A program made the position numbers and the translations under genes. This document shows positions 1 through 49,559 of a DNA stretch of 49,559 nt, one piece after another. This DNA comes from Acidiphilium iwatense (GTDB lineage Bacteria > Pseudomonadota > Alphaproteobacteria > Acetobacterales > Acetobacteraceae). How positions within the stretch are numbered: position 1 is the stretch's first letter; every line of letters starts with the position of its first letter. The DNA lies in NCBI RefSeq assembly GCF_021556475.1, contig NZ_JAKGBZ010000025.1, positions 1-49,559 on the forward strand, given 5' to 3'. The notes under the pieces are model-generated. The model was given only the letters and a program-made list of their open reading frames with translations, was not told the DNA's origin and ran no database searches.

Positions 1-22
1 GGCAACTCTCCCCATAGTTGCC
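1..22. repeat. Short perfect hairpin at window edge
   Basis: GGCAACT and AGTTGCC form a 7-bp perfect stem around an 8-nt loop. No T-run follows and the sequence to the left is not available, so it cannot be assigned as a terminator or as part of an RNA. The stretch from 23 to about 170 shows no gene. It probably includes the left end of the adjoining IS5-like element. Confidence 0.35.
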
Positions 23-176
23 TCACGGCCCGCGGTTTCGTTCAATCCGGTTTCAATGAGGTCGCCCTCAACCTCGTGCCACGGCGCCAACGGTGCGCGA
101 CCTCACAGAAACCTTTAGATTCCGGCGCGACCGTTTTCCTGATTCATAGCAGATCAGCATTCCGAAAGGCTGATTG

Positions 177-527
177 ATGGGGCGTTATGGGCTGAGGGCT
201 GACCAATGGGAGCGGATTGCGCATCTTTTGCCAGGAAAAGATGGCGACGTTGGGGTAACCGCGAAGGACAACAAGCTTTTTGTTGACGCCGTGCTGTATC
301 GGTATCGTGCGGGCATCCCCTGGCGGGATTTGCCGGAACACTTTGGTGACCCGATCAATATTCATAAGCGGTTCAGCCGGTGGGCAAAATCTGGTGTCTG
401 GGAGCAGGTTTTTGCCTTTTTGGTGGCTGACGCCGACAACGAATGTGCCATGCCCAACTTCGACACTTTGCCCTTCACGCGCGTGAAAAAGTCGCAGAAC
501 TCTGCGGATTTTTGGGCGGTCGACTGA
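177..527 (+). pseudogene. Truncated IS5-family transposase (N-terminal part)
   Basis: The first ~90 residues match the N-terminal domain of IS5-family transposases: the opening GRYGLRADQWERI, the segment YRYRAGIPWRDLPE and the helix around FSRWAKSGVWEQVF. In intact elements the ADADNE stretch leads into the DDE catalytic domain. Here it runs after about 88 residues into unrelated sequence (MPNFDTLPFTRV...) and stops, so the catalytic part is missing. Start ATG 174 or 177. It is followed directly by another broken IS, which suggests stacked insertions. Confidence 0.75.
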
Positions 528-630
528 ATTGTGGTGCTAAAACGAATGGGTTGTCGGATTTAGATTTCTGCGTTTTTCTTGACTCTTGCCGATTCGACAT
601 GGTGCTCTGCCATCTCGCAGGTCAGCAGCC

Positions 631-1044
631 ATGTTCATCCGTGTCAAGAAGATCGGTCAATACGAGTATCTTTACCTTGTCGAGAACGTCCGGGAAGGTG
701 GTCGTCACGTTCAACGGGTCATCCGTGCGCTCGGTCGCCGGGACGAGGTTGAAAACTCCGACCTGCTCGACGGCCTGATCGCGTCGGCGGCCCGACACTC
801 GCGGCGGTCGATCGTGCTGTCGCGGTTTTACAGGGGCGAATTGGCTGAACTGCGCCGGCGCAGCATCGGCCCCGACCTGGTGTTCGGCCGGCTTTGGCAG
901 GAGACGGGTTGCGCCGAGGTTCTACGCCAGCACCTCACGGATCGGCACTTCGGCTTTGATGTCGAGCGCGCGGTCTATCTCACCGTCCTGCACGGGTGCA
1001 AATGCGCGCAAACGACGGGCTGCTCACAAAACCATTCGGCATAG
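631..1044 (+). pseudogene. Truncated IS1634-family transposase
   Basis: From the ATG at 631 the protein opens FIRVKKIGQYEYLYLVEN and continues with RHVQRVIRALGRRDEV, the N-terminal signature of IS1634/IS4-group transposases. Those are normally over 500 residues. The reading here stays family-like to about residue 127 (FDVERAVYLTVLHGCK) and then runs into 10 unrelated residues and a stop. The catalytic domain is lost at the junction with an IS66 fragment, so this is not functional. Confidence 0.7.
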
Positions 1045-1070
1045 TTCGACAATCGGCATAATCCGCAAAA

Positions 1071-1220
1071 CTAAACGACGTCGAACCGCTCGCCTATCTC
1101 ACCGACATCCTCGAGCGCATCGTCTCCGGCCGGACCAAAGCAACCGAAATCGACAGGCTGTTGCCCTGGAACTGGAAGGCCGAACGCGCTGCCATGAAAA
1201 TCATTCAAGCCGCCGCATAG
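1071..1220 (+). pseudogene. IS66 TnpC transposase C-terminal remnant
   Basis: A 49-residue open frame ending at TAG 1218-1220 reads LNDVEPLAYLTDILERI, then VSGRTKATEIDRLLPWNWKA. This is the characteristic C-terminal end of IS66-family TnpC (consensus PLAYLTDxLERI...LLPWxWxA). Nothing upstream in frame continues the protein. A diverged second copy of the same domain lies on the minus strand at 35068-35226. Confidence 0.75.
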
Positions 1221-1307
1221 CCATTCGACCATCGCCTTTCAACAAGGTCGGAGAAACGGCGCTTACCTTTACTTGGGTGCATTCATGGGTGCGTGCATGG
1301 GTACGCC

Positions 1308-2267
1308 CTATGCGATCCGGCCCTTTCTATCAATTGCGAGATTTGGCGAAATGTATTCATCCGAAGCGAACATCCGCAGCGTCTCCAACATAAGGGAGAC
1401 CAAAGCCTGGGCGGCGGGGGCGAAGTTGCGGCGTCGTGCGCGAACCAGGAAGATTTCCCGTTGCAACGACGGTCTGATCAGTGGCCGAAACGCCATTGCA
1501 CGATCGCCGGCCTGCCGGGCCATTAATGCCGGCACCACCGAGATTCCGGCGCTTCGTGACACTAGCGCCTGGAGCGCCGCGACATTGGACACCTCGTAGG
1601 TCGGCCGTGCCAGCAGTGATCGGAGTTTCGGATGATGGTCCAGTTGCGCCCTGATGCCTGCCTCCGGGCCGAGGGACACAATCGGATAAGGAAGCAACGC
1701 TGACCAGTCGAGCGGTCCATCCCCCCTGGTGAGGGGATGCCCCAACGGCGCCAGTATCCCATACCGGTCTTGAAGCAGTGGAATCGCGGTGAAAGCGTCG
1801 TCTGCTGTTCGCCACAATGTCGTGACGCCGAAATCCGCCTCGCCGCTGAGGACTCGAGAGGTCGTGCCCTCGGTCGTGTCCTCAACGACACGCACCGTAA
1901 TGTTTGGATAGATTTGTGCCAGTTCCGCAATAGCCGGGGCAAGAACGAAGACAATAAAAGACGCCGCTGCGCTCACGGTCACGGACCCCTTCTGCCGCTC
2001 GGCAAAGCTGTGAAGATCCTCAAGTGCTCGATCCAATTCGTCGAGCAGTCGCTCTGCAATTGGAAGAAAGGCAATGGCCTGCGGCGTCGCTTCGACCGAC
2101 CGGGTGGACCGATCGAATAGGCGCAACCCAATCTCAGCTTCCAGATCCCGTATGGAGACCGTCAGCGCAGAAGCGGACACATGCAGTCTGGCGGCGGCAC
2201 GCGTAAAGCTACGCTCCCGAGACACCAGGATAAAAGCCCGAAGTTGGCGGATGGTGACATTCAGCAT
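1308..2267 (-). CDS. LysR-family transcriptional regulator
   Basis: 319 residues, the usual LysR length. Residues ~3-62 form the winged helix-turn-helix (QLRAFILVSRERSFTRAAARL, VSASALTVSIRDLEAEIG, LFDRSTRSVEATPQA). Residues ~90-300 are the substrate-binding fold (VLAPAIAELAQIYPNITVRVV). It is divergent from the BKACE-type hydrolase gene, and the short intergenic space holds dyad symmetry typical of LysR sites. Inference: it is the inducer-responsive activator of the cleavage enzyme and the MFS transporter gene. The natural inducer cannot be read from sequence. The start ATG at 2267 puts the first residue directly before the HTH. Confidence 0.9.
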   Translation of the reverse strand: MLNVTIRQLRAFILVSRERSFTRAAARLHVSASALTVSIRDLEAEIGLRLFDRSTRSVEATPQAIAFLPIAERLLDELDRALEDLHSFAERQKGSVTVSAAASFIVFVLAPAIAELAQIYPNITVRVVEDTTEGTTSRVLSGEADFGVTTLWRTADDAFTAIPLLQDRYGILAPLGHPLTRGDGPLDWSALLPYPIVSLGPEAGIRAQLDHHPKLRSLLARPTYEVSNVAALQALVSRSAGISVVPALMARQAGDRAMAFRPLIRPSLQREIFLVRARRRNFAPAAQALVSLMLETLRMFASDEYISPNLAIDRKGRIA

Positions 2268-2271
2268 TATA

Positions 2272-2319
2272 CTATTCCATTCAATAATAGCGCATATGAT
2301 TCTAATTGTTTTATGGAAT
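2272..2319. promoter_or_regulatory. Candidate LysR operator (two nested dyads)
   Basis: CTATT at 2272-2276 and AATAG at 2286-2290 form an interrupted dyad of the size of a LysR box. ATTCCAT at 2274-2280 and ATGGAAT at 2313-2319 form a second, wider perfect inverted repeat. Both lie immediately upstream of lysR, in the divergent promoter space. The assignment is inferred from position and symmetry. Confidence 0.5.
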
Positions 2320-2575
2320 GCAAGCCGATATCGTATGCGCGCTTGAGGAAACGTTCAATGCAATTAGACAAGCCAACGTCATGGCCGACGGCAAGGCGAG
2401 GTTGCCAATTTTGGCTCGTGTCGAGCGGGTCACCGTCAAACGGACCAAGCAGATGGAACACTCCCAGAGCTTATTGGAGTGTCTGGCACCGGCGGACCCG
2501 CGGAAGGTCCGTGCGCCTATCGGCAGAGCCATTGGTCGAATGAACCACAACCACATTCTCCAGGATGAAAGGTAG
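2318..2575 (+). CDS. Small hypothetical protein upstream of the BKACE gene
   Basis: An open frame of 85 residues from ATG 2318 to TAG 2573-2575, ending 4 nt before the next ATG. The protein is charged (ETFNAIRQANVMADGKARLPILARVERV). I recognise no family, signal peptide or membrane segment. No clear ribosome binding site precedes the ATG, which overlaps the candidate LysR operator. The position and tight spacing argue for translation. The missing RBS and family argue for a chance frame. Confidence 0.3.
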   Translation: MQADIVCALEETFNAIRQANVMADGKARLPILARVERVTVKRTKQMEHSQSLLECLAPADPRKVRAPIGRAIGRMNHNHILQDER

Positions 2576-2579
2576 CTAA

Positions 2580-3599
2580 ATGTCCAGTGAAAACGTCAAG
2601 GCGATTGTCTCGAAGCACTTTAGTGAGCCGACCTATTTCGCTCACTTAGACCCGAAAATCATGACGATGGCTAAGCCGCTGATCGTCGGGGTCGACGTCG
2701 TAGGGGCCCGAATATTGCGATCTCAGAATCCGAATATCCCTCTGACACCCAAGGAAATTGCTGATGAAGTAATTGAGTCCGTCAAGGCTGGCGCGACGAT
2801 CCCACATATCCATGTCCGAGATGAAAGCGGCGCTGCTACTGAGGACCCATCCCTCAATAAGGAGGTATGGGATAGAGTTTTTGATGCCGTCGGTGATGAG
2901 ATCGTCACGTCAAACCACATTATGGAGAATCGACTGGCTCGCGGTCTGGACATGTTCAAAGGCTATATCGACCCCTTGGTCGAATGGAACCCGAAGTATT
3001 TGCAAGTCGCGGCTACCGTCACCACTGATTTTTCTGAGCCCACCGGCCCCCTAGCCTACAACATCTCGGATACTGAACTGGCCATTCTTGTCGAATATTT
3101 AGAAGCAAAAGGGGTTAAACCTGAAGTGCAGATGTATGCACCTGGAAGCATAGATCGGATCAAACATGCACTTCTGTCCAAACCAAACAAAATAAGACGC
3201 CCGATTTGGATCAATATGCATTTGGGCAAGCATCATTCGCCCCCAGTAAGGCAAGATCCCTGGTCCCATATCCAGGTGATTACTTGGTTCAATGAGGTGA
3301 AAGCTGAGCTTTCCGGAGAAGATGTGGTGCTTGGGATCTATGTGGGCGGCAGAAATTGGCTACCACTCACCGTACTTGCCATCATGATAGGCGCCGATGT
3401 CATCCGGGTCGGAATGGAGGACAGCCTGTACATGTATCCGCACAAGGATGACATTATCGCCTCCAATGCCGAAACCGTACGGAAGATCATCGCAATCTGC
3501 AACGAGCTTGGGCGACCGGTCGCTACCCAGGCAGAGACGCGGCGAATACTTGGCTTTGGCACGAGCGAGAGGCAAAGAGCATCTGCAGCGGCGGACTGA
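2580..3599 (+). CDS. BKACE-type beta-keto acid cleavage enzyme (Kce/DUF849 family)
   Basis: 339 residues with the BKACE TIM-barrel signature. TIPHIHVRD at residues 74-81 supplies the metal histidines H76 and H78, and VIRVGMED places E280 as the third likely Zn ligand. The family cleaves a beta-keto acid with acetyl-CoA to give acetoacetate and a new CoA ester; the archetype acts on 3-keto-5-aminohexanoate in lysine fermentation. The N-terminal VDVVGAR replaces the more usual V-P-x-G-A, and about 30 residues precede the barrel, so the substrate probably differs from lysine degradation. It is co-oriented with the MFS gene and divergent from lysR. Base composition is visibly more AT-rich than the hyf genes, a hint of transfer. 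Confidence 0.85.
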   Translation: MSSENVKAIVSKHFSEPTYFAHLDPKIMTMAKPLIVGVDVVGARILRSQNPNIPLTPKEIADEVIESVKAGATIPHIHVRDESGAATEDPSLNKEVWDRVFDAVGDEIVTSNHIMENRLARGLDMFKGYIDPLVEWNPKYLQVAATVTTDFSEPTGPLAYNISDTELAILVEYLEAKGVKPEVQMYAPGSIDRIKHALLSKPNKIRRPIWINMHLGKHHSPPVRQDPWSHIQVITWFNEVKAELSGEDVVLGIYVGGRNWLPLTVLAIMIGADVIRVGMEDSLYMYPHKDDIIASNAETVRKIIAICNELGRPVATQAETRRILGFGTSERQRASAAAD

Positions 3600-3631
3600 C
3601 CAAAGGACTGAATTTTAATTCCGTGATTCTT

Positions 3632-3662
3632 GGAGCGGTTTCACCCCAACCGGAATCGCTCC
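3632..3662 (+). terminator. Stem-loop after the BKACE gene
   Basis: GGAGCGGTTTC (3632-3642) pairs with GGAATCGCTCC (3652-3662) over 11 positions, with two G-T pairs and a 9-nt loop. The downstream tract is pyrimidine-rich (CCTCTTTGCTCTTT) but is not a clean T-run. It may act as a terminator or attenuator before the MFS gene, or be a dispersed REP-like repeat. Confidence 0.5.
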
Positions 3663-3735
3663 CCTCTTTGCTCTTTAAACAATTTTAGTCAAATGGATCG
3701 GATATCGGTCCTAACCAAGGAGGGGAGAAACGACA

Positions 3736-5127
3736 ATGGTGCAGAGTGCTGACAAAGTTGAACGGTTTCGGATCGTCGTACCACAAAGTCAGGCTGACCT
3801 GGACCTCCTTCGCAAATCCGCAGAACTTTCTGCGCGTCTGGAGCGGTTACCCAATAGCCGCTTCAATATTATGATACTTGCAGTGGGTATGATCGCCTTT
3901 TTGGTAGAGGGAATGGACACTTCGGTTGTTGCAGCGATAATAGGGCCACTTAAGATGGCATTAAAGCTTACACCAACCGAAACTGGGACATTAAGTGTGG
4001 CTGCTGTACTAACAACGGTGTTTGGCGCATTGATAGTCGGGCCATTGGCCGATCTCACCGGCAGAAAGAAAATGCTGATTGCCGGAGTCTTGATTGCTGA
4101 AGTTTGCACAATACTCACATATTTCGCCAACAGTTTTACAACATTCGTTTTGTTTCGCCTTTTAACTGGCCTCGGTCTCGGCTTTATTTTTCCTATTACA
4201 CTCACCTATCTTGCCGAATTTGTTGGGAGTAAGAATCGGGCATATTACACTGGAATTTGCAATAGCATTCTCGGGCTTGGATATTTTTTGACATTACTCA
4301 TCGGCTACGTCATTGTGCCGTTCTACGGTTATCATGCCCTCTTTTTGGTACCGGGTATTCTCCTCCTGTTTGTTCCATATTTAATACTCGTCGCCCCGGA
4401 GTCGCCCCGATGGCTGGTTGCGCACGGACACACAGCCGAGGCCGACAAGGTAATTTCGAACATTGAGGCAAAAGTGGCACGTTGGACCAAGAAGCCGCTG
4501 CCAGCAATGAGGGAGGTACGAATTGCATTTGATGAAATAGGCAAACCGGGCCGCATATTTTCCAAGGAATATCTGCGAACGACAATCGCCCTCTGGATTA
4601 TGTTCAGTGTTACTTTTATGATGTTCTATACGAGATTGCTATATATGCCAATGATACTGAATTTGCACAGGATTAATCTAAAGCATTCATTGTTATACGC
4701 GGCAATCATGAATGCAGCGGCCATCCCGGGAAACTTGCTGGCGGGCGCATTGATGCACTATATTGGCCGCCGATGGGCAGTTGCGGTTTATGGAATCTTC
4801 ACCGGCATATTCGTCCTTGCATTCAGCTTCGCTGCGGCGCCGTGGTTATTGATCCTGCTTGGCAGCGGAATTTTTTGGTTTGATACGTTTTCAGCTCAAA
4901 AAATGCTGATCAACGAGAGTTATCCGACGGGAGCCAGGGGAACTGGCGCTTCAGCGGCTGAATTCGTTGCCCGTTTCCTTGGAGGAGTAGTCTGGGCGGG
5001 AAGCGTTCCCATCCTCTTGTCTATTTTGGGCGTCCATAGCCTTTTCATCCTGATGGGAGTCGCAATCCTATTTCTCGTGCCGGTCGCCGGTTTGTCAGTA
5101 AAGGAGACACGAGCGGCTATTTTGTGA
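3736..5127 (+). CDS. MFS transporter
   Basis: 463 residues with 12 predicted membrane segments. The motif-A loop GPLADLTGRKKM lies between TM2 and TM3, RLLTGLGLGF is in TM4, and PESPRWL after TM6 resembles the sugar/aromatic-acid porter subfamilies. A strong ribosome binding site (AGGAGG, 3718-3723) precedes the ATG. Together with the upstream BKACE enzyme and LysR regulator, the inferred role is uptake of the organic acid processed by the pathway; the exact substrate is unknown. The DNA is clearly AT-richer than the following operon. Confidence 0.88.
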   Translation: MVQSADKVERFRIVVPQSQADLDLLRKSAELSARLERLPNSRFNIMILAVGMIAFLVEGMDTSVVAAIIGPLKMALKLTPTETGTLSVAAVLTTVFGALIVGPLADLTGRKKMLIAGVLIAEVCTILTYFANSFTTFVLFRLLTGLGLGFIFPITLTYLAEFVGSKNRAYYTGICNSILGLGYFLTLLIGYVIVPFYGYHALFLVPGILLLFVPYLILVAPESPRWLVAHGHTAEADKVISNIEAKVARWTKKPLPAMREVRIAFDEIGKPGRIFSKEYLRTTIALWIMFSVTFMMFYTRLLYMPMILNLHRINLKHSLLYAAIMNAAAIPGNLLAGALMHYIGRRWAVAVYGIFTGIFVLAFSFAAAPWLLILLGSGIFWFDTFSAQKMLINESYPTGARGTGASAAEFVARFLGGVVWAGSVPILLSILGVHSLFILMGVAILFLVPVAGLSVKETRAAIL

Positions 5128-5147
5128 AACGACTTCTCCGTTCCATA

Positions 5148-5164
5148 TCGGACGCGACGTCCGA
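5148..5164 (+). terminator. Short GC hairpin after the MFS gene
   Basis: TCGGACG and CGTCCGA form a perfect 7-bp stem with a 3-nt loop about 20 nt after the MFS stop. No T-run follows, so intrinsic termination is doubtful. The rest of 5165-5311 shows no gene. Confidence 0.3.
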
Positions 5165-5311
5165 CAATTCTGCTGTAGCAAGCAGCGTGCGTTGGGTCAT
5201 GGTGGCTGCGATACTTTTGGATCACGCACATGTAACTTTTATTCGTCAGTGAAAATCGACCAGAATGGCTCAGCATATGCGGATAGACCAGGTTGTGCCA
5301 AGGAAATACGG

Positions 5312-5818
5312 CTATGTCATCAGGCTGATCAGCCCCCTGAGCAAGGTTGTGGGGTCGGGCGGGCAGCCGGGAATGCGCAAGTCGATGGGAACCACGTGTC
5401 CGACTGTACCGACGCAGGCCGGACTTTGGGCAAACATGCCGCCGGTGCAGGCGCAATCGCCGACCGCGACGACGAATTTGGGTGCGGGCATTGCCTCATA
5501 GGTCAGGCTCAGAGCATCCCGCATATTGCGGGTGACTGGACCTGTGACCATCAGCACGTCGGCATGGCGCGGTGATGCGACGATTTTCAGGCCGAAGCGT
5601 TCGAGATCGTAGAGTGCATTGTTCAGCGCGATGATCTCTAGCTCGCAGCCGTTGCAGGACCCGGCATCGACTTCGCGGATGGCGAGCGAGCGGCCAAGCC
5701 GGCGCTGGGCCGCGCGATCGAGGTGGCCGACCAGGGCGGCCTTTTCCGCGTCGGTGATGAGAGGTGGCTGTTCAGTCAGTTTGCAGCGAAACAGGCTTTC
5801 GATCAGGATTCTGCGCAT
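5312..5818 (-). CDS. hyfI: HyfI-like small subunit (NuoB-type iron-sulfur protein) of an Ehr complex
   Basis: 168 residues, homologous to NuoB, HycG and HyfI. The ligands of the proximal [4Fe-4S] cluster are all visible: GSCNGCE, GDCACTGG and IPGCPPDP. The protein should sit in the peripheral arm against HyfG and pass electrons toward the membrane arm. It is the last gene of the xre-hyfBCEFGI operon, 6 nt after hyfG. Retention of the cluster ligands while the large subunit has lost the [NiFe] ligands suggests that the complex still does redox chemistry with an unknown donor or acceptor. Confidence 0.85.
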   Translation of the reverse strand: MRRILIESLFRCKLTEQPPLITDAEKAALVGHLDRAAQRRLGRSLAIREVDAGSCNGCELEIIALNNALYDLERFGLKIVASPRHADVLMVTGPVTRNMRDALSLTYEAMPAPKFVVAVGDCACTGGMFAQSPACVGTVGHVVPIDLRIPGCPPDPTTLLRGLISLMT

Positions 5819-5824
5819 GGGGGC

Positions 5825-7231
5825 CTACAGGTCGCAGCCGGAATAGCCAGCGTTGAAGGATTTGTTGCAGAGCGGGAAATCCGCGACGATGTTGCCTTCG
5901 ATCGCAACCTCCAGTGCCGGCCAGAGAAACCAGGACGGATCGCGGAGAAAACTACCGGCGACATGGCCATCACTGACCCGAACATGCGCGAAAATATCGC
6001 CGCGAAACCCTTCGACCGTGGCGCTGCCGGCACGCGGCGAGGCATCATCCGGCAAAGGGGTGCGCAGCGGGCCATCCGGCAGCGTGTCCAGCAAGGCCAG
6101 GATCAGGGCAACGCTCTGGCGGATTTCCACCATCCGCACCCGGACGCGCGCATCGACATCGCCGGACGTGAAGCACGGCACGACGATCGGCAAAATATCA
6201 TAGGGCAGGTATGATATGTCGCGCCGCGCATCGAAATCCTGCCCCGATGCGCGGCCGACAGGGCCGCCGCAGCCGAGACGGCGCGCGATCGCGGGATCGA
6301 GCCGGCCGGTGCCGACCACGCGATCCTGCAAGGAGGCGGTTTTGTCATAGAGTTCGACGAGACGCTCGAATTGCGCGAGCAGTGCCGGGAGTGCGGTGGT
6401 TAGCGCCTTCGTATCGCCGTCGGCGAGATCGACGGCGACGCCGCCGGGAACGATGCGGTCCATCATCAGCCGGTGGCCGAAACAGGCGGCCGAGAGACGC
6501 AGCACACGCTCGCGCAGCACGGCACCATGCGCATTGATCAAGGGGAACCCGGCATCGTTGCAGATCGCGCCGAGATCGCCAAAATGATTGGCCAGCCGTT
6601 CAAGCTCGGCCATGATGCCGCGCAGGACGATCGTGCGCGGCGGCACGACCACGCCGAGCGCCTGCTCTACCGCGCGGACGAAGGCGAAGGCATAGGCCAC
6701 GGTGGAATCGCCCGAGACCCGGCCGGCAAGCTGGGCCGCCTGATTGATCGGTTTGCCGCGCATCAGACCGAGCGTGCCCTTATGGGTGTAGCCGAGCCGC
6801 GTTTCGAGCCGCACGATGGTCTCGCCATTGACCGAAAACCGGAAATGCCCCGGTTCGATCGTGCCGGCATGAACCGGCCCCACCGGAATCTGATGCACGC
6901 CGGCACCGATGACCGGCTTGAATTCATAGGTGCTGCGATGATCGAGCCAGGGGCGCGGGTCGGGCAAGCCATCGGCGATCAGGCCGTGCAGATCCTGGAT
7001 TGCCCGTTCCATCAGGATCGCCGATGGATGATGCCGCCCGATCGAGGGGAAATGCAGGCCTGATGTAACCAAGCTCACCACTTCGGCTGCCGCGCCGCCG
7101 TCGCGCCGTCCCGCGAGATGCACGACGCCGGCATCGCCGTCGCGTTCCGCCCAAATCGCGACGAACATGGATGTTCCTGCGGCCAATTCCATTGCAGCTG
7201 CCTGCCATGTTTCTGGATCGACCAACGTCAT
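5825..7231 (-). CDS. hyfG: HyfG-like large subunit lacking [NiFe] ligands
   Basis: About 468 residues: a short NuoC-like N-terminal part (FPSIGRHHPSAILMERAIQDL) followed by a NuoD/HycE-like domain. True [NiFe] hydrogenases carry CxxC near the start of this domain (R-x-CGxC) and another near the C terminus (DPCxxC). Here the first is RVSGDS (encoded at about 6704-6721) and the second region reads DFPLCNKSFNAGYSGCDL, so the metal site is absent, as in energy-converting-hydrogenase-related (Ehr) complexes. It should not make or oxidise H2. Start: ATG 7231, 4 nt after the hyfF stop, was chosen; in-frame ATGs at 7258 and 7273 overlap hyfF and remain possible. Confidence 0.85.
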   Translation of the reverse strand: MTLVDPETWQAAAMELAAGTSMFVAIWAERDGDAGVVHLAGRRDGGAAAEVVSLVTSGLHFPSIGRHHPSAILMERAIQDLHGLIADGLPDPRPWLDHRSTYEFKPVIGAGVHQIPVGPVHAGTIEPGHFRFSVNGETIVRLETRLGYTHKGTLGLMRGKPINQAAQLAGRVSGDSTVAYAFAFVRAVEQALGVVVPPRTIVLRGIMAELERLANHFGDLGAICNDAGFPLINAHGAVLRERVLRLSAACFGHRLMMDRIVPGGVAVDLADGDTKALTTALPALLAQFERLVELYDKTASLQDRVVGTGRLDPAIARRLGCGGPVGRASGQDFDARRDISYLPYDILPIVVPCFTSGDVDARVRVRMVEIRQSVALILALLDTLPDGPLRTPLPDDASPRAGSATVEGFRGDIFAHVRVSDGHVAGSFLRDPSWFLWPALEVAIEGNIVADFPLCNKSFNAGYSGCDL

Positions 7232-7235
7232 GTCA

Positions 7236-8684
7236 CTAACCGAGTAGTGTTGCGACATGGGCGAACCAGTCATACAGGAAGGCAGGCAAAGCGAGGCCGA
7301 TCAGCAACACGATGCCGAGATGCAGAAAGATCGGCACCGACGACGCGGTAATCGCGTTCGATCCAGAGCTTGGCTGACCGAAGCAGAGCGCCGTCATACG
7401 GATCAAAAGGGCGCCGAACGCGAGCAGGATGCCGAACCCGAGCAATACGGCGAGGATCGGCGCGCGCGCGAAGGTCGAGGTGATCAGCAGGAATTCCGAG
7501 GTAAAGATGCCGAAGGGCGGCAACCCGGCAATTGCCGCGACACCAGCGACCAGGGTCCAGCCGAGCAGCGGATGGCTGGTGGTCAGTCCCCTGATTTCGG
7601 TGATTTTCTGGGTGTCCTTGGCCTGCGCGACGTGGCCGACCGAGAAAAAGATCGCCGATTTAGTCAGGCTATGCATCATCATCTGCAACAGCCCGGCGAT
7701 GTTACCGAGCGGTCCGCCGATGCCGAAAGCGAAGGCGATGATGCCCATATGCTCGATCGAGGAATAGGCGAACATGCGTTTGATATCGCGGCGCCGATAC
7801 AGCATGATCGCCGCAAAAAACAGCGATACGAGGCCGGCGCTGGCCATCAGGATGCCTGGCTCGATGGTCGCCGCGCTGCCGGCAAGCAGCACCTTGAAGC
7901 GCAGGATCGTGTACAGCGCAACGTTCAGCAGAAGACCCGAAAGCACGGCGGAAATCGGCGTCGGACCTTCGGCATGGGCATCGGGCAGCCAGGCGTGCAT
8001 CGGCACCAGCCCGGCCTTGGTGCCATAGCCGATCAGCAGAAAGACGAAGCCGACATTCAGCATCGCCGGGTCGAGCGCCGCCGCGTGGCGCAGCAGGTTG
8101 GTCCATTGCATCGCGCCCATGCCGGTGCCAAGCACCGGTTTCGCCGCGAGATAGATCAGGATGGTACCGAACAGCGCGAGCGCAATGCCGACGCTGCCGA
8201 GGATGAGGTATTTCCAGGATGCCTCGATCGAGGCCGGGGTGCGGTAGATGCCGACCATCATCACCGTCGAGAGCGTCGCCAGTTCCACTCCAAACCACAT
8301 CAGGCCAAGGTTGTTGGTGACAAGCGCAAGATTCATGCCCACCATCATCACCTGATACATCGCGTGATAGAATCGCAGGTAACGTGGCGTCAGATGGCCG
8401 GTATCCAGCTCATGGGCGATATAGCTCGCGCTGAACACGCTGGTAGTGAATCCGACAAAGCTGTTCAGAAGCAGAAAGACGATGTTGAGATCGTCGATCA
8501 GGAACAGCGATGTCGGCGCTGGCCGGTGCAGGAGCAAAAAAGCGGACGCGATCACCGTCAGCAGGCTTGCGAGGATGTTGATCCGCGACGCCAGCCGCCA
8601 GGACGGCATGAGGGAGAGGATCAGGGCGGCGACCGCCGGCACGGCGATGGTCGCCACCACGGCATCGATGGCGAGGCGGGTCAT
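7236..8684 (-). CDS. hyfF: HyfF-like antiporter-type membrane subunit
   Basis: 482 residues of almost continuous hydrophobic helices, related to HyfF and to NuoL/M/N-type Mrp antiporter subunits. Recognisable parts are YGTKAGLVPMHAWLPDAHAEGPTPISAVLSG (family core around the conserved Lys, Pro and His) and RDIKRMFAYSSIEHMG. Such subunits form ion-translocating channels in complex I-like machines. The start ATG overlaps the hyfE stop (ATGA), indicating coupled translation. Confidence 0.88.
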   Translation of the reverse strand: MTRLAIDAVVATIAVPAVAALILSLMPSWRLASRINILASLLTVIASAFLLLHRPAPTSLFLIDDLNIVFLLLNSFVGFTTSVFSASYIAHELDTGHLTPRYLRFYHAMYQVMMVGMNLALVTNNLGLMWFGVELATLSTVMMVGIYRTPASIEASWKYLILGSVGIALALFGTILIYLAAKPVLGTGMGAMQWTNLLRHAAALDPAMLNVGFVFLLIGYGTKAGLVPMHAWLPDAHAEGPTPISAVLSGLLLNVALYTILRFKVLLAGSAATIEPGILMASAGLVSLFFAAIMLYRRRDIKRMFAYSSIEHMGIIAFAFGIGGPLGNIAGLLQMMMHSLTKSAIFFSVGHVAQAKDTQKITEIRGLTTSHPLLGWTLVAGVAAIAGLPPFGIFTSEFLLITSTFARAPILAVLLGFGILLAFGALLIRMTALCFGQPSSGSNAITASSVPIFLHLGIVLLIGLALPAFLYDWFAHVATLLG

Positions 8685-9370
8685 TGCAGTTCTCCGCGGA
8701 AGGCATCGAGGGCCGCGCTATCGACCGTGTCGAACCGCTCGCGGATCCGGAACAGGAACACCCCGATCACGATGAAGGCGATCAGGATCGAGAAGGCGAC
8801 GCTGATTTCCACCACCAGCGGCATCCCTTGCGCTCCGGCTGCCGCGAGGATGAGGCCGTTTTCGAGCGACATGAATCCGGCGATCTGGCTGACCGCGTTG
8901 CGCCGCGTTACCATCATCAACAGGCCAAGCAGGATCACCGACAGCGCCAGCGCCACATCCTCGCGTGCCAGCGCATCGGCATGTGCGGCGGTGCGCAGCA
9001 TCACCATCATGGAGAGTGCAACGAGCCCGATCCCGGCCAGCATGGTGAGGCTGATCCCGCCCACCGCTTCGACCTCACGATGGATGCCGAGCCGTTCCAC
9101 GATGCGATGCAGAGCGAGCGGGATGACCACCGCCTTGAACCCCAGGGCAAGGGCTGCGGTGATGTAGAGTTCCGGCGCACCCTGGATATAAGCCTGCCAG
9201 CCGACGGCAAGGCCAAGCACCGCCGCGTGCAGCGCGAGCACATTGATGACCGAGGAGAGCCGGTCCTGATACAGCATCATGAAGCTGACCAGAATCAGAC
9301 TGCCCGCCAGCACATGCGCGACGCTGAGCGAGGTTGCCGGCGAGATCAGGGCGGCGATGGTGCTCGTCAT
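8681..9370 (-). CDS. hyfE: HyfE-like membrane subunit
   Basis: 229 residues with about six or seven membrane helices, matching HyfE, which has a NuoK-like C-terminal part (SLENGLILAAAGAQGMPLVVE). It overlaps both neighbours by ATGA. In the hydrogenase-4 and Ehr architecture it links the antiporter subunits. No catalytic residues are expected. Confidence 0.85.
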   Translation of the reverse strand: MTSTIAALISPATSLSVAHVLAGSLILVSFMMLYQDRLSSVINVLALHAAVLGLAVGWQAYIQGAPELYITAALALGFKAVVIPLALHRIVERLGIHREVEAVGGISLTMLAGIGLVALSMMVMLRTAAHADALAREDVALALSVILLGLLMMVTRRNAVSQIAGFMSLENGLILAAAGAQGMPLVVEISVAFSILIAFIVIGVFLFRIRERFDTVDSAALDAFRGELQ

Positions 9371-10323
9371 AGTGTCGCCGACACGAACAGGAGCAGCGTG
9401 CCGAGCAGGGCCAGCATCAGGGCGGCGCCGATGAAGTTCGGCACCCGAAAGACCCGCATCTTGGCAATCGCCGTCTCGAAGCCGGCCAGCATGATCGCGC
9501 CAAAAGCAAGCTTCACGCCATAGGCCACAAGGCCGAGCGCGAGGGCTTCAGGTGCCGCCCCCAAGGCAGCAATCCCGAACGGAGCAAAAATGCTGGCGAT
9601 CAACGAGATATAGAGCAGCAGCTTCAGCGCGTTGGCGAGTTCGATCAGTGCGAGGTGCCGGCCGGAATATTCCAGAACCATTGCCTCATGGACCATGGTG
9701 AGTTCGAGATGGGTCGCCGGATTATCGACCGGAAAGCGCCCGGTCTCGGCGAGGGCGACAATCACCAGCGCGACAAGGCCGAGTGCCAGCGACAGGCGTA
9801 GTCCGGCGGCACCCGAATGCATGAACGTCGCGATGTCGGAGAGCTGGCTCGACCCCGCGACCAATGCGACCGTGAACACGATCATCAGCATCGCCGGTTC
9901 GGCGAGCGAGGCGAACATCGCCTCGCGGCTCGCGCCGATCCCACCGAACGCGGTACCGATATCGAGCGCGGCGAGCATCTGAAAGAACCGCGCGCTGCCC
10001 AGGAGAGCCACGATCACGATCAAATCGCCGGACCAGGAGAACAGCAGATTGGTTCCGAAGCTCGGCACCAGCGAGGCAGCAACCCATGTGGTGGCGAAGA
10101 TCAGATAGGGAGCGATGCGGAACAGCCAGGACGCATCGGTCGCGACGATCGCGTCCTTGACCGTCAGTTTGGCGAGATCGCGATAGACCTGTAGCAACGG
10201 CGGACCGGCGCGCCGTTGCAGCCGCGCCTTCAATGTGCGCACGAAGCCGGTCAGCAGCGGTGCCGCTGCCAGCACCAGCGCCATCTGGGCCAATTGCAGA
10301 AACAGCGGCGCGATCAGCCCCAC
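9367..10323 (-). CDS. hyfC: HyfC-like (NuoH-type) membrane anchor subunit
   Basis: 318 residues from the GTG at 10323, which overlaps the hyfB stop (GTGGGGCTGA). The open frame extends much further upstream, but that part is antisense-like sequence within hyfB and is not hydrophobic. The N terminus LTGFVRTLKARLQRRAGPPLLQVYRDLAKL is the HyfC/NuoH loop signature, and the C-terminal half has the MVHEAMVLEYSGRHLALIE segment. The subunit connects the peripheral redox arm to the ion channels. ATG 10284 is an alternative start but would cut into the first helix. Confidence 0.85.
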   Translation of the reverse strand: MGLIAPLFLQLAQMALVLAAAPLLTGFVRTLKARLQRRAGPPLLQVYRDLAKLTVKDAIVATDASWLFRIAPYLIFATTWVAASLVPSFGTNLLFSWSGDLIVIVALLGSARFFQMLAALDIGTAFGGIGASREAMFASLAEPAMLMIVFTVALVAGSSQLSDIATFMHSGAAGLRLSLALGLVALVIVALAETGRFPVDNPATHLELTMVHEAMVLEYSGRHLALIELANALKLLLYISLIASIFAPFGIAALGAAPEALALGLVAYGVKLAFGAIMLAGFETAIAKMRVFRVPNFIGAALMLALLGTLLLFVSATL

Positions 10324-12347
10324 AGCGCGGTCCAGGCGAGCAGAATGACGAGGGCCAGGAATACGAAAGCCAGGTACCGCCTTATGGTGAGGAATTGCAG
10401 CCGGTTCACCCGATCCGCAATGCGGCCGACCGTGGTCACCAGCGGTGTATAGATCGCCCACCACGCCGGATCGGTCCAGCTTGAGGCGAGGCTGGCCGGC
10501 CCCAACTGACCCGGCGCGGGCATGACGACATCGTCGCGCGCTCTGAATACCACACTCGCAAACACCTGTCGGATCGGCTGGGCGAAGCCGGAGGGCGAAT
10601 ATTGGGTACTGCTCGCCACATCCCGCGCGGAAGCGTCGCTCAGCCCCTGATAGCCGCAACCCCAGAACGCTGCGCGCCGGATCACCCGCGAACCGAACCG
10701 GTGCAGTGCCAGCGCGGCGAGGCTACCGCTCACCGCGATGAAAATGAAGATCAGCAGTGGATCATAAGAGCTTCGGCTGGCGGAGACGGGAATGACGGTC
10801 AGCCAGGACAGTCCGCGCTGGGAGGGCACATGCGCGCCGAGCAGCGCCTGCGTCACTGGTGCCAGCAGATCAATAACGAAGCCCGGCAGCACGCCAGCCA
10901 CGACGCACAGTGCAGCCAGCCCGATCATCGCCGCCCGGGAGAATGCATCGGTCTCATGCGCGGCAGCGGCTTGGGCGCTGCGTGGCTTGCCGAGATAGGC
11001 GAAACCAAAGAGCCGGACGAAACAGGCGGCGGCGAAGGCGGCGGCGAGCGCCACCAGCGCGCCGACCGCGGGCACGGCGAGCTTTAATCCAAATTGCGGC
11101 AGCGCAGGGCTGAGCAGGATCGCCTGCAACAGCAGCCATTCGGAGGCGAAACCATTGAGCGGCGGCAGCGCGGCGATCGCCATGGCGGCGATCAGCATCG
11201 GCACTGTGCTCATCTTCATCCGATGAATCAGACCGCCAAGTTTCGTGAGGGCACGCTCGCCCGTCGCATGCTGAACGGCACCCGCTCCGAAGAACAACGT
11301 GCTCTTGAACAGCATGTGGTTGAATGCGTGGAACAGGGCGGCGGTAAGGGCCAGGGCTGCCGCCACCATCATCCCGTCCGCCTTGAACGCGAGCGCCAGA
11401 CCCAGCCCGACGAAGATCAGTCCGACATTTTCGATCGTGCTGTAGGCGAGGATGGTTTTGAGGTCGTCTTCCATCAGCGCATAGAGCACGCCAAGCACAG
11501 CGGTGATGCCGCCCACGATCAACACCGCCAGACCCCACCACCAGGCGGCCGGCTCCGCCAGATCGAACACGATGCGGATGAAGGCGTAGATCGCGACTTT
11601 CGTCATCACGCCGCTCATCAGCGCCGAAATATGGCTGGGTGCCGCGGGATGCGCGCGCGGCAGCCAGACATGCAGCGGAACAAGCCCGGCCTTCGAGCCG
11701 ACGCCAGCCAGCGCCAGCAGCATCACGATCCCGCCGATCCAACCGGCACGTTGCATCCCTCTCATGGCGGCGAAGGCGTAATGACCATGGGGGCCGGCCA
11801 GCAGGCCGAAGGCGAACAGCAAGACGAGCGTGCCCGCACTCGCCATCAGCAGGTAAATGATGCCGGCGCGCCGTGTCTCCTCCTGTTCATGATGCGCCAT
11901 CACCAGCGCCCAGGAAGCGAGCGACATCAACTCCCAGAAGATCAAAAAATCGTAGGCGTCGGCAGCAATCAGAACGAGGTTCATCGCGGCGAGAAACACC
12001 GGATAGAACGGCAAGATCCGCCAGGGTTCGGGTTCGTGCCGACCATAGCCGAGGGCATAGAGGCTGGCCGCCGCAGCCCCGAGATTGGTGATGACCAGAA
12101 ACACTGCCGATAGATCATTCATCCCGAAATTCATGCCGATCAGGGGCAGGCCGAGCGGCAGCGCGACAGATGGCTCTGGCGCGACGCCGAGGCCAAGCTG
12201 AACCAGTGCCGCCAGGAGTGCGGCGCCGGCGACCGCGAGCGAGCCGCCATAAACGATGATCCGCCCGGCCGGCGTGCGTCCCAGAATTGCGCCGAATCCG
12301 CCGAGCGCGAATGAGGCCAGGGCGCAGAGCAGGATGATCGGTGTCAC
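10314..12347 (-). CDS. hyfB: HyfB-like (NuoL-type) proton/ion-translocating subunit
   Basis: 677 residues and about 16 membrane helices. The central antiporter domain is recognised by GSKAGLVPLHVWLPRAHPAAPSHISALMSG, KVAIYAFIRIVFDL and TILAYSTIENVGLIFVGLG. A longer, more variable C-terminal part includes an amphipathic stretch. It is the largest pump-like subunit of the Ehr complex, and its start overlaps the upstream xre stop by ATGA. No HyfA/HyfH-type ferredoxin subunit, formate dehydrogenase or Hyp maturation gene is present nearby. Confidence 0.88.
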   Translation of the reverse strand: MTPIILLCALASFALGGFGAILGRTPAGRIIVYGGSLAVAGAALLAALVQLGLGVAPEPSVALPLGLPLIGMNFGMNDLSAVFLVITNLGAAAASLYALGYGRHEPEPWRILPFYPVFLAAMNLVLIAADAYDFLIFWELMSLASWALVMAHHEQEETRRAGIIYLLMASAGTLVLLFAFGLLAGPHGHYAFAAMRGMQRAGWIGGIVMLLALAGVGSKAGLVPLHVWLPRAHPAAPSHISALMSGVMTKVAIYAFIRIVFDLAEPAAWWWGLAVLIVGGITAVLGVLYALMEDDLKTILAYSTIENVGLIFVGLGLALAFKADGMMVAAALALTAALFHAFNHMLFKSTLFFGAGAVQHATGERALTKLGGLIHRMKMSTVPMLIAAMAIAALPPLNGFASEWLLLQAILLSPALPQFGLKLAVPAVGALVALAAAFAAACFVRLFGFAYLGKPRSAQAAAAHETDAFSRAAMIGLAALCVVAGVLPGFVIDLLAPVTQALLGAHVPSQRGLSWLTVIPVSASRSSYDPLLIFIFIAVSGSLAALALHRFGSRVIRRAAFWGCGYQGLSDASARDVASSTQYSPSGFAQPIRQVFASVVFRARDDVVMPAPGQLGPASLASSWTDPAWWAIYTPLVTTVGRIADRVNRLQFLTIRRYLAFVFLALVILLAWTALWG

Positions 12348-12601
12348 GGCATGTCGCTTTTGAGGCGAACCCCGCGCCCGCCCGCCGCATCCGAGACATC
12401 GCCCGGCCGGATCACGATGATGCCCGCGCGGTCCAGCGCATCGAGCAGTTTCATCAGGGAATCGACATTCCCGCGGATCACCCCGTCGCTCCCCTCCATG
12501 CGCTGGATCGTCGGCAGCGACAGGCCGGAAAGTTCAGCAAGTTCCTTCTGGTCGATTCCGAGCAGGGCCCGGGCCGCCCTGAGCTGTCCGGCGGAAATCA
12601 T
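12344..12601 (-). CDS. XRE-family small DNA-binding regulator of the hyf-like operon
   Basis: 85 residues with a Cro/CI-type helix-turn-helix at residues ~6-40 (LRAARALLGIDQKELAELSGLSLPTIQRME). A short alpha/beta tail ending in GRGVRLKSDMP follows. It is the first gene of the operon, its stop overlapping the hyfB start, and a palindromic AT-rich site precedes it. Inferred role: autoregulation and control of the Ehr genes. Regulators of this short type are common in Rhizobiales and Rhodospirillales. Confidence 0.82.
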   Translation of the reverse strand: MISAGQLRAARALLGIDQKELAELSGLSLPTIQRMEGSDGVIRGNVDSLMKLLDALDRAGIIVIRPGDVSDAAGGRGVRLKSDMP

Positions 12602-12631
12602 ATTTTATACATCAGTGCTACTATTCCGAAC

Positions 12632-12646
12632 ATTATAAACTATAAT
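12632..12646. promoter_or_regulatory. Palindromic promoter/operator of the xre-hyf operon
   Basis: ATTATA-AAC-TATAAT is a perfect dyad. On the minus strand it supplies TATAAT (12637-12632), about 30 nt before the xre ATG and well placed as a -10 element. It could be both -10 box and XRE operator. No good -35 was seen. Confidence 0.45.
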
Positions 12647-12649
12647 TCA

Positions 12650-13400
12650 GCAGCCATGATTCATGCAAAAACGTCAACGCTGGGATGTGTCCTCAACACC
12701 CAGAGAATAGGCCCTGGGTTCATGCTGGGGGAGGCACTATCATCCATCGTTCAAATTTTTGACTCTTGGTTGTGTTCGAACTGAAACGTTGTTGTCTCGC
12801 CGTAGCGTCCGACAAGATGATGGAAATTGTAGTGTAGCTGAGTAAGCCATTGATCAGGCGGTGACGGTGGAAATTTCGATTTGCACAGCATCGATCAGCG
12901 GTGCCACTGCGGATGGCCACGCCGTTGTCCGCCGATAGCCGAGACGTGCCGACACGCTGATATTGCGCGGCGGCTTGCTGCCGTGCCTGGACGGCAGGGC
13001 TCGCTCTGGACGCGCGGCGCGCCCAGGTGTCCGAGAACACGATCGAGTTCCTGGTGGGCTGCGCGATCTTCGATTTCGGTACGTTCTGGCTGTCGGCCTC
13101 GCTCAGTTACGCCCCGCCGAGCGGCGATTTGCGCTGCCGGGACTGATGGCGTTTTATTTTTATGCGTTCGGCGGGCTCGGCCTGATCCGCGAGGATCGCC
13201 GATGCCGGAGACGGCGGCCACAACGCGCTTCACAGTTCTGGCCCGAGCCTCTACACCTCATGGCAGAAGCGGGCGTGACCGGCCAGGTCAACGTGAACTG
13301 CGACGGCACTCTTGGACCCGAGCCAGCGATGCCGTCAACGTCCTCACAGCCGTCGTCGGCTACATCTCCGGCTGCTGGTCGCGGCTGGCCAGCGGCGTTG
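12650..13400. other. Gene-poor decayed region
   Basis: Several frames are open over 200-700 nt on both strands, but none gives a recognisable protein and frames change repeatedly. Short hydrophobic tracts (EFLVGCAIFDFGTFWLSASL at about 13040-13100, GLMAFYFYAFGGLGLI nearby in another frame) suggest a ruined membrane-protein gene, perhaps more than one. I see no intact gene. Confidence 0.5.
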
Positions 13401-13690
13401 CTGCGCTGGCTCAGAATCAGAGCAATAAGGTCTGTCGGACCTCGTCCGCAGTGTGCGGAGACGATCATCACGCAGATCGCGGGCCTGCAGCGGCACCTTG
13501 GCGATATCGACCAGGAGAACCAATACCTGGCACCAAGCACGTGAGGCGAGCCGACGGCTGACCAAGCTCCCCGGCGTCTGACTGATCTCCACCAATGCAA
13601 TCGTCGCGAAGCTCACCAATCCCTCGATGTTTTAAGAGCGGACGTGACTTTACTGCCTGGGTTGGCCTCGTGCCCCGGCCGAGTAGCTGG
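13400..13690 (+). pseudogene. IS110-family transposase remnant
   Basis: Across several frames the DNA encodes IS110 C-terminal pieces: an ITQIAGLQRHLGDID coiled region, KLPGV followed by NAIVAKLTNPSMF, and FKSGRDFTAWVGLVPRP at 13632-13685. Stops and frameshifts separate them. The remnant abuts the 3' end of the thioesterase gene. Confidence 0.6.
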
Positions 13691-14113
13691 TCAGCAGCGT
13701 CGAGGGGCCTCTACTGGCAGAAAACGTGCAACGATGTCACGGGCCAGCCGAGCCGGCTTATTGGTAACAGAATCCAGGCAGCACCAGCAGCTTTCAACCT
13801 CGGCCAGAACCTCATCGCCGCGATTGATCATCGTCTTGTAGAAGGCTCGAGCGCCCAGCAACTTCTTTAATACGACCCTGATCACGACATGGTCGTTGAG
13901 AAATCCAGGGCGCCGATATCGGATCTCGTGCTTCACGGCGACCCAGAGGTGGGCCGCGATCACCTCTTTCGGGGCAACGCAATACCAATGGCGAAGCACT
14001 GCTGCCTGCACCCACTTCAGATAGACCGCATTGTTGACGTGGCCCAGTTCGTCGATGTCGTCCGCAACGACATCGACGCCGTATTCGTATGTCTGTACGG
14101 GTTGAGGGGTCAT
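13691..14113 (-). CDS. Acyl-CoA thioesterase, hotdog fold (4HBT/YbgC-like)
   Basis: 140 residues from ATG 14113, chosen because GAGGA lies about 8 nt upstream; the open frame extends 21 codons further without a better site. The hotdog motif DIDELGHVNNAVYLKWVQAA contains the D-x-x-x-H-V-N-N core of the 4-hydroxybenzoyl-CoA thioesterase-like family. VKHEIRYRRPGFLNDHVVIRV and ARAFYKTMINRGDEVLAEVES complete the fold. The substrate is unknown. The 3' end borders an IS110 remnant, and the last residues VEAPRRC may be altered by it. The gene lies downstream of nrdG and a moaB fragment on the same strand. Confidence 0.8.
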   Translation of the reverse strand: MTPQPVQTYEYGVDVVADDIDELGHVNNAVYLKWVQAAVLRHWYCVAPKEVIAAHLWVAVKHEIRYRRPGFLNDHVVIRVVLKKLLGARAFYKTMINRGDEVLAEVESCWCCLDSVTNKPARLARDIVARFLPVEAPRRC

Positions 14114-14179
14114 GGCTTGATCCTCGAAAGGAACCCCAGCATATTGTCGGTGATATTGTAGGTGATTTAGCATCATCTG

Positions 14180-14330
14180 TTAAGCTTCCGCGTCGTCCGG
14201 CAGGATCGCGCGTGCCGCGATCCGATATCCGACTGCCTTGATCCGCTCGGCCAGAGCTTTGCCCGGCGTATCGTTTGCCGCCGTGCGGATGTCCGGCATG
14301 GTCAGCACGGCGATCGAGTCCGGCACGACA
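14180..14330 (-). pseudogene. MoaB/MogA N-terminal fragment
   Basis: The frame reads SIAVLTMPDIRTAANDTPGK, ALAERIKAVGYRIAARAILPDD, then stops at 14180-14182. This is the N-terminal beta-alpha unit of MoaB/MogA (molybdenum cofactor biosynthesis), normally about 170-180 residues. Only ~45 remain, so the molybdopterin-adenylylation site is gone. The sequence from 14331 to 14555 has no recognised gene. Confidence 0.6.
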
Positions 14331-14555
14331 GTTTTTGATCGATCGATGCGCAATATGTGCTTGGCTTCCAAACGATGCGATTGCCAGCCGATTGCACGGT
14401 AGATCCGAGCGGTTCGAAACTCTCGCCCGCGAAAGTTACGCCACGAGGAGGCGGCCGGGGCGGGTGAGGTGAGATGAGGACCATTGCTCGTGCCCCTCTT
14501 GCCCAGCGAAAGCAGGAATTGTGAGCGATTACCCCACCCCGAAAACCCCCTTCGA

Positions 14556-15263
14556 TCAACAATCATTCGCATGAACGGAGATTTCTGGAATAATCCGTCG
14601 CAAGTGTGTAACAAGAGACATCTCAATGCTGATGTTTTCTGCGCTTAGCGCCGGGTCCACGCAGCCACGGCCACAAAACGGCTGAAGGACCCACCGCCCG
14701 ACGCCACTCGCCCGGAGATCGTGCGCCAGCGTCTGAAGCGCTTGTGCATCCAGCAACGCTGGATGCACGGTGGTCCGCACCTCGTATGACACGCCACTTT
14801 CGCGGAGCATCGCCAGGGCGACTCGCGCTTGCGCACCGCTCGCCTCGGAGCCAGTGATCCGAGCATAGTCGATAAACGGTGCCTTGATGTCCAACCCAAC
14901 CCACTGGAGCAATGGCAAGACCCGACCAAGACGTTTCGGCGAGACGCCGGCCGTATGCAGAGCGACCTCAAACCCCAATGAGCGAACGTCACGTATCGCC
15001 TGTTCCAGGCACCGATCCATCGTTGGCTCGCCACCACTCAAGACAACGCCATCAAGCAGACCACGTCGCTGATCGAGCCAAGCCAGCGCTTCCGACCAGC
15101 GCAGGGGAGAAGCCCCTTGGCGCGTCTGTAAATCCGCATTGTGACAATAGCGGCAGCGGAGCGGGCAGCCACGGAGAAAGAACGTCGCGGCAAGGCGTCC
15201 GGGAAAATCAAGGGTGGTGAACGGCGCCCAGCCACCGACCAGAGGTTCATCAGGCTGTGGCAT
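14556..15263 (-). CDS. nrdG: Anaerobic ribonucleotide reductase activase, radical SAM
   Basis: 235 residues. CPLRCRYCHN is the radical-SAM C-x3-C-x2-C cluster motif, near residue 35. VVLSGGEPT and VGLDIKAPF are later SAM-binding elements. The enzyme generates the glycyl radical on NrdD. The ATG at 15263 overlaps the nrdD stop (ATGCCACAGCCTGA), so translation is probably coupled. The longer open frame upstream lies within nrdD and is not needed. Length and GWAPFTTLDFPGRLAATFF match the NrdG subtype that lies downstream of nrdD in many proteobacteria. Confidence 0.9.
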   Translation of the reverse strand: MPQPDEPLVGGWAPFTTLDFPGRLAATFFLRGCPLRCRYCHNADLQTRQGASPLRWSEALAWLDQRRGLLDGVVLSGGEPTMDRCLEQAIRDVRSLGFEVALHTAGVSPKRLGRVLPLLQWVGLDIKAPFIDYARITGSEASGAQARVALAMLRESGVSYEVRTTVHPALLDAQALQTLAHDLRASGVGRWVLQPFCGRGCVDPALSAENISIEMSLVTHLRRIIPEISVHANDC

Positions 15264-17133
15264 GGCACATGGCTCTGGGTTCGACGAAAAACCGCCGTTC
15301 GGCGAATTCGCTCTGTTTGCCAATATTAAACGAGGAAACCGGACGATGATAACCCATCACACGCGTCCAGACCTCACAAGTGGGTGGCGATGCGGCCGGA
15401 TCTTCCGCGGCGCAGCGCGGACAGTGTTGATGCGCGCCTGGGAGATAGCCGTGCACCGGACAAACAGAAAAGGTCGGGGTTACCGTGAGGTAGGGTAGCT
15501 GGAAGCGCGTCAGTGCCCGCCGCACCAGGTCTCGGCAGGCCGCGGAGGAAGAGATCTGTTCGACGAGATAGAGATGCAACACTGTGCCGCCGGTATATTT
15601 ACCCTGCAGTTCATCCTGACGGGTAAGCGCCTCGAAAGGATCTTCGGTAAACCCGACGGGCAACTGTGACGAATTTGTGTAATAGGGCTTGTCCGCTGTA
15701 CCAGCCTGAAGAATTCCCGGATGTCGGCGCTGGTCTTCTTTCGCAAAGCGATAGGTGGTTCCTTCAGCTGGCGTGGCTTCAAGATTGTAGAGATGGCCGG
15801 TTTGTTCCTGGAAGCCGATGATCCTGGTCCGAATATGATCGAGCAGGTCACAGGCCATCCGATGCCCGGCGGGGGTCGTTATGTCATCCGTATCCACCGT
15901 GAAATTGCGGATCATCTCGTTGATTCCATTTACGCCGATCGTTGAAAAATGATTGCGCAGGCTTCCGAGATAGCGTTTTGAATAGGGAAATAGGCCGGCA
16001 TCGAGATACCGCCCGATCACTTGTCGCTTGATCTCCAGGCTGTCGCATGCAAGCACAAGCAACTCGTCGAGCCTTTGATAGAGACCGGAGCAATCCCCCC
16101 TGTGTCGGAAGCCGAGCCGTGCACAATTGATCGTCACGACCCCGATCGATCCGGTCTGTTCAGATGATCCGAACAGACCGTTGCCACGCTTGAGCAATTC
16201 ACGAAGGTCGAGCTGCAGTCGGCAGCACATCGAGCGCACCATATGGGGCTTGAGATCCGAATTCAGAAAATTCTGGAAATAGGGCAATCCATATTTCGCC
16301 GTCATTGCGAAGAGCCGTTCGGTGTTCTCCGAGTCCCAATCAAAATCGGCCGTGATGTTATAGGTCGGGATCGGAAAGGTGAAGACGCGGCCGTTGGCAT
16401 CACCGGCACCCATCACCTCGATATAGGCGCGGTTTATCATATCCATTTCCACCTGCAGATCGCCATAGCGGAATGGCATTTCATCGCCCCCGATCAGGGG
16501 TATCTGTTCACGGAGATCCTCGGGACATACCCAGTCAAACGTAATATTGGTAAAGGGTGTCTGGCTTCCCCAGCGGGACGGAACGTTGAGGTTGTATATG
16601 AATTCCTGGATATTCTGCCGAACCTCGGCATAGGAAAGGCCATCCTTGCGCACGAACGGCGCGAGATAGGTGTCGAAAGAACTGAATGCTTGTGCTCCGG
16701 CCCATTCGTTCTGCATTGTGCCAAGGAAATTTACCATTTGGCCGACCGCGCTTGAAAGATGTCGCGGTGGCGACGCCTCGACACGATCCGCGACGCCGTT
16801 GAAGCCTTCCACGAGCAGCGTGCGTAAAGACCAGCCAGCGCAATAGCCTGCAAGCATATCCAGATCGTGGAGATGAAGGTCAGCCTCGCGATGGGCGCGA
16901 CCGATCTCCGGCGGATAAATATGATCGAGCCAGTAATTGGCAACGAGCTTTGCCGCGCCGTGAAGAATCAATCCGCCAAGCGAATAGCTCTGGTTGGCAT
17001 TGGCCTTAACCCGCCAGTCTTCACGATCGAGGTACTCCTCAAGCGTGGCAATGGGATCGACGAGGTTTCGGGTGGCAAAACCCTCTGTTATCCGCTGGGC
17101 TAATCCGCGCCCTGCAACCGCCGTGGCATTCAT
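15250..17133 (-). CDS. nrdD: Anaerobic (class III) ribonucleoside-triphosphate reductase
   Basis: 627 residues from ATG 17133, set by a GGAGGA ribosome site 6-12 nt upstream. It makes dNTPs without oxygen using a glycyl radical. Visible features are the catalytic-loop MCCRLQLDLREL and NCARLGF in the middle, YYTNSSQLPVGFTEDPFEAL, a zinc site (CPVHGY, CPRC and a following Cys) and the radical loop RVMGYHRPV near the C terminus. The gene follows two 2OG-oxygenase genes on the same strand and precedes nrdG. The nearest promoter element seen is the FNR box at 18640, 1.5 kb upstream at the head of the run. A local promoter in 17134-17221 is possible but no clear box was found. Confidence 0.93.
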   Translation of the reverse strand: MNATAVAGRGLAQRITEGFATRNLVDPIATLEEYLDREDWRVKANANQSYSLGGLILHGAAKLVANYWLDHIYPPEIGRAHREADLHLHDLDMLAGYCAGWSLRTLLVEGFNGVADRVEASPPRHLSSAVGQMVNFLGTMQNEWAGAQAFSSFDTYLAPFVRKDGLSYAEVRQNIQEFIYNLNVPSRWGSQTPFTNITFDWVCPEDLREQIPLIGGDEMPFRYGDLQVEMDMINRAYIEVMGAGDANGRVFTFPIPTYNITADFDWDSENTERLFAMTAKYGLPYFQNFLNSDLKPHMVRSMCCRLQLDLRELLKRGNGLFGSSEQTGSIGVVTINCARLGFRHRGDCSGLYQRLDELLVLACDSLEIKRQVIGRYLDAGLFPYSKRYLGSLRNHFSTIGVNGINEMIRNFTVDTDDITTPAGHRMACDLLDHIRTRIIGFQEQTGHLYNLEATPAEGTTYRFAKEDQRRHPGILQAGTADKPYYTNSSQLPVGFTEDPFEALTRQDELQGKYTGGTVLHLYLVEQISSSAACRDLVRRALTRFQLPYLTVTPTFSVCPVHGYLPGAHQHCPRCAAEDPAASPPTCEVWTRVMGYHRPVSSFNIGKQSEFAERRFFVEPRAMCHATA

Positions 17134-17221
17134 CACAAATCCTCCGAATCGGTCAACATTTAGTAGCACGAGTCGGAATATTGCACAAGATGTAGTAATT
17201 CTGCCAGAAACCACCGCCCAC

Positions 17222-17899
17222 TCAGGCGATGCGGATCGGCCGATCGGGAAAAGCGAGTTGCTCGCGATCCCGCCAATTCGGCGCCACATAGTTGACTTCC
17301 ATGAGCCGGCGAATGCCGAGGATCGGACGCGGCTCGAAGCCGTGCCATGTATTCTCGCCGGGAACGAAGATCACACCCGAGTTGAAGTCACCAGGGGACT
17401 GGCCAACCCAGCGCTTCTCGGAATCGTAGATATCGGTACCCCATTCCTCTGTCCCTGGCCCGCTAAAGAGATAAATGACCATCGAAAATAATTTTTCTGG
17501 AATATCGCGGTGAGGTTCGAGCCAAGTGCCCTCCGTATCCTGGATATATTCAATACGCAGGAAGGCTCCAGCGACGTCGATACCGCAGGTCTCAGCCATT
17601 AATTTTGCGACGTTCGGCTTCTGCAGTGCCTCGGCGAGAACGGCACAACTGGGAAATTTGCTGCGTAGAAGCGTTGTAATGAAACAGCGGCGATCATTGT
17701 AGCTGTTACGGGTGCCGTCGGTATGACCAAGCATCGGCGGTACGATCGGTAACGCCAGGAGGCGAGCCCAAAGCGATTCAGGGAAAATATCGGTAAACAG
17801 CCAATGACGATACGGCCACTCCTGCTGTCGCGCCTGGCGGATTGACTTGCAGAAATGGTCAACAACCTCGCTGGTTTCAGGTGCCGGGGGATAAATCAC
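17222..17899 (-). CDS. 2-oxoglutarate/Fe(II)-dependent oxygenase
   Basis: 225 residues with a double-stranded beta-helix pattern. The iron ligands are H130-x-D132 (LEPHRDIPEK) and H186 (ENTWHGFEP), with R197/R198 as likely 2OG-binding arginines. It resembles small prolyl-4-hydroxylase/PhyH-like bacterial oxygenases of unknown substrate. It lies 12 nt after a second oxygenase gene of the same fold and ~90 nt before nrdD. An oxygen-consuming enzyme in a run with an oxygen-sensitive reductase is unexpected. It might act in oxygen sensing, or on a substrate only at low oxygen. Confidence 0.78.
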   Translation of the reverse strand: MIYPPAPETSEVVDHFCKSIRQARQQEWPYRHWLFTDIFPESLWARLLALPIVPPMLGHTDGTRNSYNDRRCFITTLLRSKFPSCAVLAEALQKPNVAKLMAETCGIDVAGAFLRIEYIQDTEGTWLEPHRDIPEKLFSMVIYLFSGPGTEEWGTDIYDSEKRWVGQSPGDFNSGVIFVPGENTWHGFEPRPILGIRRLMEVNYVAPNWRDREQLAFPDRPIRIA

Positions 17900-17911
17900 G
17901 TTCTGCTCCTC

Positions 17912-18586
17912 TCAGCGCGGCGCCCATTCAATGATCTTGTTGAGTATCGGGATGGGTTTGACCATGCTGCTGATGCCATGACGCCAATATTCGCGTCGGA
18001 CATACCATTCGGAATCAACGAAGCAGAGCTGAAGACTCATGCGCGGCCCTTTCTGTGGGAGGAAGCCGTGCCATGAATGGTCACAGACACGGAACATCAA
18101 CATTCGCCCGAATTCCGGCGCAAACTCGAAGGTATAGTCATCGCGGTCTGAACTGCGCAGCACGCGGAGCCGACCGCGCTCATACGGCCAGGTTCGGGTG
18201 AAGCCGAGCAGCACTGTCACAATTTTGTGTTTTGAGTCGGGATGTGCATGACCTTCGTTGTAGTGACCGGTCGTGTTGCCCATCATCACAATGACCGGCG
18301 GACTACGGCTGAGATCCATGTTGAATTTCTGCTCGACAAGTCTACGGAAGCGGTGGCTCAAAAGATCCTGAACGACCGTGCCAAAGAGCTGTCCGTATCG
18401 TAGGTTTGGAAGTCCGTAACTACCGCGGCCGGAAATGCGCGGCGCGTCTGCCAGAACCGCTTCCTTTACCGTGGCCGGCAGCGCGTGCTCGACAAAGCTA
18501 TAGTCATAAGGATCATGCTCCAGCTTTGCGGTTACGATCGCGGACTCGTCGAGCATCTGAAACGGCAGTTCGTAATCAGTCGTCAT
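17912..18586 (-). CDS. 2-oxoglutarate/Fe(II)-dependent oxygenase, first gene of nrdDG run
   Basis: 224 residues from ATG 18586; the ORF extends 7 codons further. The iron motif is H115-x-D117 in EGHAHPDSKH with H173 in DHSWHGFLP, and R182 follows. The sequence differs enough from the neighbouring oxygenase to make a recent duplication unlikely. It is the first gene leftward from the divergent FNR-box region, 54 nt from the box. The substrate is unknown. It could be a peptidyl or small-molecule hydroxylase. Confidence 0.72.
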   Translation of the reverse strand: MTTDYELPFQMLDESAIVTAKLEHDPYDYSFVEHALPATVKEAVLADAPRISGRGSYGLPNLRYGQLFGTVVQDLLSHRFRRLVEQKFNMDLSRSPPVIVMMGNTTGHYNEGHAHPDSKHKIVTVLLGFTRTWPYERGRLRVLRSSDRDDYTFEFAPEFGRMLMFRVCDHSWHGFLPQKGPRMSLQLCFVDSEWYVRREYWRHGISSMVKPIPILNKIIEWAPR

Positions 18587-18639
18587 ACTCCAGCTTCCTC
18601 CGGCCATTGGAAGAATGTGCGTGATTGCGTCGACACGCC

Positions 18640-18653
18640 TTGATCTAAATCAA
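18640..18653. promoter_or_regulatory. Perfect FNR/FixK box between the 2OG-nrdDG and ubiTUV units
   Basis: TTGATCTAAATCAA matches TTGAT-N4-ATCAA exactly. It is centred about 87 nt upstream of ubiT and 61 nt upstream of the first oxygenase gene. Either distance allows class II activation (-41.5) with a short leader. Symmetry lets one site serve both directions. Confidence 0.85.
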
Positions 18654-18732
18654 GGCGCGTCCGCCTTCCGCGTGTTCACATGATGCGGTTGTCGTTGCGG
18701 CACGGCATGGAAATACTAGGAGAAGCAGGCTC

Positions 18733-19404
18733 ATGGCGGAGACGGAATTCCCGGTTCTGCTCGCGACCAATGTGCTGGGGCTGCTCCCCGCGCCGGCTCT
18801 GACGCGTGCCACGGCTTTGCTGATGCGTCGGTTTGGCCGAACGTATCCTCGGCTGTTCCGCGCCCTCGCGGGCCACGAGCCCTGCACGATCGGTATCGAA
18901 CCGACCGATCTGGCGCATCGTTTCGTGCTCCGCTTCGGGGGAACGCCAGTGTCGCTGGTGCCGACATTGACCTTGGAGCAGCCCTTGAATGCCTGCGTAA
19001 GAGGCCGGTTGGCAACATTGGTGGGGCTGCTCGAAGGCAGACTCGATAGCGATGCGCTCTTTTTTTCCCGAGAGATCGTCATAACCGGGGAAATGGAAGC
19101 GATCGTCAGTCTGCGTAATGCCCTCGATCGCGAAACCGTCAATGTGTTCCAAGCGGCAACCGCACTGTTCGGACCGGTGGGGCATCCCGTCAGGCGGGTG
19201 GCGCTCATGCTGGAGCGGCGACTCGCCGCAGCGCATCAGCGCCTGACCATGAGGCACGAGGCGCTGCACGCGGCACGACGAGAAGAACATTCCATCGCCA
19301 CGTATTGCGCGCGGCAGGAAGCAGAGTTGCAGGCATTGAGAACGCGCATAGCCAAGATTGAAGCGCAAACCAGGCGACGGAATCCAATCGGTGCGGTGAC
19401 ATGA
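18733..19404 (+). CDS. ubiT: UbiT, SCP2-domain lipid-binding factor for O2-independent ubiquinone synthesis
   Basis: 223 residues. The SCP2 sterol-carrier fold covers the first two thirds (RFVLRFGGTPVSLVPT, GRLDSDALFFSREIVITGEME are the core). A basic, coiled C-terminal tail with repeated Arg, Glu and Gln follows. UbiT is known to bind hydrophobic quinone intermediates and is needed for anaerobic ubiquinone production. The identification is strengthened by ubiU and ubiV downstream with ATGA overlaps. The FNR box upstream fits expression without oxygen. Confidence 0.88.
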   Translation: MAETEFPVLLATNVLGLLPAPALTRATALLMRRFGRTYPRLFRALAGHEPCTIGIEPTDLAHRFVLRFGGTPVSLVPTLTLEQPLNACVRGRLATLVGLLEGRLDSDALFFSREIVITGEMEAIVSLRNALDRETVNVFQAATALFGPVGHPVRRVALMLERRLAAAHQRLTMRHEALHAARREEHSIATYCARQEAELQALRTRIAKIEAQTRRRNPIGAVT

Positions 19405-20396
19405 CGCGCTATCTCGAACTGGTCTGTCCGGCGGGCACTCCTGCCGCCTTGCGCGTTGCGGTCGACGCTGGAGCCGACACTGTCTATTGTGGCTTCCAGG
19501 ACTGCACCAACGCCCGCAACTATCCTGGCCTGAATTTCACCCGCGAAGATTTACGTGGCGGTATCGCCTACGCCCATGCCCGCAGTTGCCGCGTCTTCGT
19601 CGCAGTAAACACGTTTCCCCGTGCCGGCGACTTCGGGCCATGGCAGCGCGCGATCGATGACGCTGCTGCCTGCGGCGCAGATGCGGTTATTCTTGCCGAT
19701 CTTGGCGTGCTCGATTATGCGACGTGCCGCCATCCGAACTTGCGACGGCACCTCTCGGTGCAGGCGGCCGCAGCCAGCCCGCTCGGGATCCGATTCTACC
19801 GGGACGCCTTTGGGATCAGCCGCGTCGTGCTACCGCGCGTGCTGTCGGTCGAAGAAGTCGCGGCGTTGATCGGACAAACAGGCGTCGAGGCCGAGGTGTT
19901 CACCTTTGGCAGCCTCGGTACGATGGTGGAGGGGCGCTGCTTTCTCTCCTCGTACATGACCGGCCGCTCACCGAGCAGCGACGGTGTCTGCGCTCCGGCT
20001 GAGTGTGTCTCCTACCGTGAGGACGGCGATCGCCTGGTCTCCTGTCTCGGCGACGTCATGATCAACCGGTTCGCGAGCGATGAGCCGGCGGCCTACCCGA
20101 CCCCCTGCAAGGGTCGCTTCCTGGTACATGGCCGTCCGAGTTATCTGTTTGAGGAACCGACCGGCCTCAACGTTATTCCGCTCCTCGCGGAACTCAAGGC
20201 GGCCGGGGTAACCGCCCTGAAGATCGAGGGCCGCCAGCGCAGCCGCACCTATGTGGCCACCGTCGTCACCGCTTTCCGCCGCGTCCTCGACGCGCTCGCT
20301 GAGGGCGCGTCGCCGGCGCCGATGCCCGACGTGCTGCGCGCCGTTGCCGAAGGGGGACGCGAGACATTCGGCGCCTACGCGAAGGGGTGGCGATGA
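19401..20396 (+). CDS. ubiU: UbiU, U32-family anaerobic ubiquinone hydroxylation protein with one cluster Cys missing
   Basis: 331 residues of the U32 peptidase-like family. With UbiV it forms the O2-independent hydroxylase, each protein holding a [4Fe-4S] cluster through four cysteines. Three are present with the expected spacing: C180 (EGRC), C197 (GVC) and C236 (PTPC). The first position, SLC in E. coli UbiU as I recall it, is SLG here (Gly173). A non-canonical Cys, C202 (PAEC), might substitute. Other landmarks are DTVYCGFQDCTNARN and KIEGRQRS. The start overlaps ubiT and the stop overlaps ubiV. Confidence 0.9.
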   Translation: MTRYLELVCPAGTPAALRVAVDAGADTVYCGFQDCTNARNYPGLNFTREDLRGGIAYAHARSCRVFVAVNTFPRAGDFGPWQRAIDDAAACGADAVILADLGVLDYATCRHPNLRRHLSVQAAAASPLGIRFYRDAFGISRVVLPRVLSVEEVAALIGQTGVEAEVFTFGSLGTMVEGRCFLSSYMTGRSPSSDGVCAPAECVSYREDGDRLVSCLGDVMINRFASDEPAAYPTPCKGRFLVHGRPSYLFEEPTGLNVIPLLAELKAAGVTALKIEGRQRSRTYVATVVTAFRRVLDALAEGASPAPMPDVLRAVAEGGRETFGAYAKGWR

Positions 20397-21292
20397 GCTG
20401 TTTAACCTTGGGGCCGCTGCAGTTCCACTGGCCTGCACCACGGCGGCGAGACTTCTACGCTCGTATCGCTGACGAGGCGCCAGTCGAGTGCGTCTATCTC
20501 GGTGAGGTGGTTTGCAGCAAGCGTCTCCCTTGGTTCGAGAAAGACCTGCCGAAGATCGCCGAGCGTCTGCGCCGAGCAGGAAAGCAGGTCGTATTCTCGA
20601 CACCGGCGTTGATCATCACCGATCGTGAGGTCGCGATGATCCGCGCGCTCTGCGAGACAGGCGATCTGATCGAGATCAACGATCTCGCCTGCCTGCAACT
20701 GCTAAATGGGCAGGCATTTGTCTCCGGCCCTCTGGTAAACGTATTCAATGAAGGTACGCTCGATGTCCTTCTCCGTCTGGGTGCCATACGGGTGAACACG
20801 CCAATGGAACTATCCATCGACGCGATCGCCACGTTGGCGGCACAGAACCAAGCGGGCGAGATTGAAGTGTTCGCGTTCGGCCGCCAACCGCTGGCCATCT
20901 CACAGCGCTGCTATCACGCGCGCGCACATGATCTGCACAAGGATAACTGCCAGTTCGTCTGTGGCCAGGATGCGGATGGTCTGGCGATCGCACAGCTTGA
21001 CGGGCGTCCGCTGCTGGCGATCAACGGCACGCAGACCCTCTCGCACGGCCATGTCGCTCTGCTCGACGAACTCGCCGATCTCCAGGCAGCAGGCGTCACC
21101 CATTTCCGTCTTTCGCCTCACGCACTCGACATGGTCGAGATCGCCACACTCTACCGCGCCGTGCTCGACGGCACCTGCGATGCAGAGGAGGGCCTCACGC
21201 GCCTGCGTGAACACACCGCGCCGGTCCCGTTTGTCAATGGCTATCTGCACGGGCGCGCCGGGGTGGACTGGCAGCCAGGCCGGGCTGGATAG
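20393..21292 (+). CDS. ubiV: UbiV, U32-family partner of UbiU
   Basis: 299 residues from the ATG that overlaps the ubiU stop. The four cluster cysteines expected in UbiV are visible: VVCSKR near residue 41, ISQRCYHARAH, and NCQFVCGQD. YLGEVVCSKR and the AFGRQPLAIS element are typical of the family. With UbiU it carries out the ring hydroxylations of ubiquinone without oxygen, probably with prephenate as hydroxyl donor as proposed for the system. It is followed closely by a Rid-like gene. Confidence 0.9.
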   Translation: MSCLTLGPLQFHWPAPRRRDFYARIADEAPVECVYLGEVVCSKRLPWFEKDLPKIAERLRRAGKQVVFSTPALIITDREVAMIRALCETGDLIEINDLACLQLLNGQAFVSGPLVNVFNEGTLDVLLRLGAIRVNTPMELSIDAIATLAAQNQAGEIEVFAFGRQPLAISQRCYHARAHDLHKDNCQFVCGQDADGLAIAQLDGRPLLAINGTQTLSHGHVALLDELADLQAAGVTHFRLSPHALDMVEIATLYRAVLDGTCDAEEGLTRLREHTAPVPFVNGYLHGRAGVDWQPGRAG

Positions 21293-21356
21293 CGGAATGG
21301 CAGCGACGTTCTGGGCACCACACTTGGCGGCCATTAATCACGGGAGCATCCTGAGT

Positions 21357-22517
21357 ATGGATTGTAGCGGCAGAGTCATCACCAAAAGCTTCAAGCGGAG
21401 CACCGGCGGAAGCGAGCATTACATCATCGTCGAACCGCCTGCCGATCTCGGCCTCACCGAGCAGGTCGCCTGCCTTGAGCGACGCTATGATGAGACACGG
21501 CAGGAACTCGGTCTGCCGGCCGGCAGCGCCGTGTTTCGGCGATTATTCGTCAGCGATGCGATGAACCAGATACCCTTGCTGCGACACAGCCGCCTGACAG
21601 CGGATGAAGATGGCTCTCCTGTTGCGCTGTCTCTCATCCAGCAGCCACCCCTCTCACGAACCAAGCTTTCTCTTCTTGCCTATCACGTCAGTGGGGCACC
21701 TGATCTCTCCAAGTGCCGGCTTACGTCTCGGCATGTCGTGGTCGAGAAAAATGGCCTTGCTCATCTCTGGACAACAGGTCTCTGCCCGGCATCGGACGAT
21801 AAGCTGGTGCCTGCGACACAACAGACACGACAGATGTTCGATACTCTTATCAATACGCTCGATGGCCTCGGTGGCACGCTACGCAATAATTGCGTCCGCA
21901 CCTGGATTTACGTCAAGGACGTCGACGTATTCTATAACGACATGGTGACGAGCAGGCGTGAGCTGTTCCTTGAACAGGGCCTGTCAGCAGAGACGCATTT
22001 CATTGCCAGCACCGGCATCGAGGGTGCCTGCGCGCACCGCTTCGATATAGTAACGATGGACGCCTACTCGATCCTTGGCCTCGCACCACAACAGGTCTCC
22101 TATCTCAATGATTTCGATCATCTTTGCCCGACGAAGGACTACAACGTGACCTTCGAGCGTGGCACCCGCATCGCTTATGCCGATCGCGCCCATCTCTTTA
22201 TCTCGGGAACTGCCAGCATTGATAGCGCCGGGCAGGTTGTTCATCCCGGAAATGTGTCGCGCCAGTTCGACCGCGCACTCGATAATGTGGAGGCACTTTT
22301 GCGCGCCGGCTCGGCGGAGCTCAGTACGCTGATGCACCTCATCGTCTATCTGCGTGACCCAACCGACCATCCACGGATCAAAGCGGCATTGTCCGAGCGC
22401 TTGCCCGGCGTCCCGACGATCATTGTACAGGGTTCGGTTTGCCGGCCGGAATGGTTGGTAGAGGTCGAGGGCATGGCCATCGCCGATAACGAAGATCCGG
22501 CGCTTCCAGGTTTTTGA
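21357..22517 (+). CDS. Rid/YjgF-like protein with chorismatase (FkbO/XanB2)-like architecture
   Basis: About 386 residues with two Rid-like halves. The N-terminal ~120 residues are divergent. [21 protein letters not shown] and the ASTGIEG segment resemble the FkbO/Hyg5/XanB2 chorismatase core. The C terminus is a clear RidA fold ([41 protein letters not shown]). Chorismatases can make hydroxybenzoate from chorismate, and 4-hydroxybenzoate is the ubiquinone ring precursor, so a role in supplying the ring is an attractive inference from its place after ubiV. A simple imine-deaminase role (Rid), perhaps linked to the PLP genes that follow, is the alternative. ATG 21297, 4 nt after the ubiV stop, is an alternative start. 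Confidence 0.7.
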
Positions 22518-22621
22518 TCTTCCGAGTCTTCGCATTGCTTGGCCGGTGGATTGTCGTCACATGCGACCAGACACGAAGCACGTGTCGGTTTGCCAATAGA
22601 CACTTACCAGGAGGTCTATAC

Positions 22622-23551
22622 GTGAGCGATATGCCGACTAATCCTGCCGAGACATCACCGTTGCGACTCAAGACGGGGCTGGCCGAAATGCTCAAGGGCG
22701 GCGTCATCATGGATGTCACCACTGCAGAGCAGGCCAAGATCGCAGAGAAGGCCGGTGCAGTGGCCGTGATGGCACTCGAGCGGGTGCCCGCACAGATACG
22801 AGCCGAGGGCGGCGTCGCAAGAATGGCGTCTCCGAAAAAAATCAAGGAGATCATGGTTGCCGTTTCGATCCCGGTGATGGCAAAATGCCGGATCGGCCAT
22901 TTCGCCGAAGCGCAGGTACTTCAGGCTCTCGGCGTAGATTTCATCGATGAGTCGGAGGTTTTGACCCCGGCTGATGAAATGCATCATATCAACAAGCACG
23001 CCTTCGCGTCTCCTTTCGTCTGTGGAGCACGCAACCTCGGCGAGGCTCTGCGGCGGATTGCCGAAGGAGCCTCAATGATAAGGACGAAAGGCGAGGCCGG
23101 CACCGGCGACGTGGTGCATGCGGTCCGGCACGTCCGGCAAATCGCCAAGGATATTCGCGCTTTGACTGTTCTGCACGAGGATGAACTGTATACCGCTGCA
23201 AAGGAATTGGGGGCGCCGTACGAGTTGGTAAGATTGGTCGCCGATACCGGACGGCTGCCCGTGCCAAACTTCGCGGCCGGCGGTATCGCGACCCCTGCTG
23301 ACGCGGCGCTCGTCCGCCATCTCGGTGCAGAAGCGGTATTTGTGGGATCCGGCATCTTCATGATGGACTCACAGAATTTTGCTGACCCTGGCGAGGCACA
23401 GTCACGCGCAGAGGCAATCGTCCAGGCAACAACGCATTATGACAACCCGCAGATTCTTGCCGAGATCAGCGAATCCTGCCTCGGAGCCATACGTGGCCTT
23501 GCTGCGTCTACTTTGGAAGAGGGAGCGTTGCTCCAGACACGAGGCTGGTAG
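22622..23551 (+). CDS. pdxS: Pyridoxal 5'-phosphate synthase, synthase subunit
   Basis: 309 residues from GTG 22622, supported by AGGAGG at 22609-22614 with 7-nt spacing. The PdxS TIM barrel is unmistakable: [75 protein letters not shown]. It condenses ribose 5-phosphate, glyceraldehyde 3-phosphate and ammonia (from PdxT) to PLP directly. The route does not need the O2-dependent PdxH oxidase used in the DXP-dependent pathway common in Alphaproteobacteria. That matches the O2-independent theme of the preceding ubi genes. Confidence 0.95.
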
Positions 23552-23554
23552 ATC

Positions 23555-24220
23555 ATGCCGATAACGGGATTGGCCGAAATACCTCTGAAAATCGGCGTTG
23601 TGGCATTGCAGGGCGATTACGCGGCACATGCGGAGGCTTTGCGCAGTAGTGACACCGAGATCGTGTCGGTCCGCGAGACAGCAGAATTGGTTGATCTGGA
23701 CGGCTTGGTGATTCCGGGTGGGGAATCGACCGCGCTCCTCAAGCTGCTCACGCGCGAAAATATGTTTGAGGCCGTGCGGGAGTTTGCTGCGGCCAAACCG
23801 GTGTTCGGTACCTGTGCCGGCTGCATTATCCTCGCCAAAGAGGTTCTGCCGCCGCCGCAGCAAAGCCTTGCAGTTTTGGATATAATAATACAGCGCAACG
23901 CTTACGGCCGACAGATCGAATCCCGTGTTGCCATGGGAGATTGCGCTTTCTCCGGTGGGGGGCTCGAAATGGTCTTCATCCGCGCGCCGCGTATCGTGAG
24001 GGCAGGCTCCCGCGTGGAAATTCTGGCACGGTATGGAGGTTTCCCCACCTTGGTTCGTCAGGGCAACATACTCGCAGCCACCTTCCACCCTGAATTATCC
24101 GCGGATCGCCGGATCCACCGCTTTTTTTGCGCCATGATCCGCGGTGGACAGCCTTGTCTAAGTCCAGGTGTGCAAATGGGGAACTTGGGCAGAAGGCATA
24201 ACGAGACGCACGAGCGATAA
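23555..24220 (+). CDS. pdxT: Pyridoxal 5'-phosphate synthase, glutaminase subunit
   Basis: 221 residues: the class I glutamine amidotransferase partner of PdxS, 3 nt downstream. The oxyanion loop PGGEST, the nucleophile in GTCAGCI and the FHPEL His/Glu pair are all present, so the triad is intact. A ~30-residue C-terminal extension (GGQPCLSPGVQMGN...) goes beyond the usual ~190-200 residues and may be run-on into new sequence. ATG 23555 is plausible, though the family normally starts nearer LKIGVVALQGD (residue 11), so a later start is possible. Confidence 0.93.
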   Translation: MPITGLAEIPLKIGVVALQGDYAAHAEALRSSDTEIVSVRETAELVDLDGLVIPGGESTALLKLLTRENMFEAVREFAAAKPVFGTCAGCIILAKEVLPPPQQSLAVLDIIIQRNAYGRQIESRVAMGDCAFSGGGLEMVFIRAPRIVRAGSRVEILARYGGFPTLVRQGNILAATFHPELSADRRIHRFFCAMIRGGQPCLSPGVQMGNLGRRHNETHER

Positions 24221-24252
24221 CGGTCATCTTGTTACTGTCTGAATAGGTCAAT

Positions 24253-24411
24253 ATGGCGAAATTTTCGAATTTTCGGAAATTTAATGCGGCGACGCAGGCG
24301 GAATTACGGCGCGTCGCGGCAACAAGAGAGGGGATGGGCAAGATGCGGATCGAGACGGTCAAGCGCCAGTTGACTATCGGGACCCGCGTTCATGGCAGTT
24401 TCGACTGCTGA
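24253..24411 (+). CDS. Small ORF with ATQAELRRVA motif, possible IS remnant
   Basis: A 52-residue open frame, MAKFSNFRKFNAATQAELRRVA and onward to RIETVKRQLTIG. Ten residues (ATQAELRRVA) plus flanking pattern are shared with a minus-strand ORF at 31657-31779. It looks like the N-terminal helix-turn-helix of a transposase, perhaps IS630-like, cut short. The rest of 24412-24609 shows no gene. Confidence 0.35.
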   Translation: MAKFSNFRKFNAATQAELRRVAATREGMGKMRIETVKRQLTIGTRVHGSFDC

Positions 24412-24609
24412 GCTATACCGCCGAGGTTATTCGGCGGACGATAGCAACCTCGTTCAAACAACCCAAGATGCCCCGCGCCGGACAGGCGCTCCGTATCGGA
24501 CGCTGGGAAAGCTACCGATCTCTGCATTCCGACCCAAGATCAATATTAACGCTTGGATAGAATATAGCTACAAATTTGAATTCATAAAGCTTCTTTCGGG
24601 GACCATAGC

Positions 24610-24864
24610 ATGAGTGATGAATCTATCAATCTTGTTCTCGATCATCTCCGAGCCTTGCATTTGTCCGTTCTGGCACTTCATGAGGACAATCGGGAGATGA
24701 AGACTCGGCTCAATGAGGTCTATTCCGCTGTGGTGAGCCTTCGGCGCGATCAAGCCAACGATGCCGAGATCGTCCATCGAATGCAGATCATCGTAGATCA
24801 ACTCAGTGAGCGGGTTGAGCGTATCGAGCACCGCCTTGATCTGCGTGAGGTTTACGAGGCTTGA
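24610..24864 (+). CDS. Small coiled-coil protein, unknown function
   Basis: 84 residues with heptad-rich sequence throughout: LVLDHLRALHLSVLALHEDNREMKTRLNEV and then LSERVERIEHRLDLRE. Such small coiled-coil proteins are common beside mobile elements in Alphaproteobacteria and have no assigned role. It is short, charged and probably oligomeric. There is no membrane segment. Confidence 0.5.
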   Translation: MSDESINLVLDHLRALHLSVLALHEDNREMKTRLNEVYSAVVSLRRDQANDAEIVHRMQIIVDQLSERVERIEHRLDLREVYEA

Positions 24865-24879
24865 TCTCATGGTTTTCAT

Positions 24880-24893
24880 GTGATCTGGATCAA
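24880..24893. promoter_or_regulatory. Near-perfect FNR/FixK box upstream of acyl-CoA dehydrogenase
   Basis: GTGATCTGGATCAA differs from TTGAT-N4-ATCAA only at the first base. It is centred about 85 nt before the ATG at 24971, a similar distance to the box upstream of ubiT. Confidence 0.6.
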
Positions 24894-24970
24894 TGACATT
24901 TACTAAGCAGTGGTGTTTTCTGGACGAGAATCAAGAGCCTTGTATGGAGGTTGGATAACTGGAGTTTAGA

Positions 24971-26254
<1,284 letters not shown>

Positions 26255-26423
26255 ACCGAAGTTTTCACGATCAAAACCCCGGAATAGCCCATAATCTTTT
26301 TCGCCAATGCCATGCGGTACCCATAACCATCATCATCGGGCCACCTTCTTGGGAAGCGCCCATCATGGCCCACTTCTGCTGTTCATCCTGCTTGCCGCAA
26401 GGCTTTCTCCATCGGTTGTTGGG

Positions 26424-27023
26424 CTACGTGGTAGGCTTCTCAAGGATCGAGGCGTAGTGGTAGGGTGGCAATTCCACGACCCGCTTTGGTAGCAACCCGG
26501 CAGGCTCGGCCGCCGCCGCGACATCCTCCGGCGTCATCCGCATTGCGGTCTTCGGTCCCCGCGGTTGGCCGAGGACCGTAGTTTCCTCGCGCGGGCGCCG
26601 GTGCCAGTTGACCACGACGAACCGACCGCCCGGTCGCAGCGCTGCGGCAACGATGCACGAAAGCTCCGCCTTGTCGGGAACGCCATGGAAGGTATTGGCG
26701 ATCATAACGAGATCCAAAGGTGCTGGAACCAACCGGGCCAGGTCGCAAGCGTCGCCTGTGATGAAGACGCAGTTCTTCACCCCCGCCGCAGCGGCCCTCG
26801 ACCGTGCCAAATCCACCATCTCCCGGTCGAGGTCTATGGCGACGACACAGCGCACCATGCCGGCCAGGGGAATGGTGAACAGCCCGTTGCCGCAGCAGAG
26901 ATCGACGGCGTCCGTCCCAGGCTGGACGTCGAGTTTGGCAATCACCTCGCCAGGGCGCGGCCAAAGCGCCTGCCACCAGTCAGGATCGGGCATCGCCGTG
27001 GCCGGGAACAGCCTCACACTCAT
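26424..27023 (-). CDS. Class I SAM-dependent methyltransferase
   Basis: 199 residues. The SAM-binding glycine motif is DAVDLCCGNGLFTIPLA, followed by VVAIDLDREMVDLAR (acidic motif II), TGDACDL and the LRPGGRFVVVNW motif. It is of the Methyltransf_11/25 type with unknown substrate. It begins with MSVRLFPATAMPDPDWWQALWPRPGEV, and a degenerate copy of DNA from this region (26938-27009) recurs at 31450-31520. A near-perfect FNR box lies about 57 nt upstream, beyond the end of the response-regulator fragment. Confidence 0.85.
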   Translation of the reverse strand: MSVRLFPATAMPDPDWWQALWPRPGEVIAKLDVQPGTDAVDLCCGNGLFTIPLAGMVRCVVAIDLDREMVDLARSRAAAAGVKNCVFITGDACDLARLVPAPLDLVMIANTFHGVPDKAELSCIVAAALRPGGRFVVVNWHRRPREETTVLGQPRGPKTAMRMTPEDVAAAAEPAGLLPKRVVELPPYHYASILEKPTT

Positions 27024-27070
27024 CGCGCACCTCCTGTATTTTCGCTGTTACCCGCATTCCGCACGTAAGA

Positions 27071-27679
27071 TCATTGACTAAGATCAAAGCAGTGCGTGTC
27101 TCCCTCGGTCAGACCCCAGATTTCGTTCTTGAGCGCTGCTCGGCTGACTGGCTGACCACCTGCACGGCAAAGACATTTCAGTAGCGCCGTCTCCTTGTCC
27201 GTCAGGAGGATCCGTTTGTTCCGCTTGGGATTGATCAAACTCTTCTTTGCTGGATGAAATGTATAGGGGCCGATCCGTAACGTCACGGCTTCGCTCCTCT
27301 CGAAATTTCGCAAATGCGCCCGCAGCCGAGCTAATAGCTCATCCATTCTGAGTGGCTTGACGATATAGTCATCCGCGCCTGACTTCAGGCCACGCACCAC
27401 ATCCTTCTCATCCGGTGAGGTAGAGACGATGATCATAGGCATTTTCTTACCTTGTCGGCGGATCTCGGACGAGAATGTCAAGCCGTTCAATTTTGGATTA
27501 TCAAAATCGAGGATCACGGTGTCGAGACATCGATCTCTATCGGCCAGGGCCGCTTCAGCATCAGCAATGTTGCTTACTATCTGTGGGGAAAAATTGTTCT
27601 CCACACTCAACTTCTCAGTGAGAGCAATCCGCAAATCATTATCGGCAGTTACAATCAAGATTGGGCGCGCGTCCGGCAT
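27071..27679 (-). pseudogene. OmpR-type response regulator, C terminus cut
   Basis: 202 residues. An intact receiver occupies residues ~6-120: LIVTADNDLRIALTE, LDTVILDFDNPKLNGL with the phospho-acceptor Asp, the conserved IVST, and YIVKPLRMDELLARLRAHLR. The OmpR winged-helix then begins (ILLTDKETALLKCLCRAGGQPVSRAALKNEIWG) but ends at EGDTH plus six unrelated residues. The recognition helix and wing (normally THTLETHIYRLRQK...) are missing. A fragment of exactly that missing part lies on the opposite strand at about 27884-28002. Confidence 0.8.
27074..27087. promoter_or_regulatory. Near-perfect FNR/FixK box upstream of the methyltransferase
   Basis: TTGACTAAGATCAA matches the FNR consensus except for C at the fifth position. 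It overlaps the end of the truncated response-regulator frame, which suggests the break replaced the original C terminus with promoter sequence of the methyltransferase gene. Confidence 0.5.
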
Positions 27680-27883
27680 GTTCGTCTTTCCTCGGGGCTA
27701 TCGGCACTTCGCCTTCGATGATTCGAATCGTCAGTATTCAGCCGGATCATTATATGATCGCGGCGGGATACCAACCCATCCGAATGAGATGCTCCGTTAC
27801 GTAGAGCGTAGCCGTCGATTTGGCCCGAGGCACTCCAGAAGTCCAACTTCGCCCGCTTCAGCCGCTCACGCTATAGAGCCCAC

Positions 27884-28053
27884 ACCGGAAGCCATACGCA
27901 TACGGTTGAGAACCATATCTATCGAATGCGTCAAAAAATGGCATTGGATGCCGATCTGGCTGATCTGCTTGTCTCGGATCACGCTGGTTACCGATTGAGG
28001 TACGGCAGTGAATCCCCCCGCAGTGTTTCACGTTGCGGTGCAAAAAGCGAATA
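27884..28053 (+). pseudogene. C-terminal fragment of an OmpR-type response regulator
   Basis: The plus-strand frame reads HTGSHTHTVENHIYRMRQKM, then ALDADLADLLVSDHAGYRLRYG, and ends at TAA 28051-28053. THTVENHIYRMRQK is the recognition-helix motif of OmpR-family regulators. No receiver or start of the same gene is found on this strand; the upstream frame is blocked at TAG 27809-27811. It complements the opposite-strand fragment at 27071-27679. The nearby DNA up to 28140 has no recognised gene. Confidence 0.6.
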
Positions 28054-28415
28054 ATGCGCTCCGATTAATCGCAAGCAGAGGTATTTTGAGATCGTACAGC
28101 GTCCGTACCAGATTGGAGGGCGAGCTTAGGCGCTGTTGGACAATTACCGCTCCAGAACGGGTCCGCTTGGCGTGATTGTGTAATTCCACTCTCCGTGGAA
28201 TTCGTGGCGGAGGATTTTGACGGTTTTGAGTTCTTCGTCGGGCACCTTCACGCCTGCGGGATAGATGTTGGGATCAAGTTCGCAGCGGACCGTTAGGCCG
28301 GCTTTGGTCGTCGTGGCGGCGATGAGTTGGACGATCACCTGATGACTGACGAGCGGCTTGCCGCGCCAATTTCCGGTGATGAACGAAAATAGCCGATGCT
28401 CGATCTTGTTCCACT

Positions 28416-30413
28416 GTGTGCCTTGCCAAGGCGCATCGATGTCGTGGGTGCAAACCCCACCCGGCAACTCTCGCTCCAGCCGGAAGCCCCCGGAGCGGAT
28501 CAGGAGGCGACGAATGGTCTGAAGCACTTCGGGAAAAGGTCCCTTTTGGGGATCAACGGGCCATACGGGCCGCAGCAAAAGCGAACATTATTGAGGCCTC
28601 GAAATGATCAATGTGAGCGCCGACCCACCAGTGGAATGGGGAGGCCGCCGCCATCAGGCAAGCGAGCGAGATACGCCCTTGATGGGCTCACCGGGGTAAA
28701 GATGGCAGCACGTATGGCAGAACATCAGTGTGCAACAAGGGAAGTCTGTCCTGGTGACCACGGTTGGCAAACCGACTGGTCAACGGCGACCCCGTGAGGG
28801 TCAGCGTCGGCCGGGGCAGATGGCGGATGGGCCCGTAGTACCGATGACGCCGGGTAATGCCGGTCGAGGAAAGGGGCCCTGACCTGCGAAAGGTGAATCA
28901 AGTGATGAGACCTCGGAGATTGGCCAAAAGCCTAACAACTCCGCTCGAAAGGGTTCGGAAATTACAGACCTCACTACAGGCGAAAGCTAAGGCTGAACCA
29001 GCGTATCGTTTCTATTCCCTTTGGGACAAAGTCTGTCGGGATGACGTCATCGAAGAAGCCTACCGGGCATGTCGTCGTAACGGCGGCTCGGCAGGTGTCG
29101 ATGGGGTGAGTTTCGCCCAGATCGATTCCTACGGAACGAAACAATGGCTGGAAAAGTTGCGTCAAGAGCTGCGCGACGGCGAATATCGTCCGCAGCCCTT
29201 GCTGCGTGTTTGGATTCCAAAGAGTAACGGAAGTCGGCGTCCGCTCGGCATTCCTTGTATTCTCGACCGTGTGGTCGAGATGGCGGTTTTGCTGGTAGTG
29301 GGACCGATCTTGGAGGCGGATCTACTGGGTAACCAGTATGGATTCCGTCCGGCGATGGACGCCAAAATGGCGGTTCGCAAAGCCTTCTGGCACATCACGG
29401 CCCATGGACGAGCGGAGGTGGTGGACGCTGATCTCAGCGACTACTTCACCTCGATTCCGCACGGCCCCTTGATGCGCTGCGTGAGCCGGCGAATTACGGA
29501 CGGGAAACTCCTCTCCGTAATCAAAACCTGGCTCACGGCACCGGTAATCGAGCGTGACCAGCGCACGACCCGATGCACGACGGAGGCAAAGGACCGGCAT
29601 CGGGGAACCCCCCAGGGCTCTCCGATTTCACCTTTGCTGGCGAATCTCTATTTCCGTCGCTTCCTCCTGGCCTGGGAAGCGTTCGGTCACCGCAAGCGAC
29701 TCGACGCCCACGTCGTCAACTACGCCGATGACCTCGTCATCTGCTGCCGACCCGGAAACGGACCGGCAGCACTGGCGACGATGCGGCAACTGATGACGAG
29801 GCTCGGACTGACGGTGAACGAAGCCAAGACGCAACTGGTGCGACTCCCCGAGGGAAACTTCGATTTCCTAGGCTATTCCATCAGTTGTTTCTATGGCAAA
29901 GACGGCGTGCCTTTTATCGGCACGGTCCCGTCTCGGAAATCCGTCCACCGACTACTCCAACGAATCCACGACGCGACAACGCCATACAAGCATGCCGAAA
30001 GTCCAGAACTACGGGTCGCAGCAATCAATTCGCTGCCCCGCGGCTGGGCTGCGTACTTCAACCAGGGACCGGTTCTCCGGGTCTACAAAGTTGTGCGCTG
30101 GTACACCCAACGGCGTTTTCAACGCTGGTTGACACGACGAAGCGGACAAGCGGGCACCGGATATCGCCAATATCCGGATGAGTATCTCTACGAGACTCTC
30201 GGCCTCTATGCCTTACCGCTACGCCGCGCTGACCTGCCGAGCACGAAGGCCCAATGACGCAGGTGAAAGCTGGATGCGGGTGATCTGCACGTCCAGTTTG
30301 ACGAGCGGCGACTGGAAACGGAGCTATGCCAGTTCGGATTGAGGGGGCGACGCGAAAGCGCCGCCGATAACCCACCGGAAGGCTAACGCCACCGCGCCAG
30401 TCGTCGACTCTAC
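28416..30413 (+). mobile_element. Group II intron, 1998 bp, with RT ORF
   Basis: Boundaries come from the transposase frame. The 5' end is GTGTG (28416), matching the group II GUGYG consensus, and the 3' end is ...CTCTAC (30413), matching AY. The 5' exon ends TTGTTCCACT and the 3' exon begins TGCTCGTGCC. Domain V lies around 30268-30299, with an AGC-started helix and its partner in GTCCAGTTT. Domain VI follows, with a long tail of about 115 nt to the 3' end. The RT ORF is in domain IV. The ribozyme 5' part occupies 28416-28856. Confidence 0.88.
28857..30257 (+). CDS. ltrA: Group II intron reverse transcriptase/maturase
   Basis: 466 residues. RT motifs are in order: GGSAGVDGVSF (RT1 region), PKSNGSRRPLGIP (RT2), GFRPAMDAKMAV, VVDADLSDYFTSIPH with two catalytic Asp, GTPQGSPISPLLANLYF (RT4) and NYADDLVICC (residues 288-297, YADD catalytic box). 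LGYSISCFYG and a group II maturase-specific X domain (LPRGWAAYFNQG, KVVRWYTQRRFQRWLTRR) follow. No H-N-H endonuclease domain is present. All catalytic residues look intact, so the intron could be active. ATG 28905 is an alternative start. Confidence 0.93.
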   Translation: MPVEERGPDLRKVNQVMRPRRLAKSLTTPLERVRKLQTSLQAKAKAEPAYRFYSLWDKVCRDDVIEEAYRACRRNGGSAGVDGVSFAQIDSYGTKQWLEKLRQELRDGEYRPQPLLRVWIPKSNGSRRPLGIPCILDRVVEMAVLLVVGPILEADLLGNQYGFRPAMDAKMAVRKAFWHITAHGRAEVVDADLSDYFTSIPHGPLMRCVSRRITDGKLLSVIKTWLTAPVIERDQRTTRCTTEAKDRHRGTPQGSPISPLLANLYFRRFLLAWEAFGHRKRLDAHVVNYADDLVICCRPGNGPAALATMRQLMTRLGLTVNEAKTQLVRLPEGNFDFLGYSISCFYGKDGVPFIGTVPSRKSVHRLLQRIHDATTPYKHAESPELRVAAINSLPRGWAAYFNQGPVLRVYKVVRWYTQRRFQRWLTRRSGQAGTGYRQYPDEYLYETLGLYALPLRRADLPSTKAQ

Positions 30414-31449
30414 TGCTCGTGCCGGGCGGCAGGTGATGCACGGTGATGGCGAGGCCGAGTTCATCCGCCAGTTTCTGGAGTTCGATTTTCCACAATCGCA
30501 CGCGTGAACCATTGCTGCCGCCGCCATCGGCGGTGATCGTGAGCGATGTCGCGTGCGGGTAACGCACGCTGCCCATCAACGACCACCAGCGCCTGATGGC
30601 ATTGACCGCGAAGCTCGCCGTGTCATGGCCGACGCCGACGCTGACCCAGCCGGCGTTGTCGCCGATATCGTAAACGCCATAGGGCGCGGCGCGTCCAAGT
30701 TCTGGAATGAGGAAATCGTGCACACGCACTTGTTCAGGCGAACCTTTTGGAGCCCACTCGCGGCCGGCGTTCTTGAAATCGCCGACCAGCTCCTTTTTCT
30801 TGGTGTCGACGGAGATCGCTGGCTCACCCGCGTCGAGCGCCGCTTTCACGCGATCGTTGATATAGCGAAACCGCGCATCGCGATCTGGATTATGGGTTCC
30901 CTCGCGCGTCTTGCGGTTGGCCTGCAGGCTATAGCCCAGCTTGCGCAGCAGATCGCCAACCAGATTATGGCCAATCGCGTGACCAATGCCGCGCAAACCC
31001 TCGGCCAGTTTGCGCAGACTTTTCGAGGTCCACAGCAGCGGAGATTCGGGATCGCCGCGCGTCGCCGGATCGACCAGACGACGAAGATCGTCCAGCAGGC
31101 TGGCGTCGGTCTCGCTCAACGGCTTGCGTCCGCCGCCGGCGCGGCGCACGCGCTTGTCTTGCAACATTGCGCCGTCGCGAAGTTCGGCGAGCGCGCGTCC
31201 AATCGTGCTGCGCGCAATGCCGGTGGCGCGAGAAACCGCGCTGACGCCGCCGCGACCCGCGGCCAAGGCTTCCGCCGCGGCCAAGCGCCGCCGTCCCCGC
31301 TCATCCAGCAAAGGATCGAGCGCCTCAAACCGCAACCGGATCGCCGATTCGTCAATCACGCCGCGATTCTATAAACTCGGCCGCGCGCTGGGAATCCCAA
31401 GACTTCCAAAAAATCGCAATTCGATTCAGTTATTTATCAACAACGCCTT

Positions 31450-31520
31450 AGCAATCACCTCGCCAGGACGCGGCCAAGCGCCTGCCACCAGTCAGGATTG
31501 GGCATCGCCGTGGCCGGGAA
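31450..31520. repeat. Degenerate direct repeat of methyltransferase 5' region
   Basis: About 71 nt match 26938-27009 on the same strand with a few substitutions and one deletion, covering the codons for the first ~28 residues of the methyltransferase. The copy has no open frame of its own. The two copies bracket the response-regulator, intron and ISAzo13 region. Confidence 0.75.
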
Positions 31521-31656
31521 CTTCAACCCAATAGGTTCAGCATAACCGTCTGGGACACCTTTGATGAAATCCTCGCAGCCTGAGCCGCCGCCCGAAACTC
31601 ACTGATGGCCGACCAACCACGCATCCAATCAATTACCCAACGCACATGGGCGTCAG

Positions 31657-31779
31657 TCAAAATTTAGGGAGGTTGATATCAATCCGCGTCTTGCCCGAGG
31701 CGACCATCGCAACCGCAACGCGCCGCAACTCAGCCTGCGTCGCTCTGTCCAGCTTCCTAAAATCTCGCTCAATCGTCAT
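31657..31779 (-). pseudogene. Small transposase-like N-terminal fragment (ATQAELRRVA type)
   Basis: 40 residues, MTIERDFRKLDRATQAELRR and on to RIDINLPKF, then TGA. It resembles the ORF at 24253-24411 over the FRK-x-x-ATQAELRRVA core. It looks like the DNA-binding start of a transposase (IS630-like is my guess) whose remainder is gone. The segment 31780-31863 shows no gene. Confidence 0.4.
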
Positions 31780-31863
31780 CTTCAAATTATAGCACGGCTC
31801 AATTCAATACCTATTTGAGGAGCAGGTTAGTAATACGATCACAGAATTAACGCCGATGGGACC

Positions 31864-34425
31864 CTATTGGGCTGGTTTTGTAGTTGCTGATCCCAACTCA
31901 AGTTCGAAGCCGTAAGCAGCCCGATATCCGAGGCTGCGATATCCGGCCTCCCGCTTGATCGCCATCTTCGCCAGCATCGGTTCGTTCCCATCGATATAAT
32001 CGTAAATAACGACATCGCGTTTCGTGGCGTGAAGCCGATGCAGCCGGCCGGCATATTGAGCAAGGATTCCCCGCCAGGAAATCGGCATGGTCAAAAACAA
32101 GGTATCGAGCCGCGCGTCGTCGAAGCCCTCGCCGAGATAGCGACCCGTCGCCACCAGGACCCGTTCCTCGCCCGCCGGGATCGTGGCCAGGGATTCGGTC
32201 ACTGCTCGCGACTGCCGTGCGCTCATGCCGCCACGGAGAACGATGACGTTCTTCGCGAATTTCGACAGCCGCCCCGCCAACAAGTCAAGATGATCCTTGC
32301 GTTCGGTGATGACGACCGGCGAGCGTCCCGCTTCGAGTGCCGACAGGATGTCATCGAAAATCAGATCATTCCGCGCCGGGTCTTGAGCAAGCTTTGCATA
32401 AAGCTCCTGGATGGTCGGCCTTTCATCCGGACCGCTCCGGGTAAGCCGGAACGCCGTACGCCGGAAAACGACCTTATGATCGAAGGGACGAGCGCTCGCC
32501 TGCTTCCTGGCATCGACGCGATGGCGAACCGGACCGCATTGCATGAAGATGATCGGATGGTGGCCGTCCTTCCGCGTCACCGTCGCGGACAGGCCAAGGA
32601 CGTATCGGGCCTTGACCGCCCGTGCGATGGTCTCGAAGCCCACAGCGGAGAGGTGATGGCATTCATCGACGACGACATGCCCGTAGTCGGCGACCAGATC
32701 GGAAACAACGCCCTTCCGCACCAAGCTCTGCATGACGGCGATATCGACATGTCCGGTCGGCTTCTTCTTCCCGCCGTGGAAGACGCCGAGCTTGTTCGGC
32801 GGGATATCCAGAAAGGTTTGGAGACGCGCAACCCATTGATCGAGAAGCTGCCGGCGATGGACCAGCACCAAGGTGTTCCGATCCCGCGCCGCGATCATTT
32901 TCGCGGCGATGACGGTCTTGCCGAACGCCGTGGTCGCGGCGAGCACCCCAGTTTCATGCTGGAGAAGAGCGGCGGCGGCTTCATCCTGTTCCGGTGTCAG
33001 CTCACCGAGAAATGGGGCGCCGATCGGCCGCCCTTGCTGGCGTTCGGCGCGCAGCTCGGCAACAATGCCCGCGTCGCCGAGAAGACTCAACAGATCGTCG
33101 AGGCATCCCCTCGGGATGGCGACATGTCTCGGGAACAGCTCGGCACATGAGATGACGCGCGGCTTGCCGAAGGTCGGCAGGCGCATTGCCTGCGCCGCAT
33201 AGAACTCGGGGTTCTGGAATGCGGCCAGCCGTGCGATGCGGTTCACGAGAGCCGGCGGCAGCTTCGACCGGTCAATATAGACCTGATTGCCCAGCACGAC
33301 CTCGACCGAACCGGGAAGCTCGCCCTCGATCGGTGGCTCCTTGCTGCGGCGGGACGGCAGCGCGGTCCAAGGCTCTTCGTCCTCTTCCGTCGAAGGGAGA
33401 CGCACGCCGATAATCTGTCCCGAGGCAGCGGCTTCGGCCACGATCGATATCAGTTCGGCGCGCGATAGCCGACCGATCGTTGATAGATACGCCCATTGAT
33501 CTTCGTAGGGACGGAATTCATCATCGAGGAAGACGCTGTTGCCGTTCTCACGCGGCCGGTTCTGAAGCGGCAGGGCGATCAGATTGCCGAACCCGCCTGC
33601 CGGCATGGTGTCCTGGCTCGGAAAGAACCGATCATACGAATCGAAGCCGATATCGGGACAACGATCCATCGTTGCCGTGACCAGAAGCGCACCGAGGCGT
33701 CTGGCATCCGCCGCCGGTGCGGGCTCAGCGAAGAAAATCCAGGCATGAGCACCATTGCCCGAGCGCGATCGTTCGATGGCGACAGGCACACCCTTCGCAC
33801 GTGCGGTGTCACGGAACACGGCAACATCCTGCATCCAGGCCTTCTCGTCGAAATCGGCGGCAAGGAACCAGCATGTTTCGTCCGGCAGCATCGGGTATAT
33901 GCCAACAGTGAAATCGGTTGCATTGCCGGAGGCCTTCCCGGTAAGATGCGAATTAAAGATATTGTCTCCGATAGGGACGAATGCTTGATTTGGGCATTCT
34001 CCGCACCTCACCCGCGGTTTGCCGCACACGCCGCGGACCCACTCGTTCCGGCACATGGGCGCGTAGCCGGCCTTCCCCGTCTTCGAGTTTTCCCACCGCC
34101 GCGGCAACACATCCTCCCGTCCGCGAAACAGGCTGCGGAAAAGCGCGATCTTCGCAGCGGTCGGAGAGGCCATCGTGACAGCGGCAGGTGCCGACTGTTC
34201 GGCCCTCTCCCGCGCCTGCGCTTGCTCAAGCACGCCCAATCGTTTGGCGATCTCCGACCGTTCCCGGTCGAGTGCGGTCAGCCGGCCTTTCAGGGTCGCA
34301 ATCTGTCGAGCGATGTCGTCCGCGCTGGCGATCCCTTTGCTCCTTTCAGAAGCGAATTTGTTACTGACCGACCCTACGGAGTTCCACAACGAACTCTTGA
34401 CAAATTCTACAAGATTACCGCTCAT
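31864..34425 (-). CDS. TOTE-type conflict protein: primase-like domain plus SF2 helicase
   Basis: 853 residues from ATG 34425 (a TTG at 34479 extends the frame). A coiled coil (~30-80) is followed by an archaeo-eukaryotic-primase-like domain at ~85-290. A Cys cluster C125, C134, C141, C144 precedes the catalytic acidic motif AADFDEKAW (~191) and SGNGAHAWIFF (~222-232). SYDRFFPSQD and GGFGNLIALPLQ are hallmark TOTE primase strands. The C-terminal half is a DEAD/DEAH-type helicase with Walker A ATTAFGKT (~497-504), DECHH (~587-591), GLSATVTRKDG and the GRLHR motif VI. Known TOTE systems are predicted antiviral or invader-directed. No nuclease or other partner is adjacent, which is unusual. Confidence 0.85.
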   Translation of the reverse strand: MSGNLVEFVKSSLWNSVGSVSNKFASERSKGIASADDIARQIATLKGRLTALDRERSEIAKRLGVLEQAQARERAEQSAPAAVTMASPTAAKIALFRSLFRGREDVLPRRWENSKTGKAGYAPMCRNEWVRGVCGKPRVRCGECPNQAFVPIGDNIFNSHLTGKASGNATDFTVGIYPMLPDETCWFLAADFDEKAWMQDVAVFRDTARAKGVPVAIERSRSGNGAHAWIFFAEPAPAADARRLGALLVTATMDRCPDIGFDSYDRFFPSQDTMPAGGFGNLIALPLQNRPRENGNSVFLDDEFRPYEDQWAYLSTIGRLSRAELISIVAEAAASGQIIGVRLPSTEEDEEPWTALPSRRSKEPPIEGELPGSVEVVLGNQVYIDRSKLPPALVNRIARLAAFQNPEFYAAQAMRLPTFGKPRVISCAELFPRHVAIPRGCLDDLLSLLGDAGIVAELRAERQQGRPIGAPFLGELTPEQDEAAAALLQHETGVLAATTAFGKTVIAAKMIAARDRNTLVLVHRRQLLDQWVARLQTFLDIPPNKLGVFHGGKKKPTGHVDIAVMQSLVRKGVVSDLVADYGHVVVDECHHLSAVGFETIARAVKARYVLGLSATVTRKDGHHPIIFMQCGPVRHRVDARKQASARPFDHKVVFRRTAFRLTRSGPDERPTIQELYAKLAQDPARNDLIFDDILSALEAGRSPVVITERKDHLDLLAGRLSKFAKNVIVLRGGMSARQSRAVTESLATIPAGEERVLVATGRYLGEGFDDARLDTLFLTMPISWRGILAQYAGRLHRLHATKRDVVIYDYIDGNEPMLAKMAIKREAGYRSLGYRAAYGFELELGSATTKPAQ

Positions 34426-34479
34426 GGTGTGCGGTGGACGTGTTGGGGGCCACTGCGCGCCAACCCGCGCAGCAGTCAA

Positions 34480-34798
34480 GCATAATCACGGTAACCAGCA
34501 AAGGTTGGGTGTGATTTCACAGCCAAGGTCATCTCGGTGCCGTCCAAACTTTCTGCCACGCTTCAAATTCAGACGGCCTGATCTGATATCGATCATATGG
34601 CGCCGAATTCTCCTCATGCGGGCTCACGCGTTCGACCTCTGCAACTTCGGCGAAACGCTGCCGCTTGGAAGGATCGACGTTTTCTTTCGATCAGGCTGCT
34701 ATTCGAGCGTAAGACGGGTCAAACGCGTTGATTTTGTCTATTGACTTTCCGAATTGGCGTGGATGAACAATGGTGCGTCCGTGGTCTGTGAGGTTACG
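34480..34798. other. Intergenic stretch without recognised gene
   Basis: About 320 nt between the primase-helicase gene and the DUF6429 gene. Short frames exist on both strands, but none has a family match that I can recognise. It is probably residual mobile-element DNA. Confidence 0.4.
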
Positions 34799-35038
34799 AT
34801 GGTGGAGATTGACACCGACAAGGTCGACGAGGCGGTTTTGGCGCTGCTTCATCTCACGCTGCACGATGGGTTCAGGGCGTGGAAAGGCCATGATTGGGAT
34901 GCTCTGGATCGGCTGCATCACAAGGGGATGATTGGCAATCCGGTGGGCAAGGCGAAGTCCGTGGTGTTCACCGAGGAGGGCTTGGCGGAGAGTGTGCGGT
35001 TATTCACCAAGCTGTTCGGGAAGCCGATGATCAGGTAG
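34799..35038 (+). CDS. DUF6429 family protein
   Basis: 79 residues from ATG 34799, with TGAGG upstream. The sequence MVEIDTDKVDEAVLALLHLT, WKGHDWDALDRLHHKGMIG and KAKSVVFTEEGLAESVRLF closely follows the DUF6429 pattern: an acidic N terminus, then a winged-helix-like C-terminal part. Members typically sit next to insertion sequences. Function is unknown. It directly precedes an IS66 remnant here. Confidence 0.75.
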   Translation: MVEIDTDKVDEAVLALLHLTLHDGFRAWKGHDWDALDRLHHKGMIGNPVGKAKSVVFTEEGLAESVRLFTKLFGKPMIR

Positions 35039-35067
35039 GTGTTTGTCAGCCTGGGGAGTTTCAGCGG

Positions 35068-35226
35068 TCAAGCGGAAATTTCGACCTTCTGATGGGTCCA
35101 GGGTATCAGTTCGCTGACCCGATTGATCGGGTGGTTACTGGCGATTTTGGGCAACGTGTCGGTGAGATAGGTTTGCGGACCGATGTTGTTCAGTTTGTCG
35201 GTCTGAAGGATGGTGACAGGAGAGTG
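35068..35226 (-). pseudogene. IS66 TnpC C-terminal remnant (second copy)
   Basis: The minus-strand frame TILQTDKLNNIGPQTYLTDT, LPKIASNHPINRVSELIPW, ending THQKVEISA and TGA at 35068-35070, is the IS66 TnpC C terminus. It is diverged from the copy at 1071-1220. Upstream DNA to 35352 is not recognisable. The element is dead. Confidence 0.7.
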
Positions 35227-35352
35227 GCGGCGCGCTGACCGCCTTCGTCGAAGTCAAGGATGCGCGCGCGGCGTCTTGGCATCCTTGTCTTCGGCCAATT
35301 CCGCCAGAGCCCGCCAGAACGACCGACGATGCGCCAAATGTGAGTAATCTCG

Positions 35353-37650
35353 TCAGCGCTCGAGCAGCATCAGATCTGCGAGATCCTGCTCTCGTTGCTT
35401 GGCACGGCGATCATAGCTTGCCTGATTTTTGACGCACAGCAGGCTGTAGGGCCGGCCTCGCTTATCGGTCGTTGCATCGACATTGCAACGCGCCTGTTTG
35501 ATCGTTCCTTGGAGGTGAGCGCGATCGGCTTCCGCAGCCTTGAAGATCCACGTTCTGCTTTCCGTGTTGTCGAGAAAGCGCGCGAGTTCGGCACAGCGGG
35601 CACAGCGGCAAGAAAGCTTGCTCGCGCGACGCCAGTCGGGCGGCGGTGCGAGTGGCTCCGCGGTTCGCGCGCGCAGGTGGGCGAGACAGGCCGCGCGCAG
35701 TCGCTCGATCGCCTGGCTTGGCGACATAGTCAGGGTAGTCAGCCGCCGAAGTGCTGGGATCAGAATGGAATCCGGGTCATAGTGCTGCGGTCTGGCCAGT
35801 ATATGATCTGCGGCGCGCCCTGCCAAAGTCGCGTCGATTGCGCCGAGCCCGTTCAGAAGATCGACGACGATGCCGGGCCGCATCCTGGCCTGGTTCTGCC
35901 AGGGCTCGGGCGTGACGCCGTGTGCCGGATCACCCGGCAACTTGGCGATCATCAGGCTGGCAGCATCCACCAGGCGCAACCCGGGATGTTGCTGGCGAAG
36001 AGTCGTGGCGCGGGCAAGCAGGTCGGCGCAGGCCGCGAACGCCGTCGCGGCGGTCCCGGCGATAATCTGCTCGAGCAGGGCGCTCTGCCGCTTAGGAGGA
36101 AGGCAGGCGAGTCCGCCGACAATGGCCTCATTATCGCCCTTCTCGTGATGACCAGTCGCGACAATGTCCCTGAGGGCTCTCTCGATCATCGCTGTGTCAC
36201 GCAACCGGGTCAGCAAGGCAAGCAGCCGCGCGGCCGCACTTGGCCCTTCACTTTCGCGCGGATACCAATTTTGCTGCGGCCATTGCGCCAGCATATGCCC
36301 GGTCAGCTCATGTGCCGCGCACCAGAGTGGCGTTTCCTGCTCCGCTCCGACCGCTTCCCAGCGGCCAACCAGGTCATCGAGATAGGGAAGCGTCACCGCA
36401 AGACCCGCCTGGCTCAGCACCGCGAATATCCGCGCGCTTGGCCACAGCACCAGAGCCGCCCGGCGATAGGTGCGCTCGAACGAGGCGCCTTCATTACCGG
36501 TCGCCTCGTGGAAATGCTCCTCGTCAGGAGCCAGATCCTCGCCCGCGTCAGGCGGTGCAAACTCATCCCCCTCCACGGGAATCGGGCCGAGCACCACGGC
36601 ATCGCCATCGGGGCGCCGCCAGTCCGATAGGATCACGCTCCGGTCGACGACCTCTCCCGCCTCGAAGGCTTCGGCGTCATCCACCCAGCGCCCGCGCCAC
36701 GACCCGTCGTAGCGCTCCGAATATTCGGCGATTCCGCTTTCCTCGATCGTCAGCAGCGCCAGATGCAGATCGCACTGCGCCTCCCGCGCGGCGGCAGAAA
36801 GCACACCCGCCCGCGCCGCATCGGCACCCTTCAGCGCGGCAAAGCCGAGTTCGGCCGGCGTATAGGCGTGCTCGAGGAGATAGACCAGCTTCTCCGGCGA
36901 ATCCTCATCGGCCGCCTGTTTCGCCGCGCGCCACCCCTGTAACAGCACCGTCAGGCGCGCCTGTTCGGATTCATAGCTGGGGGCTCTGGGTGGACGGCCC
37001 TTGCCCCACCGCAGCAAATTATAGACCAGCGTCAGGCGATATCCTTGGGTGATCGGCAGAACCTCATGGACGCAATCAGCATAGAAGGCGGTGAACGCCG
37101 CTTCGGCCGGGTCTTCACTGTGAAGATCGAGCTGGATCTCCCGCCTCTTGTGCCGGACGATCAGCGTGCCGCCGGCGAACCGCGAGGGCAGCACGACGAG
37201 AAGTGTCGCGAACATGCCCGGTGCTTTCTCGGTGTCACGGTGGCCGACGAAGAAGCTGCCCTCGTCATAGATCAGCAACTTGTAGAATTCGGCATCGACC
37301 GGCTCGCTCACCCCGAGCCCCTCGGCCGCCCGCGCCACGATCGTCGCGAGTGTCTCCGCCCAACGCCGCCCGCCGATGCGCACCCGATCGGGGCCGATCT
37401 GCCAGGTGCGCCGGACATTCTGATCGACGATCGTGGCCTTGCCCCTTCCATAGGGGGCGGGCTCGGCGCATGCGATGAGTTGCCCGGCCTGCACCGGCAG
37501 CAACGGTAAAGCCACCTGGCCCGCACCATCGACCTCCAGCGACGGCACGCCCAGAACTTCCATGCCAGACGTCCAGAAATCACCCGGCCGGCGCACCGTG
37601 CCGAGGAGCGAGTCAAGTTCAGACGCGATCGATACCGACATACGGGTCAT
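35353..37650 (-). CDS. Large 2OG-Fe(II) oxygenase with helical C-terminal extension
   Basis: 765 residues from ATG 37650 (a better position than the first ATG of the frame at 37704; TAGGT lies upstream). The N-terminal third is a prolyl-4-hydroxylase-type domain. H137-x-D139 lies in FVGHRDTEK, H195 in CVHEVLPITQGYRLTLVY, and R205 is the probable 2OG arginine. The rest is long helical repeat-like sequence, with an acidic linker (EGDEFAPPDAGEDLAPDEEH) and a Cys cluster (CRCARC) near the C terminus. Such fused proteins occur in accessory regions of Proteobacteria with unknown substrate. Position beside a TOTE protein and IS debris suggests horizontal acquisition. Confidence 0.75.
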   Translation of the reverse strand: MTRMSVSIASELDSLLGTVRRPGDFWTSGMEVLGVPSLEVDGAGQVALPLLPVQAGQLIACAEPAPYGRGKATIVDQNVRRTWQIGPDRVRIGGRRWAETLATIVARAAEGLGVSEPVDAEFYKLLIYDEGSFFVGHRDTEKAPGMFATLLVVLPSRFAGGTLIVRHKRREIQLDLHSEDPAEAAFTAFYADCVHEVLPITQGYRLTLVYNLLRWGKGRPPRAPSYESEQARLTVLLQGWRAAKQAADEDSPEKLVYLLEHAYTPAELGFAALKGADAARAGVLSAAAREAQCDLHLALLTIEESGIAEYSERYDGSWRGRWVDDAEAFEAGEVVDRSVILSDWRRPDGDAVVLGPIPVEGDEFAPPDAGEDLAPDEEHFHEATGNEGASFERTYRRAALVLWPSARIFAVLSQAGLAVTLPYLDDLVGRWEAVGAEQETPLWCAAHELTGHMLAQWPQQNWYPRESEGPSAAARLLALLTRLRDTAMIERALRDIVATGHHEKGDNEAIVGGLACLPPKRQSALLEQIIAGTAATAFAACADLLARATTLRQQHPGLRLVDAASLMIAKLPGDPAHGVTPEPWQNQARMRPGIVVDLLNGLGAIDATLAGRAADHILARPQHYDPDSILIPALRRLTTLTMSPSQAIERLRAACLAHLRARTAEPLAPPPDWRRASKLSCRCARCAELARFLDNTESRTWIFKAAEADRAHLQGTIKQARCNVDATTDKRGRPYSLLCVKNQASYDRRAKQREQDLADLMLLER

Positions 37651-37929
37651 GCAGAACCTACCCGGGATATGGAGAAGAAGTCGTGGACGCTCTAATCGCC
37701 TCAATCATGGATGTCGATCTGCCCCGATGCAAGCCGGCGAAGGATGGTAACGACGCGAGGAGAGATCGCTTGCGGTCAGCGTCCCGCGCACAACGTCGTG
37801 CAGTTTGTCGCGCGTCTGCGCAAGGCGATCTGCAACATGAAACAACCAACCAGCAGTATCCTTCGACGGCGGCCGGTGTCGATCGGCGTTCCAGCCGAGC
37901 GCCAGGTTGAGAACAAGGCCAGTTCACCA

Positions 37930-38310
37930 TCGACGACATGACGACGGATCAGCAGCCCTCATGAGTTTCAATGGACCGAACCCCACCGCCAGTACGTAGC
38001 CCTTGCCAGTGCGGCAGGTTTCTTCTGATATCGCCGCCGCCATAGACGCTGTCGACGGCAACCATCGCCGCAGGAGGAGATCCTTCTCCGAAGAAGTCGG
38101 TCGGAGATCGACCGGAGGGGCGACGGGCACGTCCGCTGTAATCGCAATCACGCGCGATCGCTTGATCATCTGAGCGGCCAACTGCGGTTTGCTCGCAAAG
38201 CTGGCCCCGGTGCCGCGTGCCATGTCCAAGCATATCAGATCGTTGGCCCAGCTTTTCAGAAGATACAGCGCGCGGTCGATGAGCCGGGTCTGGAAGAGGA
38301 TCGTGTACGC
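37930..38310 (-). pseudogene. IS701-family transposase remnant
   Basis: Two minus-strand frames carry adjacent pieces: LIDRALYLLKSWANDL and FASKPQLAAQMIKRSR in one frame, VAVDSVYGGGDIRRNLPHW in another, then GKGYVLAVGFGP. These are the catalytic-domain segments of IS701 transposases (conserved Asp-Ser-Val-Tyr-Gly). Frameshifts interrupt them. The flanking sequence 37651-37930 has no convincing gene. Confidence 0.6.
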
Positions 38311-38318
38311 CATAGTCG

Positions 38319-38332
38319 TTGATCCAAATCAA
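38319..38332. promoter_or_regulatory. Perfect FNR/FixK box upstream of the DUF1127 gene
   Basis: TTGATCCAAATCAA is an exact TTGAT-N4-ATCAA match, centred about 105 nt before the ATG. A weak -10-like TGTAAC lies at 38353-38358, near the position expected for class II activation. Confidence 0.8.
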
Positions 38333-38430
38333 GGACACAAATCGTGGCCGGTTGTAACCGGAGCGTCCGGAAACGCCCGAAACAGAAGTGCCCCAAGGGG
38401 GCTGGCGTTTGATCCAGAGAGGCGAAACCC

Positions 38431-38709
38431 ATGTCTACGGTGACAAAGCAGAACGATTTCAAGTTGAAGACCACGAACGTGGTTACCGAGCTGGAAGCGG
38501 CGATCGCCGCGGCCCTGCACCATAACTCGAACCGGATGGTTAAGCTGTTCAAGCGTTGGCGCAGGATGGTAGTCGCGCGGCGCGCTCAGCGAGACGCTTA
38601 TTTTGAGCTCTCCAAGATGAGTGATCACGAGTTCGACGATCTCGGCGTCTCGCGCACAAATATCAGTAACATAGCCACAACTCGTTGCGACCGTCGGCGC
38701 CCGTTCTAA
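38431..38709 (+). CDS. DUF1127 family small protein
   Basis: 92 residues. An N-terminal region of ordinary composition (VTKQNDFKLKTTNVVTELEAAI) is followed by a DUF1127-type Arg-rich helix: KRWRRMVVARRAQRDAYFELSKM, then SDHEFDDLGVSRTNI, the LSD-x-x-L-x-D-I/L-G-x-S-R signature. Known members are small stress- or phosphate-linked RNA-metabolism proteins in Alphaproteobacteria. A GAGAGG ribosome site precedes the ATG. The FNR box upstream suggests control by oxygen. Confidence 0.75.
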   Translation: MSTVTKQNDFKLKTTNVVTELEAAIAAALHHNSNRMVKLFKRWRRMVVARRAQRDAYFELSKMSDHEFDDLGVSRTNISNIATTRCDRRRPF

Positions 38710-38860
38710 CGCCGACTTGATCGACTGCGCCCTGGCCTGGATCACCGCTGAATTCGGCCGCGCGACGCGTGCTGGGGCACGTACCCTACCCACAATCGGA
38801 CAAAACCGGGCTTCGGTGGGCCGGCGACGGCTTGGTCAGGGTAATTTGAAAGGCACAGAT

Positions 38861-38881
38861 TGTATTGACGCTATCAATACA
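38861..38881. promoter_or_regulatory. Palindromic operator of the toxin-antitoxin pair
   Basis: TGTATTGA-N5-TCAATACA is a perfect 8-bp inverted repeat. It contains TTGACG (38865-38870), a good -35 element, with TATCTC 17 nt downstream as a -10. Repressor binding here would block transcription of the antitoxin-toxin operon. Confidence 0.75.
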
Positions 38882-38919
38882 TCGCTCTATCTCCTCTATT
38901 CTAGACAAGGAGACTGGCG

Positions 38920-39231
38920 ATGGTTCAGGCAGCACATACCGAGGCACGAAGCGGAAAGCCCCCAGCCCGCAAGGAGGATGTGATCCAGATCAGAACATCG
39001 GTCGAGACCAAGGCGATCCTCAACCGGGCAGCGGCACTGCGCGGGCAGAAACTATCGGAATTCATGCTCGACAGCGCACGACGCCAGGCGGAGGATGCAA
39101 TACTCGATCAACGTGTATTCTTCCTCGCACCCGCTGCGCATGAAGCTTTCCTGGCCATGCTCGATGCGCCCGCCAAGCCAACGAAGGCGCTGCAGACGCT
39201 GCTGAAACGAAAGCCTGCCTGGGAACGCTGA
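38920..39231 (+). CDS. DUF1778 antitoxin (TacA-like)
   Basis: 103 residues. The ribbon-helix-helix start DVIQIRTSVETKAILNRAAALRGQKLSEFMLDSARRQAEDAILDQ is typical of DUF1778/TacA antitoxins. The C-terminal part (FFLAPAAHEAFLAMLDAP) would wrap the toxin. AAGGAG is a good ribosome site. The stop codon TGA overlaps the toxin start by one base (TGATG). It sits beneath the palindromic promoter site and probably autorepresses. Confidence 0.9.
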   Translation: MVQAAHTEARSGKPPARKEDVIQIRTSVETKAILNRAAALRGQKLSEFMLDSARRQAEDAILDQRVFFLAPAAHEAFLAMLDAPAKPTKALQTLLKRKPAWER

Positions 39232-39788
39232 TGGCCGGGAAGGGGGCGGGCGAAGGGAAAGGTTTACGACAGAGACCCCAGGTTCTTGCCCCTGAGCGTT
39301 TGGACACAAGCCACGACACCTCGTCCTTTCGGAATGGCAAGCATCCCTCACTCGATGACTGGCTCCGCAATCGTGCGCTGGCCAGCGAAGGGTTGTCGGC
39401 ACGAACTTATGTCGTCTGCACCGCGAGCGAACCGACCCGGGTGGTGGGGTATTATGCGATTACGACGGCGATGGAGCAGCGGCTGGCGCTCCCGAATGCA
39501 AAGCTGCGACGCGGCATGCCCGAGCAGATTCCCTTGCTGCTCATTGGCCGTCTGGCGCTCGATCAGGCCTATCGCGGGATCGGATTGGGAACCGATTTGC
39601 TATCCGACGCTCTCAGGCGCTGTCTCGCTGCTTCGGAAATCGCCGGAGTCCGGGCCATCGTGGCCCACGCCATCGATGATGACGTAGTGGGGTTCTATCG
39701 GCGCCATGGCTTCCTGCTCTCGCCGCTTGGCGACAGGGTTATGCTGATGCCGATCGAAACCGCGCGGGTGCTGCTCGCGGAGGGCTGA
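39231..39788 (+). CDS. GNAT toxin (TacT-like) acetyltransferase
   Basis: 185 residues. After a divergent first ~20 residues it reads LDDWLRNRALASEGLSARTYVVC and has the acetyl-CoA loop in LALDQAYRGIGLGTDLLSDAL. DDDVVGFYRRHGF contains the catalytic-region Tyr. TacT-like toxins acetylate the amino group of charged tRNAs and stop translation. The pairing with DUF1778 and the overlapping ATG support this. The first ~20 residues (MAGKGAGEGKGLRQRPQ) look poorly conserved, so a later start is possible. Confidence 0.88.
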   Translation: MAGKGAGEGKGLRQRPQVLAPERLDTSHDTSSFRNGKHPSLDDWLRNRALASEGLSARTYVVCTASEPTRVVGYYAITTAMEQRLALPNAKLRRGMPEQIPLLLIGRLALDQAYRGIGLGTDLLSDALRRCLAASEIAGVRAIVAHAIDDDVVGFYRRHGFLLSPLGDRVMLMPIETARVLLAEG

Positions 39789-40024
39789 ACCGCGAACACC
39801 GCTCACGCGACAAATGCGATGGCAGTTCCTGTGCGCGGCGCGAAGGCGGGCTGTTCTTCGGCTTGTGCGAGACATTTGGTGCGGGGGGCTTCCTGACAGT
39901 GCGTGGCAGGGTTTGTTCGCCACAGGAAGCCGCCGCGTACGGGACCGGTCCCTCGTTCATTACGGTTGCAGTGCATTCGGATCATGAATTCGATCGTCGG
40001 CACCAATGAAAACGTAGCGCGCTA

Positions 40025-40444
40025 TCAGAAATGCCTGTTGCGGTAGGTCCCAATCCCGAGTTCCAGGCTCTGGGCGATGCGCCGCGCCGCCGCGACGAAA
40101 CGTGGCGCTTCCTCGGGGCAGATGCCGTGCGTCGTCTCGGCGAACAGGTCGAGCCAGAGAGCGAAATGGTCCGGCTCGACCGGCAGTGTCATGTGTTTCT
40201 GCATCGGGGTGCCATGATAGCGGCCGGTTTTCAGCATCACCGCCGACCAGAACGCGCACATCCGGCCGAGATGGGTACCCCAGTCATGGATGCGCGCCTC
40301 GAAGATCGGCCCGAGCAGCGCATCCTGCCGAATTCTGGCATAAAACGCATGCACGACGCGCTCGATCATCGCTTCGTCGATCGTCTCGATAGTCTGGCCA
40401 TGGACGGCGCCTGAAGCAGGCGTGGTTATGACAACGGCGCTCAT
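40025..40444 (-). CDS. Group III truncated haemoglobin
   Basis: 139 residues from ATG 40444 (GGAAGG upstream). The globin core is recognisable: RVVHAFYARIRQDALLGPIF and then the DWGTHLGRMCAFWSAVML segment, followed by TGRYHGTPMQKHMTL with the likely proximal His. Group III trHbs handle nitric oxide or reactive nitrogen and oxygen at low level. The gene is divergent from the nsrR-like gene, and the space between carries a dyad shared with the ytfE promoter. Confidence 0.88.
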   Translation of the reverse strand: MSAVVITTPASGAVHGQTIETIDEAMIERVVHAFYARIRQDALLGPIFEARIHDWGTHLGRMCAFWSAVMLKTGRYHGTPMQKHMTLPVEPDHFALWLDLFAETTHGICPEEAPRFVAAARRIAQSLELGIGTYRNRHF

Positions 40445-40479
40445 GCGAGGGCCTTCCAATATCGGCATTAAAAATACCT

Positions 40480-40495
40480 GAATAAACATCTATTC
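40480..40495. promoter_or_regulatory. Candidate NsrR operator in the trHb/nsrR intergenic
   Basis: GAATA-AACATC-TATTC is a dyad of the form GRATA-N6-TATYC. The same form occurs before the RIC gene at 41029-41044. AATGC...ATACC-type words also recur in both regions. The assignment to the Rrf2 regulator is inferred from position. Confidence 0.45.
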
Positions 40496-40527
40496 CAGTA
40501 AATGCAATACCGGTTTATGATGTCGCC

Positions 40528-40965
40528 ATGCGATTGACCCAGTTCACCGATTTCGGGCTGCGCGCCCTCATCCTTCTGGCCGATCACGAGGGCGAAGTGC
40601 AGAGCGCCGCGGCGATCGCGGAGGCGCTCGATGTTTCGGTGCATCACATGGCGAAGGTGCTGCAGGCCATGGGCGCCGCCGGATTCGTGCGCAGCCAGCG
40701 TGGCAAGCAGGGTGGGGTCGCGCTGGCACGCCCGGCCGCATCGATTCGAATCGGCGCGGTGGTGCGCGCGCTGGAGGCGGATCAGCCTTTGGTCGAATGC
40801 TGCCGCGCCGATGGCGGCGCCTGCGTCCTGACCCCTGCTTGCAGGCTCCGATCCATCCTGGTCGCCGCCGAGCAGGCATTTCTCGCCTATCTGGACAAGT
40901 TCACCCTGGTGGATTGCCGGATCCCCGATCTCGCCCGGCTGATTGGATCGGCCCACGCCGCATAG
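40528..40965 (+). CDS. nsrR: Rrf2-family regulator, NsrR-like
   Basis: 145 residues. The winged helix is at residues 1-75 (MRLTQFTDFGLRALILLAD, then VHHMAKVLQAMGAAGFVRSQRGKQGGVALARPA). Three cysteines in the cluster-binding loop (ECCRADGGACVLTPACRLR) match the NsrR spacing for an iron-sulfur cluster that reacts with NO. Its neighbours (trHb on one side, RIC on the other) are typical NsrR targets, which favours NsrR over IscR or another Rrf2. Confidence 0.88.
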   Translation: MRLTQFTDFGLRALILLADHEGEVQSAAAIAEALDVSVHHMAKVLQAMGAAGFVRSQRGKQGGVALARPAASIRIGAVVRALEADQPLVECCRADGGACVLTPACRLRSILVAAEQAFLAYLDKFTLVDCRIPDLARLIGSAHAA

Positions 40966-41028
40966 GGGTTTGCTGCATCTGAACAAGAGCCCGTGCCGAC
41001 AAATCGGTATTGACAATGCTTATTTGTT

Positions 41029-41044
41029 GGATAAATTGGTATCC
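41029..41044. promoter_or_regulatory. Candidate NsrR operator before the RIC gene
   Basis: GGATA-AATTGG-TATCC has the same GRATA-N6-TATYC form as the dyad at 40480. It lies about 33 nt upstream of the ATG at 41077. GGTATTGACAATGC at 41006-41019 gives a second related word. Confidence 0.45.
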
Positions 41045-41076
41045 GTGATACTCATTAACCTCGAATGGAGGAGATC

Positions 41077-41772
41077 ATGAGCCAATTCGCCGATACCAAC
41101 GCGATCGCCAACCAGACAGTCGGTCGGATCGCTGCGACCCTGCCGGGTGCTGCCGCCATTTTCCAGGACCATGGCGTCGATTTCTGCTGCGGTGGCGATC
41201 GGACCCTGGCGGATGCTGCGGCGAAACGCGCCCTCGATCTCGATGCGCTGATCGGCGAACTCGCCGCAGCCAATCCGGTGGAAGACGTATCATGGGATGC
41301 GGCGCCGACCGCGGAACTGATCGAGCACATCAGAACGCGCTACCACAGTGTGCATCTGCGCGAACTGCCCTGGCTGATCCGCCTCGCGCATAAGGTCGAG
41401 GCAGCCCACAAGGAGAATGGCCGTGTGCCTGCGGGCGTTGCCGACCTGCTGTCCCGCCTGCTCGCCGGGATCAACGTCCATCAGCGGCGCGAGGAAGTCG
41501 GGCTGTTCCCGATGATGCAGGCCGGAGGCAGACCGATGATCGAAGCGGCGATCGCCACCATGCGCGCTGAGCACGACGATCATGGCGCGGTGCTGGCCGA
41601 GATCGACCGGCTTACCCAGAACCACACGGCGCCCGACGATGCTTGCGCGACCTGGCGGGCACTCTGTGTCGGCCTGTCCAAGTTTCATGACGATCTCATG
41701 ATGCATGTGCATATCGAAAATAATATCCTGTTTCCACGCTTTGCCGGCAATCCCGCTACCCACGCCGCGTGA
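41077..41772 (+). CDS. ytfE: RIC/YtfE-type iron-sulfur cluster repair di-iron protein
   Basis: 231 residues from ATG 41077, with GGAGGAG just upstream. The N-terminal ScdA-type domain contains IFQDHGVDFCCGGDRTL with the conserved CC. The C-terminal hemerythrin-like domain shows repeating His and Glu ligands: RYHSVHLRELPWL, HQRREEVGLFPMM, AEHDDHGAVL and HVHIENNILFPR. It repairs clusters damaged by NO or oxidants. It follows the regulator NsrR and has a candidate operator before it. Confidence 0.92.
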   Translation: MSQFADTNAIANQTVGRIAATLPGAAAIFQDHGVDFCCGGDRTLADAAAKRALDLDALIGELAAANPVEDVSWDAAPTAELIEHIRTRYHSVHLRELPWLIRLAHKVEAAHKENGRVPAGVADLLSRLLAGINVHQRREEVGLFPMMQAGGRPMIEAAIATMRAEHDDHGAVLAEIDRLTQNHTAPDDACATWRALCVGLSKFHDDLMMHVHIENNILFPRFAGNPATHAA

Positions 41773-41807
41773 TGATGGGCCGGGTTCATACCAGAAGGTA
41801 AGCGAGC

Positions 41808-42131
41808 ATGGCGAACTCATCCAATGGTGCCCTGAACGAAGATCTGCTGCGCGAGGCGACACAACGGTTGCAAATGCTCGCGGCGCGCCAGCGCGACGAG
41901 TCGCTCACCGAGCTTGCGGAGGTGGTGGTGCATGAGGTGTTCCGTCTGTGCCTCACCGAGGTTCCCGATGCTGTGGAGGGCCACCGAACCACCACCCATG
42001 CGGCGCTTGTCGATGAAGTCGTGGCGCGAGTACGGCGCGCGACGCGTGCGGACCAAGACCAACGCCTCGACGAAGCGAGCGACGAATCCTTTCCCGCGAG
42101 CGATCCGCCCGCCTGGATCTATGCCCATTGA
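41808..42131 (+). CDS. Small conserved protein of unknown function
   Basis: 107 residues. The first part is helical and charged (LREATQRLQMLAARQRDESLTELAEVVVHEVF). The acidic tail DEASDESFPASDPPAWIYAH is a motif found in many small alphaproteobacterial proteins of unknown role. It is co-oriented between ytfE and fdxA, with an AAGG-containing ribosome site. A role in the nitrosative stress set is inferred from position only. Confidence 0.65.
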   Translation: MANSSNGALNEDLLREATQRLQMLAARQRDESLTELAEVVVHEVFRLCLTEVPDAVEGHRTTTHAALVDEVVARVRRATRADQDQRLDEASDESFPASDPPAWIYAH

Positions 42132-42164
42132 TCATCGGCCCGTGCGGCACGATGGAGACATGTG

Positions 42165-42497
42165 ATGACCTATGTGGTCACCGAAAACTGTATCAAGTGC
42201 AAGTACATGGATTGCGTGGAAGTCTGTCCGGTGGACTGCTTCTATGTCGGCGACAATATGCTGGTGATCCACCCCGACGAGTGCATTGATTGCGGCGTGT
42301 GCGAGCCGGAATGTCCGGCCGAGGCGATCGTGCCGGATCAGGATGCGAAGGCTGCCGCATGGCTGGAAAAGAACCGCGATTTCGCGTCGCTCTGGCCGAA
42401 CATCACCCGCAAGGGCACGCCGCCCGACGATGCCGACGCGTGGAAGGACAAGCCGGGCAAGGCTGATCTGTTCTCACCCGAGCCCGGCGAACCGTGA
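42165..42497 (+). CDS. fdxA: 7Fe ferredoxin ([3Fe-4S][4Fe-4S])
   Basis: 110 residues. The N terminus [20 protein letters not shown], then [11 protein letters not shown], then [16 protein letters not shown] contains the cysteines for both clusters in the FdxA arrangement. The C-terminal part ([19 protein letters not shown]) is typical of the family. It is a soluble electron carrier. ATG 42165 was preferred to the in-frame GTG 3 nt upstream. The next gene overlaps by GTGA. Confidence 0.93.
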
Positions 42498-42943
42498 CCA
42501 TCGCGGCGCTGCTGCCGGCCTACCGCTATCTGCTCGCGCTGCACGTGATCTCGGTCATCGTCTGGATGGCCGGGATGATCGTGTTGCCGGCGATCTATGC
42601 GCGCCATGCGGCGACACCACCGGAGACCGCGCGCGCGGCCGGCTTTGCCGAACTCGAACGCGCACTGGTCAAGCGCCTGGTCAATCCGGCGATGTATGCC
42701 GCCTGGGGGTTCGGCATCCTGCTGATCCTCACGCCCGGCGCGATCTCCTGGTCGGCCGGCTGGTGGTGGATCAAATTCATCGCCGTCCTGGCATTGTCCG
42801 GCTATCATGGTACGCTGTCGGCCTGGCGTCGCCGCTTGCGCGACTCGACCAACCGGCACGGTCCCCGCTTCTACGACATCGCGACGGCGATTCCGGTCGG
42901 CTTCGTCGTCCTGATCGTCGCGATGGTGGTGATCAAGCCGTGA
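42494..42943 (+). CDS. HemJ/CopD-like integral membrane protein
   Basis: 149 residues with four predicted membrane helices. [20 protein letters not shown] matches the first-helix pattern of the HemJ family (His, Trp, Ala-Gly, Leu-Pro), with [15 protein letters not shown] in the second and [17 protein letters not shown] in the third. HemJ is a protoporphyrinogen oxidase of O2-independent type. Several family residues (such as an Arg after Leu-Pro) are replaced, so CopD-like copper or haem handling is an alternative. The GTG start overlaps fdxA. Confidence 0.65.
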
Positions 42944-42957
42944 AGGCCGATCGAACC

Positions 42958-43326
42958 TCAGCTTTTGCCGCGCAACCGATGTTCGAGCATATCGCGCAGC
43001 ACGACAGCATTGTTGTGTTCGGTATCGTGGGCCGCGAACAGCAGCGTCACCGTGCCGGCGCGGCACAGTTCCGCGAGTCGCTCCACAGGTTCCGGATTTT
43101 CCGCGAGTTCCCGCCGATAGAAGCGGCAAAACGCCTCCCAGTGCGCGGGATCATGGCCGAATGCGCGCCGGAGTTCATCGCTCGGCGCGATTTCCCTCAG
43201 CCAGAGGTCGATTTTTGCCCGCGCTTTGGCGAGGCCGCGCGGCCAAAGCCGATCGACCAGCACCCGCGTGCCATCCGATTCCGCCGGCGGATCGTAGGCG
43301 CGGCGGAGCCTCAGCCGCGCGGTCAC
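42958..43326 (-). CDS. DUF488 family protein (YeaO-like)
   Basis: 122 residues from GTG 43326, which overlaps the upstream AhpD-like gene (GTGA). RLRRAYDPPAESDGTRVLVDRLWPRGLAKARAKIDLWLREIAPS and the C-terminal VTLLFAAHDTEHNNAVVLRDML match the YeaO/DUF488 pattern. The reaction is unknown. The upstream extension of the frame lies within the preceding gene and was excluded. Confidence 0.8.
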   Translation of the reverse strand: MTARLRLRRAYDPPAESDGTRVLVDRLWPRGLAKARAKIDLWLREIAPSDELRRAFGHDPAHWEAFCRFYRRELAENPEPVERLAELCRAGTVTLLFAAHDTEHNNAVVLRDMLEHRLRGKS

Positions 43327-43664
43327 GGCGCAGGGTGCGCGTGATCGAGCGCGTTCAGCATGATCGTCGAATGGGCAAAGGCGCCGCCCGCGCGCATCTC
43401 CGCGGCGACCCATGCCGCCTCCATCAATTCCTCCGGCGTCGCCCCCGCGCGCTGCGCCGCCTTGGTATGACCCTCGATGCAGTAAGGGCACTGCGTCACA
43501 TGAGCGACGGCAACCGCGATGATCTGTTTCATCTTCGCCGACAGCGCGCCATCGGTAAAAGCAGCCCGGCTGAACGCATCGAACGCGGCGTGGACTTCCG
43601 GGGCGAGATCCCGCCGCCGCTTGCGAGTCGCGGGCGTGGACGGTGGATAAAGCGACTCAGTCAT
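43323..43664 (-). CDS. AhpD-like carboxymuconolactone decarboxylase family protein
   Basis: 113 residues from ATG 43664 (GAGGAG upstream). The CMD domain with the active-site pattern QCPYCIEGHTKAAQRAGATPEEL (C-x2-C and His) is that of AhpD-like peroxidases, which reduce peroxides or act as disulfide reductants. It is divergent from the oxidase genes, and the FNR box at 43707 lies about 50 nt upstream of it. Confidence 0.85.
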   Translation of the reverse strand: MTESLYPPSTPATRKRRRDLAPEVHAAFDAFSRAAFTDGALSAKMKQIIAVAVAHVTQCPYCIEGHTKAAQRAGATPEELMEAAWVAAEMRAGGAFAHSTIMLNALDHAHPAP

Positions 43665-43706
43665 GAATATCTCCTCGACACGGTCACCGACAGACGGCGG
43701 CTTGCA

Positions 43707-43720
43707 TTGATCCAGATCAA
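43707..43720. promoter_or_regulatory. Perfect FNR/FixK box between AhpD-like and oxidase genes
   Basis: TTGATCCAGATCAA matches the consensus exactly. It is centred ~50 nt upstream of the AhpD-like ATG and ~95 nt upstream of the first oxidase-operon ORF, so it may serve one or both. Confidence 0.82.
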
Positions 43721-43807
43721 TGAGGCCCGCTGCTGCCGCCGATACTACCGCATAACCACACAACGAGCAGGGTTTTCTCGCTCACAACCGCCGGATGGAT
43801 ATCTGCC

Positions 43808-43966
43808 ATGACGGAAACACAAAACCCGGCTCCGGCGCCCCCAGCGCCATCAGGCGATGATTTCAAACCGCGCGGCGCGATATTGATCGTGGCGCTGGTT
43901 GGCGTGACGACACTGATCGTCTGGTTCAGTCTGTTTGCGCTCACGGTCCTGCGGTATGCGCCATGA
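43808..43966 (+). CDS. Single-span small subunit of the b(a)3 oxidase operon
   Basis: 52 residues: a proline-rich N-terminal (APAPPAPSGDDFKPRG), then one membrane span (AILIVALVGVTTLIVWFSLF) and a short tail. The stop overlaps the next ATG (ATGA). Single-span accessory subunits (subunit IIa) accompany the ba3 oxidases. This is too short and variable for a firm match. Confidence 0.6.
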   Translation: MTETQNPAPAPPAPSGDDFKPRGAILIVALVGVTTLIVWFSLFALTVLRYAP

Positions 43967-44925
43967 ACGGCCGCGACGCGAATTTGAAAAAGTATGAACG
44001 CCGCTGGTTCGTTATCGCCATGGCCGCGCTCGGAGTGCTGCTCGGTCTGTCGATCTGGTGGATGATGAGCGCTCCCGGCCGGTTTCCGACCACGCCACTC
44101 ACCGATCCGGTGCGCAAAATTCTGCGCAGTCCGATGTTCCGGCACCCCGGAGTGACGAAGCTGGGGCCGCACCACTACCGCGTCGCGGTGGTCGCGCATC
44201 AGTTCCAGTTCGAGCCCTCGAAGATCGTCGTTCCGGTGAATGCGCGGATCGATTTCTACGTTACCAGCGCGGACGTGATCCACGGCTTCGAAATCCCCGG
44301 AACCGACGTCAATATCGAGGTGATACCCGGCTATGTCGCCCATGTGTTCGCCACTTACCACAAACCGCACGACTATCTCGTCGTCTGCGACCAGTATTGC
44401 GGCATCGGCCACCAGAACATGATCGGCGCGTTCGACGTGGTTGCCAAAATGCCGCTACCCTCCGTTCAGGTAGTGCCGAGCGGTCCTGCGACCCCAGCCA
44501 TGCTGGCGCAGGCGGGACAGGCGCTCTACGCATCCCGTTGTGCCGCCTGCCACCAAGCGAATGGCCAGGGACTTCCTGGCGCGTTCCCACCACTCGCCAA
44601 GTCTGTCCCCGAATACGAAAGCGATCCGCGGCACCGCACCCTGCTCGCCGATGTGCTGCTGTACGGACTCAAGGGCAAGGTCAAGGCTGAGGGCAAATCC
44701 TATAACGGCGTGATGCCCGCCTGGGGCGACCAACTCAGTAATACGCAGATCGCCGCGATCCTCGACTATATCGGCACGGCCTGGGGCAACAAGGAAGCCG
44801 AGCCGGCGGGCTACAAGCCCTACGATGCCGCAGCGGTCGCGTCCGCGCGCAAGCAGACAATGACCTCGGCCGCAGTCGGGCAGCTTCGCGCAAAGTTGTT
44901 CGCGGGCCACACCCAAAAACATTGA
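43963..44925 (+). CDS. b(a)3-type cytochrome c oxidase subunit II with fused cytochrome c
   Basis: 320 residues. A membrane span at ~15-35 is followed by a cupredoxin domain. Its CuA ligands are H107, C142, Q144 (backbone), C146, H150 and M153, in CDQYCGIGHQNM; the Gln in place of Glu is the ba3 variant. A C-terminal cytochrome c domain (C193AAC196H197, with Met in a GVMPAWGDQ context) follows. It takes electrons from a soluble cytochrome c and passes them to subunit I. The ATG overlaps the preceding small ORF. Confidence 0.9.
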   Translation: MNGRDANLKKYERRWFVIAMAALGVLLGLSIWWMMSAPGRFPTTPLTDPVRKILRSPMFRHPGVTKLGPHHYRVAVVAHQFQFEPSKIVVPVNARIDFYVTSADVIHGFEIPGTDVNIEVIPGYVAHVFATYHKPHDYLVVCDQYCGIGHQNMIGAFDVVAKMPLPSVQVVPSGPATPAMLAQAGQALYASRCAACHQANGQGLPGAFPPLAKSVPEYESDPRHRTLLADVLLYGLKGKVKAEGKSYNGVMPAWGDQLSNTQIAAILDYIGTAWGNKEAEPAGYKPYDAAAVASARKQTMTSAAVGQLRAKLFAGHTQKH

Positions 44926-44938
44926 CCGGAGAACCCGC

Positions 44939-46603
44939 ATGTCGGCGACAATCGTGACCATGCCGCTTGATCGCGCCGGATTGCGCCGCCTGAAGGCGCC
45001 CGCGCTCACCCTGATCCTGACCGCCTTCGCGGCAATGGTGGTCGGCTCGATTTTCGGCCCGGCGCAGGCGCTGAATTACGCCAACATCAATATCTATGGT
45101 CATCTCCCGGTCGCCTCCTATTATCAGGGGCTGACCATCCACGGCGTCCTCAACGGTCTGGTGTTTACCACCTTCTTCAATACCGGCGTCCTCTTCTACT
45201 TCCCGGCACGCGAGTTGAACATGCGAGTCAATACCGGGTGGATCTGGCTCGCGATCGTGGTAATGCTGTTCGGCCTCGCTTTGTCGCTCACCGCCACGCT
45301 GAGCAACCATGCGACGGTTCTCTACACCTTCTATCCGCCGTTGCAGGCCGTCTGGTCGTTCTATGTCGGCCTCGCCCTGGTGGTGGTCGGCAGCCTGATG
45401 GTCGCCGCCGAGACGATCCGCCAGCGTCTCGCCTGGAAGCGCGCAAATCCCGGCCGGATCACGCCACTGGTATCCTATATGAGCGTCGTCACCTGGATAC
45501 TCTGGGGATTGACCACCATCGGCATCGTCGCGGAACTGGTGTTCTGGCTGATCCCCTGGTCGCTCGGCATGCTGAAGGGCGTGGACCCGCTGCTGGCCCT
45601 GACCCTGTTCTGGTTCACCGGTCACGCGATCGTCTATTTCTGGGTGCTGCCTGCCTATATTTCCTGGTATGCGCTGTTGCCGCGCGAGGCGGGCGGGCGG
45701 CTGGTTTCGGACACGCTCGGGCGGATCAGCTTCCTGCTGTTCCTGTTGTTCTCCGTCGAGGTCGGATTGCACCACGAGGCGGTGGCGCCGGGAATCGCGA
45801 TGGGCTGGAAAATGGAGCAGATGGTGTTCACATTCTTCATCGTGGCACCAAGTCTGCTCACCGCCTTCACCGTCGCCGCCTCGTTGGAGACTGCGGGCCA
45901 CGCGCGCGGCGGACGCGGCTGGATCGGCTGGCTTACCGCTCTGCCCTGGGATGATCCGAGTGTCGCCGGGCAGGTGCTCGCGATGCTCACCTTCATCCTG
46001 GGCGGGGCCACGGGGATTCTGCTCGCCAGTATGCCGAACGACGCGCTGGTGCATAACACAGCGTTCATTCCGGGGCATTTTCACGTCACAGTCGGCACCG
46101 CGACCGCACTGACCTTCATTGCGATGAGCTATTGGCTGATCCCGCATCTGACCGGCAAGCGACTCTATGGCCGGAAGATCGCGCTGGTCAGCGTCTGGCT
46201 CTGGGCGATCGGCATGATGGGGATCGGCGTCGGGCTGATGTGGCAGGGGTTGTACGGCACGCCGCGCCGCGACTGGATCAGCGGCATCGCGCACGATCCC
46301 TATGTCCATGTCGTGCCGATGGCAATCACCGGCATTGCCGGCGTTATTCTGCTCGCGGCCCTGATCTGTTTTCTCATTGTCACTCTCGGAACGCTTTTTT
46401 CGGCGGCCGCGTCACCCTCGGAAGTGCCGGAAATCCCCTTCGCCAACGCGCCGATCGACGAGACCTCCCGCTGGGTGCGGCTGACCGACCGCCTCGGCCC
46501 CTGGACGCTCGTCGCCTTCGTTCTGATCGCCGCCGTCTATGGCCCCTTGCTCGGCATCCTGATCGCCCACCAGATCCCGGTCGGCGCCAACACCGCCTAT
46601 TGA
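44939..46603 (+). CDS. b(a)3-type haem-copper oxidase subunit I
   Basis: 554 residues, about 13 helices. The low-spin haem ligand is H68 (LTIHGVLNG). The CuB ligands are H229 of GHAIVYFW, with Y233 for the cross-link, and H278-H279 of VGLHHEAVAPG. The high-spin/low-spin haem pair is H380 and H382 of PGHFHVTVGTA. The H-x3-Y pattern and the HHE element place it in the B (ba3) family of oxygen reductases. This is a high-affinity enzyme type, and the FNR box upstream fits low-oxygen use. HHE replaces the HHQ seen in Thermus ba3 (from memory). Confidence 0.92.
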   Translation: MSATIVTMPLDRAGLRRLKAPALTLILTAFAAMVVGSIFGPAQALNYANINIYGHLPVASYYQGLTIHGVLNGLVFTTFFNTGVLFYFPARELNMRVNTGWIWLAIVVMLFGLALSLTATLSNHATVLYTFYPPLQAVWSFYVGLALVVVGSLMVAAETIRQRLAWKRANPGRITPLVSYMSVVTWILWGLTTIGIVAELVFWLIPWSLGMLKGVDPLLALTLFWFTGHAIVYFWVLPAYISWYALLPREAGGRLVSDTLGRISFLLFLLFSVEVGLHHEAVAPGIAMGWKMEQMVFTFFIVAPSLLTAFTVAASLETAGHARGGRGWIGWLTALPWDDPSVAGQVLAMLTFILGGATGILLASMPNDALVHNTAFIPGHFHVTVGTATALTFIAMSYWLIPHLTGKRLYGRKIALVSVWLWAIGMMGIGVGLMWQGLYGTPRRDWISGIAHDPYVHVVPMAITGIAGVILLAALICFLIVTLGTLFSAAASPSEVPEIPFANAPIDETSRWVRLTDRLGPWTLVAFVLIAAVYGPLLGILIAHQIPVGANTAY

Positions 46604-46653
46604 GGTCAAGGCTCCGTTGGATTGACTGCCGGCGGAAACCGGCGCCACGGTCA

Positions 46654-46667
46654 TTGATCAGGATCAA
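46654..46667. promoter_or_regulatory. Perfect FNR/FixK box upstream of the Cyc2-like gene
   Basis: TTGATCAGGATCAA matches the consensus exactly, centred about 62 nt before the ATG at 46722. Together with the box at 43707 it places the oxidase and its likely electron-donor genes in the same oxygen-responsive set. Confidence 0.82.
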
Positions 46668-46721
46668 TGAACGCTCCCTCGTTTCGTCCCATCGTGATCC
46701 TACGACATCACAGAGGGCATC

Positions 46722-48089
46722 ATGATACCGATACGCCAGAATGGCCGAAAACTAAGGTATGCCGCGGGCTTTGCGGCGTGTCTCACCGTCCTGTTACCGC
46801 ACGCCGCCCACGCGATTCCGGCGTTCGCCGCGCAGACCGGCGAGCCGTGTTCGGCCTGCCATATCGGCTTTCCGCAGCTCACCCCCTATGGCCGCGATTT
46901 CAAGCTGGAGGGCTATATCGCGGGCGGCATGTTCCCGACCTGGAAGAATGTCGCGTTGATGTCGCAGATCGGCTTCACCCAATTGCACGACAAGGTGCCG
47001 GGTGGGTTGGCTCCCGGCTTCAAGTCGAACGACGCCTGGGCAGCACAGCAGACCAGCCTGTTCTATGGTGGCGCGCTCGATGCGAAACTCGGCCTTGGCG
47101 CGTTCATCCAGGTGACCTATGACGGTGTCGCCCGGCAATGGCACTGGGACAATACCGATATCCGCCTCGCACGACCCGGCACGCTGTTCGGCACGCCGTT
47201 GTTCTACGGCTTCACGGTCAACAACGCACCAGGCGTGACCGATTTGTGGAACACGCCGCCGAGCTGGGGTTATCCCTATATTCCGTCGGAACTTGCCAAC
47301 GGCCCGACAGCGGAGCAGCAGATTCCGGCTCTGGCGCAGGGTGTGTATGGATTCGGCGCCTATAGCGCGCTCAACCTGACGCCGGAAGATATGATCTATG
47401 CCGAGGCCGATCTGTATAAATCGCTGCCGAACCGGCTGAGCTATGCCCTCGGCGTCGGGCCCGCGACCCAGATCAAGGGGGTGATCCCCTATCTCCGGTT
47501 CGCCTTCCAGCACACTTGGGGCAACAGCTCGTTCGAGGTCGGCTCCTATGCGCTGTTCGATCGGCCCTACCCGCAGGGTATGATCGATGGACCCACCGAC
47601 CGAATTCTCGATGTCGCGGCGGATTCGCAGTTTCAGTACATCACCGCGAAACAGGCATTCTCGGTGCAGGCGAACGTCATCCATGAGTCGCAGGACTGGC
47701 GGGCGAGTTATCCGCTCGGCCTCGCGGGTAATCCGTCCGACACGCTGAACACGATTACGCTCACCGTCTCCGAGCTTTTGTTCCAGAAATACGGCATCAC
47801 CGAGTCGTTCAACACGATCTACGGCAATGAAGATCCGGTGCTCTACGCCGCATCCCCGATCGGCGGCAGCGCCAACGGCAAGCCGAACACCAATAGCTGG
47901 ACCACCGAACTCGACTACTACCCGTTCAACAATGGCGGGCCGGCCTGGCTGCCCTGGCTGAACGCCAAGTTCTTCGTCGAGAACACGATGTATCCGACAT
48001 TCAATGGACTCGCACGCAACTATGACGGGGCGGGGCGCAGCGCGGGGGCCAACGACACGCTGTTCGCTGGCATCTGGCTGGCGTTCTGA
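46722..48089 (+). CDS. Cyc2-like fused monohaem cytochrome-porin, outer membrane
   Basis: 455 residues. A signal peptide (residues ~1-32, cut after AHA) precedes one haem site, C43SAC46H47, in an AAQTGEPCSACHIGFPQLTPYGRDFKLEGY context that is typical of Cyc2-like proteins. A beta-barrel of alternating hydrophobic strands follows and ends in LFAGIWLAF, with the C-terminal Phe common in outer-membrane barrels. Cyc2 homologues oxidise Fe(II) at the cell surface; others in this superfamily have unknown roles. Iron oxidation is an inference from family and context. A GAGGG site precedes the ATG. FNR box upstream. Confidence 0.75.
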   Translation: MIPIRQNGRKLRYAAGFAACLTVLLPHAAHAIPAFAAQTGEPCSACHIGFPQLTPYGRDFKLEGYIAGGMFPTWKNVALMSQIGFTQLHDKVPGGLAPGFKSNDAWAAQQTSLFYGGALDAKLGLGAFIQVTYDGVARQWHWDNTDIRLARPGTLFGTPLFYGFTVNNAPGVTDLWNTPPSWGYPYIPSELANGPTAEQQIPALAQGVYGFGAYSALNLTPEDMIYAEADLYKSLPNRLSYALGVGPATQIKGVIPYLRFAFQHTWGNSSFEVGSYALFDRPYPQGMIDGPTDRILDVAADSQFQYITAKQAFSVQANVIHESQDWRASYPLGLAGNPSDTLNTITLTVSELLFQKYGITESFNTIYGNEDPVLYAASPIGGSANGKPNTNSWTTELDYYPFNNGGPAWLPWLNAKFFVENTMYPTFNGLARNYDGAGRSAGANDTLFAGIWLAF

Positions 48090-48134
48090 AACGATTTGCG
48101 CGACAGTCACAGCACATTCAACAGGAGGCTATCG

Positions 48135-48536
48135 ATGTCGAAACGTATCGTAATCCCCATCCTGGCCGCCGTCGCGACGGCATGTTTCACTGCGGTTGCG
48201 CTGGCGGGCGCCATGCCCGCCGGCAATGCCGCCAAGGGCAAGACAATTTTCAGCGCGCAATGCGCCGCCTGCCACAGCGTCGCCGCCGGCCAGAACGGCA
48301 TCGGCCCGAGCCTTTACGGCGTCTATGGTAAACCGGCCGCGAGCGTGAAGGGTTTCCAGTTCTCGCCCGCGCTGAAATCCGCCCATATCGTCTGGACCGC
48401 GGCCGCGCTCGACAAATTCCTCGCCAATCCACAGGCCGATGTCCCCGGCACCAAGATGCCCTACATGGGCATGCCGAACGCCGCGAACCGCGCGGACGTG
48501 ATCGCTTATCTGGCGACCTTGAGTGATAAAAAATAA
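48135..48536 (+). CDS. Periplasmic class I cytochrome c
   Basis: 133 residues from ATG 48135, chosen for AGGAGG at 48121-48126. A signal peptide spans residues ~1-25. One haem is bound at C43AAC46H47, and the Met ligand is likely the one in GTKMPYMGM near residue 105. The YGKPAASVKGFQFSPALKSA and VIAYLATLS pattern fits class I (c2-like) cytochromes. It follows the Cyc2-like gene directly and is the natural shuttle to the ba3 oxidase subunit II. Confidence 0.92.
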   Translation: MSKRIVIPILAAVATACFTAVALAGAMPAGNAAKGKTIFSAQCAACHSVAAGQNGIGPSLYGVYGKPAASVKGFQFSPALKSAHIVWTAAALDKFLANPQADVPGTKMPYMGMPNAANRADVIAYLATLSDKK

Positions 48537-48539
48537 CCG

Positions 48540-49008
48540 AGGCGCTGGCGGCGGCCGACACTCGTGACCATTTCGATAGGGAGAATAGCGTGATTGTTTG
48601 TCCCAAGCGCGTGGAGTGCCGCCGCCCGATCATGGGCGCTGGTCGCGGGCGTGTCGCACCGCTCGGCACCTCGGCGGCGAGCCCATCAGCTTCGCAACAG
48701 CCGGACCAGAGAGGCGTAACCGCGACATTGGACTCTCTACCGCAGCCCTGGTTCCGCGCGGCCTTGCCCGACGTGGCCGTCGCTCAGAGCGAGCCGTCGC
48801 AACCACCGCTAGGCAACAACCCGTGCAGTTTTCGTTGTGTCTTGAGATCTTGGCACTTACCCGAATCCCACCGAGCGCAACAAACGCCGCTACTACCGAT
48901 AGAGAACGGGGCGTTTGTATCAACCCGGAAGTACCCGATTTACATAAGATTCGTCACGGTTAGCGGCACCGAGTTCGGGCGGGCCACCGACGTGGAGGGC
49001 AGGAAGGC
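48540..49008. other. Intergenic stretch with possible tcuA tail
   Basis: No intact gene. Near its end (to 49030) one frame reads VSGTEFGRATDVEGRKA, which resembles the C-terminal glycine-rich end of TcuA-like FAD dehydrogenases, but only weakly. Other frames are open by GC bias and have no recognisable content. Confidence 0.3.
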
Positions 49009-49494
49009 ATGCCTGAAATCGGCTCGTTAGCAGAAGTTCGAAGCGCTGCGGAAATCTGCAACGCCTGCCGGTTTTGTGATAGCTATTGTGCAGTATTTCC
49101 GGCGATGGAACTACAGCGCGCATTTTCTGATGGCGATCTCCGTTACCTTGCTTATCTTTGTCATAATTGCCGGGGCTGCTACTACGCTTGTCAAGCGGCT
49201 CCGGAGCCAATCGACGTCAATTTACCCCGGAGTTTCGCGGAGTTGAGAGACGAGAGCCACGCACACTACGTTTGGCCCGCCCTATTTGCATCCTTGTTTC
49301 GCCGTAACGGCTTGGTCGTATCTGGTACTTGCTTGATCAGCATCACGCTGGTGTTTTTAGTCACCTTATTGCCGGCTACCCCAGGGTCGCTTACTCATGC
49401 CCTGAGTGGTCCAGGCGCCTTCTATCAGGTTATCCCCCTCATGTCTCCCCTCATTTTGAGGCCGCAGGCGCCATTTAGCCGAAGAATCGATTGA
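49009..49494 (+). pseudogene. Broken TcuB-like tricarballylate-utilisation protein
   Basis: 161 residues. The start CNACRFCDSYCAVFPAME and YLCHNCRGCYYACQAAPEP carry the two [4Fe-4S] cysteine sets of TcuB. FAELRDESHAHYVWPALFASLFRRNG and the membrane helix LVVSGTCLISITLVFLVTLLP follow. TcuB is usually well over 300 residues. Here the frame departs after GAFYQVIP into unrelated residues and stops, so it is truncated or frameshifted at about 49440. DNA after 49494 is not recognised. The base composition is lower in GC than the oxidase genes. Confidence 0.72.
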
Positions 49495-49559
49495 GGCCTG
49501 TCGGCATTCCGGAAGGAATCCTGGCGGCCCGGTTCCGATTCCGATTGTTGCGCGCCGCC

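Follow-up and report, generated by a model that had tools for sequence, protein, structure and literature searches.

A candidate FNR-switched, mobile gene set for life at low oxygen in Acidiphilium

Why should genes for making deoxynucleotides, ubiquinone and PLP without oxygen share a promoter region with genes that look like oxygenases? The question is raised by a contig of Acidiphilium iwatense (NZ_JAKGBZ010000025.1; 49,559 nucleotides, hereafter the window). Two divergent gene runs meet there at a perfect FNR box (Table 1). A sequence-only reading had named two oxygenase genes, nrdD and nrdG on the left and ubiTUV, a Rid-like gene and pdxST on the right, and every gene lies where it was placed. 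From the box outward, the orders are oxyA-oxyB-nrdD-nrdG and ubiT-ubiU-ubiV-chorRid-pdxS-pdxT.

We consider it probable (about 0.72) that this locus is a horizontally mobile "anoxia kit" of Acidiphilium under an FNR switch. As oxygen falls, the FNR-type regulator of the host would bind the central box and both operons would start. UbiT, UbiU and UbiV would stand in for the ring hydroxylases that use oxygen in making ubiquinone; PdxS and PdxT would make PLP without the PdxH oxidase; and NrdD and NrdG would make deoxynucleotides without oxygen. ChorRid would convert chorismate to a hydroxybenzoate. OxyA and OxyB would probably act on a chorRid-linked substrate under micro-oxic conditions, at oxygen levels low enough for FNR to be active. 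The set, passing between strains, could help life by Fe(III) reduction at little or no oxygen.

Table 1. Features of the window discussed in the text (bit scores are followed by model cut-offs).
Feature	Position	Strand	Basis and remarks
nrdG, NrdG2-type activase	14556..15263	-	TIGR02495 192.8 bits (131.15); start by eye (15263)
nrdD, class III ribonucleotide reductase, 627 aa	15250..17133	-	NF006126 (PRK08270) 1042 bits (548); start by eye (17133)
oxyB, second 2OG-Fe(II) oxygenase-like, 225 aa	17222..17899	-	oxyA paralogue; hhalign to oxyA alignment E 7e-7
oxyA, 2OG-Fe(II) oxygenase-like, 224 aa	17912..18586	-	PF13640 32.4 bits (gathering 27); start by eye (18586)
perfect FNR box TTGATCTAAATCAA	18640..18653	.	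between the starts of both divergent operons, common to them
ubiT	18733..19404	+	NF047962 58.2 bits (46.9)
ubiU	19401..20396	+	NF047963 489.6 bits (440)
ubiV	20387..21292	+	NF047965 365.7 bits (275)
chorRid, chorismatase-like, Rid superfamily, up to 406 aa	21297..22517	+	start uncertain, 21297 or 21357
pdxS	22622..23551	+	NF003215 487 bits (395); start by eye, GTG 22622 or ATG 22631
pdxT	23555..24220	+	TIGR03800 207 bits (105.55)
perfect FNR box	46654..46667	.	ahead of outer-membrane cytochrome-like gene
Cyc2-like (by eye) protein, 455 aa	46722..48089	+	N-terminal CxxCH
c-type cytochrome	48096..48536	+	beside the Cyc2-like gene on plasmids too
start of tcuB-like gene	49009..49494	+	tcuB annotation on plasmids; frame stops 65 bases before contig end

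Gene families and the predicted switch

The family assignments are firm for the oxygen-independent routes. UbiT, UbiU and UbiV are adjacent and all exceed their NCBIfam equivalog cut-offs, as do NrdD and NrdG and the adjacent PdxS and PdxT (NF003215 and TIGR03800); PdxS falls just short of another model, TIGR00343, scoring 438 where 438.45 is required. The nrdG start overlaps the nrdD stop, and the CxxxCxxC of NrdG and the C-terminal RVMGY of NrdD, which we take to be their motifs, are visible in the sequence. No class II NrdJ scores over the cut-off in the genome of the window, so nrdDG is its sole oxygen-independent reductase of the two classes searched. Two module-bearing relatives (G008 and G009) do have NrdJ over the cut-off, and nrdDG is thus not strictly needed there. 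With PdxH as sole proxy for the oxygen-using PLP route, PdxST comes in addition to that route in the genus: PdxH is found in 12 of 13 genomes, PdxS in four.

FNR-type sites with at most one mismatch are abundant in the window, at eight compared with a mean of 1.3 and a largest value of 7 in 100 shuffles. Of ten perfect sites in the genome, four lie on this contig, which accounts for 1.2% of the sequence (post hoc binomial 4e-6). Of 11 ubiT-led operons examined, nine have a strict box 5' of ubiT; the six nrdD starts examined all lack one (including that of the distant alphaproteobacterial locus L012, where the site has one mismatch). Of 10 HTH_Crp_2 matches in the genome, one exceeds the Pfam cut-off and is an FNR-type regulator. 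Its N terminus carries C-x2-C-x7-C, and it has an ETVSR helix, presumably the features that mark such a protein; its contig carries three perfect boxes, one directly 5' of a gene that is HemN-like by eye. The genome thus combines TTGAT-N4-ATCAA in this promoter with an FNR-type protein with N-terminal cysteines, as in an FNR regulon, and binding is predicted. According to passages of PMC10470549, ubiUV of E. coli is FNR-driven at 0.1% oxygen and below. The island shares its three adjacent families with the UbiTUV pathway of E. coli and Pseudomonas, for which FNR control has been shown in E. coli (excerpts of PMC10470549 and PMC6747719), and probably sits behind a low-oxygen switch. Unlike that pathway, ubiTUV of Acidiphilium stands in a row with chorRid and pdxST and is plasmid-borne in relatives.

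A mobile set with a patchy distribution

Almost the same set is present on pACMV3 of A. multivorum and on pACRY03 of A. cryptum JF-5, the latter typed as conjugative. Both plasmids carry ubiTUV-Rid-pdxST, nrdDG, Rid2-oxyA-oxyB, the cytochrome and the Cyc2-like gene. On pACRY03, nrdDG directly follows pdxST, giving ubiTUV-Rid-pdxST-nrdDG in a single row. Rid2 is a second, split chorRid that precedes oxyA-oxyB on both plasmids, behind a separate strict FNR box. Homologues of the Cyc2-like protein (70-77%) lie near ubiT, on pACMV3 as two reading frames; this split gene and the split second chorRid on both plasmids suggest that parts of these copies may be decaying. The end of the window (48987-49437) is 90% identical to pACRY03 DNA. 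Since Acidiphilium plasmids hold the same genes together with the Cyc2-like and c-type cytochrome genes, the set probably can pass between strains. In the window itself, none of the 50 frames scanned matches a plasmid replication family, and the two ends of the contig share no exact overlap, at lengths of 20-299 bases, that would close it.

The Cyc2-like protein matches no Pfam or NCBIfam family, and we assume its likeness to Cyc2. It shares with Cyc2 of Acetobacteraceae and Acidithiobacillus an N-terminal CxxCH, a similar size and an adjoining c-type cytochrome (arrangement as given in part of PMC10715153); unlike the Cyc2 families, it fits no family model and is assigned by eye only.

The complete set was seen outside Acidiphilium only as a near-copy of pACRY03 in CP084173, labelled Acidithiobacillus ferrooxidans. 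In a comparison over 49.7 kb, the four longest blocks (17.1, 11.1, 8.8 and 4.4 kb) are 99.9-100% identical to pACRY03, and shorter blocks are 94-100% identical. We do not accept this record as proof of transfer between classes; it may be Acidiphilium DNA from a mixed culture.

The proposal of a neighbourhood conserved in relatives is borne out within Acidiphilium plasmids and MAGs, where the FNR box is kept, but not in Alphaproteobacteria generally. Ten UbiU loci were read with up to 10 kb on either side, some of them truncated where the contig ends: two have pdxST next in line, one is flanked by nrdD and nrdG, and one by oxyAB. Hyphomicrobium denitrificans ubiXDTUV (sections of PMC12423496) and the plasmid-borne ubiTUV of Azospirillum and Leisingera, beside nitrogen-oxide genes, are likewise alphaproteobacterial and in an anaerobic context. 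In the two plasmid stretches opened (Leisingera and Azospirillum), no Rid, 2OG oxygenase, pdxST or nrdDG is annotated.

Could the genes then be independent anaerobic acquisitions, chance neighbours that each work alone and form no functional module? That many plasmids carry ubiTUV, with no nrdD or pdxST annotated nearby in the two just mentioned, would fit, as would the placement of nrdDG: it lies on differing sides of ubiTUV between replicons and was not found in two of the five genus genomes with UbiU (G005 and G009, both drafts). Outside the genus, moreover, nrdD is not significantly associated with UbiU (Fisher 0.36). We nevertheless find this explanation improbable. The row ubiTUV-chorRid-pdxST is collinear, with a strict box, in five places (the window, pACMV3, pACRY03, G005 and G009), and nrdDG follows it on pACRY03; L012 has nrdD-ubiTUV-nrdG in one row; and nrdD is associated with chorRid beyond the genus too (2 of 3; Fisher 0.003, without correction for relatedness). 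Comparison thus gives good support to the putatively co-regulated module of the sequence-only reading, which holds up in part; what sits badly with a purely oxygen-free version of it is the co-inheritance of chorRid with the oxyA-oxyB pair.

A chorismatase-like protein behind ubiV

Within the genus, UbiU, chorRid and oxyA are confined to one and the same group of five genomes out of 13. Among 120 relatives, which include the genome of the window, full-length chorRid is present in eight (weak matches to partial Rid domains, E 3.5e-11 or weaker, are left out in 42 of 50 genomes). All eight also have oxyA (distant paralogues of at most 39% identity left out in 50 of 59 genomes), and seven have UbiU (far-below-cut-off matches left out in 6 of 22; the 16 kept include G050, 2 bits under the cut-off). 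The exception, G026 (7% contamination), carries chorRid and oxyAB and gave no match to UbiU. In 385 class genomes, which overlap the 120 (G000 and G113 are in both), chorRid is with oxyA in 3 of 3.

ChorRid scores 49 bits against TIGR04444 (FkbO/Hyg5 chorismatase), where the curated cut-off is 325. Among PDB profile matches a small Rid protein (2dyy, E 3e-15) ranks first, ahead of the chorismatases Hyg5 (5ag3, E 2e-12) and FkbO (4bps, E 5e-11). Like the FkbO/Hyg5/XanB2 chorismatases, it has a C-terminal Rid domain, a similar length and aligned catalytic Glu, Cys, Gly and Gly; it differs from them in that low score and in being tied to two 2OG oxygenase-like genes and FNR boxes. Cys382, Glu389, Gly304 and Gly240 are invariant in 10 aligned sequences, so that the chorismatase catalytic Glu334 and the subfamily Gly, Gly and Cys positions are kept. 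These last three mark the 3-hydroxybenzoate-forming subfamily, according to portions of PMC7170507, whose residues are numbered for Nat-hyg5 (the shift of 9 to Hyg5 is inferred, and positions were counted by hand). The conserved residues therefore point to 3- rather than 4-hydroxybenzoate, in a comparison that lies outside the XanB2 residues. The anaerobic ubiquinone precursor is 4-hydroxybenzoate (excerpt of PMC6747719), and these residues count against a ubiquinone role.

Gene order suggests the opposite. ChorRid lies directly 3' of ubiV in the window and at six other loci (L008, pACMV3, pACRY03, G002, where the contig end cuts, G005 and G009; L005, L006 and L007 match contigs G002:C131, G005:C26 and G009:C97 in length, are treated as the same genomes and are counted once), which suggests a link with ubiquinone. 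UbiC (PF04345) was found in 2 of the 120 genomes and in none of the genus, genomes lacking the module included. The genus must thus have another source of 4-hydroxybenzoate; where chorRid is present, the lack of UbiC makes it most likely that its product would feed UbiA. Our best guess is that chorRid supplies hydroxybenzoate for ubiquinone. As a general UbiC substitute of Alphaproteobacteria it is rejected: given the counts for UbiC and chorRid, most genomes need some other source. Parabacteroides and a deltaproteobacterium have homologues at 35-38% in different gene surroundings, and the scanned neighbours of the Parabacteroides one include no 2OG oxygenase. (A Bacteroides plasmid stretch has little annotation.)

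Oxygenase-like genes under an anaerobic switch

OxyA exceeds the gathering score of PF13640 (2OG-FeII_Oxy_3), and its PDB profile matches include the prolyl-4-hydroxylase-like 9ei6 (E 7.5e-8) and 9blq (E 1.1e-6). OxyB matches no Pfam or NCBIfam family, and a single-sequence fold reached pLDDT 37. Both keep an invariant HxD...H...R (10 aligned sequences for oxyA, 11 for oxyB). The iron site, the distal Arg and the Pfam match, for oxyB by way of the oxyA alignment, place the pair in the 2OG-Fe(II) oxygenase superfamily; they are unlike the prolyl-4-hydroxylase-like enzymes in being paired genes under FNR boxes. The first two genes left of the box thus look like oxygen-using enzymes, which are hard to fit to strict anoxia. 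Our best guess is that they work in micro-oxia.

The idea that the oxygenases belong with nrdD alone is weakened, since oxyA occurs with chorRid in 8 of 9 genomes and nrdDG lies at the far end of the block on pACRY03. Counter to this, nrdD occurs with oxyA in 5 of 7 nrdD genomes (Fisher 1e-5; NrdD matches under the cut-off left out in 3 of 10), and in G046 nrdD adjoins chorRid and oxyBA.

A different partner is chorRid itself. The trio chorRid-oxyA-oxyB could be a micro-oxic pathway of its own to a hydroxylated benzoate-derived metabolite, with FNR control of both as the sole reason for its place next to ubiTUV. We regard this as quite possible, though short of probable. The strict co-occurrence of chorRid with oxyA, closer than with UbiU, argues for it; so do the trio in a row in G026 and G157, with no ubiTUV in the stretches read, the second chorRid with its own box on the plasmids, and the 3-hydroxybenzoate-type residues. 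The position of chorRid directly behind ubiV at seven loci speaks against it. Such a metabolite might be a redox mediator, a chelator or a signal, and the remaining genes could still form the module.

More broadly, the set might serve micro-oxic growth, not anoxia, as FNR-type control in a microaerophile with oxygenase and heme-copper oxidase partners. The oxygenase-like genes do lead the left operon, and a perfect FNR box at 43707 precedes heme-copper oxidase genes with a CuA-like motif in subunit II. Class III reductases are destroyed by oxygen, and UbiTUV and NrdD would gain little were oxygen always present; we doubt this reading.

The boldest version of the anoxia kit is quite improbable: that gaining a conjugative plasmid is all it takes to make an anaerobe of a microaerophile, with ubiquinone covered at every oxygen level. 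The plasmid would bring oxygen-free ubiquinone, PLP and dNTP synthesis, chorRid filling the UbiC step, the Cyc2-like protein as conduit to Fe(III), and high-affinity 2OG oxygenases hydroxylating a quinone-ring or benzoate substrate in micro-oxia.

Implications

What is new here is the plasmid location in relatives, the patchiness, and the co-inherited trio of chorRid and two oxygenase-like genes. Passages of PMC11707229 describe ubiTUV as generally vertical in transmission, with one transfer event captured; Acidiphilium offers a further example of a mobile operon for ubiquinone synthesis without oxygen. For Hyphomicrobium denitrificans, part of PMC12423496 states that its authors are currently unable to explain the source of 4-hydroxybenzoate without UbiC. 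ChorRid, directly behind ubiV, is a candidate source for one UbiC-free alphaproteobacterial lineage. An oxygenase-like pair under an anaerobic switch needs explaining. With the module in 5 of 13 genus genomes and on a JF-5 plasmid, the anoxia kit is a concrete candidate to explain Fe(III)-based life of some Acidiphilium strains when oxygen is very scarce.

The FNR Box and Its Divergent Genes

The sequence-only reading held that two gene runs diverge from a perfect FNR box and make dNTPs, ubiquinone and PLP without oxygen, as one regulated module. The arrangement is borne out: the box, TTGATCTAAATCAA, lies between the start codons of oxyA and ubiT, with gene families assigned by Pfam and NCBIfam profiles. 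Rightward, ubiT and ubiU overlap by 4 bases and ubiU and ubiV by 10, and 4 bases separate ubiV from chorRid, a chorismatase-like member of the Rid superfamily (given a start at ATG 21297). Leftward, nrdG overlaps the end of nrdD, which is spaced 88 bases from oxyB.

Features of the island, in window coordinates
Feature	Position	Strand	Placement
FNR box	18640-18653		between the two runs
oxyA	18586-17912	-	first gene leftward of box
oxyB	17899-17222	-	second leftward
nrdD	17133-15250	-	third leftward
nrdG	15263-14556	-	fourth leftward
ubiT, ubiU, ubiV, chorRid, pdxS, pdxT	18733-24220	+	rightward run, in that order

FNR sites in the window exceed chance expectation: eight occur with at most one mismatch, against a mean of 1.3 and a maximum of 7 in 100 shuffles. 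The genome contains ten perfect sites: four on the window contig, three on contig C151, which is 5.4 kb long, and a single site on each of contigs C89, C93 and C120 (two of these last within predicted reading frames, the third 66 bases from a contig end). C151 also encodes the only one of ten HTH_Crp_2 matches in the genome to exceed the Pfam cut-off. This protein carries an N-terminal C-x2-C-x7-C and an ETVSR helix, which we take to be marks of oxygen-sensing FNR. On the same three-box contig (L175:444-3614), the FNR-type regulator is accompanied by a HemN-like gene, recognized by eye, that starts immediately behind one box. Another perfect box in the window (38319-38332) has a small frame (37924-38313) on one side and a DUF1127 gene (38431-38709) on the other.

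Among 30 operon starts surveyed, which are not independent, 14 have a strict box (the window and L008 boxes each being counted twice), against none in first-order shuffles. Nine of 11 ubiT-led operons have one within 300 bases upstream of ubiT: those of the window, plasmids pACMV3 (Acidiphilium multivorum AIU301) and pACRY03 (Acidiphilium cryptum JF-5), genomes G002, G005 and G009, and loci L008, L009 and L010; none was found in that interval at L011 or L014. No ubiT was found at L013, which lies outside the survey. All six nrdD starts surveyed are among the 16 without a strict box, including the nrdD-led operon of locus L012, whose box has one mismatch.

Distribution among Relatives

Conservation of the neighborhood, as expected by the sequence-only reading, holds in Acidiphilium and near relatives and is not general in the Alphaproteobacteria. 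At ten loci from a UbiU scan, chorRid follows ubiTUV in four (L005-L008) and pdxST in two (L006 and L007; L005 ends at a contig edge), oxyAB is divergent in one (L008), and ubiTUV lies between nrdD and nrdG in one (L012); five have none of these as flanking genes. The combination therefore characterizes Acidiphilium and its near relatives, and has a single partial parallel farther off. The row at L012:7492-12505, from a different alphaproteobacterial MAG, reads nrdD-ubiT-ubiU-ubiV-nrdG.

Across 120 genomes, our own included, UbiU occurs in 16, full-length chorRid in eight, an oxyA orthologue in nine and this NrdD type in seven, counts that leave out weak or partial chorRid, distant oxyA paralogues, and low-scoring UbiU and NrdD matches. 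Within the 13 genomes of the genus, UbiU, chorRid and oxyA co-occur in an identical five (our own, G002, G005, G008 and G009); none of the three was found in the remaining eight. Several of the 13 are drafts. NrdD is present in three (our own, G008, and G002, which is 78% complete) and PdxS in four (our own, G005, G008 and G009). PdxH was the one gene of its route searched for, and 12 of the 13 genomes have it, so PdxST seems to have been added to that route rather than to have replaced it. Class II NrdJ exceeds the cut-off in G004, G008 and G009, and no match does so in our genome.

Plasmids and Mobility

Two plasmids carry the ubiTUV-Rid-pdxST run: pACMV3 was typed as mobilizable and pACRY03 as conjugative. 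Both also bear nrdDG, a second chorRid copy (Rid2) with oxyA and oxyB, a c-type cytochrome, a Cyc2-like gene, and a gene annotated tcuB. On pACMV3, insertion elements set nrdDG and ubiTUV apart, and the Cyc2-like gene is split over two frames. On pACRY03 a reading over the record start gives, in order, oxyB, oxyA, split Rid2, tcuB, cytochrome, Cyc2-like gene, transposase, box, ubiTUV, Rid, pdxST and nrdDG. Matches to pACRY03 cover 18614-24161 (89%) and 14472-17175 (91%) of the window, the second being inverted with respect to ubiTUV; at 46.7-49.5 kb the window has a Cyc2-like gene, a cytochrome and a tcuB-like start behind their own perfect FNR box. Rid2 is split into two annotated frames at roughly the same point in both plasmids (L134:42955-43912 in pACMV3; L138:46222-47263 in pACRY03). 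The window itself includes an ISAZ013-type transposase, apparently interrupted by a group II intron reverse transcriptase, with an adjoining TOTE-type primase-helicase (28144-34479).

Carriage of ubiTUV by plasmids is in itself not uncommon: UbiV has matches at E 1e-40 or better in 155 plasmid records, mostly rhizobial or from Azospirillum, and NrdD has them at 1e-30 in 29. The compact combination is the distinctive point, since chorRid matches above 38% identity occur in only three records: pACMV3, pACRY03, and CP084173, a record under the label Acidithiobacillus that is almost the same as pACRY03 and should not count as a further case.

Oxygenase-Like Proteins behind an Apparent Anaerobic Switch

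OxyB is a paralogue of OxyA, and both have complete 2OG-Fe(II) residues. All eight of the 120 genomes with full-length chorRid also have oxyA (Fisher 1e-11, or 2e-5 outside the genus, uncorrected for relatedness). Of 385 genomes drawn from across the class, the three with a chorRid match (E up to 1e-30) are also the three with an oxyA match (E up to 1e-50); two of them belong to the 120 as well. The three genes are adjacent in G026, G046, G113 and G157 (where oxyB appears in two pieces) and, as Rid2, in G008; in G002, G005 and G009, chorRid and oxyAB are on different contigs. A strict box precedes the trio or oxyA in the window, L008, pACMV3, pACRY03 and G026; the box has one mismatch in G069, G046, G005 and G002 and two in G157 and G009, and none was found there in G113. 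In several genera, oxygenase-like enzymes thus lie behind what looks like an anaerobic switch, a poor fit with pure anoxia.

A micro-oxic role for the pair is possible, because Escherichia coli FNR, according to a passage in PMC10470549, is active already at 0.1% oxygen. Elsewhere in the window, a perfect FNR box precedes heme-copper oxidase genes (43707-46603); subunit II has a CuA-like motif and a cytochrome c domain, subunit I shows weak SoxB-like similarity far under the cut-off, and the enzyme is possibly a micro-oxic oxidase.

In G014 (L053:9975-11325), a distant oxyA paralogue precedes an oxyB homologue (48%), with cbb3-oxidase assembly genes apparently adjacent by eye. A 783-residue window protein (35353-37704) has a 2OG-FeII_Oxy_3 domain at residues 142-229. 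A cluster at 40025-42943 comprises a globin-like gene, a YtfE-type Fe-S repair protein, a ferredoxin and a HemJ-like gene. The 49-kDa subunit (5825-7273) of a Complex-I/hydrogenase-4-like operon (5312-12347) lacks the CxxC motif and so probably lacks a nickel site.

The Chorismatase-Like Protein

The chorRid profile matched 42 PDB sequences, including the chorismatase-type Hyg5 (5ag3, 5a3k) and FkbO (4bps); the others, the top match 2dyy included, are mostly small Rid proteins. Assignment to TIGR04444 was set aside because the score falls below the curated cut-off. By hand count, Glu389, Cys382, Gly304 and Gly240 align with Hyg5 Glu334, Cys327, Gly240 and Gly173, and all four are invariant in ten of ten aligned sequences, including those from Parabacteroides and a deltaproteobacterium. 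A section of PMC7170507 describes the counterpart Glu of Nat-hyg5 as catalytic, and the two Gly and the Cys as typical of the 3-hydroxybenzoate-forming subfamily. A separate product is favored by these conserved residues and by G026, where the trio occurs without UbiU; the position directly behind ubiV, and the lack of any UbiC match found in the genus, favor a role in ubiquinone synthesis. On this sequence evidence the two appear about even. On a Parabacteroides plasmid (L135:9279-11924), a chorRid homologue has a 235-residue protein on one side and a hemerythrin on the other, with a di-heme oxidoreductase ahead of it.

Reports on Anaerobic Ability in Acidiphilium

Among the papers listed from the open PMC library, which leaves out bioRxiv preprints entirely and subscription journals for the most part, no title or abstract opening describes the combination. 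No paper in it was matched to Acidiphilium together with pACMV3 or pACRY03; one Salmonella transcriptome paper contains ubiU, ubiV, ubiT and nrdD together. One passage in PMC7677001 suggests that the facultative anaerobic ability of Acidiphilium might stem from other transferred genes, including nuo. PMC8790237, in its section on micro-aerobic iron reduction, says that growth needs small amounts of oxygen; by its account, JF-5 reduces Fe(III) even under anaerobic conditions, which two other strains do not. The oxygenase and chorismatase part, unexplained, is the more novel half of the module. The island as a whole is well supported, from comparative sequence, as a real FNR-marked module for oxygen-independent biosynthesis, mobile in relatives.
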